From Auriscalpium vulgare (Eukaryota > Basidiomycota > Agaricomycetes > Russulales > Auriscalpiaceae), in contig JAHBBC010000028.1 in NCBI GenBank assembly GCA_019915015.1, forward strand, positions 62,001 to 126,000: 64,000 bases of DNA. Direction: 5' to 3'. The notes under the pieces were generated by a model that saw only the letters and a program-made list of their open reading frames with translations, made no database searches and was not told the DNA's origin. Position 1 is the stretch's first letter, and every line of letters starts with the position of its first letter. Made by a program: the position numbers and the translations under genes. Shown in pieces: positions 1 through 64,000 of this stretch.

Positions 1-327
1 AGCTCCGACGCGTCGTAGAGAGCTTCCCGGGCCAGCGCCTTCCACTCAGGACGGCCGTGCGCCCGGTAGATCGCGCGGAAATCCACGATGATTTCTGCGA
101 GTCGCGCCTCGACGTTCGGATAGGCGTGGCCGAAAGCCTGACGAAAAGTGGATCAGTCGCAATGTCGCGCAGAAGATCGCAAGGTTACTCACAATTGCCT
201 TGGCCATGTTGCGCACCCATTGGAGTTGTTCGGCGGCGCTTGCGTCGGCCGACCACTGATTGAAGACGCGTTCGAGTTGGCGAACAACGCTATCGTCGGA
301 GAGTCGGCGAGGAGTAGGGGCGGACAT
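1..327 (-). CDS. Hypothetical protein, 5' part (runs off left edge)
   Basis: The ATG is at 327 and the protein begins MSAPTPRRLSDDSVV. A GT-AG intron of 55 nt (192-138, donor GTGAGT) joins exon 1 to exon 2 in phase 0, and exon 2 stays open to base 1. The visible part is about 90 residues, rich in Ala, Arg and Glu, and probably helical, with no motif I recognise. The clean intron and the open frame after it support a real gene. Its function cannot be given from this N-terminal piece. Confidence 0.55.
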
Positions 328-2149
328 GTTTCGATGAAGCGCCAGAGGTAGGAAGGCAGGAGAATGATGCCTCCGACTCGCGATCGCACGCCTTTTATGC
401 GATTCCGGCGCCCCCATTGTGCCCTTGCGACTTGTTCGACTTCGTCAAATTTTGCGATCGCGCCCTTGTGCTGCCTGCGACGTGCCGACGAATACCGGAC
501 TCCGACCACACGTCTCCGCCTCACCTGCGATCGCCTTTGGTAGCCAAGTACACCTTCCCGGCTGCATGACGCGCCGCGCCTAGCCCATGACATCACCACG
601 GCGCCTACGTCTTCATCCAGTATCGACCCTTCCTGCGACAACCCTCCAGACTCGCACGATCGCCTCCGACCTGGGACTTTTCCGCCGACCTCGCCCGCCG
701 CAGTCATCCGATCCCGACCGACCCCGCTAATCGCTTCCGACATGCCCGCTATGCGTCTTCGACTCCCCCGCCATTCAATTCGCTTTCCGACTACTCCCGT
801 ACGACTGCATCGCCTCGACGCACTGACCGTGGACGGTCAGGTTCTCAGTGAGGAGGAGGTGACAAGCCCCGTCCCGCGCTGGGAGGGGATCTCGACTGTC
901 TTTTCGCATTTTCGACCAAGTCCTCGGTCACGTGACCTCGGCCTTCCTGCGCCACGATCGGAACGCCCCGCCGACTCCCACGCTGCTCGCACCACGCGCC
1001 CCCAGTCGCCACACGCTCGCCAGCACAGCATTTCCCACGCCCGTCACGACGCATCAGATTTCCATCAGACTCGCACAGCCTGGTCGCACGACAGCCACGC
1101 TCGGCGCTACGCAGCTCCGGAGCTCTCACGCCATCCGAGTACCGCCTCAGTCGCTCATTGTCCGCTTGCCCATTGTCCGCCACACGAGTCCGACTACCCC
1201 GACGTCCTCCGATTCAGTGCTACCAACTCGCCCGCTTCCCTCCGATGCGCCCTAGCGCCTTACGACCCGCGCTACGCCCCCGCAGTCACGACGCGACTTG
1301 CGATCGACACATGACCCAGTCGCGACCGCGTCGAGAGTGGTGCACTTCGCACGTTCGCAATCGGAAAGGCGCAGCCTCGTGCCCACATCATCGGACCACC
1401 GCTATCGCGCTCGATATGGCGCGCATTGTCCGTTCCCGCGCTCCCCGACGCTGTTTCCCACAGTCGACGACAGAGAGGATCGTTTCCCGCGCCGCCTCCT
1501 TTGTCCTTTGACAGCGCTGATCGCTCGCTCGACACCGTTCCCCGCCTCGCTCCTCGTCGTCTGACCGGCGCATGACCTCTACTCATTGTTCGTATTATTT
1601 CATATGACGCCGCTATCTTGTTTTCTTTGTCTTTTCCGATGTCTCCGTACTTACTCGATCGGACACGCACTGTACTCGTCGCAACGTATAAATAGTCGTC
1701 GGATACTCTGCGAAATGCAAGTTACGTTCCCCCCTCATCGCTCCGAGCACAAGTCGTGCACTCTCGCCCTCGTCGTATCGTATAGCGGTCAACATCGGTT
1801 GACTGCTCTCGCGCCTCAGCCTCAGCCATCGCCTTAGCCTTTGTTCTCGCTTCCCGTCTTATCGCCCTCATCTTGTTCCATCGTTGTTGCCCCTTTGCCC
1901 GAGTCCTCGATCGCAGTCGCGTCGCAGCCTTCCGACGTCGTACGTCGAAGCCTCGCTTTCCGATCGGTCGGAGAGTCGATCGATCTCCTCGTCGCTGCTG
2001 CGCTCTCGATCGGATCGCTGTACGATTGATCGGAGACGGTCGTCGCTTACTCCGGGACTCCTGACGCTCGCTCGCACACACACCGACATCTCTGCAGCGC
2101 TCTAGGGATTGGTGCTACGTTACGCATTCCGCCCTACTACCTGGTTGTG
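328..2149. other. No convincing gene; C-rich intergenic DNA
   Basis: This is pyrimidine-biased sequence with many repeats of TCG, CGAC and CTCG. Open frames occur on both strands, but they are Arg/Ser/Pro-rich and look like composition artefacts. It is upstream of the gene that starts at 327. No promoter motif stands out. Confidence 0.5.
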
Positions 2150-3423
2150 TCCATCACCGTCCACTTAGCCCTGGATGGGAAGCTCGATTGCATCGTTTGG
2201 CCAAGGCCCATGCCTCACAGTATACTAGTAGAGGATTTCGTACCTTTCTGGGAGCAACATCTCTGCGCGAGTGTGATTCAATTGCACGTTCTTGTTCAGC
2301 CGTCAGCGTCACTCGATATTCCACGCCGTCGACATGGCCGCGGAACTGCCTCAAGCTTTATGCATGCGTCACCACTGCAACTGTTGAAAGCTTGAGGATA
2401 GGGACAGGCTCTGCAATGTCGAAGACGAGACGCCCTGGCAGTGGGATCCGCCTCCGGGCAGGTTGGGTTGCATGGTGAAACTTGGCGTCCTCCTAAGCCT
2501 CCAGCTGCCACCTGCGCCGCGCATACTGTGTAGGGGGGACATCCAATTCCGCGCGACTTGTCAATATTGAGGGTCGACGAGCGGTCGTATGCGAGGCTTG
2601 AAGTTCAACTCAAGTTGTTTCCCCTGGTCCGATGTCGGTAGTTGCCGCAGCCGTGGGAACGATGCCGTGGGCGACGTCAGTCAGCCTCTTAGGCTTTCTG
2701 CCTTTTACTTTACCTGGTCAGACCCGTCCTCTCGTCTCTCTAGTCTTGAACATTTGAAGGCCGTAAATTCCTGGAAAACAACCTGAAGCCAAAGAGCGAT
2801 CATTGGCATAGCCAAGGCGCGCCGCTCCACTCACCGAGATCGAGCCCAAGAGCGTTTGATCAACTAGGTGGACAACGAAATCGACAGGATGCGTTGAGGA
2901 GGGTGACAAGAGCCTTCAGGACGTGAGCCGCAAGTTGCTGGATCACCTCGCGCTCGTCGACTTGCAGGACGCGATCAGCACGAAGCTCGAGCACTACTGA
3001 TGTGTTCTTGCAGCGATGCTGATACTCATACTATCGAAAGCCTGAAGACTACCTCCTGCATTTTCAGCAACGCCTCACTTGCCCGATGACTAGTACTGTC
3101 GCGAACTCGTTGCCCGACTTCTTGCTCGTTTCGTTCGGCCGGAAACTAAATACGTTAGTATCTCCTCGCATCACATTCCGAACTCTTTCTGACCGTTGCG
3201 CTAGAGCATCGACATGCACACCTGAGAGGCTCATCACGCATCTCCGACCCTCCGCACGTTCGTCGAACGCGTGTATGCGCATCAAAGCAGCGTCGGGCTG
3301 CTTGCGGCACATGTATGGGCGTGGCCGGCTTGTGCTGGCGCCGTAGGGCACACGGGGAAACTCTTCAGAAAGCTTCGAAGCTAAGCAGATCGTGCTTCAC
3401 TCGTAACTGATACCCTCGTCACA
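2150..3423. other. Decayed outer part of the inverted-repeat arm
   Basis: Segments 2150-2520 and 3064-3410 match 46280-46645 and 45300-45590 in inverted orientation. About 2890-3030 matches part of the frame at 45623-45985, but here it is interrupted. No intact gene is visible on this side. Confidence 0.5.
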
Positions 3424-3424
3424 G

Positions 3425-3913
3425 TCACCACCACGCGCCGGCGCCTGCCGGCGTGAGCGTTATGGTCTCGGGCGGGCGAATTTCTCCGTCACGTCGCTCG
3501 TCGTACAAGAACGAGATGCCGCAGAGATGGTTCAGGTTCTGGGGTACGCCCTCGCCGCCCGCGATAACAAACAAAGTCCGCCGCGGGGTAGGTGCAACAG
3601 TGGCGGGCAGCGCAAGAGAGGCCGTCGTGGGTGAGAGCCGTCGAGCGAGAGCCGTCGGAGTCCTGCCAGTGCGCACGAACTTGAATGGCGCGGCTGGGGC
3701 GCAACATACAGGTGCGCGTTGATTGCAGGCTGGTGGGCGGGGTGCAGTGGCGTAGGCAAGGGGTGGACAGCGTTTTGGGCGGGACGATACCGGAGAAATA
3801 TCAATGGACAGGAAACGCGGACATCCGAGTCCGAGTTGTTTCACGGTCAGCGTGGCGGCATGTATTATCATATGGCGGGCCGCGGTAGTCTCCCTGAGAG
3901 TAGACAGAATCAA
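3425..3913 (-). CDS. Hypothetical 162-aa frame conserved in both arms
   Basis: An open frame of 162 codons downstream of the coiled-coil gene. It is Ala/Pro/Arg-rich with no recognised domain. The same frame occurs in the right arm from 43129, where it is cut after the Cys-Gly-Ile-Ser near its C-terminus by the DNA transposon at 43531. The 3' end here is the intact target site of that transposon. Conservation may only reflect recent duplication, so coding status is doubtful. Confidence 0.25.
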   Translation of the reverse strand: MILSTLRETTAARHMIIHAATLTVKQLGLGCPRFLSIDISPVSSRPKRCPPLAYATAPRPPACNQRAPVCCAPAAPFKFVRTGRTPTALARRLSPTTASLALPATVAPTPRRTLFVIAGGEGVPQNLNHLCGISFLYDERRDGEIRPPETITLTPAGAGAWW

Positions 3914-3993
3914 GCCAGGCTGAGAATCAAACTAAGTTTCTTGACGCGTCAGATTTTGCAATAGTCAACGAACAACATGCGAGTACTCCATAG

Positions 3994-5631
3994 CTACTTG
4001 GCCTTGCCCATGGCCTTCAAATCTTCCTTTGCCTCACGCTCGCGAACCTTCCATTCCTCGACCTCAACCTTCAAATCTTCCTTTGCCTCACGCTCGCGAA
4101 CCTTCCATTCCTCGACCTCGACCTTCAGTTCATCGCTGCGCTTCTGCAAGTTTTCGATCTTCTCCTCCAAGAACGCCCTCAGCTCTGCAAAGCTTGTGTT
4201 CATAGCGTCCTCCTGATTCTGTAAGGCCGCATCCGCCCGCTGCCGCTCCTGATCTATCAGCTGCCCTGTCCGCTGCCGCTCCTGATCTAACCGCTGCCGC
4301 TCCTGAGCTGTTCGCTGCTGCTCTGCCTTCAGCTGTTCCTTGGAATGATCCACCTCCCTCTGCATCTTCTCCTCCGCCTTCTGTCGCTCCTCCTTTAAGT
4401 CCTTGGCTGCTTTATCCCGCTCCTTGTCCGCTTTATCCCGCTCCTTGTCCGCTTTATCCCGCTCCTGATCCGTCCGCTGACGCTCCTCCTTTAGCCGTTC
4501 CTTCAACGCATCCAGCTCCCCCTGCATCTTCTCCTCTGCCCGCTGCCGGTCTTCCGCTGCTATCTTCCGCTCGTCCTTGAGCTCCTTGTCCGCCTTATCA
4601 CGCTCCTCCTTGAGCTGCTGTGCTGCCTTGATCTGCTCTTCGAGCCGTATCTGTGCCTCCAACTCTCCAGCTGCCAAGGCCCGAGCTTTGGACGACGGCG
4701 ACCTGGGCACCCTAGCCGCGGGAGAGTTCGACCGCATGGAGACCGAGGGCTTGTTCTTGCCGGCGTCGAACGCGTGCATCCCATGCGGAGTGCTGGACAC
4801 AGCATCGGTGAAGGATGGGACGGACGCCTCTTGGGAGGACGTGTCGGACTGTGAATGGGTGGGAGAAGCTGGGACCGGGCCAGCGGAGAAGACATCTCCG
4901 CGCGAGCTGCGGCGAGACCGAGCACGGGAGGGGGAAGGTGCGGCAGCGGAGGTGGAGGTGAGGTCCTTGTTCGCGCTGTCCTGGGAGAGGGAGAGCGGGG
5001 CATCGAAGGCGGAGGTGAGGTCCATGTCCGCGCTGCCTTGGGAGAGGGAGAGCGGGGCATCGGAGGCGGAGGTGACGTCCATGTCCACACTGCCCTGGGA
5101 GAGGGAGTGCGTGGCATTGGAGGCGGAGGGAAGGCCCATGTCCGTACTGCCTTGGGAGAGAGATGGCGAGGGAGATGAGACCAGGGACATAATGTTTTGC
5201 GGTCGGGACCCGGCCTCGCGGCTGGGCAGTACCGGTTGGTTGATCATGGGGTCATCAGTGGGTCGAAGGGATATGTCGGCCCTGCTGAAGACGCTGGCAG
5301 GGTGCTGGTGAAGAGAGCTGTCCGCGCCGGCGTAGCTGTCGTCAGGTGCCGACCTGACGGCGAGAGTCTTAAGAGAGCCGCCGGTGGTGTTCGTGTTGAA
5401 GCTGCTTTCTGGTGAGGAGTTAAACGTTTGTGCGGCGAAGGGTACAGAATCGCCGTCGAATTCTTCGTCGCTGCCCTCTGTCGAGTAGGACATTTGTGCA
5501 GCGAGAGGGGAGGCGACAAGTGTGTTGCGTGCGTGGGCGCGACGACGGGGAGAGCGGTGTTTTGGACGTGCAGGGGCGTAGGGCAAGAGATGCGGTGCGA
5601 TAGCGTAGACAGATTTCTGAGCGGGACGCAT
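3994..5631 (-). CDS. Coiled-coil protein, 545 aa (copy 1)
   Basis: A single open frame with no obvious intron. Residues 1-290 are low-complexity and Ser/Pro/Asp-rich, with a tandem repeat containing SLSQGS. Residues from about 300 to the end form a long charged coiled coil with repeats such as QLKEERDKADKE and ERQRTDQE, ending in MGKAK. A repeat near the C-terminus (VEEWKVREREAKEDLK) is duplicated here but single in copy 3. A TATAAAT box abuts the first ATG, so translation may really begin at the second Met (5493, MSYSTEGSDEE). Family members lie at 8411-9793 and, split by a retrotransposon, at 26845-27503 plus 41941-43048. I do not recognise a function. Confidence 0.65.
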   Translation of the reverse strand: MRPAQKSVYAIAPHLLPYAPARPKHRSPRRRAHARNTLVASPLAAQMSYSTEGSDEEFDGDSVPFAAQTFNSSPESSFNTNTTGGSLKTLAVRSAPDDSYAGADSSLHQHPASVFSRADISLRPTDDPMINQPVLPSREAGSRPQNIMSLVSSPSPSLSQGSTDMGLPSASNATHSLSQGSVDMDVTSASDAPLSLSQGSADMDLTSAFDAPLSLSQDSANKDLTSTSAAAPSPSRARSRRSSRGDVFSAGPVPASPTHSQSDTSSQEASVPSFTDAVSSTPHGMHAFDAGKNKPSVSMRSNSPAARVPRSPSSKARALAAGELEAQIRLEEQIKAAQQLKEERDKADKELKDERKIAAEDRQRAEEKMQGELDALKERLKEERQRTDQERDKADKERDKADKERDKAAKDLKEERQKAEEKMQREVDHSKEQLKAEQQRTAQERQRLDQERQRTGQLIDQERQRADAALQNQEDAMNTSFAELRAFLEEKIENLQKRSDELKVEVEEWKVREREAKEDLKVEVEEWKVREREAKEDLKAMGKAK

Positions 5632-5704
5632 ATTTATACCAGAGGAAGATCGATAGAGAGAAAGCGCGGTTGCTCGTGGCCTACACGAGTCGTGGACCTT
5701 CCAT

Positions 5705-5728
5705 CGCGTTTATTACATAATATACGCG
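5705..5728. promoter_or_regulatory. 24-bp imperfect palindrome in coiled-coil gene promoter
   Basis: The element runs CGCGT, TTATTACATAATAT, ACGCG and is nearly its own reverse complement around TTACATAA. It lies about 75 bp upstream of the coiled-coil ATG. The same element occurs upstream of the other two copies (8312-8335 and 26748-26771). It is a plausible site for a dimeric regulator; TTACATAA resembles bZIP half-site arrangements, but that link is an inference. Confidence 0.5.
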
Positions 5729-5771
5729 GTTTTGCAGTCGCGCGACGCGACTCGCGTTAATCCGTTGTCCA

Positions 5772-6338
5772 ACCACGATGACCAACGCAAATGTGCCCAC
5801 CATCATATCTCACGATGAGCACAGGATCTCAAGCTCATACGCACAGTAAGTTTTTACATCGGCGAAACGCGTCCGGACCGCACAGGACGAGCATTCGCTT
5901 TTCGCGCCATGGCACCGACGCTCCCGCTCCTTGTGAACGACTTCCGAGCCATCCTGGCAACGGGGAAACCATCAGCATCTTATGATTCACCGATTGGCGT
6001 CGGATTTTTCCGCATGGGTCTCCAGGAACTCGCTCAGCGCGTGCGTCGTATGCGGCGCCGAGTCCGTGTCTGGGATAAGTACTACATGTTGTACAGGCGA
6101 TTATCTGTGGTGGTGTGGAAGGAAGATATCTGCTTGGGAAAGGCAGAGGACAGAGGGCAGGGGAGCAACGCGGGCTTCAACCAACGGTGGCGGTCTTTGC
6201 AACGACCTCACGCATAACCGCCATGGCGTAAGGACCCTGTGTGATCCATCTATCACCGGAAGCTGATTCGTAGAGCTCGCACGCGTGAAATACATGCGCA
6301 TGTCTTCGAGTGCAGCTCCTATGATAGTATAACCATGC
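5772..6338. other. Fragments divergent from coiled-coil copy 1
   Basis: A short frame starting at 5778 (MTNAN) is read away from the coiled-coil gene and resembles the start of the small gene at 8265-8056. A GT-AG intron may follow. Bases about 6000-6210 match part of the coiled-coil gene at 51578-52024 in decayed form. No complete gene is visible. Confidence 0.4.
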
Positions 6339-7929
6339 CTACAGGCGGGCAGATGGTATTCCGGAAATAAATCCTCCGCCATCGAGCACCAGGTGCGCGC
6401 CTGTCACGTATGCGGCGGCGGGGCTCGCAAGGAACAACGCTGCAGACGCAGTCAGTTGGCAGGAACTAGACGGACACATGAGTGGCCACGCACCAACGCC
6501 AGCCATGTCGGTGGACTCTCCGACGCGGCCTGCATGTGGGTGAGTCCATTGTCTCAATCCGCGGTATGGCGGGAAGCAAACGCACCCCACGGGTGGCCCT
6601 CGGCCATCTTGTCGGCACTGCCGGCCTGCTTGAATCCAAAAGCCGTCATCTTGGACGGGAACACGCTGTGCGGATCATGAATTACAGCGCGTGTGCGCAC
6701 GGTGAGACGTACCCCGGACAAATCGCATTAACGCTGTGGCGCGGTGAGTAACGCGCAACAGGAAGTCGATATAGATCCGCACGTACGTGATGAATCTTGG
6801 GCCGAGCGTAACGGCAAGTTGGGAAGTCAGATGGTTCACTGGTGGCACAGTCAGCACCGCGGGTAGTGTGCGCAATGGCGAAACTCGCACCGGCTGCTTT
6901 ACTCGTGTTATCTAGCTCATGCAACACATGTCAGTCTTATGAGAAGACAGTACAACAGACAGAGAAGCCCACTTACAGCTCCATAGACCGCTCCCAGCGC
7001 TTGCGACTTTTTGGACTCTGCGTTGGGGGAGAAGCCTGCGATTGACGATATGTTGATGACGTGGCCGGGTTCACGATTGGTAGAATCCTTAGCGAGCAAC
7101 TCTGTGAGGCTGAAATGCTGGTATGTGAGACCGGTAAGTCGATTGTTTGCCACTTGGATGTATTTACCCGGCGGTGACTGGGCAATGATAGCGTGTCAAA
7201 GGTTAGCGCAGCGACAGCTTGAACACGGATACGCGCACCGTAGAAGATGCTCTTCACATTGAGGGCAAGCAAACGGTCCCAGCCCTCCTTTTCGGGGAAG
7301 CTGACGTCGACGGACACATGAGCATCTCGCGCAGAAACTGGTAGAAACACGCACTCGTTGTACGGGGCACCCCACGCCATGCCGGAGTTATTAACTAGTA
7401 TGTGAATTTTGCTCTCCTTCTGCTTGATAGCTTCCACGAGCTTTTCGCAGCCGTCTTTCGACTGCCGACACATTCCTCGGTGAGCTTCGGCGGGAACACA
7501 GCCATCAGGTACCCACTCCGATGTCGGCAACAATATACTCGACGCTGCCAGGGCCTTCATTGTTCAAACGGGCCGCAACCTGAAGACAAAGACGGTCAAA
7601 GGTGGTTCGAGTTGGCGAAGAAGCAAGCGGAACAGTCCGCACGGCTCACCTCCTTGAGCTGCTTCTCCTTTCGAGACGCGATGTACACCTTGGCGCCGTT
7701 GTGCACGTACGCGGACGCAATCATGGTGCCAATTCCAGACCCTCCCCCGGTGACCACGGCTGCCAAACTCGTTCAGCAACTCGATGTTATTTGAGGCCAA
7801 CTTCGTGCACGCACCAATCTTGCCCTTAACGTTGAACAGGCTTGGAATGCTGAGTTCTGTTGTGTATGGCGCATGTTAGCAATTCAAGCGAAACTAATTG
7901 CGCAAAATTTCACCTGAGTTGCTCGACAT
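6339..7929 (-). CDS. Short-chain dehydrogenase/reductase (SDR), multi-intron
   Basis: NAD(P)-dependent oxidoreductase family. The ATG is at 7929 (MSSNSELSIP) and the stop at 6341-6339. Joining GT-AG exons gives about 300 aa with the Rossmann motif TGGGSGIG near the N-terminus, then HILVNNSGMAWGAP (NNAG-type), LNVKSIFYG, VINISSIAGF, NTSKAAVNHLTSQLAV and FITVNAICPG, ending YVTGAHLVLDGGGF. These motifs in this order are diagnostic of classical SDRs, closest in style to fungal 3-oxoacyl reductase-like members. The residue four before the catalytic Lys, normally Tyr, is Asp here (codon GAT). That makes ordinary catalysis doubtful unless splicing differs. The right-arm copy (24739-26174) has a nonsense codon and a frameshift. 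The substrate is unknown. Confidence 0.8.
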
Positions 7930-8055
7930 AGTGGTGGTAATGGTTAACGCTGCTGTGCGGGGAGGGCACACCGGCCCGGGTGATGTAGTTGCCGGTGCCG
8001 TGCTCTCATCATGCATCATTTCTCGGATTTTGACCGTCATCTTTTGTGGCAATAA

Positions 8056-8265
8056 TCATGAGTAATATTGCTCGGTGAGCGCGTCGCGCAGACTTGCTGA
8101 ATCAGAACGTGCTGAAGCCTCGCTACTTAGTACCAAGTGACACGTGCACTGGGTGGCTGGCTTTGCGAAGAGCGCTGCGGTCGTCTCGCCGGTGTAGAGA
8201 CTCACTGTGAGCTTGAGATCCTGCAGCTCAGCATGAGATGTGGTGAGCAAGTTTGCGTTGGTCAT
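8056..8265 (-). CDS. Small hypothetical protein divergent from coiled-coil copy 2
   Basis: A 69-codon frame beginning MTNANLLTTSHAELQDLKLTV. Its start is about 146 bp from the ATG of the coiled-coil gene at 8411, so the two share a divergent promoter. Related starts occur at 24392 (plus) and 5778 (plus). In those, a GTGAGT or GTAAGT donor after about 20 codons suggests the real product is spliced and this frame reads into the intron. No function is recognised. Confidence 0.3.
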   Translation of the reverse strand: MTNANLLTTSHAELQDLKLTVSLYTGETTAALFAKPATQCTCHLVLSSEASARSDSASLRDALTEQYYS

Positions 8266-8311
8266 GTTGATTGGACAATTGGATCAACGCGAGTCGCGTT
8301 CAGTGCGAAAC

Positions 8312-8335
8312 CGCGTATATTATGTAATAAACGCG
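8312..8335. promoter_or_regulatory. 24-bp imperfect palindrome in coiled-coil copy 2 promoter
   Basis: The same CGCGT...ACGCG palindrome as at 5705-5728, in inverted orientation, about 75 bp upstream of the ATG at 8411. Conservation beside otherwise diverged sequence supports a regulatory role. Confidence 0.5.
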
Positions 8336-8410
8336 AGGTCCACGACTCGTGTTTGACTCGTGTACTAGCCACGAGCACCTTCTCTCTATCGATTTTCCTC
8401 TCGTATACAT

Positions 8411-9793
8411 ATGCGTCCTACTCAGAAATCTGTCTACGCTATCGCACCGCATCTCTTGCCCTCAAAACACCGCTCTCCCCGTCGCCGCGCTCGGGCCCAC
8501 GCGTGCAACACACATGTCCCCTCCCCTCTCGCTGCACAAAAGCCCTACTCAACAGAGGGCAGCGACGAGGACACCGATGGACCTTTTGTGCCTCTCGACG
8601 TACAAACGTCCAGCTACTCAGCAGAAGACAGCTACAACACCGCCGTCAGGTCGGCGCCTGACGACAGCTACGACGGCACAGACAGCTCTCCTCACCGAAA
8701 CCCCAGCAGCGTCTTCAGCAAGGGCGACGTATCATCTCAACCTACTGATGACACCATGACCAACCAACCTGTACCACTTCCCGGCCGCGAGGGAGGGTCC
8801 CGATCGCGAAACATTATGTCCCTGATCTCGTCTCCCCAGCCATCTCTCTCCAAAGACAGTGCGGACATGAACATCCCCTCCGCCTCGAGTGCCCCGCTTT
8901 CCCTCTCCGGCATGGACATCACCTCCGCCTCCACTTCACCGTTCTCCCTCTCCCAAGGCAGCACGAACATGGATCTCACCTCCACCTCCGCTGACCCAGC
9001 TTCCCCTTCCCGCGCCCGGTCCCGGCGCGGCGCGGACATGGATATCAACCCCACCGCCGCGGTCCCAGCTTCTCCCACCCGAACCCAGTCCGACAACTCC
9101 TCCCTAGACACGTCTGCCCCATCCTTCACCGGTGCTATGTCCAGCACTCCACAGGGATCGGAGGACGCGTTCCAGAACAAGCCCTTGGTCTCCACGCGGT
9201 CGAACTCTCCCGCGGCTAGGGTGCCCAGGTCGCCGTCATCCAAAGCTCGGGGCTTGGCAGCTGGAGAGTCGGAGGCACATATACGGCTCGAGGAGCGGAT
9301 CAAGGCAGCCCAGCAGCTCAAGGAGGAGCGAGATAGAGCAGGCAAGGAGCGGGATAAAGCAGCCAATGAGCTGAAGGCGGAGCGACGGATGGCAGCGGAG
9401 GAGCGGCAGCGGGCAGAGGAGAAGATGCAGAGGGAGGTGGAGGAGTTGAAGGAACAGCTGAAGGAGGAGCGGAAGCGGGCGGATTATGAGCGGCGGCGGG
9501 CGGATGATGAGCAGCAGCGGGCGGATGATGAGCGGCAGCGGGCGGATGATGAGCGGCAGCGGGCGGATGATGAGCGGCAGCGGGCGGATGATTTCGATGA
9601 TCGGCAGCGGGCGGCAGAGTTGCGGCAGCGGGCGGCTGACGACAGGAACGCGTTATGGGAGATGAAATTTGAGTTTTTGCGGCAGCGCAACGCTGAGTTG
9701 TGGGACGACTTGAAGGAATCGAGATTGGGCGAGCGTGAGGCCATCAAAGAGTTAGTAATAGTCCGAAAGTTGGCATCGGCCAAGGCCAAGTAG
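8411..9793 (+). CDS. Coiled-coil protein, 460 aa (copy 2)
   Basis: An intronless open frame, a paralogue of the 545-aa protein at 3994-5631. It starts MRPTQKSVYAIAPHLLP, has the same Ser/Pro-rich N-terminal half and ends ASAKAK. The coiled-coil part contains a short array of the heptad-like unit ERQRADD (about 9490-9600), present in several near-identical copies. The second Met seen in copies 1 and 3 is Lys here, so if translation starts downstream in the others, this copy must use the first ATG or another start. It is found only in the left arm; the corresponding right-arm position (about 24340) lacks it. Function is unknown. Confidence 0.65.
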   Translation: MRPTQKSVYAIAPHLLPSKHRSPRRRARAHACNTHVPSPLAAQKPYSTEGSDEDTDGPFVPLDVQTSSYSAEDSYNTAVRSAPDDSYDGTDSSPHRNPSSVFSKGDVSSQPTDDTMTNQPVPLPGREGGSRSRNIMSLISSPQPSLSKDSADMNIPSASSAPLSLSGMDITSASTSPFSLSQGSTNMDLTSTSADPASPSRARSRRGADMDINPTAAVPASPTRTQSDNSSLDTSAPSFTGAMSSTPQGSEDAFQNKPLVSTRSNSPAARVPRSPSSKARGLAAGESEAHIRLEERIKAAQQLKEERDRAGKERDKAANELKAERRMAAEERQRAEEKMQREVEELKEQLKEERKRADYERRRADDEQQRADDERQRADDERQRADDERQRADDFDDRQRAAELRQRAADDRNALWEMKFEFLRQRNAELWDDLKESRLGEREAIKELVIVRKLASAKAK

Positions 9794-10705
9794 CTACGTT
9801 GTAAAACCTGATGTTAGATAAGTAATTTTGGCGAAGCTAGTCGTCTATGTATTTGCCTAGGATCAGCATCATCTGCCGTCCGACCGAGATGAGAGGGCCA
9901 CGTAGATTCATGGAAGTATGTAAGGATAGGATAGGATAGGATTAGATGACACCTCGCAGGGGTCCCATCGAGGAACAGACTCAGCGGGGGTCCCGGGTCC
10001 GTATTCAATGCATATGCATGACCCTGACCAACCCGCCTCAAAGATGCCCAGACGACGCCGATCTTCTGCGCAAGGTCTGGCGGCCGGAGGCCCTGTAGGC
10101 TGCTGTAAACAGAATGGATGCTACCGTGAAAAGTATCGATGTACGGCTGAGGCTGTTGCTCGACCATACAGCCGACACGCCCACTCGGTTTACATGCAGG
10201 CCACCAGCCTGGAAAAGTGAGCAGCGTCGAACACGACCGGTGCCAGGGAATGAATGGCACTTACAAGTCACGCAGAATGGCAGCTCGCAAAGTACTTGGC
10301 GGAGAGAGTCAGTCGCGAGTACAGTCGGTGAAGCGTGAGGAGTGACACCTGCGCTCTCTTCCGAATGAAAGATGCTGCTACTTGAGCAGTATTTTCCTCC
10401 ACTGACATCGACAGAGATCTGCGAATCGTGAAGCAGTAAGCGTACCGATGTCTCGGCGCCGGAGGGCTCACCCACTTGTTGCAACACTCCGCCTCCGTTT
10501 CAAAAACTAGTAGGCGGTGGAGGAATAAAGGAGAAGGCAACCTTAATCGTCGGTCAATGTATAAGGGATAGCGACAGAAAAATGTGTCATCAGAAATCGC
10601 GACCAATGGCCCATGGCGCAGTGGCGGCTACATTGGCCTCTACTAACTCATGTAGCTTCTCATGGGTGTGGGCAGTTGTGAAGCTTGAGAGTCTTTTATA
10701 TAGCA
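9794..10705. other. Intergenic DNA inside left arm; no gene
   Basis: This holds 3' flanking sequence of the coiled-coil gene, a short run of GGATA repeats near 9918-9945, and from about 10300 sequence shared with 24030-24340 in the right arm. No supported coding region. Confidence 0.4.
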
Positions 10706-13182
10706 CTATGTGTCCATAGCCAGAGCTCCATCCGCGTTAGAAGCTCCATCCGCGTTAGAGAAGCTAGTAAGCGGATTGTGGATATAATCCACTCCCAACA
10801 CCGGTGCCAAGATCGCGTGCCTGAGGAACGATGAGCGTTGGCGACGAGTATAGTTGACATACGAGCGGGGCGACTCACTCTGCTTTAACGTGTGCAAGCG
10901 CCTCAGTTTGTGAGAGCCACATCTCCCGATGAAAATAGCTGAGGTTGTTCAGGTGGAATGTGCAGTGACCGCAACCCCAGGGGCGGCTGAACCTTGATTC
11001 CCGTGGCCAGAAACATTCCCGCGCAAGCTGTGCCTCGGTTTCGCTGAGCAGCCTCCACTGCCCGGCGTGGAGTGCATCGTAGTAGAATGCGTAACCTGCC
11101 GTCAGAGTCTAGCAACTATGCAACATCCAAGATGTTGACATGGACTCACACAGCCGCGCCAATACATGGCATTTCTACCGATGACAGACTGTTTGCTTCT
11201 CCGTATCTTATCAATCGGGCACTGCATACAGACGAATTGCGCCTCGGTGCGGTCCAGGTCTTGTGCAGTAGTCGTTTCGGGATCCATATGCAGCGCCTCT
11301 AGGAGACGTAGCACCACATCGCGCCGTGCCTCGGAGAACCGTGTCTGCTCGCAGAAATGGGCGAGCATCTCCATGCCAGTGGAGCCAGCGAGTCTAGAGA
11401 AGTAGTGACTGTCACACGAAAAGTGCGACGTTGCGAGGGCGAGCCCGCCCATCGTCCCCATGAGGAATTCATTGCTGAATGTGGTCTCCGTGGACAGAGA
11501 CGGAACGGGACTCGGCAGCGGAAGGAGGGCAAGGAGGCGCTCAGCGGAGCTGCGGATACGCTCCATGACCTCCGAATGAGCATCGTGGATCGCGGCCTTG
11601 ATACGCAGCTCGAGGGCAGGGCTCCCGTCCTCGTCGGGTTCGACTGTCGCGGCGACGGATGGGATAGAGCGCGGGCGAATTCCAGCCACGATGGCGGCAA
11701 CATGCGCAGGGAGCGTGCGTGCATAGGCCGCCCACGCGTTCGCGAGGGCCACGTCTCGATTCCGCTCGCGCGCCTCACGGTCAAGTTGCAGCTGCCGTTT
11801 CCGTTTCCGCAGAAGCTCTACCACCAGGGCCTGGTGAATGCGCGCCCATACTGTATACCACGAATGAGCTGGCTGAGGGCGAGAACTGCGCGTGTGCACT
11901 GACCACGGTCGGTCATCGGCTTGGGTGCAAGTACTTGGCGATGGTCTCGAATCGCGTCGATCTCACGAGCGGCGTAGTCCAGAGCCAAGAGACGCGTCTT
12001 GATGCTGGACAGCGGTCAGGCATTTGGTATCTAGGCTAGAGTGCATGTGCTTACTCCTCGAAGCGCTTCTCCTTGATGTCGGTGAGTCGCTCGTCGTCCC
12101 ATATCTGAGAGATGTCGTGATGCTGTCGACATGTTTAGTCAACAACTGATACATGAGCAGGAACAGACGGTGACCTTCAACTTGACGTTGGTGGCCGCTT
12201 TCTTTGCAGCTCGGACTTCGTCTAAATGTGACTTGTACGCCGCTGACTTTTCGCCCCGATGGCGGGCCAGGAGGGCGTCGAGTTCCTCCCGAAGGACGTC
12301 CATGTCTTCATCCCACCAGTAATTCGTCATGAGGTTGTCTATCGTATATCCGGATCAGCGTCCTTTGCGAACGCGACCATGCCGGAGCTTACCGCGAATG
12401 TGAGGCACTCCCTCAAGATCAGCCAACGCCACGCCAAACCGCTCAGAGGCATCGGAGGCATTCAGTAAACTGAATTCCATCAGCGTTGTGCAACTCGCGG
12501 GTTGGCGGGGCTTACTGTTTCTTTGCGCAGGAGTTGCAGGCGCGGCGACGGAAGACGAACAATATCGTGCTCACAGCCTTCGTGCCGCACGTCTGGGAGC
12601 GGATGAACGGAGGTGAGAGACGCAGATATTGTGGTACTCACGTAGCAATAGGCGCCGCCGAAGAGTAGATGAGCCCACGCGCGCACAGACATGTCATCTG
12701 GACACGGGGGAGCATCCGGAACAAGATTGTAAGAGTCCCTCCACAGGAAAAGTGACTGTCGTGACAGCAGAAATTGGCGGAAAGCTTTCGATGTGCGCGT
12801 AAGCTTTATAAGGGCGTCCGGCAGCAGATGTCCAAATATCTGTGTGAGAGTTAATTTACAGGCAGAAAGTACACAGGCATATGAATTACGAACCTCGTGC
12901 AAGATTTCGAGCGGCAAGGTGGGCAGCACGCTGACGCGTCCACGCTTAGCCCGAGGCTGCCCTTTGGCTTTCTGTTCTGTCTTGACGCCTGCGTATCGCG
13001 TTCGGTCGACCGGACGCGCTGCGGGTTTTTCTGCGAGACGGAAAGCACAAAGTTAGACGCGGCTGGCAAGAAAGCGTGACGGCACACGAACTGGTGCATG
13101 CGCGACGAGGCCTCGAGCTCAAGCTTCGAGCTGAGTCGTCTGGCTCGGCATCAGCGTGGTTTGCACTCGACCCGGACGCCAT
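10706..13182 (-). CDS. F-box protein with zinc-ribbon tail (copy A)
   Basis: Eleven exons by eye: 13182-13092, 13030-12894, 12839-12642, 12592-12516, 12469-12393, 12338-12175, 12122-12055, 12004-11904, 11850-11152 (or 11150), 11095-10879, 10820-10706. The N-terminal F-box spans LPLEILHE across an intron to FGHLLPDALIKLTRTSKAF. It is followed by SLFLWRDSY and by AWAHLLFGGAYCY-TCG...CNSC, a Cys4 ribbon common in agaricomycete F-box proteins. F-box proteins recruit substrates to SCF ubiquitin ligases. Compared with copies B and C, exon 10 lacks 10 nt. The frame is kept (647 aa) only if exon 9 uses a donor 2 nt upstream, so the copy may be functional or broken. Confidence 0.7.
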
Positions 13183-13378
13183 TTCTTCTGCCTTGACGAC
13201 TGGAGTTACTTATAGCGTATTAGCGACTCACCGTTGGCACTGGCAGGCAGGCGAAGCCGTATTTACATGTGTTGTGCAGCGGCGGCCCGCCGGGCCGCGC
13301 CTACAGCCTCGGAGCGCGAAGCGCATCACAAAATTTGTTTACGAGTTGCACCACAAAGCGGTCGAGACTATCTAAAAA

Positions 13379-14752
13379 ATGGATTCCGGCCCCAGCGCAA
13401 GCCGCACCGACGCCGAAGACAATGTAGCTCGAAGCTTGAAGCCTCGCCCCAGTACGTCTCTTGACCAGATTCGTCACGGTTAGGATACTACTACTACTAA
13501 CCGGGCCGCAAAACAAACTGCCGGCATGGAAGCGCGTCCAGTCAAGCGGGCGCGGAACACGAAGAGCTCTCAACAGAAGGCCAAGGGGCTGCCTCGGGTC
13601 AAACATGGACGCACCAGCATTTTGTCTACCTTGCCGCTTGAAATCTTTCACAAGGTGCGCGACAACTCATGCGTCTGTACTGCCTGTGCAGGAACTTTTG
13701 CAGATATCTGGATTTCTGCCGCCGGAAGATCTTATCCAGCTCTCGCATACATCAAAACCTTTTCGCAAATTCCTGCTGTCGCCCCAATCGCTTTTCTTGT
13801 GGAAGGACTCCTACGATCTTGTTCCGGATGCTCCCCCGTGCCCTGACGACATATCGGTGCGCGCATGGGCTCATCTTCTCTTCGGGGGCGCATACTGCTC
13901 CGTGCGTTTCGAAATCTTAACATGTCTTCACATTTCCATTGAAGTAACATCTCCCAGACGTGCGGCACCAGACCTGTGAAGTCGGTTTTATTCATCCTCC
14001 GCCGGCGGGCTTGCAAATCCTGCACGAAGAAACAGTAAGCATGCCTTGCCACTTCGTGATTAATTGTGTAATGCTGACGATCATGCAGTCTTTTGGGGCC
14101 CGTTGATGTGCTCGAGCGTTTTCGCGTAGCATTCGAGCTTCTCATCCCCAGCGGTAAGTTCGGAAGTTGTTGGGCAGACAGAAGAACGGCTGATTTGGCG
14201 ATACTTCAGCTGACCGCAAATGGTGGGATGAAGATGTAGCTGCCCTTCAGCGGGAGCTCGATGATCTCTTGTCCCAACATCAGGGCATTAAATCCGTGGC
14301 TTATAAGACACAATTGGCAGAAATCCGAGCTGCGAAGAAAACGGCCACCGAGTTGAAGATGAGGGTGATCGTCTGCTAACGTCGTTATGAATTCGTGACT
14401 AACCATGTGATTAGCATGCAGCCATATGTATATATTGGGAGGAGTCTCGAGCCCAAAATCGCACTCTTCACCTCGCTGAAATCAAGGCAAAGCGCTTCGA
14501 GGAGTAAGCATACGCACGCATTGGCGGGGATACCCAGTTCTGACCGTCCTGCAGTATCAAACGGCGTCTTCTGGCCCTCAATTATGAAGCTGTAGACATC
14601 GATGCAATTCGTGACCTTCCCGAGGTACTCGTCGCCAAGCCAATGTCGGACCGAGGTGAGCGCATAACCTCCTACACTTTACGCCGTCAACTCATCCGCT
14701 GTGCACAGCATGGGCTCGCAGCAGTCAGGCCATCATTTTTGAGATTCAGGTA
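13379..14752 (+). pseudogene. Truncated F-box gene (copy D), divergent from copy A
   Basis: It starts MDSGPSASRTDAED and is read away from copy A, so the two share about 200 bp of promoter. Exons encode KRARNTKSSQQKAKG, the F-box (LPLEIFHK-ELLQISGFLPPEDL), SLFLWKDSYDLVPDAP, the ribbon TCGTRPVKSVLFILRRRACKSC as split exons, and the WWDEDVAALQREL helix region. Similarity to the full-length copies continues to AWARSSQAIIFEIQ and stops at 14752, so the C-terminal half is missing. The remaining exons have no stops. An inverted piece of this gene's start lies at 48267-48660. Confidence 0.6.
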
Positions 14753-15873
14753 AGCCGGCAGCGCCGGCTGAGGGGCGCACCAGGGGGCCCTTGACAAGGC
14801 GTGGTGCGTTGGCAACCCACACGCGCGCGCAAACACTCAATACTAGTAACAGTAGTTCGCAGGCACGCCATTTCGACGCCCTTTGGACTTGCAAAGGATT
14901 ATATTCATACACCGCACACGGGCTTCCGTGAGGCGGGCACGCGTACATAGTATTGCCAAGGCGGAACGGTCTGCGAAACAACCCTCGAGCTCCACAACAG
15001 CCCGCACCATGCCCACGAGAAGCCCGTACACGCGGATGTCGGCGCCACTGTCTGCCATTCCCCATGATCCCTGATGGAGAATCACCCTTCGCTGTCGCTG
15101 TCACTCATTGATACCCACCGCCTTTGCGCAAGATGCTACCTAGCATGAGTATTATAAATGTGGACGTGTCCGTGCCAGTACTGAAATTTGACCTGATATT
15201 GATGCCCACGATGTCGCCTCATGGCGTTGAGCAAAAGATCCATGCCAAGCAGGAGGTGCGACCGTAGTTCGCATTGTAAGTGCGGCAACAGGCGTCGTGA
15301 TGGCTATAACCTATTAGACAGTTTATTAGATCGGGCCCCGCGCTCGGTGGCGCCGCCACGGTCGGACAACGTTTCGACGCTCAACGTCAACGAACCACAC
15401 CATGAGGAGCCAATTGCCCTCTCTGTCACGCTCGAACATCGCGCCGATATCTCGAACATGGATTATGAACGGGCACACGTACGCACGCGCGCAGCCAGGT
15501 ATCCTAAGCTTATATGTGCCAAGCAATAAGTAGAACAAAGCGAACAGAAACGTAAAGGAGATGGAAAGGAAGGGAGCCAAGACAGAATTAACAGCTAAAC
15601 AACAAGACGACACATCCGCAGTCGAAAATCCGTGGCGTGGCAGAGTGCGAGTCGGAGGGAGCGCACGATGGATGACTAGGAAGGTATATGGGGCGTGCCG
15701 AATCCAGATCCAGACCAAGGGGGCGCATGTGGCGGGCGGGACATGGCGGGGGAGGGGCGCGGAAAGTGCGAGTAGATAGTGCATACATGAATGATAAAAA
15801 AGTAAAATGCGATGGGGGCCCGCGTGTATACAGATGTGGAGGCGATCGTGAGGGAGCAATGCGCGCAGCGAGG
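14753..15873. other. Intergenic DNA; 3' flank of G-alpha gene
   Basis: No supported gene. It lies between the truncated F-box gene and the stop codon of the G-alpha gene (minus strand) and should hold that gene's 3' UTR. No repeat or motif stands out. Confidence 0.4.
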
Positions 15874-17172
15874 CTACAGGAGACCGCATTCCCGCAAGTG
15901 GATTTGCAGGAGAATGTCCTGGATGGCGCTGAGGACGACTGTATCCGAGGAAAAGGTCGGTGCGAGACAGGGCGGATGAAGCGGAGATTTGCTTACACTT
16001 GATCTGATTTGTGTCCGTTGCGCAGGTGTAGTGTGCGTAGATCTGCTTCGTCGCTGCGCTCTGGTTGAGGCTCACGAAACGCTGGAGGAGGTAGCCGCAC
16101 GCCGCGTCGTAGTCGTCGCCGCCGTTGTAGTCGGGGAAGTAGTCGCCGAGAGGTGACCGTGGAAGCTTCTCGGCGAACAAATCAATCTTGTTCAGGAACA
16201 GGATCTAGAACGCAGGGTCGGTGTGTCAGCCAAAGGGCCGCGTAGTCGCGAAGGAAATTGCCACGCACGATGGAAGTCTTCACGAACCACCGCGAGTTGC
16301 ATATTGAGTCGAACAGGGTGAGGGCCTCCTGCATGCGGTTGACACTCTCGTCCTCGTAGAGCATCTGGTCGTACTCGCTCAAGCTGACGAGGAAGACGAG
16401 GGCGGTGACGTTCTCGAAGCAGTGGATCCACTTTTTCCGCTCGGAGCGCTGTCCACCGACGTCGAAGAGCTTGTACGTGAGCTCGCCGATCTTGAATGTC
16501 GTCTCGGTGATACCTGTCGTCTTGACACGACTGCGGAGGATGTCCTGGTCAGTGGGCATGTATCCGGGCGACGACATGCGGTCGATGGCGTTAAAGTAGT
16601 ACACCGCCGAGTCGTTGAGTTGGAACTCGCGCGAACGGCTGACAGCCTCGCGAACGCCGTTGTCGCGCCAAAGCCCCTTGATAGCGTCGGACACGTCGCT
16701 GGGCAGAATGTCGGCCTCGATCTGTGGGGGCAGGGACAGGATGACCGCCCGGCGGGCATCGTTCTGCGGCGAGAGGGAGATGTCGAGCTGCGGCATCGCC
16801 TCGAGGATGGCGCGCATCGACTGGATGGTGTTGGAGAAGATGATTTCCTTGTACGAATCCCGCTCTGTCTCATTGTAACCGCCGTGATGAATGAGCTTCA
16901 TCTGCTTGAGCACGGTCGACTGTAGGTGGCATGCCGTCGTTATCAGCTGAGACCCCTCAACATGACAAGCAGACTGACCTTGCCAGACTCGCCGGCTCCC
17001 AGCAGCAGCATCTTAATCTCGTTCTTCGCCATCATCCTGTCCCGCTTGAGCTGACTCTCAATCTCGTCATTGCCTGGAGAGAGAGAGGGGTCAACGCAGA
17101 AAGAGGTGGCATGGGCGGATGCTTACGGGCTTTTGCCTCCTCGTCGACGCCTGAAGACTGTACGCAACCCAT
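15874..17172 (-). CDS. Heterotrimeric G-protein alpha subunit, 354 aa
   Basis: Five exons: 17172-17127, 17073-16979, 16919-16269, 16204-15997, 15938-15874, total 1065 nt, 354 aa plus stop, the standard G-alpha length. It binds and hydrolyses GTP to relay signals from membrane receptors. Visible motifs: N-terminal MGCVQS (Gly2 myristoylation, Cys3 palmitoylation), P-loop GAGESGKS at residues 41-48, DVGGQRSE (switch II), NKID, TCATDT, and C-terminus ECGLL with Cys at -4. The N-terminal style and QLKRDRMMAKNEIK match fungal group I (Gi-like) subunits, which act in mating, growth or cAMP control; the exact pathway here is not shown. All splice sites are GT-AG and the frame is intact. It is single copy in the window, in the spacer of the inverted repeat. 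Confidence 0.96.
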
Positions 17173-17514
17173 TTGCAAAAAAGCCTAGGAAATAAAAGCA
17201 AGTAAAGGAGAGCGTTTGCTGGTGGAAGAAGAAGAGAAGAAAGAGGGCGCTGGTCGCGACGACGACGGCGGCAGGGTGGTGGTCGTTGCGAAACGAGCCC
17301 GCATTTCTGCTTTGATGGCGCCGGTGCAAACAGTGCCAAATAGAAGCCACAACGCCGATTCGCCGGCCTAGCGCCGGCCGCCGCTGCGGCTCCGGCGTGT
17401 CGCACGCACTTGCTGCCAGTGCTTCATTTTCTCTTTGCCTTCCAACATTTCAGCCATTAACTGTTGCTGGCTAACGAGCTGCTACGTCTCGAGATGCACT
17501 GCTTTGCCTCGTTC

Positions 17515-17903
17515 TCAGCGACAGATCAATGGCGTCGCGCCCCACGCAACGCGCTCTGTCATCTTCAGTTTTCCACACCGCCTGCAGTTGATGCTTCTTG
17601 ATTTTAGCTCTAGGTCTTCCTTGGGTTTCTTCTGTTCTGAGTCGGGCTGATAAAGAGCGTCTGCTGCCCACGCCCTGATCCCTTCCGGTCGAGCATGTTC
17701 TTTGAAGAATGCGTTCCGCTCGGACTTCTGACACTGGACGGCCATGTGTTTTTTCTCGTCTCAACATCAGCCGCTATATCTGCGCACAGATGCCGCTCTA
17801 TCGTGCACCGTGTTTGTAGCTTTGCGTTGCACGTTTCGTCCGAAAAGGGGACGGCACATCTGATCCTCGCGCGCATCATATCTGGCTTGATTACTCCGGC
17901 CAT
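17515..17903 (-). CDS. Possible Cys-rich hypothetical gene, frame broken
   Basis: Two overlapping minus-strand frames could be exons of one gene. The first has CAVPFSDETCNAKLQ and CTIERHLC, the second CQKSERNAFFKEH and CRRCGKLKMTE. The Cys/His spacing recalls a C2H2-like or ribbon fold, but no clean splice joins the frames and no start is certain. It may be a decayed gene or chance. The model is weak. Confidence 0.25.
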
Positions 17904-19023
17904 CCTGCGTCAGCTACTAGTCTTACAGCTTGATCATCTCATACTTCTACAATCTGTTTGCGTCATACAATATGCGCGGCGTTGTTACCTTGGCTCGCCC
18001 TGCTTCCCGAGTTGTTCTCTGCACGTAGACGAAGAGGCAAATGTTTGTCAAGCCCGCGCTCAGTCAGTCAGGTCCCCAACATTTTGATCCCGCCGTAGAC
18101 GCCTTGCGTGCAAGTCTTTTCCAACCAATGTGACATTCATCTTCGCAGATGCCATCAGATCGAGTCCGGACACCGCTAATTGACTAATAATGAATTCGGG
18201 CATTTCCTGGCGCAAGCCGTCCAAGCACAGCACGCCCGGCGCCGGCACTATCTTCAGACCTCACTCCACATGAGCGCCAGTACTGGCAAACACGAGGAGA
18301 TGTGACAGGCTGATGACGGGGCTCGTAACAGCCGGCGTGGTCGTTGTCGAAAATGTTTGCTGCTCGTGTCAGAAGTTCAATGACTCGGGGGCCTAACCAT
18401 TACTGTACATTCGGGTAAAGGATACATTCAAGAACTCTACTAGCAGACGATTATTGTAAGTGGGTAGGATGAGAGACGTGCACTCCATGTCGTGGCACCT
18501 GCTGGTGCGGCGCCGCATCGCCTCGACGGAAGCCACTAATGCAGAGCAGCACGACGGTTCATCATAGGCCGCACGCCACTCACGAGGGTCGCATTGGCAC
18601 ATGGGAACGAAGGTCCAAGTGGGTCTCGCTGGCGTTTTTGTGCACATGCTCAGCACTGCGGCCGGTGATTTTAGCGGACCCATCATGCTGTGCATCCATC
18701 TGCAGAAAACTCCTAGGTATGCTCAAACATAAGCAAAACCCTGCGCCGGGCGTGTGTAGCGCGTACCCAAACACGAACTCGGCGTCTGTGATTGGGCCGA
18801 ACGCGTATTCGCTTCTGAGCATGGAGCGAAGAGGTCCACGTAGTTGCGAGCGCATAAAGCCGGGTGCGACTCCACACATAAGAACCTGGGGAATCGGGTA
18901 TACTCATGGAGGAGGAGCACCGCGGGTCAACTCGCAAGAAAAATGGAGATATAATTACAAACAGCGAATTCAGGCCGAAATCACGCACAGCCGCATACGA
19001 AACTCCTTCGCTGCGATGGAACA
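17904..19023. other. Intergenic DNA between G-alpha/Cys-rich region and Dap1-like gene
   Basis: Several short frames on the minus strand (for example 18393-18695) contain Cys but show no family signature. Nothing supported. Confidence 0.35.
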
Positions 19024-19654
19024 CTACAGATTCGCCACTGCCGCGGGCAGGTCTACAACCTTCCCAACGACGCTGTAACGCTTGCTATTGTGCGAATCGC
19101 CAATCAGCCTCGTTCCGGAAGGGGATGACGATGACGCGCACGCACCTGAAGAACGTATACCAGTCATTCAGCACCTTCATCTCGGTCTCCTGCAGCACGG
19201 TATAATCCGGCACTGCGTCCTCCTCCTTCAGACTCGACTTTCCGAGCCCGCGCGAGCCATCCTTCCCCGCAAAGATGTTGTACGACTTGCCGGGCCCGTA
19301 CGAGTCGCGCTTGTGCGAGACGTCGAACACGGTACCTACGCGCCCGCACACAACGCGTCAGAAGAGCAGACCATGGAACAGAAGGGGCGGACCTTTGATG
19401 GCGACGTAGATGGGCTTGGACGGGTCCGAGCCGTCATACTGCTTGAGCTGCTCCTGTGTGAACGGATCCTCCTTTGGCGGCGCTAGGTCGTCGCGCGGGG
19501 CCTGCATCATGGGCTTTTTCTCCTTATTTTCTGAGGGTGCGGGTGCGGGCGGCGGGGAAGGTGCGTCTACGGGGAAGAGGTAGTTCTGGGCGAAGAAGGA
19601 GATGGGGAGGAGAAGGATGAGGGCGTAGACGACCAAGTCGAGAGAGAACTCCAT
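19024..19654 (-). CDS. DAP1: Dap1/MAPR-type cytochrome b5-like heme protein, 166 aa
   Basis: Three exons: 19654-19393, 19335-19146, 19072-19024 (501 nt, 166 aa). An N-terminal hydrophobic segment (about residues 7-25, VVYALILLLPISFF) should anchor it in the ER membrane. A Pro-rich linker precedes the b5-like domain with YDGSDPSKPIYVAIKG, TVFDVS and YGPGKSYNIFAGKDGSRG. The single Tyr ligand context of MAPR proteins (YGPG.SY) is present. Yeast Dap1 and human PGRMC1 bind heme and support the cytochrome P450 Erg11/CYP51 in sterol synthesis; that role is inferred here from the family. The C-terminus VVGKVVDLPAAVANL is supplied by the last exon. Confidence 0.9.
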
Positions 19655-20120
19655 CGCGGCAATCGCCGTGGCCTCTTGCCCATGCTTTTATTCTCTCACC
19701 ATGACATCCTCCATTCTCGCGACCGAGCTAGAGCACGGCTGCCTCTGCATCGACACCACACTCAGCTTGTCAGTATCAGACGAGGTTGCCTTAGTGTCGA
19801 CATTGTCAAGCGAGACCGGCAATTCTCGAATATTTACTCGCTCTGGGGATTTTTCATGCAACCATTGTTCTCCTCCTTGTCGCCGTCGTTTCCAAAGCAA
19901 CCTTTCGTCTCCCTATGCTTGTGTTTCCGCCGCACCGCTTGGCCCACCACACAAGACGCTTACAATAGCGACCTCGTCCACGATCTGCAATGATGCGTCG
20001 CCATCTCTTTGTGTTGGCGGGTATTTAACGGGTCTTTCATCTCCAGGTCATGCACCGTTCGCTCGCTGCCTCATCGTCTTCTCCCCCTCACGCCACCACC
20101 CATCAGTCCTCGCCTCCATC
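19655..20120. other. Divergent promoter region
   Basis: It lies between the start of the Dap1-like gene (19654, minus) and the hypothetical gene at 20121 (plus). The last 80 bp are CT-rich (CTTCTCCCCCTCACGC), as in many fungal core promoters. No TATA box is obvious. Confidence 0.4.
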
Positions 20121-20974
20121 ATGTCCGGCGAATTGATCCTCCCAATTTACATCCCCACGCCCTACGCCTTCACCGGCCACTCGCTCCTCGCTCTCCCCAG
20201 CACCGTGCAGCACTACCTCACGCACTGCGCCGGCCTCACCCCGCCCGCCCCCGCACCGCCAACGCGCACCACCCTCGCCGCGCACCGCGCGCACCTCGCC
20301 AGCGCTACACATCGCGCGCTGCAAGGCATCGACATCGCCTTTGTCGAAGCGCGACGCGACGCCCGCCACGAGGCGCGCCGGGCTGCGTACACCGCCGCGG
20401 AGCTCGCGGACGCCGATGCGCGCGATGCGGCGCGCATCGAAACGGTATGCGGCGTGCTGCTCCCCGAGCGAGCGCGCGCACTGGACGAGTTTGTCGCGCG
20501 CATCGACGCGCTCGTGTGGCTCGAGCTCGAGGGCGCGTGGACGACGGGCAGCAGCGGCGGGCCCCTCCCGCCGGCGCCGCGGAGCAGCAAGTCTACCGAG
20601 ACGCAGTTTTGGGTCCTCTTCTGGATGGCTTCCAGCGCGCGTTGGTCGACCTCGACCGCATCGTGACGGAGCGCGAGGAGGAGGCGCGTACGCCGGTCGA
20701 GGGCGTCCAGCGCATCCCGTGGCGCCGGCGCAACTCCGCCACACCTGAGGACCTGATCAAGTCGATTCAAGTTCTGCAGGAGCAGGTGTCGAAGCTGACG
20801 ATACAGAAGCTCGAGCTACTGGGTCAGGAGAGAGACGAGTGGTCGTCACTGCCGCCCACACCCCGCACCCCGCGCACGCCCATGGGTGATATGCAGAATA
20901 CATTTGAAGGGGATGTGCTCCCGTGGAGGAAGAGAAGGGGGACGGTGCATGGGAAGGGATCTGCGAGGATGTGA
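20121..20974 (+). CDS. Hypothetical protein, Ala/Arg-rich helical, C-terminal coiled coil
   Basis: It begins MSGELILPIYIPTPYAFTGH. The first frame is good to about 20545, and the second, offset frame is good from about 20545 to the TGA at 20972-20974. They could be joined by a 41-nt GT-AG intron (GTGTGG...GGCAGCAG), unusually short, or there is a frameshift. The joined product is about 270 aa. Residues 70-150 are Ala/Arg/Glu-rich helices. The end has VLQEQVSKLTIQKLELL (coiled coil) and a TPRTPRTPM tail, possible phosphorylation sites. No family is recognised with confidence. Confidence 0.5.
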
Positions 20975-21464
20975 CATGCATCACTAATAGTACTCAATTT
21001 ATATTTGCGTTAGCCTCGTGCATTGTGGATACCTGCGATGTGTCCTTGTATTCTCTGGACGCTATGATGGTTCGGGCTTGTTTGCGCGAGCTGCGCAGTG
21101 TTCAGCCTAGCGGCACTTTACATGTTAGGCCCTAACGCGGATACCTTGCAAGAAAGGCGATGGGTATCGATGAGTGACAGCCAGGGCACACGCTGGTGCG
21201 GAAGCGGCCCTTTGGATTTCTGTTCCGGGCCTCTCCTCGCCCGCTTCAAGGACTGCGATGCCGGCAGGTTGTTGTGCCCATTTACACGCGTATGAGATCC
21301 GCTCAAGAGTGAATTTGAGTGTAAACAAAGTTTTGTGTTGCGCGGCCAGTGTACGTAACGTGACGATGCCTGGTGCACAACAAGTGTAAACATGCCTCGC
21401 CAGCAGCCAGTGAGTCTACTCAGACGCTTGCAATTATTAGTAACCAGTCGTCAAGGTAGAAGAA
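20975..21464. other. Intergenic DNA and inner edge of the right arm
   Basis: No gene. From about 21370 the sequence becomes recognisably similar to the region upstream of F-box copies A and C, marking the inner end of the right inverted-repeat arm. Confidence 0.4.
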
Positions 21465-23931
21465 ATGGCGTCCGGGTCGAGTGCAAACCACGCTGATGCC
21501 GAGCTAGACGACTCAGCTCGAAACTTGAGGCCTCGTCGCGCATGCACCAGTTCGTGTATCTTCACGCTTTCTTGACCGTGTCTAACAGTCGTCTAACTTG
21601 TGCTGTCCGTATCGCAGAGCAACCCGCCGCGCGTCCGGTCGAACGAGTGCGATACGCGGGCGGGAAAAATGAACAGAGAGCCAAAGGGCCGCCTCGGGCT
21701 AAACGTGGACGCGCCAGCGTGCTGCCCACCTTGCCGCTCGAAATCTTGCACGAGGTTCGTGATTTATATGTCTGTTTACTTTCTGCCTGTACATGAACTC
21801 TCACAGATATTTGGACATCTGCCGCCCGACGCCCTTATCAAGCTTACCTGCACATCGAAAGCTTTCCGCCAATTTCTGCTGTCACAACAATCACTTTTCC
21901 TGTGGAGGGACTCTTACAATCTTGTTCCGGATGCTCCTCCGTGTCCCGATGACATGTCTGTGCGCGCATGGGCTCATCTAGTCTTTGGAGGCGCTTATTG
22001 CTACGTGAGTACCACAATGCCTGCGTCTTTCACCTCCATTCATCCGCTCCCAGACGTGCGGCACGAAGGACGTGAGCACGATATTGTTCGTCTTCCGTCG
22101 CCGCGCCTGCAACGTTTGCTCGAAGCAACAGTAAGCCCCGCCAACCCGCGAGTTGCGCATTGCTAATGGAATTCAGTTTACTGAATGCCTCCGATGCCTC
22201 CGAGCGGTTTGGCGTGGCGTTGGCTGATCTTGAGGGAGTGCCTCACATTCGCGGTAAGCTCCGGCATGGTCGCGTTCGCAAAGGACGCTGATCCCGGATA
22301 TACGATAGACAACCTCATGAAGAACTACTGGTGGGATGAAGACATGGACGTCCTTCGGGAGGAACTCGACGCCCTCCTGGCCCGCCATCGGGGCGAAAAG
22401 TCAGCGGCGTACAAGTCACATTTAGACGAAGTCCGAGCTGCAAAGAAAGCGGCCGCCGACGTCAGGTTGAAGGTCACCGTCTGTTACTGCTCATGTATCA
22501 GTTGTTGACTAACCATGTCGACAGCATCACGACATCTCTCAGATATGGGACAACGAGCGACTCACCGACATCAAGGAGAAGCGCTTCGAGGAGTAAGCAC
22601 ATACACTCTAGCCTAGATACCATATGCCTGACCGTTGTCCAGCATCAAGACGCGTCTCTTGGCTCTGGACTACGCCGCTCGTGAGATCGACGCAATTCGA
22701 GACCATCGCGAAGTACTTGTACCCAAGCCGATGACCGACCGTGGTCAGTGCACACGCGCAGTTCTCGCCCTCAGCCAGCTCATTCGTGGTATACAGTATG
22801 GGCGCGCATTCACCAGGCCCTGGTGGTAGAGCTTCTGCGGAAACGGGAACGGCAGCTGCAACTTGACCGTGAGGCGCGCGAGCGGAATCGAGACGTGGCC
22901 CTCGCGAACGCGTGGGCGGCCTATGCACGCACGCTCCCTGCGCATGTTGCCGCCATCGTGGCTGGAATTCGCCCGCGCTCTATCCCATCCGTCGCCGCGA
23001 CAGTCGAACCCGACGAGGACGGGAGCCCTACCCTCGAGCTGCGTATCAAGGCCGCGATCCACGATGCTCATTCGGAGGTCATGGAGCGTATCCGCAGCTC
23101 CGCTGAGCGCCTCCTTGCCCTCCTTCCGCTGCCGAGTCCCGTTCCGTCTCTGTCCACGGAGACCACATTCAGCAATGAATTCCTCATGGGGACGATGGGC
23201 GGGCTCGCCCTCGCAACGTCGCACTTTTCGTGTGACGGTCACGACTTCTCTAGACTCGCTGGCTCTACTGGCATGGAGATGCTCGCCCATTTCTGCGAGC
23301 AGACACGGTTCTCCGAGGCACGGCGCGATGTGGTGCTACGTCTCCTAGAGGCGCTGCATATGGATCCCGAAACGACTACTGCACAAGACCTGGACCGCAC
23401 CGAGGCGCAATTCGTCTGTATGCAGTGCCCGATTGATAAGATACGGAGAGGCAAAAAGTCTGTCATCGGTAGAAATGCCATGTATTGGCGCGGCTGTGTG
23501 AGTCCATGTCAACATCTTGGATGTTGCATAGTTGCTAGACTAATGGCAGGTCACGCATTCTGCTATGATGCACGGAGGAGAACTCCACGCCGGGCAGTGG
23601 AGGCTGCTCAATGAAACTGAGGCACAGCTCGCGCGGGAATGTTTCGTGCCACGGGAATCAAGGTTCAACTGCCCCTGGGGTTGCGGTCACTGCACATTCC
23701 ACCTGAACAACCTCAGCTATTCTCATCGGGAGATGTGGCTCTCACAAACTGAGGTGCTTGCACACGTTAAAGCAGAGTGAGTCGCCCCGCTCGTATGTCA
23801 ACTATACTCGTCGCCAACGCTCATCGTTCCTCAGGCACGCGATTTTGGCACCGGTGTCGGGAGTGGATTATATCCACAATCCGCTCACTAGCTTCTCCGA
23901 CGCTCGTGGAGCTCTGGTTATGGACACATAG
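21465..23931 (+). CDS. F-box protein with zinc-ribbon tail (copy B)
   Basis: The right-arm counterpart of copy A, with the same exon pattern (start MASGSSANHADAELDD, stop TAG 23929-23931), predicted about 650 aa. It has the F-box LPLEILHE-IFGHLPPDALIKL, SLFLWRDSYNLVPDAPP, a Cys4 ribbon, the WWDEDMDVLREEL helix region, the middle domain with RPRSIPSVAATVEPDEDG, and C-terminal FVCMQCP, WGCGHCTFHLNN and PVSGVDYIHNP, which resemble a second metal site. The 10 nt missing from copy A are present, so the ordinary GTGAGT donor keeps frame. Probable SCF substrate adaptor; the target is unknown. Confidence 0.78.
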
Positions 23932-24738
23932 TGCTATATAAAAGATTGTCAAGCCCCACAACTGCCCGCACCCATGGAAGCTACATGAGTTCGTATAGGC
24001 CAATGTAGCCGCCACTGCGCCATGGGCCATTGGTCGCGATTTCTGATGACACATTTTTCTGTCGCTATCCCTTATACATTGACCGACGATTAAGGTTGCC
24101 TTCTCCTTTATTCCTCCACCGCCTACTAGTTTTTGAAACGGAGGCGGAGTGTTGCAACAAGTGGGTGAGCCCTCCGGCGCCGAGAAATCGGTACGCTTAC
24201 TGCTTTACGATTCGTAGATGTCTGTCGATGTCAGTGGGGGAAAATATCAGTACTGTCTGGTCGAGTAGCAGCATCTTTCATTCGCAAGAGAGCGCAGGTG
24301 TCGCTCCTCACGCTTCACCAACTGTACTCACGATCGCACTGCTGCCAGTGAACGCGACTCGCGTTGAACGTTGATCCATTGTCCAATCACCATGACCAAC
24401 GCAAACTCGCTCACCACATCTCATGATGAGCTGCAGGACCTCAAGCTCACAGTGAGTCTCGACACCGGCGAGACGCGTCCGGACCGCAACGCTCTTCGCA
24501 AAGCCAGCCACCCAGTGCACGTGTCACTTGGCACTAAGTAGCGAGGCTTCAGCACGTTCTGATTCAGCAGGTCCGCGCGACGCGCTCACCGAGCATTACT
24601 CATGATTATTGGGCCACAAAAGATGACGGACACAATCCGACAAATCATGAGAGCACGGCGCCGGCAACTACATCACCCGGGCCGGTGTGCCCACTGAACT
24701 CTCCCCGCACAGCGGCAGCGTTAACCATTACCATCACT

Positions 24739-26174
24739 ATGTCGAGCAACTCAGGTGAATTTTTGCGCAATTAGTTTCGCTTGCATTGCTAACATCCGCC
24801 ATACACAACAGAACTCAGCATTCCAAGCCGTTCAACGTTAAGGGCAAGATTGGTGCGTGCCACGGTGCACGAAGTTGGCCTCAAATAACATTGAGTTGCT
24901 GAACGAGTTTGGCAGACGTGATTACCGGGGGAGGGTCTGGAATTGGCATCATGATTGCGTCCGCGTACGTACACAACGGCGCCAAGGTGTACATCGTGTC
25001 TCGAAATGAGAAGCAGCTCAAGGAGGTGAGCCGTGCGGACTGTTCCGCTTGCTTCTTCGCCAACTCGAACCGCCTTTGACCGTCATTGTCTTCAGGTTGC
25101 GGTCCGTTTGAACAGCGAAGGCCCTGGCAGCGTCGATTATATTGTTGCCGACATTGGAGTGGGTACCTGATGGTTGTGTTCCCGCCGAAACTCACCGAGG
25201 AATGCGTCGGCAGTCGAAAGACGGCTGCGAAAAGCTCGTGGAAGCTATCAAGCAGAAGGAGAGCTAGATTCACATACTGGTCAATAACTCCGGCATGGCG
25301 TGGGGCGCCCCGTACAATGAGTGCGTGTCTCCACCTGTTCTGCGCGAGATGCTCATGTTTCCCGGGTCGACGTCAGCTTCCCTCAAAAGGAGGGCTGGGA
25401 CCGATTGCTTGCCCTCAATGTGAAGAGCATCTTTTACGGTGCGCGCATGTGTGTTCAAGCCGTCGCTGTGCTAACATTTGTCACGCTATCATTTCGCAGT
25501 CACCGCCGGGTAAATACATCTAAGTGGCAAATGCTCGACTTCCCGGTCTTATATCTGTTGTACTGTCTTCTCATAACACTGACATGTGCTGCAGCTCGAT
25601 AACACGAGTAAAGCAGCCGGTGCGAGTTCCGCCATTGCGTACACTGCCCGCGGTGCTGACTGTGCCACCAGTGAACCATCTGACTTACCAACTTGCCGTT
25701 ACGCGCTGGGCCCAAGATTTATCACGTACGTGCGGATCTATATCGACTTCCTGTTGCGCGTTACTCACCGCGCCACAGCGTTAATGCGATTTGTCCGGGG
25801 TACGTCTCACCATGCGCACACGCGCTGTAATTCATGATCCGCACAGCGTGTTCCCGTCCAAGATGACGGCTTTTGGATTCAAGCAGGCCGGCAGTGCCGA
25901 CAAGATGGCCGGAGGCCACCCGTGGGGTGCGTTTGCTTCCCGCCATACCGCGGATTGAGACAATGGACTCACCCACATGGCAGGCCGCGTCGGAGAGTCC
26001 ACCGACATGGCTGGCGTTGGTGCGTGGCCACTCATGTGTCCGTCTAGTTCCTGCCAACTGACTGCGTCTGCAGCGTTGTTCCTTGCGAGCCCCGCCGCCG
26101 CATACGTGACAGGCGCGCACCTGGTGCTCGATGGCGGAGGATTTATTTCCGGAATACCATCTGCCCGCCTGTAG
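24739..26174 (+). pseudogene. SDR pseudogene (right-arm copy)
   Basis: The right-arm copy of the SDR gene at 6339-7929, with the same exons. It retains ITGGGSGIGIMIASAY, VNNSGMAWGAP and AYVTGAHLVLDGGG. It has lost one T in the second exon (AAGCCGTTC against AAGCCTGTTC), a frameshift. In the exon before the NNSG motif an AAA Lys codon is TAG (about 25266-25268). Both breaks are absent on the left. The Tyr-to-Asp change at the SDR active site is shared with the left copy, so it predates the arm duplication or was transferred between arms. Confidence 0.8.
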
Positions 26175-26299
26175 GCATGGTTATACTATCATAGGAGCTG
26201 CACTCGAAGACATGCGCATGTATTTCACGCGTGCGAGCTCTACGAATCAGCTTCCGGTGATAGATGGATCACACAGGGCCCTTACGCCGGATGGCGGCT

Positions 26300-26560
26300 T
26301 ATGCGTGAGGTCGTTGCAAAGACCGCCACCGTTGGTTGAAGCCCGCGTAGCTCCCCTGCCCTCTGTCCTCTGCCTTTCCCAAGCAGATATCTTCCTTCCA
26401 CACCACCACAGATAATCGCCTGTACAACATGTAGTATCCCAGATACGGACTCGGCGCTGCATACGACGCACGCGCTGAGCGAGTTCCTGGAGAGCCATTG
26501 CGGAGAATTTCGACGCCAACTGGTGAATCAGAAGGTACTGATGGCCTCGCCGGTGCCAGG
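26300..26560 (+). pseudogene. Fragment of the 148-aa coiled-coil gene
   Basis: This matches the promoter and first part of the gene at 51578-52024, including IPDTDSAPHTTHALSEFLE-like coding sequence, but is truncated and lacks the start. A similar remnant is in the left arm near 6000-6210. Confidence 0.4.
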
Positions 26561-26747
26561 GTGGCTCGCAAGTTGTCCACAAGGAGCGTCGGTGCCATCA
26601 TTGGCGCGAAGAGCGAGTGCCCCTCAGGCTGTGCGGTCCGGTCAGGACGCGTCTCGCCGGTGTAAAACTCACTGTGCGTATATGAGCCTCTTGAGATCCT
26701 GCAGCTCAGCGTGAGATGTGGATCAACGCGAGTCGCGACTGCAAAAC

Positions 26748-26771
26748 CGCGTATATTATGTAATAAACGCG
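26748..26771. promoter_or_regulatory. 24-bp imperfect palindrome in coiled-coil copy 3 promoter
   Basis: The same element as at 5705-5728 and 8312-8335, about 75 bp upstream of the ATG at 26845. Confidence 0.5.
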
Positions 26772-26844
26772 ATGGAAGGTCCACGACTCGTGTAGGCCAC
26801 GAGCAACCGCGCTTTCTCTCTATCGATCTTCCTCTGGTATAAAT

Positions 26845-27503
26845 ATGCGTCCCGCTCAGAAATCTGTCTACGCTATCGCACCGCATCTCTTGCCCTACGC
26901 CCCTGCACGTCCAAAACACCGCTCTCCCCGTCGTCGCGCCCACGCACGCAACACACTTGTCCCCTCCCCTCTCGCTGCACAAATGTCCCACTCGACAGAG
27001 GGCAGCGACGAAGAATTCGACGGCGATTCTGTACCCTTCGCCGCACAAACGTTTAACTCCTCACCAGAAAGCAGCTTCAACACGAACACCACCGGCGGCT
27101 CTCTTAAGACTCTCGCCGTCAGGTCGGCACCTGACGACAGCTACGCCGGCGCGGACAGCGATCTTCACCAGCACCCTGCCAGCGTCTTCAGCAGGGCCGA
27201 CATATCCCTTCGACCCACTGATGACCCCATGATCAACCAACCGGTACTGCCCAGCCGCGAGGCGGGGTCCCGACCGCAAAACATTATGTCCCTGGTCTCA
27301 TCTCCCCCGCCATCTCTCTCCCAAGGCAGTACGGACATGGGCCTTCCCTCCGTCTCCAATGCCACGCACTCCCTCTCCCAGGGCAGTGTGGACATGGACG
27401 TCACCTCCGCCTCCGATGCCCCGCTCTCCCTCTCCCAAGGCAGCGCGGACATGGACCTCACCTCCGCCTTCGATGCCCCGCTCTCCCTCTCCCAGGACAG
27501 CGC
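26845..27503 (+). pseudogene. Coiled-coil gene copy 3, 5' part (split by Ty3 element)
   Basis: A TATAAAT box (26838-26844) touches the first ATG; a second Met is at 26983. The frame matches copy 1 up to SLSQDSA and then runs into the LTR, giving a chimeric tail that ends at 27777. The rest of the gene resumes at 41941. Removing the element and one target-site copy restores an uninterrupted frame of 588 codons plus stop, so the gene was intact until the insertion. Confidence 0.85.
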
Positions 27504-28352
27504 TGATGAGATGAACCCTGGGGGAGGCCCCGGGAACGTCGATAGAAATGGAGGGAGCGAGCAGCCAACCGCTGGCCCAAGAGGTAGTGGGTCGGAGGAA
27601 GAAACCCAAGATCGCGACCGTGCCCCGAACAAACCACCCAGGACCCCGCGGGTCCTGCCCTCGTCCTGCGGCTCTCTCTCTCTCGCTCTCTCCGCTCCCG
27701 TCCGACCGTCGCACGTTGCGTCTCTTCCCACACTATTCGGTGCGACCCTCCCGTCTGTCGCCGCCGGTCCGTCCTAGTTGCGGAGTCGCCCTTGCCGTCC
27801 GACCGTCCGACCTGTGTCCCCGCGCTTGTACCGTCCGAGTCGCTATCCTGGAATATAAACGTCAGTCATAAAACCTACCACACTGTATCACTCCAGTCTG
27901 TGGTTGAGTCGGGGCAGCGTAGCCCGTGGTATCGCAAAGGTGGCGCGACCCGGATGTCGCTACGACTTCCTGGTTTAAGGCATCGTGTCGGGCTGGTCTG
28001 GCGGTATCGCGTCGTGCGGTGCTCTCTGTGAAGCAGGAACGAAAGGTGTAGTCTCGGGTGTAGGCCCAAGGTCCAAAAGTGTCCCTACAACAAGTCGAAT
28101 CGCGTCTATATACCGCTGCTTCGTCAGCTCTTCCCACGCGTCTGCGCTCCTACGCGTCCTACCAAGTTCCGCGCCCGACCGTTCCGACTCCCTACCTCGG
28201 CTCTCCGACTCCTCCCCAGACGCTCGCTCGCTTTGTGCTGTCCCGTGGTCGTGCCGGTGCCGCGACGCCTGTGGGGCGTCTCGGGGGTGTGTGTCTTGGT
28301 GTAGCGGTGTGATTGGTCCTTTTCGGTGCCTGTAGCGCTGCGGGTCCCATCA
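27504..28352 (-). repeat. LTR of Ty3 element, left (3' LTR in element sense)
   Basis: 849 bp, TGATG...CATCA. It differs from the right LTR by one missing A in an A-run (near 28075); no other difference was noticed. It carries TATA boxes on both strands. Confidence 0.93.
27854..27859 (+). promoter_or_regulatory. TATA box in LTR, plus strand
   Basis: TATAAA within GGAATATAAACGTC. In this left LTR it points into the element, toward the antisense genes starting at 28502. The same site in the right LTR (41437-41442) points outward into the split coiled-coil gene. Confidence 0.4.
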
Positions 28353-28390
28353 TCCTCCCCCCAACTGAGCTACCGACTGCCCTCAGTCGG
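28353..28390 (-). promoter_or_regulatory. Polypurine tract and hairpin, copy 1 (at the LTR)
   Basis: On the minus strand GGGGGGAGGA abuts the LTR start TGATGGG, the expected place of the plus-strand primer. Ten nt upstream (28373-28390 on plus) is a perfect hairpin CCGACTG-CCCT-CAGTCGG. Two more copies lie at 30016-30054 and 34140-34174. Confidence 0.8.
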
Positions 28391-28501
28391 CGAATCCCCG
28401 GATGGCTCCTCCTGATAAAGGCTCCCTCGCGCCGTCTCGATGAGTCGTCAGGTAGCGTCGCACCGCCCGCCCGACCAACCAACCCCCCCCCACACACCAT
28501 C

Positions 28502-29728
28502 ATGACCTGGTCTCCCCACACGTACCGTCGCGGTACTCTCTTGCTGTACCACCTGGGTCGGGCCCCCAGCGCGGACTTCCCGCTCGCAGCAGCCGCCGAA
28601 GCGATCGAATCGCGCGAGCGTTGGGCACAGGAGGTGTTGGCTGTCATTGTACGGTTCCCCTCTTTTCCGCCCCGTTGTCGCGCTAACCGTCCGCTCCCAT
28701 CGGCTGTAGGAATCCATCACCGATTCCGACCCCAGGCTGATCATCCCCCTCGCCGAGCGCATCCTCATGCCGATACTCGAGAACGCCATCCTCCTCGTAC
28801 CCGAGGTCGAGGATCGCTTCCGCTCGTGGGCGGGGCGCTTTCTTCGTCCCGCCCCGCTCCCTACGACCGAGCTGCACCCGTGGACCTCCGTTGTTGATCG
28901 GGTCGACCTACTTGACGCCCCCAAGGTTCGGCTGACCGCGACGCTGGTTGAGGAGAACTTTTGGGTCGTGTTTCGCAAACGCGGGTGCTCGGTCGCGTCG
29001 TACTTGCGCGAGCTCGCCATTTTCCATGCCGCCATCCCCGATGACCGTCCCCTGGGCAACCAGACGTGGGTCGCGTACGTCCTCCGAGAGGCCTTGGAAT
29101 GTTCCGCGCTCTCCATTCGCCACTCGCGTGGTGGGACCGCTTTCCTTCCCGACTACGTCGCCCGCGAGTCGACCGCTTGGCCCATTTCGCCCCCACGCAG
29201 TACGGTCGCAACCTCGGCGGACTGGGTGCGCGTCTTTTAGCTCGTTTCGAGGCCGTGTACCGCGAGACCGTCGAGGAGCTCGCTGGGGCTACGGAGAACG
29301 TCGCCAATCTGCAAGCCCTTTGGGCCGACGCTCCCTACCTGTTAGCCATCGTTCGCGACCCCTGCCTCTCCCTCGAGCACGCAACCCGACTCTTCCTGGA
29401 GTACGCAGTGACTGCGGCATACGTTCTGCGCCATTTCCCAGCCGCCCCGACCGAGCCCGACCTTTACACGAACAACCTCTTGGTGACCTTTGTGCGCCAT
29501 CGTGTATTGTCGGGGCTCCCCGCCTTGCCCGCCGGTGATGGTGTCGGCTTGGTTGACGACGATGCCGGCGGTGTCGATTCCGACGAGCAGATGCAGGGCG
29601 ATCCCGTGGACGCCGGGGGTGTCGGGGATGATGTCGCTGTGATGGAGCGTGTGGTGGTCGGCGATGTCGGCGCGATAGTGGATTACCGCAGCGATAGTGG
29701 TAGCGACATCGCGAGCAGTCGTGAGTAG
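28502..29728 (+). CDS. Antisense cargo gene 1, 373 aa, unknown function
   Basis: Start MTWSPHTYRRGTLL. Exon 1 (28502-28648) is 49 codons; a 61-nt GT-AG intron follows, then 28710-29156. A second, weaker intron (29157-29200, 44 nt, donor GTCGCC) is needed to reach 29201-29728. The product is 373 aa, mostly helical, with an acidic tail (VDDDAGGVDSDEQ). It is a paralogue of the 374-aa gene at 30150: same length, same first-intron position and phase, and similar spacing of WAQEVLAVI / WGRKVATLY. It lies wholly inside the retrotransposon, opposite to gag-pol, and may be driven by the plus-strand TATA of the LTR. No domain is recognised. Confidence 0.7.
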
Positions 29729-30015
29729 TGTACCCCTTCTGTAAATGGTCCCTCCGGCCGCCATGAATCGCACAGAACTGTGGCCCCTGATGTCTCATAG
29801 CAATGATCGTCGCGTTTCGCTGCGTGGGCGACTCATAGCGTCGCGCGGTCTCCGACCGTGTTCTGATGGATCGCGGATTCGGTTGCGCGTGGTCGGCTCT
29901 GACTTTGTCTTGTCCCGCTCCCTTCTGGCTACTTGTTCCTCGTGCACCCTGCGCAGGCTGGTCACCCGTCGCCGAGAAAATCCCTATCTTTCTCCTCGTC
30001 GCTCGTGACTGGCCA

Positions 30016-30054
30016 TCCTCCCCCAACTGAAATCTGCGCCTGTCCTCAGACGCA
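30016..30054 (-). promoter_or_regulatory. Internal polypurine tract and hairpin, copy 2
   Basis: Plus strand TCCTCCCCC-AACTGA, then hairpin TGCGCCTG-TCCT-CAGACGCA (30035-30054, one mismatch). It lies between antisense genes 1 and 2. The sequence matches the LTR-adjacent tract, while the stem bases differ and still pair. Confidence 0.7.
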
Positions 30055-30149
30055 AATTCTCCGGCCAAACCCCGGCATATCGGGTCGCGGCGGGTTTCCG
30101 ACGGCCTACATAACGAGTGCGGTCGGTGCGTGCGACCCAGCCTCCGACC

Positions 30150-31331
30150 ATGTCGTCCAGTTTCACCCTTGAGGCGCGTGCTTTCGCCCTTGTCGGGCTA
30201 CTCCTCACTCCGCCCGCGATTGACCTGGAGACCGCTCCCGTCGAGACCCTGGTTCTGGCTCGGGAGGAGTGGGGTCGCAAGGTTGCTACGCTCTACGTAA
30301 GTCCTCGCGCTGTCGTTGCGATCCCCGCTCACGTCCGTGTCGCGCTTATCCAGAATGAAGTGTATAACACTGCGAAGCCATCCGTCCTTCGTCTTGTCCA
30401 GGCAATTGTCAGCCCCGTCTTCGAGACGCTGTTCACTGTGTCCCCCGAGTCGCGCGCCGCGTTTGCTGAATGGGGTGGTAACCTCGTCAGCGACCTCGCG
30501 CCTCCGACGTCCGCTCCTCTCGACCCGACATTTTCGGTTCGCCCAATCGCTGGATTCACCTTCCCGAACAATCGCGACCACTCTCGCCAGCTCTCGCGCC
30601 TCTGCGAGGGCGCCCTGTGGGCCGCATTTGAGTCGGGCCGCACGTCCGTTCCCCAGTACCGTCGCAGCCTTGGTGAGCTCTGCTTGGCCGCTCATCCCAC
30701 CGGTCGCGGAGCGGGCATCGACGCGACAGTCCACGCGGAGTTCATTGCCGGCATGAATGCTTGCGCTTCGGCTCTTCAGCGCCTGAACGGCGGGGAAGAG
30801 GCCCTCCTGTCCGAGGTCCATCGCCTCTCCTACTCGACCACCGGCATATCCCTCCCCGACCTCCTGCGTACCCTCGCGCACCCTCTGTCCGATACGCTCA
30901 TTACCCACACCACCGAGACCGTGGCGACCTTGGCGTCGATCTACGGCACCATCGCGCAACTTGCGCGACCCGACGACCGCCGCGCGCGTGGTCGCTGGGG
31001 TCCGTATGCCGACGCCTTTGACTCTGCGGATGGGTTCTTGGAGGCCGCCGCTGCCGCGTATCTGCGCGACGCCTTGCAGTGGTCCACCACTATCGACAGT
31101 CTTCATGCGCGCACCGCCATTGAGAGCGCTATCCTCGCGTCGAACCTCCCCACCGAGTTATTGGCCGACGTCCACAGCGACCCGACGATGTTCTTGGACG
31201 AGGTCGTGACGTTCCGCGCAGTCCCGATGGGTTGGCAAAACGCGCACCGTGGTCGTCGAGGCGGGGGTGCGACTCGGGGGCGCCTCACTCAGCAGGGGCG
31301 TATCCCGCGTGACGATCCTGCCACGCTGTAG
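30150..31331 (+). CDS. Antisense cargo gene 2, 374 aa, paralogue of cargo gene 1
   Basis: Start MSSSFTLEARAFALVGLLL. Exon 1 is 49 codons (30150-30296). The intron 30297-30353 is GTAAGT...CCAG and 57 nt, so reading through it leaves the frame open. Exon 2 is 30354-31331. The spliced product is 374 aa, helical, ending in an Arg/Gly-rich tail (HRGRRGGGATRGR) that could bind nucleic acid. It shares length and intron position with cargo gene 1, which points to an internal duplication. It starts about 95 bp after polypurine tract copy 2. Function is unknown. Confidence 0.72.
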   Translation: MSSSFTLEARAFALVGLLLTPPAIDLETAPVETLVLAREEWGRKVATLYVSPRAVVAIPAHVRVALIQNEVYNTAKPSVLRLVQAIVSPVFETLFTVSPESRAAFAEWGGNLVSDLAPPTSAPLDPTFSVRPIAGFTFPNNRDHSRQLSRLCEGALWAAFESGRTSVPQYRRSLGELCLAAHPTGRGAGIDATVHAEFIAGMNACASALQRLNGGEEALLSEVHRLSYSTTGISLPDLLRTLAHPLSDTLITHTTETVATLASIYGTIAQLARPDDRRARGRWGPYADAFDSADGFLEAAAAAYLRDALQWSTTIDSLHARTAIESAILASNLPTELLADVHSDPTMFLDEVVTFRAVPMGWQNAHRGRRGGGATRGRLTQQGRIPRDDPATL

Positions 31332-31822
31332 CGTCGTCGCACTGTCGGAGCGTCGGGAGATAAAGGGAAAGAAAGAGCCCGCGTTAGTGTAGTGCCTTGT
31401 GCCCGCATGTACGTCGTTGAATGCCTCCCAATACGAGTATTGAACTTGCGACGCGTTACCCGCTTGTGCGACGCCAGTGTACCGTGGTCGCGCCCCGTGG
31501 GAGGGGCGGGCGCCAACGACTTGTGCGATTTCGCTCGCGCCAGCAACACGTGCCCGCCACGCGGCGTCGGAGCCGCGCGTGGCGTCCCGCACCGGTCCGG
31601 GGCATGTCGCGGGATCAAATCAACGATCGCTGATCAGATCGCGGATCGACCCGGCGTCGTGGGCGCTCGGAGGCAAAACCAGCGCTCTGGCCGGGCCACG
31701 CGGCCGGTCGCTCCCACGCACGCACCATTGTTCGTGCGCCTGCGGCGAAGTCGCTGTCGCCCTTCTTCCCTCTTCCCCTCACCTCGCTCGCTCGCCTTCC
31801 CGCTCCCCCGATTCCTCACCCC
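31332..31822. other. Spacer between cargo genes 2 and 3
   Basis: Presumed 3' UTR of gene 2 and promoter of gene 3. The last 80 bp are CT-rich (CTCGCTCGCCTTCCCGCTCC). No frame with support. Confidence 0.4.
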
Positions 31823-33917
31823 ATGGACGCTGCCACCGTCGCCGACGCCACCGCTACCCGCGCCATGCTGGATCTCCAGCTGGGCTTACTCGGGCCCATG
31901 GCGCGTGACGCCACCTCCGAGGCCCAACTCGCGCTGCTGCGCCCGCAAGCGCGCCAGCTCCTGGTACGTCTGCTCTTCCTGATCTCGCCTTCCTTTCTGA
32001 CTTGCGATTTCCTAGCGTGCCTACTACGACGCCCGTGGTCGTGGGGTGACGTTCTCCCCCGAGGCGCGCGCGCGGTACGACGCGCTTGAAGAAGCCGTGC
32101 GACCCCCGCCCCTGTTCCTCGACGAGGCGAACGAAGACGACGAGGCTGCGGAGGCCCCTGAAGCGCCCCAGGCGACCGTGCCGCGGTCCGCTCCGACCGT
32201 TGCCACGCCGTCGCCCCTCGTCGGCGCTGGGACGCGTGAGGGCACCGTCGCCGTGGCCGACCCTTCCGTTACCCGGCTCCGCCCCAAGGTGCGTGTATCG
32301 GCGGTCCTTGTCGTCACCCGCTAACCTCGCCCCTTTCTTTCTGCCCGCTCTTTACGCAGGCTCGTCGCGTGCTCGCGAACCGCGCGGAGGTGGTGTTGCC
32401 GCTCCCGGGGCCGGTCCCGCCGCCGCCTTCTGCCCGCGGGGAGCGCCTCGCCGCGCGTACCGCCACTGCGGCCGTCCAGCCTCCGTCCCAAGCCGCCGGG
32501 AAGCGCCGCGCCTCGCACTCCCCCACACCCCTCTCGTCTCCCCACGCGACCGAGTCGCCTCAACCCCGGCGCGGTCGCACCGCCAAAAAGGGTCGGCCCG
32601 CCCCTCGCCGCCGTCGCAGCCGTTCGTCGACGTCGCCGGGTAGTGGTCTCGACGACTCGCTGTCGGAGGCGGTAGACAGTGACGGCGACCCCTTGTTCCA
32701 CCGGTCGGATCGCCGCCCGACGCACACCGAGCGGTACGCTGGTGAGCGCATCAAGGTGAGCTACCCCCTCCCCATCTCCCCTGCTGTTGCTGACCGTCCA
32801 CCCTTCCAGACTTCTACCCGCTGCGGCCGCTGCCAGGCTGGTTTCGTGCGCGGGCCGGTGCGTTGTGAGTTCAAGCCTCACCGCCCCACCAAGTGCATCC
32901 GCTGTCGCGCCCAGCGCAAGGGCTGCGGCGGCGCTGTACTCGTGGACGGTTCGCGCCCTCGCGCCCCTTCCCCCCACCGTTCCCGTGGTCGGTCGGTCCG
33001 CTCCCGCGCTCCTTCTCGTGCCCCCCGGCCGCGTTCTGCCTCCCGTCGCGGCGCTGCGGCGCCTGTGGCGGCGCCCTTCTTCGCCAAGTTCCTTGCGGAC
33101 TTACTGGCGGCCGCCGACTCTGCAGGTACGTTGCTGCGCCCCTCTTACCCTTCTCCTAACACTCACCTGTTCTTCCCTCCCTTCAGATTCCCCACGTCGG
33201 GCTCGCGACCTCCTCGCGTCCGTGCTGGCGTCGGTGGACGAGGACGCGCGGCGTTTCGAGGACCTCCCTCCTGCCGACAACTTCTCCGACCATGCCGACT
33301 CCATCGCGCTCGTCCGGGCGGAGCTGGCTGCTAGCGCGACGACGCTCAACCTGTGGCCCTACCGTCACGACCGGCTCCTCGTGCGCCTTGCCCAGCTCGA
33401 GCACCAGTTCGGCTCGCGCGTGTCCGCCGACGCTGTGGCTTCCGAGGCCTCCCGCTCTCCCTCCCTCCGTAGTTCGCCGGTCGCTGGGCCCAGTGGTCAC
33501 CGGCGCTCTGACTCGCCCACCCTCGCCACCATTCCGCCCAGCTCCGTCGCCGCCTCTACTCCCGCCGCCCCGATCGTTAGCGATGAGGAGGAGGATGAGC
33601 TGGCGCCTGCTCGCGCCCCCTCCGTAGAGTCGCGCGCGTCCCCGGCTCCCGTGCATCCCGTGCTGCGCACGTATGGTCGCCGGCGCGCTGCTCGTACGCC
33701 CGCCGTGTCGGATGGCGCGGAGAGCGCGGAGGACCTTCCCTCGGCCGGCGGTATCCCCCTTGCCGCGCCTGCCGATCCAGCGGGTGTCGACGACGAGACG
33801 GACGACGACGAAGAGGAGAGCGAGGAAGGCGTGGTCGGAGTCGAGGAGAGCAGCGAGGAGGACGGTTCCGACGTTGGCGACGCCGTTGAGACCGTGTATA
33901 TGGACGTCGCTGAGTAG
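31823..33917 (+). CDS. Antisense cargo gene 3, 618 aa, Cys-rich zinc-binding-like protein
   Basis: Five exons: 31823-31963, 32016-32288, 32360-32755, 32810-33125, 33187-33917, all GT-AG, total 1857 nt (618 aa plus stop). The first intron is phase 0 after 47 codons, close to the 49 of cargo genes 1 and 2. After an Arg/Pro/Ser-rich basic stretch (KKGRPAPRRRRSRSS), residues about 275-310 hold CGRCQ...C...CIRCRAQRKGC, a Cys6 pattern reminiscent of Zn2Cys6 or knuckle-type nucleic-acid binders. The C-terminal 100 residues are highly acidic (DDETDDDEEESEE). It could be a DNA/RNA-binding or chaperone-like accessory protein of the element; that is inference. Confidence 0.75.
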
Positions 33918-34139
33918 GTCGACCCTTTCTCGCATTTTTCTCTGTTTCTTGTATTCTCTTGTTTTTGCGTTACTTTTCTTGTTGTTTTTCGTGCTGTCGT
34001 CTCTACGCATGCTTGCCCAAATAGAATTTTAGTGTCCCCCCCACCACAAGAGGAGAAAAGAAATAAGTTGAACCAATAGTCTCAGTGTACTGTCCGTGGT
34101 GTATCTCCTTAACGTAATACCTAGTCCAGTCGTATCGCG

Positions 34140-34174
34140 TCCTCCCCCCGACTGAAACTGCTGACCTCAGCAGT
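34140..34174 (-). promoter_or_regulatory. Internal polypurine tract and hairpin, copy 3 (just after pol)
   Basis: Plus strand TCCTCCCCCC-GACTGA, then perfect hairpin ACTGCTG-ACCT-CAGCAGT (34157-34174). It starts 14 nt beyond the pol stop. In ordinary Ty3 elements the polypurine tract and LTR follow pol closely, so this may be the ancestral position. Confidence 0.75.
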
Positions 34175-34187
34175 CGCGCACGGCCGG

Positions 34188-37100
34188 TCAGGCGACACTA
34201 CCGTCTTCCGCGCTGTTACTCGCTGTGTCCGACGCGTCGCTGTCTATGCTGCGTGATTCCTGTGCTTGGGCGTCGGAGCCAGGCTGCCCGAGAAGCTCGT
34301 TTAGTCGTCGGGCGGGTATGTCGATGAACTCCGGTAGCGGAGGAAGCGTGATGTGTGGTCGCGCGAAGTACGGAATGACGCGAAACTCCGCAGTGGGCCT
34401 GTCGAAGACCGCCCCGTGCATATCACACAGGACGTACGGTCCACCGCGTCGCCGCCCAATTACGATGAACGGACCGTCGTAGCGAGGCAGCATCTTGCGG
34501 TCGAGTGATTTCTCGAACTGCGTGAAACGTACCAGGACAAGGTCGCCTCGTTGGAAGCCGTAGTTCTTGATCGACGCTTCGTGGTCGCGCTCGAAAATCA
34601 GCGCATCATGCCGCCGCTTGTCAAACACTTTCGAGTGGAGCGTACGGAGCTGGGTGCGGCGCTTCTGAAGTGCGACAGCCCGTCGCGCGATTAAATCCGT
34701 CGTCGACAGTATTGAGTCAGGCGGTGGTAGGAGATACGTCGCCTCTACGATATCGAGGGGCATCAATGCCTGCGTGCCAGTCGCCGCGAAGTAGGGGGAG
34801 CAGCCCATACGCCTGCGCGTTGTGATCCTGTCCGCCCAGAATACCGAGTGTGCGACCGTGGCCCACTTGCTCGCGTCACCGTCGGCGGCCTTGTACAGGG
34901 CCTGTCGGACGTCGAAATGCGATCGCTCTACGATTCCGTTGGATCGCGAGTTATAGCCTGAGATGCGGATGTGCTGCACGCCGTAATCTTCCTCGAGGTG
35001 CTTCATCGCTGCTAGGTACGGCGTCCCGTTATCCGTTACGATTTCCCGGAGCGCTCCCCAGCGACAGAGTACGTCCTCGAATATCCATCGCGCGAGCGAC
35101 TTGGCATTTTCCTGACGCAGCATGCGCCACTCTGGGAAATGCGAGACCGAGCACCTGCCTTGTACGATGTATTTGAAACCTCGCGAAGCCGGCATGTGCA
35201 TGGTATCAGCGTACATCTTGGCGAACAGCGGCGCCGGGGTCGCGACCGTTGGGGGAATGAGCACGTGCTTCACCTGTCGCACTTGACAAATGTGGCACGA
35301 TCGGACAAACCACGCGACGTCGCGGTCCATGTAGGGCCACCAGAAGCGTTCGAGGAGAAACATCTTGGTCGGGTACGCGCCGCGATGGCCGACGTCGTCG
35401 TGGCACGCTTTTAAAGCCCCTATGCGGCGTTCCGGTGCTAAAACGAGCTGGTGGCGCCCCTGCGGCTCCTTGCGAAAGAGACTCGTGCCATCGAGGAAGA
35501 ACTCAGTGCAGTACCTTAGGAACGTCGCATACTCTTGGTCGGCGAGGCCCTCCGGTCGTTGGAGCGTGTTGTGCCATTCCCGCACTCGAACGAGTCGCTC
35601 GTCGGCCTGCTGCGCCTTGATGTCGCGGTCAACGGCGTCGTACGACAACTCTGTCGGAGCTGCCTGGGTGACGAACGTTGCGATCGCGGCCCTTGGTTGG
35701 TCGCGCGGATCCCCCGACCGTGGCCTTGTACTGCGCGGTACGTATGCGTTCACGAGGTGAATGAAGCCATACATTGCGTCGACCCAATCCTCGAACCCGT
35801 CGTGCTCATTCTCTGCCACGTCGCCCGGTTGGCGCCTTCGTCGCGACATCCCGTCAGGCCCATGAAACAGGCCGGGCACGTGAACTAGGACGAAATGGAA
35901 CATTAAAATGGCAATAATCCACCGATTCATGCTGGCTGAGGGTTCAATATCGGGGTTGTCGAGCATGCCCTTAATGTAGCGTGCGTCGACTTCCACGACC
36001 ATGTTCCGCACTCCGATGAGATATATCTTCAGCGCGCGGAGCGCCCGAAACAGGCCGTATAATTCTAACTTTGGTTGCGAAAAACGCGCCTCGCGATCGT
36101 TCAACGCGATGGACCCAAACCGTGCGTACCGACGCTTCTTGCGACTCTTCGGATCGTCGGCGTCAGCCTGGCACAGCAAGAACCCGACCGCAATAGGAGA
36201 CGTATCGACCGCGAGGATAACCGGTTTGCCCGACTGATAGTCGATCGGTTTCAGGGCTGGCGACTCCAGCAACGCGCTTTTGAGATCTTCCATAGCTGCT
36301 AATTGTTCCGCTCCGAATTCGAATGGCACATCTTTCCTCGTAAGGTGCGTGAGCGCATGCGCGCGATGTGCGAAATGGTGGATGAAGATCCTCAGCACCC
36401 CGACCGTCCCGAGGAACGCCCGCACATCGGACAGGTCTTGACATGGCCCCCAATTCACAATCTTAGCCACCCGTTGTTCGTCGGGGATCCGCCCGTCCCT
36501 CGTGCAGCGGTGTCCGACCACGACAATTTCGGGCGCGCACAAAATAGTCTTCCAACCCGAAAACGTCCCGCCCGAATAACCCATGCGCTGTACGACGCGG
36601 TTGAGATTCTGAAAGTGTTCCCAGACAAATCGGCGGATGCCCTCGTTGTCAGCGATTGTCTCGTACTTCCCCTGGTCGTCCTTGTATTCGCTCGCGGGGC
36701 CCTTGACCGGTACGTCATCAATAAACGGTATCGTGACGTGGGGAATTTCCGGCCTCAGGATATGTGTGACGTCGTCGTGGAAGATAGGCACTGAATTCGT
36801 CCAGCCCATCGGTAGTGTTACCAACCGCAGCGCGCCGTAAGGGGTCTGGAACGTAGTGAGGTCGCGCGATGCTGGGTCCAATGCTCGCTCGTCGTATCCG
36901 ACGTACAGATCCAGCATCGCGCCGCAAGCCCGACCCGCGAATTGCTCGGCCAGTTGGTCGGTAAACGGGGGCACACCGGAATGAGCTATCGTGACGGCGT
37001 TTAACGGCTCCAGGCTGTGCACTATGCGCAGGCTCGTTCCATCCTTTTTGACCACGCAGAACCACCGCGACCTATACGACGAATTGGATGGTTCGTAGAC

Positions 37101-37847
37101 GTTCGCGGCCAACTTCCGACTGATTTGTTCCATGACTTGGTCGTAGATTCCCGGCGGGATCGGTATGTTGCGTTGTACCCATGGCGTGTGCGGTACGACG
37201 GGTATCGTGACCGGCGGAAAGAAATCTTCGCGGAAGTGGCCTCGCTCGCTGTCGTCCCACGCGAACGCACCGTTGTGCTCGCACATAAAATGGTGCATCA
37301 GCTTGCGTTCCTCCTTCCACAAGAAGTCCCCCTCGTGAACTACGTCGAATTGGTCGCGGCGCTCCTCGGTGTAACGCCCCGTCGGCCGGAAGTCAGGGGG
37401 CTTCGTTGGTAACTTGGGTAGTGTCGCTAGCGGGTCGCCTCGTATGTCGCGTATGATTCTGAACTGCCCAGGCAAGTCGGCTAGTACTGGCTTCACTTTT
37501 AGGTGGGCTGGCTTATACTTTTTCTTGGTCGCTGCGAAAACTGCGCGTGCCCGCGCGCTGCTTGGCAGCGACTTACAGTCGCGAAATTCCTGTTCGCCTG
37601 CGAACGATGGCACCCCGGCTGGGGCGAGAAAGAAAACGGGCGCCGATGGAACGTCTAAAGTCGCGTCGGTCGGCCGATCAAATATTGGAGGGGTAGATTC
37701 TGGGAGATCGCAAAATGCTAAATAGGTTGCTCGTAACTCTTCCGGAGAACTAGAGGAGTCGAAGGGGACCACGGCTTCCACGGAAATAGGATCGGCGGCG
37801 TCGCCCGTGAACTCGAGGACGAGCGCCACTTCCGCCTGGTCGTCCAA
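34188..37847 (-). CDS. pol: Pol: reverse transcriptase, RNase H, integrase
   Basis: About 1219 codons in the third frame; expressed by frameshift, since the 5' end has no ATG (first possible start TTG). RT has SRWFCVVKKDG, GVPPFTDQLA, LVTLPMGWTNS and the active site FIDD (residues 375-378, in place of YxDD). RNase H spans about 543-680 with VDTS, KLELYG and VEVDARYIKGM. Integrase has the HHCC finger (CHDDVGHRG ... CHIC, about 815-855) and the D-D-E triad: YADTMHM, VTDNGTPY, NGIVERSH (about 881, 939, 974). The order RT-RNase H-integrase places it with Ty3/gypsy, in the clade widespread in agaricomycetes. The frame is intact. Confidence 0.95.
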   Translation of the reverse strand: MDDQAEVALVLEFTGDAADPISVEAVVPFDSSSSPEELRATYLAFCDLPESTPPIFDRPTDATLDVPSAPVFFLAPAGVPSFAGEQEFRDCKSLPSSARARAVFAATKKKYKPAHLKVKPVLADLPGQFRIIRDIRGDPLATLPKLPTKPPDFRPTGRYTEERRDQFDVVHEGDFLWKEERKLMHHFMCEHNGAFAWDDSERGHFREDFFPPVTIPVVPHTPWVQRNIPIPPGIYDQVMEQISRKLAANVYEPSNSSYRSRWFCVVKKDGTSLRIVHSLEPLNAVTIAHSGVPPFTDQLAEQFAGRACGAMLDLYVGYDERALDPASRDLTTFQTPYGALRLVTLPMGWTNSVPIFHDDVTHILRPEIPHVTIPFIDDVPVKGPASEYKDDQGKYETIADNEGIRRFVWEHFQNLNRVVQRMGYSGGTFSGWKTILCAPEIVVVGHRCTRDGRIPDEQRVAKIVNWGPCQDLSDVRAFLGTVGVLRIFIHHFAHRAHALTHLTRKDVPFEFGAEQLAAMEDLKSALLESPALKPIDYQSGKPVILAVDTSPIAVGFLLCQADADDPKSRKKRRYARFGSIALNDREARFSQPKLELYGLFRALRALKIYLIGVRNMVVEVDARYIKGMLDNPDIEPSASMNRWIIAILMFHFVLVHVPGLFHGPDGMSRRRRQPGDVAENEHDGFEDWVDAMYGFIHLVNAYVPRSTRPRSGDPRDQPRAAIATFVTQAAPTELSYDAVDRDIKAQQADERLVRVREWHNTLQRPEGLADQEYATFLRYCTEFFLDGTSLFRKEPQGRHQLVLAPERRIGALKACHDDVGHRGAYPTKMFLLERFWWPYMDRDVAWFVRSCHICQVRQVKHVLIPPTVATPAPLFAKMYADTMHMPASRGFKYIVQGRCSVSHFPEWRMLRQENAKSLARWIFEDVLCRWGALREIVTDNGTPYLAAMKHLEEDYGVQHIRISGYNSRSNGIVERSHFDVRQALYKAADGDASKWATVAHSVFWADRITTRRRMGCSPYFAATGTQALMPLDIVEATYLLPPPDSILSTTDLIARRAVALQKRRTQLRTLHSKVFDKRRHDALIFERDHEASIKNYGFQRGDLVLVRFTQFEKSLDRKMLPRYDGPFIVIGRRRGGPYVLCDMHGAVFDRPTAEFRVIPYFARPHITLPPLPEFIDIPARRLNELLGQPGSDAQAQESRSIDSDASDTASNSAEDGSVA

Positions 37848-37855
37848 CGACGCCT

Positions 37856-39517
37856 CTAGAGCCGAAAATCCCTGCGCTCGCCGGCGCTCTGAACGATGCG
37901 ACGCGAGCCTCGCTCTACTGTCGGGACGGTCGCCGTCGCTTGAGTGTTGGGATCGGTGATCGTGACGGTCTGTCGCTCATCGACAAAGTTGCGGACTATA
38001 CTCCCAGTGAGGACGTCGAAGGGCCTCCCTAGCAGGATGTCGTAGGCCGGAGAACGTATGACGTGTATCTGTACGTAGAGCGTGATGTCGCCTAGCTTTA
38101 GCGCTACGTTGCGGGCTAGCCCGAGGGATTTGTCAATCGAGCCGTTGGCGGAAAGCATGTCCAGTGTGATCGCGGGATCATATGCCAGGCCGAGAAAATG
38201 ACAAACGTCTTCGGACATGGAGATGACCTGCGACCCTGGATCCAGGATAGCCTCAATGTGCGCTTGGTTATCCACCAAGGGCAGGACCGCTCGCAATGCC
38301 GATGACTCTTTTGCGACCACCAGCGGGGCCGGTTTCTCGGCCGAGGCACTCATCAACGTCAGCATCGGGTCGGAGAGCACCAGCGACCCGCGAGGCGGCA
38401 CCGCTGGCTGGCTCTGTATGGCCTGCAAGAACGACGACGGCATGTGCGAGGTGTATCCCCGCGCTCGATCTCTCTCCTGCTCGCGCTCTTCCTCGTACAA
38501 GTCGCCGGGTAGGTCCGACCACTCCTTGGTAGGCCCTTCCCCTTCCGCTACGACCGTGTGTAGGACCGCTACTGGGGAGTCCCCGCTGGACAGTACCGGG
38601 GCCGCTATGCGTCGCGGGGTGATAGCGTATCGCAACTGGGAACGTACTTCTGGCGCCAGCGACAGTAACTCGCTCTGTGTCAGAGTGACGGAAGTCTCCA
38701 TCGCGCGGCCGTAGACTTCCTTCGCGACTTCCTCACTATGGATGGGCGTGTCCTTGGTATAGGCGGCGACTGGTTTCTTCCCTTTGTCTGGTCGGGACGC
38801 GTCCCCGACGGGTATGTAGGTTGCGTCGGGTACGGAGGCGAAAGGATGGATGGGTTCCGGCTCTATCTCCTCGGGGTCCTTCTCGACTGTCGGCTCACCC
38901 TCGCTCTCTTCCATCGCCGCTTCCGCATCCTCTGGACCTTCGGGCACCGCGAACGTAACCTTCGGCCGCTTGGCCGTGAATTTCGACGGAGATATGACCA
39001 CCTCAGGGACTAGCCTCTTGGATCGCACTCTCTCCCGGGCAGCGGACCGATTGGTGGCGGTAACTCTCCGTTGCGAATCGCTGCCTCCCTTCGGGCCCGG
39101 CCGGCGTTCCTCTGCTCCTTCATGAGGGTTAATACCGCCATCTCTTGACGCAACTCCTCGAGTCGCTCGTCGTCCGTCAACGGCGGGATTAACTGGATGA
39201 GCCCGGCGACCGGCTGGTCGCGCGCAGGTCGGAGCGGGTAGTCGGTGACGGCGATGGGACCTGTCGATGCCAACATCATTGTTTCCGTCGCGTTGCCCGC
39301 GACTCTGGCCGCGACGTCGGCGCGCAGCCCGGACGGGTCCGTGCGATAATATTCGTCTACCCTCGCTTGAATCGGGCCTAGCCCAAATGGCACTGGCCTG
39401 CCGTTCTTGAGTACCACCTGGTTCATCTCGTTGCGTACCACCCGCCCCGTCGCTATGTAGTCTTGCAGGACGAGGCATTCGCGGATGAAGTGCTCGGGAC
39501 CGTTGCAGAACGAGCAC
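37856..39517 (-). CDS. pro: Pro: aspartic protease frame
   Basis: The frame is open from 39517, overlapping gag by about 500 nt, but meaningful sequence starts near the gag stop at 39010. That fits entry by -1 frameshift. After an acidic linker the protease has AILDPGSQVISMS (DPG in place of DTG/DSG, a variant known in fungal Ty3 elements) and AYDILLGRPFDVLTG, the retropepsin ILLGR motif. It ends in TAG at 37856. The pol frame is one further -1 step and is open for at least 120 nt before the pro stop. Confidence 0.85.
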   Translation of the reverse strand: MLVLQRSRALHPRMPRPARLHSDGAGGTQRDEPGGTQERQASAIWARPDSSEGRRILSHGPVRAARRRRGQSRGQRDGNNDVGIDRSHRRHRLPAPTCARPAGRRAHPVNPAVDGRRATRGVASRDGGINPHEGAEERRPGPKGGSDSQRRVTATNRSAARERVRSKRLVPEVVISPSKFTAKRPKVTFAVPEGPEDAEAAMEESEGEPTVEKDPEEIEPEPIHPFASVPDATYIPVGDASRPDKGKKPVAAYTKDTPIHSEEVAKEVYGRAMETSVTLTQSELLSLAPEVRSQLRYAITPRRIAAPVLSSGDSPVAVLHTVVAEGEGPTKEWSDLPGDLYEEEREQERDRARGYTSHMPSSFLQAIQSQPAVPPRGSLVLSDPMLTLMSASAEKPAPLVVAKESSALRAVLPLVDNQAHIEAILDPGSQVISMSEDVCHFLGLAYDPAITLDMLSANGSIDKSLGLARNVALKLGDITLYVQIHVIRSPAYDILLGRPFDVLTGSIVRNFVDERQTVTITDPNTQATATVPTVERGSRRIVQSAGERRDFRL

Positions 39518-41037
39518 CTGGCGCCATCCTGTCCCGGGGCCGGGCGAGGACGATCGAAACGAGCGGCCGACGCCATCATCGGGCCCGGTGGCCCGCGCGT
39601 GTACGCCGACGGCTGCGGGCCTGCGTTACTCATCCCCATCGCATCGGCTCTCCCCGCGCTATACGCTTTCGCGATCTGCTCGGCCGCCTTCTCCATCAGA
39701 GCGGCAAACTGTTCGACCTTGATCGCCGGTTCTTCCGCCTTGACGGCCACGGGTTGGGACAAGTCGGCCAGACCCGCGGGGACGCTGAGCCCTGCCGATC
39801 GCGGGGTGCTCGACGTGCCGTGCAGCACGTACCGCGCCGCTTCCACTATTTGGTCCATCGGGTACGGGCCGTCGCGATCGTGGTCGGGATACTTCAGCTG
39901 CAGCCGCTGCTCTATCCTATCTTGCAGTCCCTTCTGGAATCCACGCAAGAAAGTGTAGTCGCGGTCGCGCTCGGAGATCCGCTGCCGCCCTATAAGAAAC
40001 TGGGAGATCGCGTAGAAACCGCGATAGTATTCCCCAACGTCGCCGATGGTCGTGATGCCTCGGCGGGCTGTCTCGGCGACGAGCTGATCGAGGTCGCCCA
40101 TCGTGTATTTGCGCTCCTCGTCCGCTCCGGGGTATAGCGCTATGATCGCGGTCACGAACTCTTCGAACGTCGCATTGCCCGCGTACTGGGGTCGGCTTTG
40201 CCACTGGTCTGCTGTAAGGACGTCCAGGTATCGCGTGGCGTGCTCCTTCTTCTCCTGGTCCTGGCCGTCCTCGATACCCGCCCGCGTGAACAAGTGCCTC
40301 AACTCCGCGAAATAGCGTTGCAGCTCGCGCGGCTTAAGATTGTCGAACTTAGGGGCTTGGCGGTCGCCACGGGTAGGCATCGGAGTGGCCATGGTCGCAC
40401 GACGGGGTAAACGCGATAACGGAGTACTGGATTGCGATGTGGGAGAAACTGGTCGGGAAACCTGTGCGGCCGCTCCACGCCCGTCTCCTGATAAACCTCC
40501 GTGCGTTCCGACGTTTCCGCGGTCGGAAGCCAAGCGGTCGCTGTCGGAAGGCACCTGTGCCTCGTCTCGGTCCTCATCCATCAGCGCAGCCACTTCGGGC
40601 TCCGATTCCGACGGGGTAAGCTCCGGCGACGACCATTGTCGCATCGCTCCGCCAGTCAGCAACTCGATCGACGCCTCATTGACGTCCAGGAGCTCCTGAT
40701 GGAGGGACCGTCTACCATCCCAACCGTGCTCCGACTCCTCCGATTGGACAGGGCCTGCCTCCGCGTTTTGATCGCCGGGAGCCTCGCCCGCAGCATCCCC
40801 GTCGTTCTCGGGTGCTGCGTCCGACCCACCCGATGCCTCGCCGTCGTCGTTTTCGTTGTCGCCCTCGGCGCCTTCAGCGCTGGAAGTCGCGCGCTCTTCG
40901 CCCGACGCCCCACCTTCCGACGATGCGAGGTGTCCTGGCATGGACTCCGCCCGCTGACTGGTCGAGTACTCCGACGGGGCCGATCGGGGCGGTGCGCGTC
41001 GAGTGGGCTCTACGATAACCCTCGCCTTTGGTGCCAT
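39010..41037 (-). CDS. gag: Gag: capsid and nucleocapsid, 675 aa
   Basis: ATG at 41037 (MAPKARVIVEPTRR), 50 nt inside the LTR. The N-terminal 200 residues are disordered and acidic. Then comes a capsid-like helical region with LKPRELQRYFAELRHLFTRAG and YPGADEERKYTMGDL, and a CCHC zinc knuckle CSFCNGPEHFIREC. Ends PLPGRECDPRG. Retrotransposon gag forms the virus-like particle and binds the RNA. Confidence 0.92.
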   Translation of the reverse strand: MAPKARVIVEPTRRAPPRSAPSEYSTSQRAESMPGHLASSEGGASGEERATSSAEGAEGDNENDDGEASGGSDAAPENDGDAAGEAPGDQNAEAGPVQSEESEHGWDGRRSLHQELLDVNEASIELLTGGAMRQWSSPELTPSESEPEVAALMDEDRDEAQVPSDSDRLASDRGNVGTHGGLSGDGRGAAAQVSRPVSPTSQSSTPLSRLPRRATMATPMPTRGDRQAPKFDNLKPRELQRYFAELRHLFTRAGIEDGQDQEKKEHATRYLDVLTADQWQSRPQYAGNATFEEFVTAIIALYPGADEERKYTMGDLDQLVAETARRGITTIGDVGEYYRGFYAISQFLIGRQRISERDRDYTFLRGFQKGLQDRIEQRLQLKYPDHDRDGPYPMDQIVEAARYVLHGTSSTPRSAGLSVPAGLADLSQPVAVKAEEPAIKVEQFAALMEKAAEQIAKAYSAGRADAMGMSNAGPQPSAYTRGPPGPMMASAARFDRPRPAPGQDGARCSFCNGPEHFIRECLVLQDYIATGRVVRNEMNQVVLKNGRPVPFGLGPIQARVDEYYRTDPSGLRADVAARVAGNATETMMLASTGPIAVTDYPLRPARDQPVAGLIQLIPPLTDDERLEELRQEMAVLTLMKEQRNAGRARREAAIRNGELPPPIGPLPGRECDPRG

Positions 41038-41065
41038 CGGGTTGCTGAGCGGTTGACACTAGCCC

Positions 41066-41082
41066 CCTCGCGGTGGGCTCCA
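41066..41082 (-). other. Putative primer-binding site of Ty3 element
   Basis: Minus strand TGGAGCCCACCGCGAGG, four nt inside the LTR. It starts with TGG, the complement of a tRNA CCA end. I cannot name the tRNA from memory. Confidence 0.5.
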
Positions 41083-41086
41083 CAAA

Positions 41087-41936
41087 TGATGAGATGAACC
41101 CTGGGGGAGGCCCCGGGAACGTCGATAGAAATGGAGGGAGCGAGCAGCCAACCGCTGGCCCAAGAGGTAGTGGGTCGGAGGAAGAAACCCAAGATCGCGA
41201 CCGTGCCCCGAACAAACCACCCAGGACCCCGCGGGTCCTGCCCTCGTCCTGCGGCTCTCTCTCTCTCGCTCTCTCCGCTCCCGTCCGACCGTCGCACGTT
41301 GCGTCTCTTCCCACACTATTCGGTGCGACCCTCCCGTCTGTCGCCGCCGGTCCGTCCTAGTTGCGGAGTCGCCCTTGCCGTCCGACCGTCCGACCTGTGT
41401 CCCCGCGCTTGTACCGTCCGAGTCGCTATCCTGGAATATAAACGTCAGTCATAAAACCTACCACACTGTATCACTCCAGTCTGTGGTTGAGTCGGGGCAG
41501 CGTAGCCCGTGGTATCGCAAAGGTGGCGCGACCCGGATGTCGCTACGACTTCCTGGTTTAAGGCATCGTGTCGGGCTGGTCTGGCGGTATCGCGTCGTGC
41601 GGTGCTCTCTGTGAAGCAGGAACGAAAGGTGTAGTCTCGGGTGTAGGCCCAAGGTCCAAAAAGTGTCCCTACAACAAGTCGAATCGCGTCTATATACCGC
41701 TGCTTCGTCAGCTCTTCCCACGCGTCTGCGCTCCTACGCGTCCTACCAAGTTCCGCGCCCGACCGTTCCGACTCCCTACCTCGGCTCTCCGACTCCTCCC
41801 CAGACGCTCGCTCGCTTTGTGCTGTCCCGTGGTCGTGCCGGTGCCGCGACGCCTGTGGGGCGTCTCGGGGGTGTGTGTCTTGGTGTAGCGGTGTGATTGG
41901 TCCTTTTCGGTGCCTGTAGCGCTGCGGGTCCCATCA
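41087..41936 (-). repeat. LTR of Ty3 element, right (5' LTR in element sense)
   Basis: 850 bp. A minus-strand TATATA at 41691-41696 is placed to start the gag-pol RNA. It is one nt longer than the left LTR. Confidence 0.93.
41691..41696 (-). promoter_or_regulatory. TATA box for gag-pol transcription
   Basis: TATATAGACGCG on the minus strand, about 240 bp from the outer LTR edge, leaving a U3 of ordinary size. The equivalent site in the left LTR is 28107-28112. Confidence 0.45.
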
Positions 41937-41940
41937 GCGC

Positions 41941-43048
41941 GAACAAGGACCTCACCTCCACCTCCGCTGCCGCACCTTCCCCCTCCCGTGCTCGGTCTCG
42001 CCGCAGCTCGCGCGGAGATGTCTTCTCCGCTGGCCCGGTCCCAGCTTCTCCCACCCATTCACAGTCCGACACGTCCTCCCAAGAGGCGTCCGTCCCATCT
42101 TTCACCGATGCTGTGTCCAGCACTCCGCATGGGATGCACGCGTTCGACGCCGGCAAGAACAAGCCCTCGGTCTCCATGCGGTCGAACTCTCCCGCGGCTA
42201 GGGTGCCCAGGTCGCCGTCGTCCAAAGCTCGGGCCTTGGCAGCTGGAGAGTTGGAGGCACAGATACGGCTCGAAGAGCAGATCAAGGCAGCACAGCAGCT
42301 CAAGGAGGAGCGTGATAAAGCGGACAAGGAGCTCAAGGACGAGCGGAAGATAGCAGCGGAAGACCGGCAGCGGGCAGAGGAGAAGATGCAGGGGGAGCTG
42401 GATGCGTTGAAGGAACGGCTAAAGGAGGAGCGTCAGCGGACGGATCAGGAGCGGCAGCAGCTCAAGGAGGAGCGGGATAAAGCGGACAAGGAGCGGGATA
42501 AAGCAGCCAATGACTTAAAGGAGGAGCGACAGAAGGCGGAGGAGAAGATGCAGAGGGAGGTGGATCATTTCAATGAACAGCTGAAGGCAGAGCAGCAGCG
42601 AACAGCTCAGGAGCGGCAGCGGACGGATCAGGAGCGGCAGCAGCTCAAGGAGGAGCGGGATAAAGCGGACAAGGAGCGGGATAAAGCAGCCAATGACTTA
42701 AAGGAGGAGCGACAGAAGGCGGAGGAGAAGATGCAGAGGGAGGTGGATCATTCCAAGGAACAGCTGAAGGCAGAGCAGCAGCGAACAGCTCAGGAGCGGC
42801 AGCGGTTAGATCAGGAGCGGCAGCGGACAGGGCAGCTGATAGATCAGGAGCGGCAGCGGGCGGATGCGGCCTTACAGAATCAGGAGGACGCTATGAACAC
42901 AAGCTTTGCAGAGCTGAGGGCGTTCTTGGAGGAGAAGATCGAAAACTTGCAGAAGCGCAGCGATGAACTGAAGGTCGAGGTCGAGGAATGGAAGGTTCGC
43001 GAGCGTGAGGCAAAGGAAGATTTGAAGGCCATGGGCAAGGCCAAGTAG
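41941..43048 (+). pseudogene. Coiled-coil gene copy 3, 3' part
   Basis: It continues copy 3 from ANKDLTSTSAAAPSP to the stop after MGKAK. The coiled-coil block of about 60 residues containing QQLKEERDKADKERDK is present twice here (about 42450-42600 and 42620-42780) but once in copy 1, so the array length varies between copies. Any expression would have to start in the LTR. Confidence 0.85.
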
Positions 43049-43128
43049 CTATGGAGTACTCGCATGTTGTTCGTTGACTATTGCAAAATCTGACGCGTCA
43101 AGAAACGTAGTTTGATTCTCAGCCTGGC

Positions 43129-43530
43129 TTGATTCTGTCTACTCTCAGGGAGACTACCGCGGCCCGCCATATGATAATACATGCCGCCACGCTGACCGTG
43201 AAACAACTCGGACTCGGATGTCCGCGTTTCCTGTCCATTGATATTTCTCCGGTATCGTCCCGCCCAAAACACTGTCCACCCCTTGCCTACGCCACTGCAC
43301 CCCGCCCACCAGCCTGCAATCAACGCGCACCTGTATGTTGCGCCCCAGCCGCGCCATTCAAGTTCGTGCGCACTGGCAGGACTCCGACGGCTCTCGCTCG
43401 ACGGCTCTCACCCACGACGGCCTCTCTTGCGCTGCTCGCCACTGTTGCACATACCCCGCGGCGGACTTTGTTTGTTATCGCGGGCGGCGAGGGCGTACCC
43501 CAGCACCTGAGCCATCTCTGCGGCATCTCG
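43129..43530 (+). pseudogene. Right-arm copy of the 162-aa frame, cut by a transposon
   Basis: This matches 3425-3913 (minus) up to HLCGIS, where the DNA transposon begins at 43531. The last 25 codons resume at 45223 after the transposon. Confidence 0.5.
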
Positions 43531-45222
43531 CATCAGGAAAACGGGACCAAGCTTGGGGCGTCTTGACAGAGCCCCAAGCTCGCAAGACACCTCAAGCTAG
43601 GTCCCTTCTTGACAGACGCATCAAGCTCTACTAAGCGAGCTTGACGCGTCTGGACAGCTTGCACAAGACCCGTCGCTTCTGAGGGCTATTCTCACTGCTG
43701 GGAGCTTGAGATCTTGAGAGCTCTTGACAGCTGGCACAAGCTCGCCCGGCTGTTGTTTCTCTCACATATTTTATGCTCACTCCATCATTCAGATAAGCAT
43801 TGCAATCAATAGTGTATTCTGTGATTCTAGTATACAAAGGACGAAACCCGGAACTAGCTGAAAGGCGGCTACAAAAATACTTGTCTGCACATATACTCGT
43901 GCGGACATCATGCCGTGCGATTGCCTTCGTGAGCCCTTACATGTCCGCACGGCGCGGCAGGCGGGTGCTGCATCGTGACGCGGACGTCTTGCACCGGGCG
44001 ATAGGGCCCGGAGACTTTGCGGAGCTGTTGAACACGAGTTGCCAGTCTGCGAGATTGCGTTGACCGACAGCACGCTGTCAAGCGCGTGGATCCACGGCAG
44101 TTGGGAGTGCGCCTGTAGTGGCGGCGGCGGCGGTGCGGGGTGCGCGGGCTTGCTTCACCAAGTGCCACTTGACGGAAGCGCAGGGTGTCGGGGACTTGGT
44201 CATCTGTGGTAAGAGCCGGTTAGTATATGGGCATACAGGTGCGGGGGAGCGGGACGTACCAAGACATGCTGAGTGCAGTCGTGGCGGATGGGGAAGAGGA
44301 GGCGGGGGAACTGCAGCACGTCGTGCTTGTGCACAGGTCATGGCTTAATGCGATAGCAGCTAGCTGGGAGAAAGCCTGAGCGAACCTGAGCACCCATCGG
44401 ACAAAATGATGACTCACTGACGAAGGTATATAGAGACGAATAGAGCGCCGGGTGCGGGATGGCTGCGGGTGTATGTCGAGAGGCATGCGTGATGCGGGAG
44501 ACGGTGCATGAGTCGCGGGAAGTATGTGCGCGACGACTGCGGTGGAAGGATGGTATGCTGAGAGCGGGAAATGGTAGATGCGAGAGAGCGGGACCGAGGG
44601 GAGGAGGGACTGAGTCAGTGACGTGGCAGTAAGAGACTGCCCAGAGGCGGCAGGTATGTACTCAGTCTCACCTAATAGTGATACTCAGCGCCCTGAAGTC
44701 TACAGCCAGCTGGAAGAGGGGCGTTCGAGCCCATGTATGCTGCACAGCGCTGTGTCGAGACCCGAGCGTCGACTCAACTTCAACACCCGAGCACATGCGC
44801 AAGCGAGTTCAGCATATGTGAGGCATTGCGAATGAGCGCTGTCTGGGGTGCAATACAACGCCGGCATCGAGGGACTATTGGGTAGGGGAGACTCAAGAGT
44901 GGGGCAGGATCAATGGGATGGAAGTGGTTTGGATGACGGAGACGACTTGCACGTACGAAGTGAATGAACTGCTGGCCGTGATGGATGTCGCTAACTTGTG
45001 ACGGTCACAGTTCCTGTCTTGCAATTGTAAGCTCTGTCAAGCCGCCGCAGTGAGCTGTCCAGACGATACAAGAGACCAACCCGCGTATACCTGACACCTC
45101 GCTTCGGAGGTGGGTCTTGGGATAGCTGTCCAGACAGCTCAAGCTGTCCCTATGTCTTGCGGCAGCTTGTGAGTTCTTGTGAGCTTGCACGAGCTTGGCG
45201 CTAGCCGACCGTTTTCCTGATG
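43531..45222. mobile_element. Non-autonomous DNA transposon with 14-bp terminal inverted repeats
   Basis: 1692 bp starting CATCAGGAAAACGG and ending CCGTTTTCCTGATG, exact inverse repeats, flanked on both sides by CG. The left arm (about 3513) has the empty site CATCTCGTTCTTG with a single CG, proving insertion with a 2-bp duplication. Both subterminal zones (43560-43760 and 45020-45200) are rich in short repeats around AAGCT, AGCTTG and TTGACAG in both orientations, as seen in elements whose transposase binds subterminal repeats. No transposase frame is visible inside. Confidence 0.85.
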
Positions 45223-45622
45223 CGTTCTTGTACGACGAGCGACGTGACGGAGAAATTCGCCCGCCCGAGACCATAACGCTCACGCCGGCCGGCGCCGGCG
45301 CGTGGTGGTGATTGTGACGAGGGTATCAGTTACGAGTGAAGCACGATCTGCTTAGCTTCGAAGTCAGAAGAGTTTCCTCGTGTGCCCTATGGCGCCAGCA
45401 CAAGCCGGCCACGCCCATACATGTGCCGCAAGCAGCCCGACGCTGCTTTGATGCGCATACACGCGTTCGACGAACGTGCGGAGGGTCGGAGATGCGTGAT
45501 GAGCCTCGCAGGTGTGCGGGTCGATGCTCTAGACCGACGGTCAGAAAAGGTTCGAGATATGATGCGAGGAGATACTAACGTTGCCAAAAATGCAGGAGGT
45601 AGTCTTCAGCCTCTCGATAGTA

Positions 45623-45985
45623 TCAGGATCGCTGGAAGAACACATCAGTACCGCAGAGACACTCGTAGAAGCCAGACGAACGCGTGCCTCGATGAAGTCG
45701 AAGCAGACGTGGATGATACATACTAGAGGCAGTCAGTTTGGAGAACGAGAGTCTCAGCCCGGGTGGTTCAACATGGTGCTCGAGCTTCGTGCTGATCGCG
45801 TCCTGCAAGTCGACGAGCGCGAGGTGATCGAGCTCCTCCAGTATATTGCGGCTCACGTCCTGCAGGCTCTTGCCACCCTCCTCGACGCACCTCCAGCCGT
45901 CGAGCATTCTGTCGATATCGTTGTCATGGGCTGCGGGAGCGGCGAAAAAACGGGGGTGTGCCCGTTCGCCGCGTAGCTCTTGCAA
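45623..45985 (-). CDS. Hypothetical 120-aa frame
   Basis: It contains GGKSLQDVSRNILEELDHLALVDLQDAIS as helical sequence. The left arm holds an interrupted copy near 2890-3030. It could be an exon of a larger lost gene. No family is recognised. Confidence 0.3.
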   Translation of the reverse strand: MQELRGERAHPRFFAAPAAHDNDIDRMLDGWRCVEEGGKSLQDVSRNILEELDHLALVDLQDAISTKLEHHVEPPGLRLSFSKLTASSMYHPRLLRLHRGTRSSGFYECLCGTDVFFQRS

Positions 45986-47213
45986 CAGAGCGTTTGCTTG
46001 CTTGCCATGCCATCGCTCTTTGACTTCAAGTTGTTCTCCAGGGGATCACGGCCTTCAAGTGTTCAAGACTGGGGAGACGAGAAAGCACGTCGGACGGGTC
46101 TGATCAGGTAAAGTATTGAAGGCAGAAAGAGGCTGACAGCTATACATCATTCCCACGGCTGCGGCAACTACCGACCAGGGGATACGTTGAGTGAGCTTCA
46201 GTTGAACGTCCGAGTCAAACTTCGCATTCGACGCCCGCTCGTCGACCCTCAATATCGACAAGGCGTGCGGACATATTGGATGTGCCCACTACACAGTACG
46301 CGCGGCGCAGGTGGCAGCTGGAGGCTTAGGCGGACGCCACCCGGCCTGCCCGGAGGCGGATCCCACCGCCAGAGCATCTCGTCTTCGACATTGCGGAGCC
46401 TGTCCCTATCCTCAAGCTTTCAACAGTTGCTGTGGCGACGTAAGCATTAAGCTTGAGGCAGTTGGGCGGCCATGTCGACCGCGTGGAATCTCGAGTGACG
46501 CTGGCGGCTGAACAAGGAACGCTCACACTCGCGCAGAGATGTTGCTCCCAGAAAGGTGAGAAATCCGTCACTCCAAACATACTGTGAGGCTTAGGCCTTG
46601 TCCACAGGATGCAATCGAGCTTCCCATCGAGGGCCAAGTGGACGGGGACCAAGTTCGAAGTTCAAGTTGGAGGCGAATTCGCAAGGAAATTGTCAGTGTA
46701 GGAATTAGTCAGTGTGTTCACACCGTGCTTGATGTATTTGGCTCTAGCACTGATCTTGCGTCCCGGTGTGGTCTCTCCAGCTCAGGACGATCTTACTTGG
46801 TCGCCAGTCGTGACCGAGCGTGGTCGCACCAGCACCTCGATTGTTGTATCATACTCATCTTCTGGACAAAGTTATGCCTGTCAATCACCGAGCGACTGTA
46901 TTTTGATATCATTCCCCAGATTCTACTAGCAGCTGGCAGGAGCCTCTGGCCAAGTGGCGAATGTCAAACAACGGGGCGGGTCTCGCCGGCCCGTAACTCC
47001 GAACAAAGGCTTAATTGTGGACGTGGAATGCATAAAACCAACGCACAGTTGGTGTGATCACTTTGATACCTTGTTACCTTTCGCACAAACGCTAACCATT
47101 GTGCAGCTGCGTGGGAAGGTCATTCCACCGAGATATAATGCGCCGTCCGATTTATCAACACACTCGATCTCCTCTCAACCCTCTCCCACTGTTAGGCAAC
47201 GACACAACGTGTA
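45986..47213. other. Outer edge of right arm and intergenic DNA
   Basis: 46280-46645 is inverse to 2150-2520. Beyond 46645 similarity ends. Short frames only, none convincing; it should include the promoter of the F-box-like gene at 47214. Confidence 0.4.
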
Positions 47214-48266
47214 ATGGAATTAAACCTCAGCGCACCGCAAGCGAACGATCACGAAAGTACGTCTCATAGGCTTAGCGTCGCCCCTTCGTTCTGGCCACTC
47301 GGACCCCCTCTTCTCCCAATCTGCCACCACGACCAATGATCTGACCGTTTTCGGTACGATAGCGCCTGCACCCGCCCTGTCACATTCGCCCGCCGCCGCG
47401 ACTCCCAGGCCACTCAGGCGGGCGCAGACTGCACCTGTGAAGTACAAGCAGACGGCGAAGGGAACAACTCGGGGAAAGCGGGGCCGGCTCAGTGCCCTGC
47501 CCTCCTTGCCCCTCGACATCTTATATGAGGTACGCATTGTTCCCTGATCATCCAATCTCTGTGTAACATCGCCGCAGATCTTCGGGAATCTGCCTCCAGG
47601 AGGTCTCCTCCAGCTCGCACGCACGACGAAAGCATTCCGTCAAATGCTGCTGGCGCGGCGGTCTCTGTTCCTGTGGAAGTGTTCGTTCAGTCGCGTCCCA
47701 GATGCTCCGCTCCACCCGGATGATATGTCAACCCCTGCATGGGCAAATCTGCTTTTCGGCGGCACCTCTTGCTTCGTGAGACCTGCCTTCATGTATTATT
47801 ATTACCTTGTTTACTGATTCTTTCGTAGACATGTGGGGCCAAATTTGCTGCAAATACTCTGTTTATCCTCCGAAGACGCGCGTGCAAGTCGTGTGTGTCT
47901 GAGCAGTATGTGGGAAACAGCCTGTCGCAAGGTCGAATATTGACGCTTGTCGTACAGTTTGCTGAGTGACGCCGAAGCATCGGCACGCTTTGGCGTGGCG
48001 ATAATTGACCTTCAGGGTTTGCCCAGTGTATACCGTGCGTCTAGAATTCACTCTAAGTCAACGTTGCTGATTTGGCAGTATGCCAGACGCTGTAGGTAGC
48101 CGTATCGAGGGTGGGATGAAGACGTAGCGCACCTTGCAAAGGAGCTTGATTCCCTACGGGCGCAGCACGAGAGTGTGCTATCGGAAGCTTTTAGTATGTA
48201 CTTGAGCGAATTCCGTGCTGCGAAGAAAGCGGCGAGGGCTGTGAAGCTGAAGGTGAGTCTCATCCC
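47214..48266 (+). pseudogene. Truncated, diverged F-box gene (copy E)
   Basis: Start MELNLSAPQANDHES, GTACGT donor after about 14 codons. Exons then give APVKYKQTAKGTTRGKRG, F-box LPSLPLDILYE-IFGNLPPGGLLQLART, SLFLWKCSFSRVPDAP, ribbon TCGAKFAANTLFIL...CKSC, and the helix region GWDEDVAHLAKELDSL. It breaks off at about 48266, where an inverted piece of copy D begins, so the C-terminal half is lost. It is the most diverged F-box copy in the window. Confidence 0.6.
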
Positions 48267-48660
48267 TTGGCCTTCTGCTCAGAGCTCTTCGTGTTCCGCG
48301 CCTGCTGGACGCGCTTCCATGCCGGCAGTTTGTTTTGCGGCGCGAATAGACGCTGTCTGAGGTTAGTAGTATCCTAACGAAGAGTCTGGTCAAGAGACGT
48401 ACTGGGGCGAGGCTTCAAGCTTCGAGCTACATTGTCTTTGGCGTCGGTGCGGTTTGCGCTGGGGCCGGAATCCATTTCTTAGATAGTCTCGACTGCTTTG
48501 TGGTGCAACTCGTAAACAAATTTTGTGATGCGCTTCGCGCTCGGAGGGCCGAGGCTGTAGGCGCGGCCCGGCGGGCCGCCGCTGCACAACAATTGTAAAT
48601 ACGGCTTCGCCTGCCTGCCAGTGACGGTGAGTCGCTATAAGTAACTCCAGTCGTCAAGGC
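48267..48660 (-). pseudogene. Inverted fragment of F-box copy D start
   Basis: This matches 13280-13560 in reverse, including KRARNTKSSQQ-like coding sequence and the ATG context, then ends abruptly. With copy C it recreates the divergent pair seen at 13182/13379, so this junction is a copied piece of that locus. Confidence 0.6.
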
Positions 48661-48667
48661 AGAAGAA

Positions 48668-51149
48668 ATGGCGTCCGGGTCGAGTGCAAACCACGCTGAT
48701 GCCGAGCCAGACGACTCAGCTCGAAGCTTGAGCTCGAGGCCTCGTCGCGCATGCACCAGTTCGTGTGCCGTCACGCTTTCTTCAAGTTGCCAGCCGCGTC
48801 TAACTCTGTGCTTTCCGTCTCGCAGAAAAACCCGCAGCGCGTCCGGTAGACCGAACGCGATACGCAGGCGTCAAGAAAGAACAGAAAGCCAAAGGGCAGC
48901 CTCGGGCTAAGCGTGGACGCGTCAGCGTGCTGCCCACCTTGCCGCTCGAAATCTTGCACGAGGTTCGTAATTCATATGCCTGTGTACTTGCTGCCTGCAC
49001 ATGAACTCTCGCAGATATTTGGACATCTGCCGCCGGACTCCCTTATTAAGCTTACGCGCACATCGAAAGCTTTCCGCCAATTTCTGCTGTCACGACAGTC
49101 ACTTTTCCTGTGGAGGGACTCTTACAATTTTGTTCCGGATGCTCCCCCATGTCCAGATGACATGTCTGTGCGCGCGTGGGCTCATCTACTCTTCGGCGGT
49201 GCCTATTGCTACGTGAGTACCACAATATCTGCGTCTTTCACCTCCGTTCATCCGCTCCCAGACATGCGGCACGAAAAACGTGAGCACGATATTGTTCGTC
49301 CTCCGTCGCCGCGCCTGCACCTTCTGCGCGAAGCAACAGTAAGCCCCGCAAACTCGCGAGTTGCACATTGCTGATGGACATACAGTTTGCTGGATGCCTT
49401 CGATGCCTCCGAGCGGTTTGGCGTGGCGTTGGCTGATCTTGAGGGAGTGCCTCACATTCGCGGTAAGCTCCGGCATGGTCGCGCACACAAAGGATCCTGA
49501 TCCGCAGATACGATAGACAACTACATGGCGTACTACTGGTGGGATGAAGACTTGGACGTCCTTCGGGAGGAACTCGACGCCCTCCTGGCCCGCCATCGGG
49601 GCAAGAAGTCAGCGGCGTACAATTCACATCTGGACGAAGTCAGAGCTGCAAAGAAAGCGGCCACCGACGTCAAGTTGAAGGTCACCGTCTGTTGCTGCTT
49701 ATATACCAATTGTTGACTGACCATGTCGACAGCATCACGACATCTGTCAGATATGGGACGACGGGCGAGCCAGGAAACGCACTCAGCACCTCACCGACAT
49801 CAAGGAGAAGCGCTTCGAGGAGTAAGCACGTACACTCTAGCCTAGATACCATATGTCTGACCGTTGTCCAGCATCAAGACGCGTCTCTTGGCTCTGGACT
49901 ACGCCGCCAGTGAGATCGACGCGATTCGAAACCATCGCGAAGTGCTTGTACCCAAGCCGATGACCGACCGTGGTCAGTGCACACGCGCAGTTTTCGGCAT
50001 CAGCCAGCTCATTCGTGGTATGCAGTGTGGGCGCGTATCAACCAGTCCCTGGTGGACGAGCTTCTGCAGAGACGGGAGCATGAGCTGCAACTTGAGCGCC
50101 ACAGGCGCGAGGTCATACGAGACATGGCCCTCGCGGACGCGTGGGCGGCCTATGCACGCACACTCCCTGCACATGTTGCCGCCATCGTGGTCGGACTTAG
50201 CCCGCACTCCATCCCTTCCATCGCCGCGACAGTCGAACCCGACGAGGAATGCAGCCCTGCCCTCGAGACGCGCATCAAGGCCGCGATCCTCGACGCTCAT
50301 TCGGAGGTCATGGAGCGTATCCGCAATCATGCTGAGCGCCTTCTCACCCTCCTTCCGCTGCCGAGTCCCGTTCCGCCTCCATCCACGGAGACCGTACTCA
50401 GCAATGAATTCCTCACGGGGACGATGGGCGGGCTCGCCCTCGCGACATCGCACTTTTCGTGTGACGCTCACCACATCCCTAGACTCCTTGGCTCCACCGG
50501 CATGGAGATGCTCGCTCATTTCTGCGTGCAACCACGGTTTTCCGAGGTACGGCGCGATGTGGTCCTTCGTCTCCTAGACGCGCTGCATATGGATCCCGAA
50601 ACGACCACTGCACATGACCTGGACCGCACCGAGGCGCAGTTCGTCTGTATGCAGTGCCCGGTCGCTAAGATACGGAGAGGCAAAAAGTCTGTCATCGGTA
50701 GAAATGCCATGTATTGGCGGGCCTGTGTGAGTCCATGTCAACATCTTGGGAGCCGCATAGTTGCTAGACTGATGGCAGGTCACGCATTCTGCTACGATGC
50801 ACGGGGGAGAACTCCACGCCGGGCAGTGGAGGCTGCTCAACGAAACCGAGACACAGCTTGCGCGGGAATGTTTCGTGCCACGGGGCCCAAGGGACAGCCA
50901 GCACTGGGGTTGCGGTCACTGTACAGTCCACCTCAACACCACCAACTATTTTCGTCCTGATGCGTGGCTCCCACAAACCGTTGTGCTTGCACACGTTAAA
51001 GAAGAGTGCGTCGCCCCGCTTGCATGTACTCGCCACTAACATCGTATCTCAGGCACGCGATTTCGTCCCCGGTGCTGGGAGTGGATTATATGCACAATCC
51101 GCGCACGAGCTTCTCTGATGCTGATGGAGCTCTGGCCATGAACTCATAG
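48668..51149 (+). CDS. F-box protein with zinc-ribbon tail (copy C)
   Basis: The same exon pattern as copies A and B; start MASGSSANHADAEPDD, stop TAG 51147-51149, about 650 aa. F-box LPLEILHE-IFGHLPPDSLIKL, ribbon TCGTKNVSTILFVL...CTFC, helix region YYWWDEDLDVLREEL, C-terminal FVCMQCPVAKIRRG, WGCGHCTVHLN and GVDYMHNPRTSFSD. One exon has about 8 extra residues (GRARKRTQH) relative to A and B. Splice sites look sound and no stop was seen, so this is probably functional. It would recruit an unknown substrate to an SCF ubiquitin ligase. Confidence 0.78.
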
Positions 51150-51577
51150 TGTTATACAATCACAATGCGACCCTCGAGCCCCGCAACTGCCCGCACCATA
51201 GCACGAGAAGCTACATGAGATGGTAGAAGCCAATGTAGCCGCCGCCGCGCCATCCATTGCACCACTATTGGTCCCGATATTTCTAATGTCATATTTTCTG
51301 TCGCTATCCCTGGTTAAACATTGCATTTCTCTGTATGGACATGTGCACCGCCAGTTTTCGGAATAGAGGCAGAGTGTGAAGCCGACGACAAGGGAGTCAC
51401 TGCTCCACGCTCTCCGCGCCCCGCCCTAGTCCTACTTTGCGAGCTGCATTTCTGCGTAAGCATTCCATCGCGCTAGTCATGTTCAACGTTACTCACTTTG
51501 CTGGGCTGACCAAGTGTCATGTCCACCGCTTCGGGTGTCGGCTGCATGGTGCTTCAAAGCCGCCTCGACGATACTTC
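51150..51577. other. Intergenic DNA after F-box copy C
   Basis: Contains sequence related to the 3' flanks of copies A and B (near 10600 and 24000) and a TCCTATCCTATCC repeat at about 51575-51595. No gene. Confidence 0.4.
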
Positions 51578-52024
51578 CTATCCTATCCTATCCTCCGTCC
51601 CTTTCAGGGTAGCCTTCATGTTGTCGACCAGGCTGCTTGCCAGGCAAATCGAGCGCTCGTTCGCTTCCTGTTGAGCTTTCATCTGCGCGATGCAGATATC
51701 TAGGTCTGCTTCCATGCCCGCCAGCGTGTCGCTCATATGGCACTGTTTCTGCCCCATCTCCGCCAACTGCACGATCGTGAGACGCCTCTCCACCTCTCGT
51801 TCCCTCTCCTTCAAAGCATACTCCCTGGCGTCGGCATTACCCGCGCGGGGCTCCAGGAACTCGAGCAGCGCAAGCGTCGCATGCAGCACCGAGTTCGTGT
51901 CTGGGACGGTGCCGAGTAGAAACGCTCGATGGGTGTCCATGGCGATACGCTCGACGAAGTGATGCTTCCAGGCGGCGCCTGCATCGTTGCCTACCGAGAA
52001 TGAGGATGAATCAGAGGACGTCAT
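51578..52024 (-). CDS. Small coiled-coil protein, about 148 aa
   Basis: ATG at 52024 (MTSSDSSSFSVGNDAG). It encodes LGTVPDTNSVLHATLALLEFLE, then a heptad-rich region (KEREREVERRLTIVQLAEM, IAQMKAQQEANERS) typical of a coiled coil. Decayed copies lie near 6000-6210 and 26300-26560. It sits head-to-head with the SDR fragment at 52277-52680. No family is recognised. Confidence 0.5.
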   Translation of the reverse strand: MTSSDSSSFSVGNDAGAAWKHHFVERIAMDTHRAFLLGTVPDTNSVLHATLALLEFLEPRAGNADAREYALKEREREVERRLTIVQLAEMGQKQCHMSDTLAGMEADLDICIAQMKAQQEANERSICLASSLVDNMKATLKGTEDRIG

Positions 52025-52276
52025 ATGATATCGGCGATGATCTGTGGTAGTGGTGAACGGAAGACATGTGCTTGTGAAAGGCAGAGGGCAGAGGGCAGGG
52101 GAGCGAGGCGGGTTTGACGAGCGCTCACCGCGGCCTCGTGGTGGTCTTTGCAATGACCTCACGCATATGCAGTCCTCCCCCTCGTGTAAGGACCCTGCCT
52201 AATCCATCTACCACTTGGAAGCCGACTCGTTCAGCCTGCGCGCTTAACATGTTTTTCAAGTGCACGTCCCGCAGGC

Positions 52277-52680
52277 CTACAGGTGGCAGATGGCATTCCT
52301 TGCGAGCCCCGCCGCTGCGTAGGTAGTAACAGGCGCGCACCTGACTCTCCTGGATGGCGGAGGATTTATTTCCGGAAGGAACAACGCTGCAGACGCAGTC
52401 AGTTGGCACAAACTAGACGGACACATGAGTGGCCACGCACCAACGCCAGCCATGTCGGTGGACTCTCCGACTCGGCCTGCCATGTGTGTGAGTCCATTGC
52501 CTCGAATTCGCGGTATGGCGAGCAGCAAGCGCACCCCAAGGGTGGCCCTCAGCCATCTTGTCGGCACCGCCGGCCTGCTTGAATCCAAAAGCCGTCATCT
52601 TGGACGGGAACACACTGCACGGATCATGAAATTACAGCGCGTGTGCGCACGGTGAGACGTACCCCGGACAAATTGCATTA
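52277..52680 (-). pseudogene. 3' fragment of the SDR gene
   Basis: Carries the last exons of the SDR gene (SKMTAFGFKQAGGADKMAEG, VGESTDMAGV and the start of the C-terminal exon) in reverse order relative to F-box copy C. The 5' two-thirds are absent and the DGGGF end is interrupted. Confidence 0.6.
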
Positions 52681-53581
52681 ACGAACATGTTGTGATACAC
52701 GGAATAAATTTATTTTCCTCTCGAAGTCGCGTCAAATTTCGCATGTCGTTCCAATGACTTTCGGCGATGCCGTGGCATCAGCCCAATTGCAGCCGTGCTG
52801 TCCGTGCTGTCCGTGCTGTCCTTTTGTATGGTGCAAAGCGGTACCCACGATATGTTGAACGTGCATACAAAGACTCGGCGCTTGTCTGGGGAAAACTTCG
52901 AGTTGGGGCCCTCGAAGCGGGGAGAGGCGAAGATGGGACAAGGAGGCGATTGACGAGACATAACACAGACGTGAGGAAGCGATGGGGGACCGACATTGAA
53001 GGGATCGCAGACGACGGTCGCGAGCTCACCCGCTCTGGCTGGACTGACGCGAGGGTGGATGTTGTGAAGTGATGCAGGCAGGCTGCTGCACATCAACGTC
53101 GGCACGTCGGCACGTCGAGAAAGATGAGGATCAACTCACTAACGACCGCTCGCAAGACCTCCCGACGAGCACGCTCGTCGCTGCGCCCCTGCTCCACCCG
53201 TGCGGCAGCACCTGCGCCTGGTACTCATCGCGCGAATCCACACCAAAGTGCTGTGCAGCGAGATACAGCAAGATACATGGCTCACTTCGGCATGCAAGGT
53301 CAGAGCTCGGTCTGTACGATGTTGAGAGTCAGAGTTGGTGGCGTCTTGGGACAAGAAAAGACGTCAACAGAGTTGCCATGAGCCGGCGCAAGGCCGGCGG
53401 GGCAACGAGTCGACGCGGCCGTCGTCCCGCCTCAGTATCGTACCACCACGATCTTCTCACATCGTAAGTTCGTCTATCGCTCGGCCAGCAGTTCTCGCCT
53501 GGTTCACAAAGTTGCTGGAATCAAGATACCGATCCCGCTATCAGCAATCGTCTGCGAAATCCTCTCTCTCCGATCTCGACA
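52681..53581. other. Intergenic DNA with short tandem repeats
   Basis: CCGTGCTGT occurs three times in tandem at about 52793-52820 and GGCACGTC-type repeats at 53096-53116. It should include the promoter of the C2-NACHT-WD40 gene. No coding region is supported. Confidence 0.4.
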
Positions 53582-54067
53582 ATGGCTCTCAACCCAAGGT
53601 ATGTACGACTCTATGCCACAGCGCCGCGGCTAACTTCCTACTGACGGTAATTTCACGAGCAGTGGAACTATCCCTACTGGACCTTCTTTGGATAGGCTTG
53701 AACTGAGAGGTGCGCATTGGCTCGGAGTCGTCCGATACTTGTTTGCTGACGCGCTATCCACGAAGTCGAACGTTGCACCGGGCTGCCCAAAATACACCTT
53801 CTCAAAGGATTTCTTGTCTCCATGCAAGTCGATGGTGGCAAAAAGCAGCACACTGATACCACCAGCAAGAACGAGGCTGTCTGGAACAAACTCAAATCCA
53901 ACATCTTGTAAGATATTTTCGCCCTCGTTTGCAAAGTAAAGTATTCACGAGGCGGGCAGCACTTTCTCTGATGCCTCTGAAGTAGAGCTGGAAATATGGG
54001 CGGACCGAAATATGTTCGGGATGAAGTCTGTTGCCAAGGTTTCGATCCATGCGACAGATATGCTGCA
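53582..54067 (+). pseudogene. C2-NACHT-WD40 gene, 5' exons (C2 domain)
   Basis: ATG at 53582 (MALNPSGTIPTGPS). Exons 53582-53598, 53663-53709, 53766-53907 and 53960-54067 join in frame. They encode a C2-like domain: RLELRVERCTGLPKIHL, VSMQVDGGKKQHT, EAVWNKLKSNIF, VELEIWADRNMFG, VAKVSIHATDML. C2 domains often bind membranes or partners. The exon is cut at CTGCA by the copia element and resumes at 60061, giving MLQAGN, then GPYSLEIRYPQK after an intron at 60072-60122. The reading frame is exact across the insertion, so the gene was intact there before it. Confidence 0.75.
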
Positions 54068-54551
54068 TGATGAAACACAACTTAGAGAGACGTTAGTCTA
54101 TACTCAGTCTGTGATGTGAAAAGACTATATTGCAGTACCTTAGAGAGACGTTAGTCTATACTACAAGTGAGTTAGTAAAGAGAAGACTCCTAAGTATGCA
54201 TAGGAATGCTCACCTCAGTCTGTGATGTGAAAAGACTGAGGTATCTGAGCGAAGAAAGGAGCCCTTTTATACTACTTGGGGCTCTGCATATCAACCAATC
54301 AGAAATTGTGTAGTAAGCATAAAGCATATGTGTAAGACATAATGTGTAAGAATCAGTCAGCTTGCACAGCATCAGTAAGTACATCAGTCATCCTAGGAGA
54401 TAGGAGTTAAGACTTGAGTAAGCGTATAGCAATCCTGTACAGTAGCTATTCTAGACTATTCTACAATGTTCCATGATCAAACAAGTCCAGATCGTTCTAG
54501 ATCATTCCATAGTATTTGTCATGAGACTAGCGTCATCACCAAATTCCAACA
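54068..54551 (-). repeat. Copia LTR, left (3' LTR)
   Basis: 484 bp, in element sense TGTTGGAATTTGG...TTTCATCA. Confidence 0.95.
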
Positions 54552-54587
54552 CTCCCACTTGATGGGCTAGTCGAATAGTGACAAGCA

Positions 54588-57500
54588 CTAGTCCTTGCGA
54601 CAAGTCAAACCCATGCTCCCACTGAACCGAGTAAGTAGCTCATAAGGCAATGACTTGGTCAAAGCATCAGAGACGTTCTCAGCCGATGGGGTTGGTACAA
54701 GGCGAACAAGTCCCTTTGCCACGCACTCCCGGATGAAGTGGTATTTAACCTCTACATGCTTCATGTTCCTACCGACCATGGGATTTTCTGCCGTAAGAAT
54801 AGCAGCGCGATTATCGCATCGCATGTCGATAGGAGTGGGATCCGGTAGTCCAAGCTCAGAGTACAAGTTGTAGTACCACTGCAACTGCTTTGCAGCCTCC
54901 GCCATAGAGATGTATTCCGATTGAGCTGTGGATTGGGAAGTAGTAGCTTGCTTCCGCGACATCCAGGAAATAGCTCCTCCAGCCAGTTTAACAACAAAGG
55001 CTGAAATGGAAGTCCTATCGTCTCTATTCTCAGCATGGTCAGAGTCCGTGTATGAAAGCAGTTGAGCTTCCTCTGATAAGCCATTGTAGACAAGCTTGTA
55101 GTCAAGGGTGCCTTTGATATACCGCAAGACATACTTCGCCATCTTCAGATGCATTTCAGTGGGATTCGCACTGTACTGTGCTAGGCGTGCAATAGCATAT
55201 GCCGCGTCTGGACGAGTGCCAATGGCAAAGTACATCATACTGCCAATAAGCGACTGGTAATAACTCCGACGTGCATTGTCCACTTCTTCAGTAGACGCTA
55301 TCAAAACACAGCCCGCAGGTAGAGGGGTTCGAGCAGGGTTCGCGTCCTTCATCCCAAATCTATCAAGGACTTCTTCCAGATATGTCTTCTGGTCGATTGT
55401 CAATGTCCTTTTGCGCCTATCTCTTGTGATACGTATGCCAAGGAATTCTTTCAACTCCCCTAAGTCTGACATCTCATATCGAGTCTTAAGCAGGGCTTTG
55501 ATTCGAGTGATCTCTGGGAGCGAATTGCCCATGATAGCCATATCGTCGACATACAGCACCAAAATGGTAACTGTGTTCCCCTCCTGTCGCCGATAGATAT
55601 AGACACCAGTATCCGAATAGGTCCTGGTGAATCCAATTTCCTTCAAGAGAGCATCGATTTGTACGTTCCATACTCTGGACGCCTGCTTCAAGCCGTAGAT
55701 AGCCTTCAGCAATCGAACTACCTTGTCCTCTAACCCTGGGATCAGGAAACCTTCTGGTTGCTCCATGAAGATCTCTTCATCCAGTTCGCCATGTAAGAAC
55801 GCCGACTTGACGTCCATACCATGAATTTCCCAATCTTCAAGCGCGGCCAACGCAAGAAGGAAACGTATAGTTTCAAAGCGGGCGACTGGACTGAAAGTTT
55901 CCGTGTAATCGACCCCTTCAACCTGTGTAAATCCCTTTGCTACAAGTCGTGCACGATAAACGCCATTGGACTTGAGCTTAAACACCCAACGATTTTTAAT
56001 GACTTTTCTATTCTTTGGTCTGTCCACCAGTTCCCAAGTACCAAGCTTATTCAGCTGGTCCAATTCATACCGACACGCCTCCCACCATTTGGAAAAATCT
56101 CGCGATGCCATAGCCTCTGTGTAGGTTTTGGGATCGTGACCAACCATGAGATCTAACAGAGCGTGGAGATTAGGAGCTTCAAAGTCCAGCTGACGCACAA
56201 GTCCTTGTGTATCAGGCAATCGCCGTCGAAGATCCAGCTGTTCAACTTGAAGTGCAGTTAAGCCATCATACTGATCGCCGAGCCTTGCAGCTCTTTGACC
56301 AGCATTTGCACGTCGTGGACGCGCTGGTGGTGTCACTGCTTCAGCGATAGGTGGAGATTCTTCTAACGGTGGGACTCTATGCCTAAGTGCTTCATTATCA
56401 ACTCTAGCATTGGTTGCGCGACGAGGTGGTGTGCGAGGTGGAGCAGGAGGTGGAGGCGTATGTGGTCGTGATGGTGGTGGTGTAGCAGGTGGTGTTTTAA
56501 CCTTAGAATCGTCTTTCTCTACTTTGGGTGCTGGATCCTCATCTGGATCCGAGTCATCTCCAGCTGCGTTAACTGGAGGAGCGGGCACAGGCCTCCGTTC
56601 AGGAGTGAAGTCCTCATCATTGATTAAATCAGAGAGACTTAGGTGTTGAGTAGGAGGATCAGGAGCGCTTGGGGGCGCTTTCTGGGTTGGTCTTGAAATG
56701 AAGGAAGTCTCATCAAATGTTGCTTCGCCAGACAACACAATGGACCGGGTGGCAGGATTCCAGAAACGGTAACCTTTTGAACCATCCTCATAACCCACAA
56801 ACGTCATTTCTTTGGCATTAGGTTCCAATTTATGACGATGTTCCTTCTGAATGTGCACGTAGGCTTTGCAGCCAAAAACGCGAAAGTACGCAACGTCAGG
56901 AATGTGACCAGCACTCCATACCTCCATTGGCGTCTTCCATTTCAACGTACGGGTGGGAGTGCGATTGTAGACATGAACAGCAGTCTCAACCGCGCATTGC
57001 CAGAACCCAAGAGACAAGCCTGCATGATGAAGCATAGACAGGGCTTTCTCCATGATGGTACGATTCCAGCGCTCCGCACGTCCGTTCTGTTGTGGCGTGT
57101 AAGGCATGGTTTTATGATGCGTGATGCCCAGTTCTTTAAAGCGTTTATCCAAGATAGTATTTATATATTCCCCTCCTCGATCAGAGTGAAAGATCACTAG
57201 CTTGACACTAGTTTCCTTCTCAGCTCTGGCCAGGAATGTCTCAAATGCCAGGAGAAAATCTGACTTTCGCTTGAGGAACATAGCAACTCCTTTGTTACTG
57301 AAGTCGTCGAGGAATGTCGCAATATATGTGAATCCTTGGATAGACTGCACACGCATAGGTCCGACTAGATCCGAATGGATTTTGCCAAGAACCCTGGTGG
57401 CACGCTTATCTGAACTAGGGTAGGTCTGGCGAGTGCTCTTGCCAAGCTCACATCCATGACAGGGTTTAGTAGCCACTGTAGCATGGTCTATGACAATCCC

Positions 57501-58877
57501 TTTGACAACTTCAGAAGTAAGTCGTTTCAGGGCGCCATGTGACATATGAGCAAAGCGTCCATGAGCAATGTCAACCGAGACCGCATCTTTAACCGTCGCC
57601 TCATGAACCGCAGGTTTAGGCGTAAGCTCCAACCAATAAAACTGATCGTGCTTTTGGCCAATACCATAGGTTATGCCAGCGCGTTCTATTGTACACACTC
57701 CTGTAGAACCACGTAGAAGCACATCAAACTTCTGGTTCAACAGTGTAGTCACCGATATGTATCGATGAGCGGCTTTAGGTGCAAAAAGCACATTCTTAAG
57801 CGTGACCGCAACACGCTTCCCATCCACATCTGTCCACGCATTGACAGTGCCCGTCCCATAGAAGTGCATAGCCTGGGCAGTACTATCACCAACGGCAATA
57901 TGTCCAGGTTTTTCTAGGGGCGTGTACTGGGCAAAGTCTGTACGTGTATGTGTAATATGGTGAGAGCAACCACTGTCAAGCATCCAGCGATTCTTATCAG
58001 GCGAGAGGTACCAGGCAACAGCGACTTCATTGGAGGACGAGGCCTCAACAATTAGAGCATTTACAGAGGGTTTACTACTACCTCCGCCGCCGCCACTACT
58101 GTCCCCTCCCTTCTTCTTGTCGCCAGCTTCATCAGCCTGTTTCTTGCGACAATTGGCCTCCCAGTGACCCTTCTTGTGACAGTACTTGCACTTGCCCTTC
58201 TCCACCTTCTGCTTTCCTTTGGCTTTGGCAGCCGCAGAATTAACAGTGGCAGCGATGGTGGAGTCTGCCTTTATGCTAGCCTCTTTGCCAAGGATGCGAG
58301 TAGTGATCTCAGCAGGAGTGGCAGTTTTAAGGTCACTGAAGGAATCAAGGGTAAGATCCCTAAATGCCTTGTAGGAATCTGGGAGGGCCTTGAGGAGGAA
58401 GTACGCGTGTTGGATGGGTGTAACAGTTATGCCATTCTTCTTGAGATTCTCATACTGCTGATCAAAGTCATTGATCTGAGGTCCAAGAGGTTTGGTATCG
58501 ATGAGACGGGTGGAAAGGTACAGGTCAAATTGGGTGAAGATGGTGCGAGTGCCGGGTTTGGAATAGGATGTTTTGAGAAATTTCCAGGCATCAGAAGAGT
58601 GGTCATCGTTGCCCACTTTGTTCTTCAAGGCTGGTGCCAGGGATGCTTTAATGTATCCAAGCGCCACATCATCTTCTTCATCCCATACTGCCTCTGCCTC
58701 CACCTCAGTTGCAGTAGGATTGTCTGGATCTGCAGCTTTGGGAGATGGCTTGGAGCCACTGGTGTACCTCCAGAGCTTCTTGACTTTAAGAAAGGCCATC
58801 ATATCATCTTGCCAAAGGGCATAGTTGCTGTTTCCAGCTAGGATGGTAAATCCTTTGGGAAGTAATTCTCCAGACAT
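54588..58877 (-). CDS. Copia Gag-Pol polyprotein, 1429 aa
   Basis: A single uninterrupted frame. Gag region (MSGELLPKGFTILAG), CCHC knuckle CKYCHKKGHWEANC (about residue 235), protease WMLDSGCSHHITH (about 300), pre-integrase finger FAHMSHG...CHGCELGK, integrase HSDLVGPM, FHSDRGGEYIN and QQNGRAERWNRT (D-D-E), then RT with RARLVAKGFTQVEGVDY and LVLYVDDMAI (YVDD near 1107), and RNase H with YTDSDHAENRDDRTS and DALTKSLPYE. Integrase before RT defines Ty1/copia. No stop or frameshift, so it is potentially active. Confidence 0.97.
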   Translation of the reverse strand: MSGELLPKGFTILAGNSNYALWQDDMMAFLKVKKLWRYTSGSKPSPKAADPDNPTATEVEAEAVWDEEDDVALGYIKASLAPALKNKVGNDDHSSDAWKFLKTSYSKPGTRTIFTQFDLYLSTRLIDTKPLGPQINDFDQQYENLKKNGITVTPIQHAYFLLKALPDSYKAFRDLTLDSFSDLKTATPAEITTRILGKEASIKADSTIAATVNSAAAKAKGKQKVEKGKCKYCHKKGHWEANCRKKQADEAGDKKKGGDSSGGGGGSSKPSVNALIVEASSSNEVAVAWYLSPDKNRWMLDSGCSHHITHTRTDFAQYTPLEKPGHIAVGDSTAQAMHFYGTGTVNAWTDVDGKRVAVTLKNVLFAPKAAHRYISVTTLLNQKFDVLLRGSTGVCTIERAGITYGIGQKHDQFYWLELTPKPAVHEATVKDAVSVDIAHGRFAHMSHGALKRLTSEVVKGIVIDHATVATKPCHGCELGKSTRQTYPSSDKRATRVLGKIHSDLVGPMRVQSIQGFTYIATFLDDFSNKGVAMFLKRKSDFLLAFETFLARAEKETSVKLVIFHSDRGGEYINTILDKRFKELGITHHKTMPYTPQQNGRAERWNRTIMEKALSMLHHAGLSLGFWQCAVETAVHVYNRTPTRTLKWKTPMEVWSAGHIPDVAYFRVFGCKAYVHIQKEHRHKLEPNAKEMTFVGYEDGSKGYRFWNPATRSIVLSGEATFDETSFISRPTQKAPPSAPDPPTQHLSLSDLINDEDFTPERRPVPAPPVNAAGDDSDPDEDPAPKVEKDDSKVKTPPATPPPSRPHTPPPPAPPRTPPRRATNARVDNEALRHRVPPLEESPPIAEAVTPPARPRRANAGQRAARLGDQYDGLTALQVEQLDLRRRLPDTQGLVRQLDFEAPNLHALLDLMVGHDPKTYTEAMASRDFSKWWEACRYELDQLNKLGTWELVDRPKNRKVIKNRWVFKLKSNGVYRARLVAKGFTQVEGVDYTETFSPVARFETIRFLLALAALEDWEIHGMDVKSAFLHGELDEEIFMEQPEGFLIPGLEDKVVRLLKAIYGLKQASRVWNVQIDALLKEIGFTRTYSDTGVYIYRRQEGNTVTILVLYVDDMAIMGNSLPEITRIKALLKTRYEMSDLGELKEFLGIRITRDRRKRTLTIDQKTYLEEVLDRFGMKDANPARTPLPAGCVLIASTEEVDNARRSYYQSLIGSMMYFAIGTRPDAAYAIARLAQYSANPTEMHLKMAKYVLRYIKGTLDYKLVYNGLSEEAQLLSYTDSDHAENRDDRTSISAFVVKLAGGAISWMSRKQATTSQSTAQSEYISMAEAAKQLQWYYNLYSELGLPDPTPIDMRCDNRAAILTAENPMVGRNMKHVEVKYHFIRECVAKGLVRLVPTPSAENVSDALTKSLPYELLTRFSGSMGLTCRKD

Positions 58878-59555
58878 GTGTAGAGCGAATGATCTGGGTT
58901 TGAGGAGCAGTCAGACCCAGATTCTTTAAGAAGTTCAAGACGACGTCAACCCTATGTGCTGTATCTCTAAGCCAGAACCCTAAGGTCCTGTCCTGCCCAT
59001 GTCCATGTGCGCATATACAGTACAATTACAGTACTTGTATGCAAATTTGTGGTTAGGATGAAACGAGAATGCACCAAGGTACACCTCCGGATCCTAATTA
59101 AAGCCTAGATGGTTGGGCTCCACAAATCTAAGTACTTATAGTAGCGCACTGCAGTTGTAACAGGTGCTCCTGGGTGGATTGACTACCGCCCTCAGGATTG
59201 GGACACCAAAACTGCTTCCCACTTAAGGGACAGACAGCCAACAGTTCAGTGGACCTATGGTTCCCCCAGGCTTCCCCAGGTTCCCCTAAGCCCGTAGTGG
59301 ACTCTTCTGGTTCGACACAGTTGTGGTCTACACCAGGGTAGGTAATTGTACAGTATGCGCACAGAGGGACAGGGCAGAAGGGCTCACGCTGACTTCTGGC
59401 ATCGCCATGCCTCCGTCATCAGCGCTCGCGTAACCCCAAAGGGGCGAGAGCACAATGGCAGCTCAATGAAGAGCTCCAAGATAGGGCGCGAGTGGGAAGA
59501 TGATGGTAGACTCGCCTTGATAAAAAGCAAAGTAACTTCTTGTAGCAGGTGTTCA

Positions 59556-59571
59556 GGCAGGGCCCATAACC
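59556..59571 (-). other. Copia primer-binding site, half-tRNA type
   Basis: Next to the LTR, the plus strand reads GGCAGGGCCCATAACC, which resembles the anticodon stem-loop of initiator tRNA-Met (yeast GCAGGGCUCAUAACC, recalled from memory). The element RNA would pair with the anticodon region, as in Drosophila copia and yeast Ty5, where a tRNA cleaved in the anticodon loop primes. Confidence 0.65.
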
Positions 59572-60055
59572 TGATGAAACACAACTTAGAGAGACGTTAG
59601 TCTATACTCAGTCTGTGATGTGAAAAGACTATATTGCAGTACCTTAGAGAGACGTTAGTCTATACTACAAGTGAGTTAGTAAAGAGAAGACTCCTAAGTA
59701 TGCATAGGAATGCTCACCTCAGTCTGTGATGTGAAAAGACTGAGGTATCTGAGCGAAGAAAGGAGCCCTTTTATACTACTTGGGGCTCTGCATATCAACC
59801 AATCAGAAATTGTGTAGTAAGCATAAAGCATATGTGTAAGACATAATGTGTAAGAATCAGTCAGCTTGCACAGCATCAGTAAGTACATCAGTCATCCTAG
59901 GAGATAGGAGTTAAGACTTGAGTAAGCGTATAGCAATCCTGTACAGTAGCTATTCTAGACTATTCTACAATGTTCCATGATCAAACAAGTCCAGATCGTT
60001 CTAGATCATTCCATAGTATTTGTCATGAGACTAGCGTCATCACCAAATTCCAACA
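59572..60055 (-). repeat. Copia LTR, right (5' LTR)
   Basis: 484 bp with a TATAAAAGG box on the minus strand at 59767-59775 and a 10-bp stem hairpin at 59716-59746 just downstream, near the expected RNA start. Confidence 0.95.
59716..59746 (-). promoter_or_regulatory. LTR stem-loop at the transcript start
   Basis: ACCTCAGTCT and AGACTGAGGT form a perfect 10-bp stem with an 11-nt loop. It begins about 21 nt downstream of the TATA box. A partial copy of the motif lies further along the LTR. Confidence 0.5.
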
Positions 60056-60060
60056 CTGCA

Positions 60061-63000
60061 AGCCGGGAATGGTTGGTGATCCTGCTAATGTTGTTGAGAC
60101 TGCTAATTTACTCTATATATAGGCCCTTATTCCCTTGAGATCAGATACCCTCAGAAAAGTACAGGCTTGACCTGCCAGCTCTATGTGACTGCCACTCGGG
60201 TGACCCAGCATGATGAGCTTTTACACATCAAGGCTCAGGTAGCTGGTGCAATTGAGGCACCTGCATCCACTCTTGTGGGAAAGATTTCTTCTGGACTTGA
60301 TGAAGCTGGATCTGTGCAGGACCAAATTGCATCTACAGTTGACACATGGAGTCCACTGCTAGATAAGCTAAAATTATTTGCATCTGTGATGGACAAAGTG
60401 TCTGAGGTATGCTTTCTATACCAGTTATTTGAAAAGAATGAGCTTAGCCATTGGCAGGTTCACCCATATTTGTCTATGGCATGGATGATATTAGATGCTG
60501 GACACAAGGTGGCTTCCTCTATCTTCACACTTGTGCATCAGAGCTTATCTGCATACATTAGACTATTGTTTCACAACTGGAGAGAACTGCTAGAGTTGAA
60601 GAGCTTGGACAACTCATTCTCAGTGTCTATGACATTATTGACATAACTGGTGATTTAAAGATGATAAAAGCCCAGCAAGATGTTATCAGTGCTTTGAGCA
60701 AGCAGACATTGGAATGTGGCTATTTCATTGTTGATTACTATAAGGATAGGAGCAAATGTATGTTTCTGTATTTTCAAGACAGTATTTTCAAAGTCACTAA
60801 CCCAGCATTGTATAGGGCAAGATGCTCTGAAAAACATCCTTCCTAAGACTGATACTTTGATATCACAATATGAAGAGCAATTCAAGAAGCTCAAAACAGC
60901 CTTTCAAGAACATGCTACCATTGGAATTCAACTTGTTGTTCAGAGTATATTTGACCAGGTCAAACATATTGGTAAGTTGTTGCTTATGAAAACATTCCCT
61001 ACTAATATATGATGTCTAGATGAGAGGTTTGACATCTCCAATATGCCCAACTATGCCTCAGGTGCTCGTCACCAGTCTGGAAAGCAGTGTCTTGATGGAA
61101 CACGTGAAGAATTATTGACAAGCATCAGAACTTGGATCAACAATCCAGATCAACAGCTCTCTAAAATGTTCCTGTTGACTGGTCTCTCTGGCACTGGGAA
61201 ATCATCTGTGGCACACTCTATTGCAGAGCACTATCATGGACTAAAAAGATTGGGATCATCTTTCTGTTTTGACAGAAATGAAATAGAAAAGCGAAATGAT
61301 AAACATCTATTCAGCACACTTGCTGTGGATCTAGCTGGGTTTAATCATGCCTTTAGAAATGAACTGTATAGATGCATTGGTGATAGCCCATCCATTCGTG
61401 GGACCTATGACTTGAATGATCAAGTAAAAAACTTCATCTTGTTGCCTATAAAGGAGCTCAACATTGTTGGGCCCATTGTGATTGTGATTGATGCACTAGA
61501 TGAAAGTGCAAATTTGGGTGCTCGCTATCAGCTTTTGAAATCACTAGTCTCTATGCTGTCAGAATTGCCTTCAAATTTCCGCATCATTATTACCTCTCGT
61601 CCAGAGGAAGATATTGTGAAGTTTCTTGTGAACTGTCCACATGTCTATCATCAGAGTATGACAGATGTCTCAAGAGAATCCACAAATATGGATCTCTTGA
61701 AATATGTTCGCTTTCAACTTCAAGATGAGATGGGTCAACCATTATCTGTATCTCAAGAAGAGCACTATCAATGTCTGGTCACACGAGCTGAAGGACTCTT
61801 CCAATGGGCATATGTTGCATGCCATGCTATTAAAGGTTATGGAAAAATACAACCACCCTCAAAAACCATGCTTAAAGAATTTCATGTCTTGACTTCTACA
61901 ACTTCATCTTCTTTGATTGGAAATTCAACCAAAGGAGCTCTGGATGAGTTATATATGAGAGTGTTATCCCAACTGTTTGGAAGCACAGAAAATGGCCAGA
62001 AGGAGGATAATCTGAAAGCACTAAGAGCAATGTTAGGTCAGATACTTGCTGCATATTAGCCATTGCCTGTTGTATCTTTCAAAGAAATGCACTCTAGAAG
62101 CACAAGCTCAGAGATCATAAGTGAAGAATTTGTGTGGGCTTTGAGCAAGCTAGGTGCCTTGCTGACAGGGGTTATTGATCATTCAGAACCTATTCGCTTT
62201 ATCCATACCTCTTTCTATGATTTTTTATTGGATGAGTCAAAGAGTGGACAGTATTGTGTTGCAGGTGATATATCTGAGCAGCATCAATTAATTGTGTGGG
62301 GGGCAATCAACACCCTCAATGACAAACTCAGATTTAATATATGCAACTTCCCATCTTCATATCTTGCAAATTGTGATGTTCCTGGTCTGGATGCAGCAAT
62401 TGAGATGCAATTTGATTCATGGCTAAGCTATGCATGTCAATACTGGGGCATGCACATGAACAATGCTCCAGCTGATGCACAAATTCAGTCAATTATAATA
62501 CAACTACTTAAATCTAAATTGCTTTACTGGCTTGAAGCTCTTAGTCTTCTCAAACTTGTCAATACCGCAATCTTGACACTAACTTCTATTACCAAGTTAT
62601 CTATAGTAAGTGTGCTACTGGATTGACCATATATTTTATACTCACAAATGTTATTCTAGGATAAAGAACTAAGGCTATGTGCACTTGATGCAATAGAATT
62701 TGTGCAAATGTTTGGACCTGCTATAGTCAAATCAGTGCCACATATCTATCTATCAAGCATATCATGTGCACCTAAAACATGTCTTGTACATGAACATTAT
62801 GCATCTGAACTGCAATATCTACCTATGTTGGCAGTAGGGCAACTACTCAACTGGCCTATATATGTAGCTCAAATTCAGACCAAGAGCCTCAATAGTGCTG
62901 TGGCATATTCTCCTGATGGAAACTACATTGCCTCTGCCTCTTATGACAAGACTATTTGCATCTGGGATGCTCATACAGCTCAAATTGTGGGCCTACCTCT

Positions 63001-64000
63001 AGAAGGACATAGGGATAGAATCACATCAATAGTATACTCCCCTGATGGCAAACACATTGTGTCTGGTTCAAATGATAAAACCATCCGCATTTGGGATGCA
63101 TACACAGGTCAGCCTGTGGGCACACCTCTAGTAGGGCACACTGAATCAATTACATCTGTAGCATATTCTCCTGATGGCAAACATATTGTATCAGGCTCAT
63201 TTGACAATACCATTCACATCTGGGATGCACATACAGGCCAGTCTATGTCTGTGGGATTACAGGACAAAGGACATAGAAATCCAATAATATCTGTAGCATA
63301 TTCCCCTGATGGCACTCACATTGTTTCTGGCTCATATAAGGGAGACATAATCTGGGCTGTACACACAGGTCTGTCTCTGGCCATAATCTTGAAGAGACAT
63401 GCAAATCAGATTACTTCTACTGTGGTGTATTCCCCCAATGGCAAATACATAGCCTCTGCCTCTTTTGACAAGACTATCTGCATCTGGGATGTACTCACTG
63501 GCAACCTTGTGAGTCCACCTCTAGAAGGGCATACAGATCGGGTTACATCATTGGCATATTCTCCTGATGGCAGGCAAATTGTTTCTGCCTCAGATGACAA
63601 GACTCTCCGTTTCTGGGATACTCACACAGGTCAATTTGTGGGCACACCTTTAGAAGGACACACAGAATCAATTACATGTGTAGCATACTCCCCTGATGGG
63701 AAGCATATTGTCTCTAGCTCCTTTGATAAAACCCTCCGAATCTGGAATGTACATATAGATCAGTTTCACTCAATAGGCACACAACTAGAAAGACTCACAG
63801 ACCGCATCAATTCTGGGGCATATTCTCCTGATGGCAGGCATATCATCTCTGGCTCTAGTAATAAAGCTATTGGCATCTGGGATACACACACAGGTGAACC
63901 TGTGAATCTACTCCAAGAGGGTCACACAAAACAAGTAACATCTGTGGCATATTCTCCTGATGGCAGATACTTTGTCTCTAGCTCTGATGATGAGACCATC
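60061..64000 (+). pseudogene. C2-NACHT-WD40 (STAND/NLR-like) gene, 3' part, runs off right edge
   Basis: It continues from the C2 exon: linker with STVDTWSPLLDKLKLFASVM and VHPYLSMAWMILDAGHK, further exons with QLERTARVEELGQLIL, then the NACHT NTPase with Walker A LTGLSGTGKSSVA, Walker B IVIVIDALDES and IIITSRPEED. A TAG at 62057-62059 interrupts the frame after GQILAAY; homologous-looking coding sequence continues in the same frame (KLGALLTGVIDHSEP). After an intron at about 62609 nine WD40 repeats follow (AYSPDGKHIVSGS...TIRIWD type), the last cut by the window end. Such proteins are the fungal analogues of NLRs in non-self recognition and cell death. Copia insertion plus nonsense codon make it a pseudogene here. 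Confidence 0.85.

Follow-up and report, generated by a model that had tools for sequence, protein, structure and literature searches.

Introns on the sense strand of a retroelement are spliced from its genomic RNA and lost after reverse transcription, so its sense-strand genes are expected to lack ordinary introns. An LTR retrotransposon of the fungus Auriscalpium vulgare raises the question of whether a set of genes can escape this rule. In the window, by which we mean the whole 64,000-nucleotide stretch of contig JAHBBC010000028.1 that was analysed, a first-pass annotation had described three spliced genes antisense to gag-pro-pol and proposed that this orientation would allow spliced genes to travel in an LTR element as heritable cargo. 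Are these genes real, do they belong to the element, and what might they do for it?

A Ty3/gypsy element with an antisense gene block

The element spans 14.4 kb on the minus strand (window 27504–41936; Table 1). Paired TG...CA LTRs, a short target-site duplication (TSD) and a reverse transcriptase (RT) placed before the integrase identify it as a Ty3/gypsy LTR retrotransposon. Pfam and PDB sequence searches both place RT–RNase H upstream of integrase in pol; residues 280–702 match Ty3 Gag-Pol (7q5b, E 7e-23), the closest solved RT, and residues 824–1043 match the PFV integrase in the PDB sequence search. A Pfam search with the gag ORF gave no match. A PBS-like stretch lies 3′ of the 5′ LTR; its 15-mer occurs 242 times, and a scan of four loci yielded no tRNA. 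As first described, gag-pro-pol reads on the minus strand, and about 5.8 kb with three plus-strand genes, here called g1, g2 and g3, lie between pol and the downstream LTR.

By eye, the window element is flanked by a 4-bp TSD, GCGC, and a paralogous, uninterrupted version of its target site occurs at 4973–4978. Duplications of 4 bp flank all 17 elements examined, 15 scored by script and two (C33 and the window element) by eye; C43 and C40:73876 were counted as one event because both sit in a 7-kb duplication. Every one of the 17 duplications reads NCGN, an apparent CpG target rule.

Table 1. Features of the element and its antisense block, in window coordinates
Feature	Position	Strand	Basis or remark
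3′ LTR (element's sense)	27504..28352	-	TG...CA ends; 99.88% identity to 41087–41936 over 850 aligned columns
PPT3, polypurine tract adjoining 3′ LTR	28353..28396	-	window and 5 other loci reaching the place
g1 exon 1, 49 codons	28502..28648	+	gene model
g1 intron, GT...AG, 61 nt	28649..28709	+	gene model
g1 exon 2, frameshifted by a single base in window copy	28710..29728	+	locus comparison
PPT2, internal PPT-hairpin motif between g1 and g2	30016..30062	-	37 of 38 loci reaching the place
g2 exon 1, 49 codons	30150..30296	+	gene model
g2 intron, GTAAGT...CAG, 57 nt	30297..30353	+	gene model
g2 exon 2 with stop	30354..31331	+	gene model; g2 is 374 aa, an orphan and g1 paralogue
g3 exon 1	31823..31963	+	gene model
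g3 exon 2	32016..32288	+	gene model
g3 exon 3	32360..32755	+	gene model
g3 exon 4, six invariant cysteines, C-x2-C-x10-C-x9-C-x2-C-x6-C	32810..33125	+	four types aligned
g3 exon 5, acidic tail, stop	33187..33917	+	gene model; g3 is 618 aa with four introns
PPT1, internal PPT-hairpin motif just downstream of pol	34140..34177	-	window and 7 other loci reaching the pol side; few changes in L041
pol ORF: RT, RNase H, integrase	34188..37976	-	Pfam; PDB sequence match
Aspartic protease ORF	37856..39625	-	Pfam PF13650
gag ORF	39010..41058	-	ORF list; CCHC motif in translation (by eye)
5′ LTR (element's sense)	41087..41936	-	paired with 27504–28352

Gene structure, intron retention and selection

Two public A. 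vulgare models, P0001 and P0002, correspond to g2, and in another, P0003, the protein continues across all four g3 junctions, which agree with our gene model. The introns of g2 and g3 are GT-AG and 52–71 nt long. Comparison of g2 alleles gave a dN/dS of 0.076 at a dS of 0.90, with 155 synonymous to 54 non-synonymous changes (binomial P 4e-47). For exon 2 alone, two allele types read in the proposed frame differ by 134 synonymous and 44 non-synonymous changes, and codon position 3 holds 131 of the 178 differences. As a frame control, the same exon was read in the five other frames: non-synonymous changes dominate in four, and the fifth gave 102 versus 73 but contains 10 stop codons.

Three more g3 types encode proteins 56–57% identical to the window g3 and hold all four introns at the same positions, with 40–71% identical bases among those aligned within the introns. 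Between types, dN/dS ranges from 0.215 to 0.359 (L039 versus L040, P 1e-32). Intact g3 frames are 592–650 aa long; modelling was attempted at 13 loci and gave an intact gene at 6 (6 of 11 copies); the others are fragments, interrupted or decayed.

The window copy of g1 is broken. It is among the 8 of 33 loci with an anchorable start in which exon 2 is not open; in the remaining 25 this exon is open for 338–339 codons. An intact g1 thus has two exons (49 + 339 = 388 aa), its intron falling after codon 49, where g2 has its own. The g1 and g2 proteins are paralogues, sharing 24% identity over 187 aa (E 7e-10). Because the 41-nt second intron of the earlier g1 model is an artefact of the single-base frameshift in the window copy, g1 keeps a single intron and the total for the block is six. 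Six of the six to seven GT-AG introns originally annotated therefore stand and the seventh falls; so do the sizes of g2 (374 aa) and g3 (618 aa) stand, and the 373 aa given for g1 had rested on the false intron. At least 40 copies of the g1 region were scored, at 94–100% identity, and exon 2 has a dN/dS of 0.18–0.23 on few changes (23–30). An apparent replacement of g1 in L021 and L036 was set aside: the contig that carries that g2 also holds a g1 copy about 14 kb away, consistent with a later insertion separating the two.

Counts from the genome searches are lower bounds, as the best 40 of up to 209 candidates were scored. The genome holds at least 40 copies of g2, with 81–100% DNA identity among those scored. 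All 17 full-length LTR pairs found contain g2, which also lies within 8.5 kb of pol in 32 of the 40 scored pol copies. As for the other eight, C23, C48, C12 and C4 have g1 or g3 matches nearby (with g2 about 15 kb away at C12), and three have no cargo match among the matches listed. The last, C2, was the sole cargo-less copy read and a candidate cargo-free ancestor; it proved to be an internal deletion with one end within g2 and the other within pol.

All 30 loci read keep the g2 intron. Across the genome, the type-A exon–intron boundary, used as a positive control, turned up 29 times; a search allowing up to 3 mismatches found no spliced g2 junction of either type A or type B. The intron is retained, and strand is the probable reason. 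Two sequence-based observations had been set beforehand as refuting the proposal, random absence of the block and lack of purifying selection on its frames, and neither was made; layout, selection and intron retention instead support the idea that antisense placement renders spliced genes heritable in an LTR element. "Cargo" is too weak a word for g1–g3, since they look like a constitutive part of the element.

Allele exchange, internal polypurine tracts and origin of the block

Among 40 g2 copies, the (g2, g3) types are (A, A) in 11, (A, other) in 14 and (B, A) in 8, with 7 not typed; by sequence matches, L035 and L033 join a type B g2 to a non-A, incomplete g3. All four combinations of types are thus present, so the elements are mosaics formed by recombination, for which template switching is the probable route. 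Heterologous genomes would recombine during replication, and backbones would therefore swap g2 and g3 alleles. A lineage whose pol end has 86% nucleotide and 94% amino acid identity shows the same cargo order, its g3 lacking an intact model.

One PPT-hairpin motif directly follows pol, a second lies about 134 bp upstream of where g2 starts, and the third is about 150 bp upstream of the start of g1. L035, rearranged at the place of PPT2, lacks that motif. The PPT3 hairpin comes from folding of L032; the window copy folds otherwise. On long cDNA, the internal copies may provide extra plus-strand starts.

The same positions bear on where the block came from. It may be composite, the remains of other retroelements or of a DNA transposon fused downstream of the ancestral PPT, in which case the internal PPTs would mark where 3′ ends once lay and g1/g2 would have arisen by tandem duplication of a single [PPT + gene] unit. 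Both the spacing of the motifs and the paralogy of g1 and g2, with their common intron after codon 49, speak for such an origin, but no cargo-free ancestral element was seen, and the scenario accounts for origin rather than present function. We regard it as plausible while leaning slightly against it, and it is compatible with the module being a normal part of the element today. More doubtful is a further reading, in which the element is a natural "reverse-orientation vector" with a permanent intron-bearing module inherited only via the antisense strand. Here the internal polypurine tracts would mark off the module and might act as additional plus-strand starts, modules would be shuffled as cassettes among backbones, and the Cys-cluster g3 would act as a DNA-binding regulator or anti-silencing factor that diversifies quickly; g3 allele swaps would therefore change which copies escape host control.

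Proposed role of the antisense genes and comparison with known systems

We consider it probable that the element represents an autonomous-type Ty3/gypsy family that normally carries, as part of its gene set, an antisense accessory module made up of the g1/g2 paralogues and of g3 with its Cys cluster and acidic tail. Its genomic RNA would run from the 5′ LTR through gag-pro-pol before crossing g3, g2 and g1 in antisense. The cargo introns would there read as CT...AC and would therefore be ignored by the spliceosome and copied intact by reverse transcription. After integration, the opposite strand would yield g1–g3 transcripts, which would then be spliced and translated. The most likely beneficiary of the products is the element itself, for instance through control of its transcription or the countering of silencing, since purifying selection keeps them across element-borne allele types.

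Homology lends this proposed role no support, because the cargo proteins match nothing outside Auriscalpium: protein searches, partly among the best ~8000 candidates sharing most words, returned matches in A. vulgare alone, and a scan of viral contigs for relatives found none. Against Pfam, none of g1, g2 and g3 reached a curated cut-off or matched the TRP28 domain (PF04195) of Retand, and profile searches of the PDB with g1/g2 and with g3 returned no significant match. For the g3 cysteines we compared PF00172, the Zn_clus domain of Zn2Cys6 fungal transcription factors, with the spacing C-x2-C-x6-C; g3 has no Pfam match at E up to 1, and its Cys spacing differs. Predicted structures (pLDDT 37 for g2 exon 2 and 62 for the g3 Cys exon) were uninformative and not used, and the predicted Cys exon had no significant PDB fold match.

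That Pfam and PDB profile searches revealed no homologue among known retroelement proteins would also suit passenger cargo, three host genes transduced once and hitchhiking, on which selection acted in host copies before capture; LTR elements are known to capture genes, according to the parts of a review available to us (PMC7264820). However, the g2 and g3 alleles with dS near 0.7–1.1 are themselves carried by elements of this one family, which means that the constraint extends across types borne by elements. A host gene transduced in one or few copies is at odds with the g2 copy number, and no distinct single-copy host gene appeared among the best 40 of up to 209 g2 matches scored, a sample that could hide one. 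We judge passenger cargo unlikely. Less likely still is a block that mainly makes antisense or double-stranded RNA limiting the element, by copy-number control or silencing, with the proteins secondary. The layout predicts convergent transcription, silencing by dsRNA is discussed for antisense ORFs in the available part of PMC7264820, and dsRNA responses are triggered by reverse-orientation lentiviral cassettes in that of PMC7897704, but such a role does not predict changes concentrated at codon position 3, conserved splice sites or long intact frames. That the antisense frames are a shadow of GC-rich coding sequence and the introns wishful is virtually inconceivable, already refuted for g2 and g3: the second g1 intron was one such artefact and the sense strand of the block also has long open frames of up to 319 codons, but codon-specific constraint, fixed GT-AG introns with diverged sequence and independent public models argue against it.

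With selection and copy evidence behind it, an accessory module borne by the element means that the antisense strand lets a whole gene set escape the intron-loss rule in a fungus. The element offers a testable system for the role of antisense accessory genes in LTR elements and for the gain and exchange of such modules, with experiments eased by near-identical copies, discrete allele types, internal PPTs and the apparent CpG target rule.

The first-pass annotation knew of no named fungal system of this kind. Our literature search found no precedent for a set of three conserved, spliced antisense genes; antisense accessory ORFs as such are already known, from Grande, Retand and Boty, in the available parts of PMC7264820 and PMC11963269. 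These sources describe plant LTR elements (Grande with gene23, RIRE2, Retand with TRP28, and PvRetro13) whose antisense ORFs, as in the Auriscalpium element, lie between pol and the 3′ LTR and are retained in most copies; their function is given as unknown and a regulatory role is proposed, as for g1–g3. As far as the same parts go, the Auriscalpium element differs in having three distinct genes that together contain six introns, of which the g2 and g3 introns are kept between allele types, and in its lack of a TRP28 or other Pfam match, its internal PPT copies and its allele swapping; neither paper uses the word "intron" in its main text. Among fungi, Boty (brtn) of Botrytis cinerea is an LTR element with an additional antisense gene (Zhao et al. 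2011, as cited in the available parts of PMC7264820 and PMC8365987). These citing papers, through which Boty is known here, name one such gene, against three in Auriscalpium. In HTLV-1, the HBZ transcript originates in the 3′ LTR and undergoes splicing. HBZ is likewise an antisense coding gene in a retroelement, here a retrovirus (PMC11963269, available part), but is one gene, whereas the Auriscalpium element has three, of which g2 and g3 start far from the LTR. A parallel in principle is man-made and implies no family relationship: in reverse-orientation beta-globin lentiviral vectors, as the available part of PMC7897704 describes, the cassette is put in antisense orientation to keep its introns in the genomic RNA.

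The element family and its antisense block

The window, from a 51.6-Mb fungal assembly, holds a retrotransposon whose two LTRs are 99.88% identical and have TG...CA termini. The insertion is bounded by a 4-bp duplication, GCGC, and an uninterrupted paralogous site lies elsewhere in the window. The gag, protease and pol frames share one strand; pol matches Ty3 reverse transcriptase-RNase H and, further along, PFV integrase, in the Ty3/gypsy order. The assembly contains 242 occurrences of a 15-mer complementary to the putative primer binding site, an indication that many LTR elements share this primer. Three antisense genes, g1 to g3, occupy the stretch from pol to the 3′ LTR and are here called the cargo or block.

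Features of the element and other features of the window
Feature	Position	Strand	Description
Element	27504-41936	minus	LTRs, gag, protease, pol
Target duplication	27500-27503 / 41937-41940		
g1	28502-28648 + 28710-29728	+	two exons, one intron
g2	30150-30296 + 30354-31331	+	374 aa; single GTAAGT...CAG intron
g3	31823 to 33917	+	five exons; 618 aa; four GT-AG introns of 52-71 nt
Coiled-coil gene	26767-27503 + 41937-43048		element lies within a coding exon
Its uninterrupted paralogue	3994-5709	-	571 codons; opposite strand
Paralogous insertion site	4973-4978		uninterrupted
Third coiled-coil relative	8369-9793		
Repeated ~3-kb segment	10313-13587, 21435-24333, 48264-51311		87-94% identity; one copy inverted
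Copia-type polyprotein (by eye)	54588-58910	-	open 1440 codons; GC-poor region
NACHT-type NTPase-like frame (by eye)	61013-62059	+	open frame

The block recurs throughout the family. When the best 40 of 45 candidates were scored, at least 40 copies of g2 were found, 29 at 98-100% and 11 at 81-82% DNA identity, with one extra short piece; these are two types, A (that of the window) and B, 81-82% apart. The best 40 of 114 LTR matches form 19 pairs and two singles; 17 pairs span ~14.4 kb and all 17 enclose g2, and of two shorter pairs that on contig C53 contains g2 and that on C2 lacks it. Likewise, g2 lies within 8.5 kb of 32 of the best 40 pol matches (209 candidates). Of the eight without it, C2 carries an internal deletion running from inside g2 to inside pol; C23, C48, C12 and C4 have g1 or g3 matches close by, with g2 on C12 ~15 kb from pol, a distance that fits a later insertion; and for C58 and two places on C9 there was no cargo match among the matches listed.

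Target duplications were perfect 4-mers in all 17 elements examined (15 scored by script, one on C33 by eye because the script had shifted one edge, and the window's own). Their flanks differ, so each copy moved on its own, taking the block along. All 17 duplications read NCGN, with CpG in the middle; the CpG frequency used for comparison, 0.086, describes the window rather than random genome sites. Integration in this family is apparently CpG-targeted. At C53:85776-94701, an 8.9-kb copy has both LTRs and g1 to g3, with no pol or gag among the best 40 matches of each, and may be a non-autonomous derivative in which the antisense module has been retained.

Gene models, introns and coding constraint

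The first-pass annotation had claimed three spliced antisense genes. Three plus-strand genes, with the proposed introns of g2 and g3, are borne out. A second, 41-nt intron in g1 is not: it reflects a single-base frameshift in the window copy, and exon 2 is open over 338-339 codons in 25 of 33 loci with an anchorable start. Intact copies of g1 therefore exist, encoding 388 aa with one intron. This intron follows codon 49, the same place as in g2, and the two genes are paralogous (24% identity across 187 aa, E 7e-10).

The g2 intron is present, with no gap in the alignment, in every one of the 30 loci compared (of 40 copies). No 30-base sequence spanning a spliced g2 junction, whether type A or type B, occurs in the genome with up to three mismatches allowed; the boundary between exon and intron of type A, searched as a positive control, was found 29 times, once per type-A copy. 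Intact g3 models were obtained at six of 13 loci attempted (11 copies) and in the window; six further loci gave no coverage of g3. Four distinct g3 types have all four introns identically placed; their intron sequences agree at 40-71% of aligned bases and differ by small indels, and the public Auriscalpium vulgare gene model P0003 is continuous across the same four junctions.

Between types, the genes show the marks of coding constraint. Types A and B of g2 differ by 155 synonymous and 54 non-synonymous changes (dS 0.90, dN 0.069, ratio 0.076; binomial P 4e-47). Read in the proposed frame, exon 2 has 134 synonymous to 44 non-synonymous changes, 131 of the 178 being at codon position 3; non-synonymous changes dominate in four of the five other frames, and the remaining minus-strand frame gives 102:73 yet contains 10 stops. 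Ratios between g3 types are 0.215-0.359 (dS 0.70-1.09), and g1 exon 2 gives 0.18-0.23 between classes (15-18 synonymous, 8-12 non-synonymous). Comparisons within a type give higher, noisy ratios that reach ~1, as expected of fresh copies drifting.

Among the candidates scored in protein searches, the cargo proteins matched Auriscalpium vulgare models exclusively, which suggests that species or a close relative as host. Comparison with Pfam, NCBIfam (g3 only) and PDB gave no significant relative. Exon 2 of g2 is predicted to be all-helical, in a structure model of no confidence. In g3, six cysteines are invariant (C-x2-C-x10-C-x9-C-x2-C-x6-C) and the tail is acidic, from which we would guess at a zinc-cluster DNA-binding regulator.

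Exchange of types and internal polypurine motifs

Among the best 40 matches each, gag and pol are 96-100% and g1 94-100% identical. Of 38 g3 candidates, all scored, 19 are at 99-100% (type A), 16 at 68-73%, and three are partial pieces at 96-100%. Paired by position, g2 and g3 types combine as A with A (11), A with other (14) and B with A (8), seven of the 40 g2 copies being untyped; B with non-A g3 occurs in L035 and L033, each a rearranged or truncated copy. All four combinations exist, so recombination is needed. L032, on C17, changes abruptly in its identity to the window at three points that coincide with gene edges, near 29.55, 31.65 and 33.9 kb; its LTRs are only 89% identical to the window's and 99.77% to each other, and its pol is at 100% and its gag at 99%. 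A lineage at C6:268052 has 86% nucleotide and 94% amino-acid identity in the part of pol read. Its cargo genes stand in the same order, and no intact model was obtained for its g3. A 7-kb segmental duplication (99.97%) shared by L033/L085 (C43) and L087 (C40) contains an old piece of the cargo next to a long NB-ARC-like frame, judged by eye.

Next to the 3′ LTR, in the orientation of the element, stand a hairpin whose loop is 4 nt long, a linker and the purine run GGGGGGAGGA. This polypurine tract (PPT) motif is repeated between g1 and g2, in 37 of 38 loci reaching that place (L035, rearranged there, is without it), and directly after pol, in the window and seven others; L041 has it with a few changes. 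The LTR-side motif is present in the window and all five other loci reaching it. Stem sequences differ by site and folding keeps their pairing, although in the window the LTR-side copy adopts a different fold, the hairpin being formed by its L032 counterpart. The internal motifs may serve as additional starts for plus-strand synthesis, or they may be scars left when modules were gained.

Antisense placement and known systems

In the most probable reading, the block is an antisense accessory module that belongs constitutively to the element; a bolder reading, rather improbable, makes it a regulatory module swapped as a cassette. The introns of the block are reverse-complemented in the genomic RNA and should thus escape splicing, given what is established about splicing and reverse transcription; the earlier proposal that antisense placement lets an LTR element carry spliced genes is supported. 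In titles and abstract openings, a literature search gave no paper recognisable for a spliced antisense gene set in an LTR element. The word "intron" is missing from the main text of PMC7264820 and PMC11963269, on LTR elements with antisense ORFs, and the passages of PMC8365987 that mention brtn say nothing of introns. Antisense genes in LTR elements are thus a known kind; what looks new is the form with three genes, six introns and recombination. Its strategy is that of beta-globin lentiviral vectors, in which, according to PMC7897704, antisense placement of an intron-bearing cassette keeps the introns from being spliced out.
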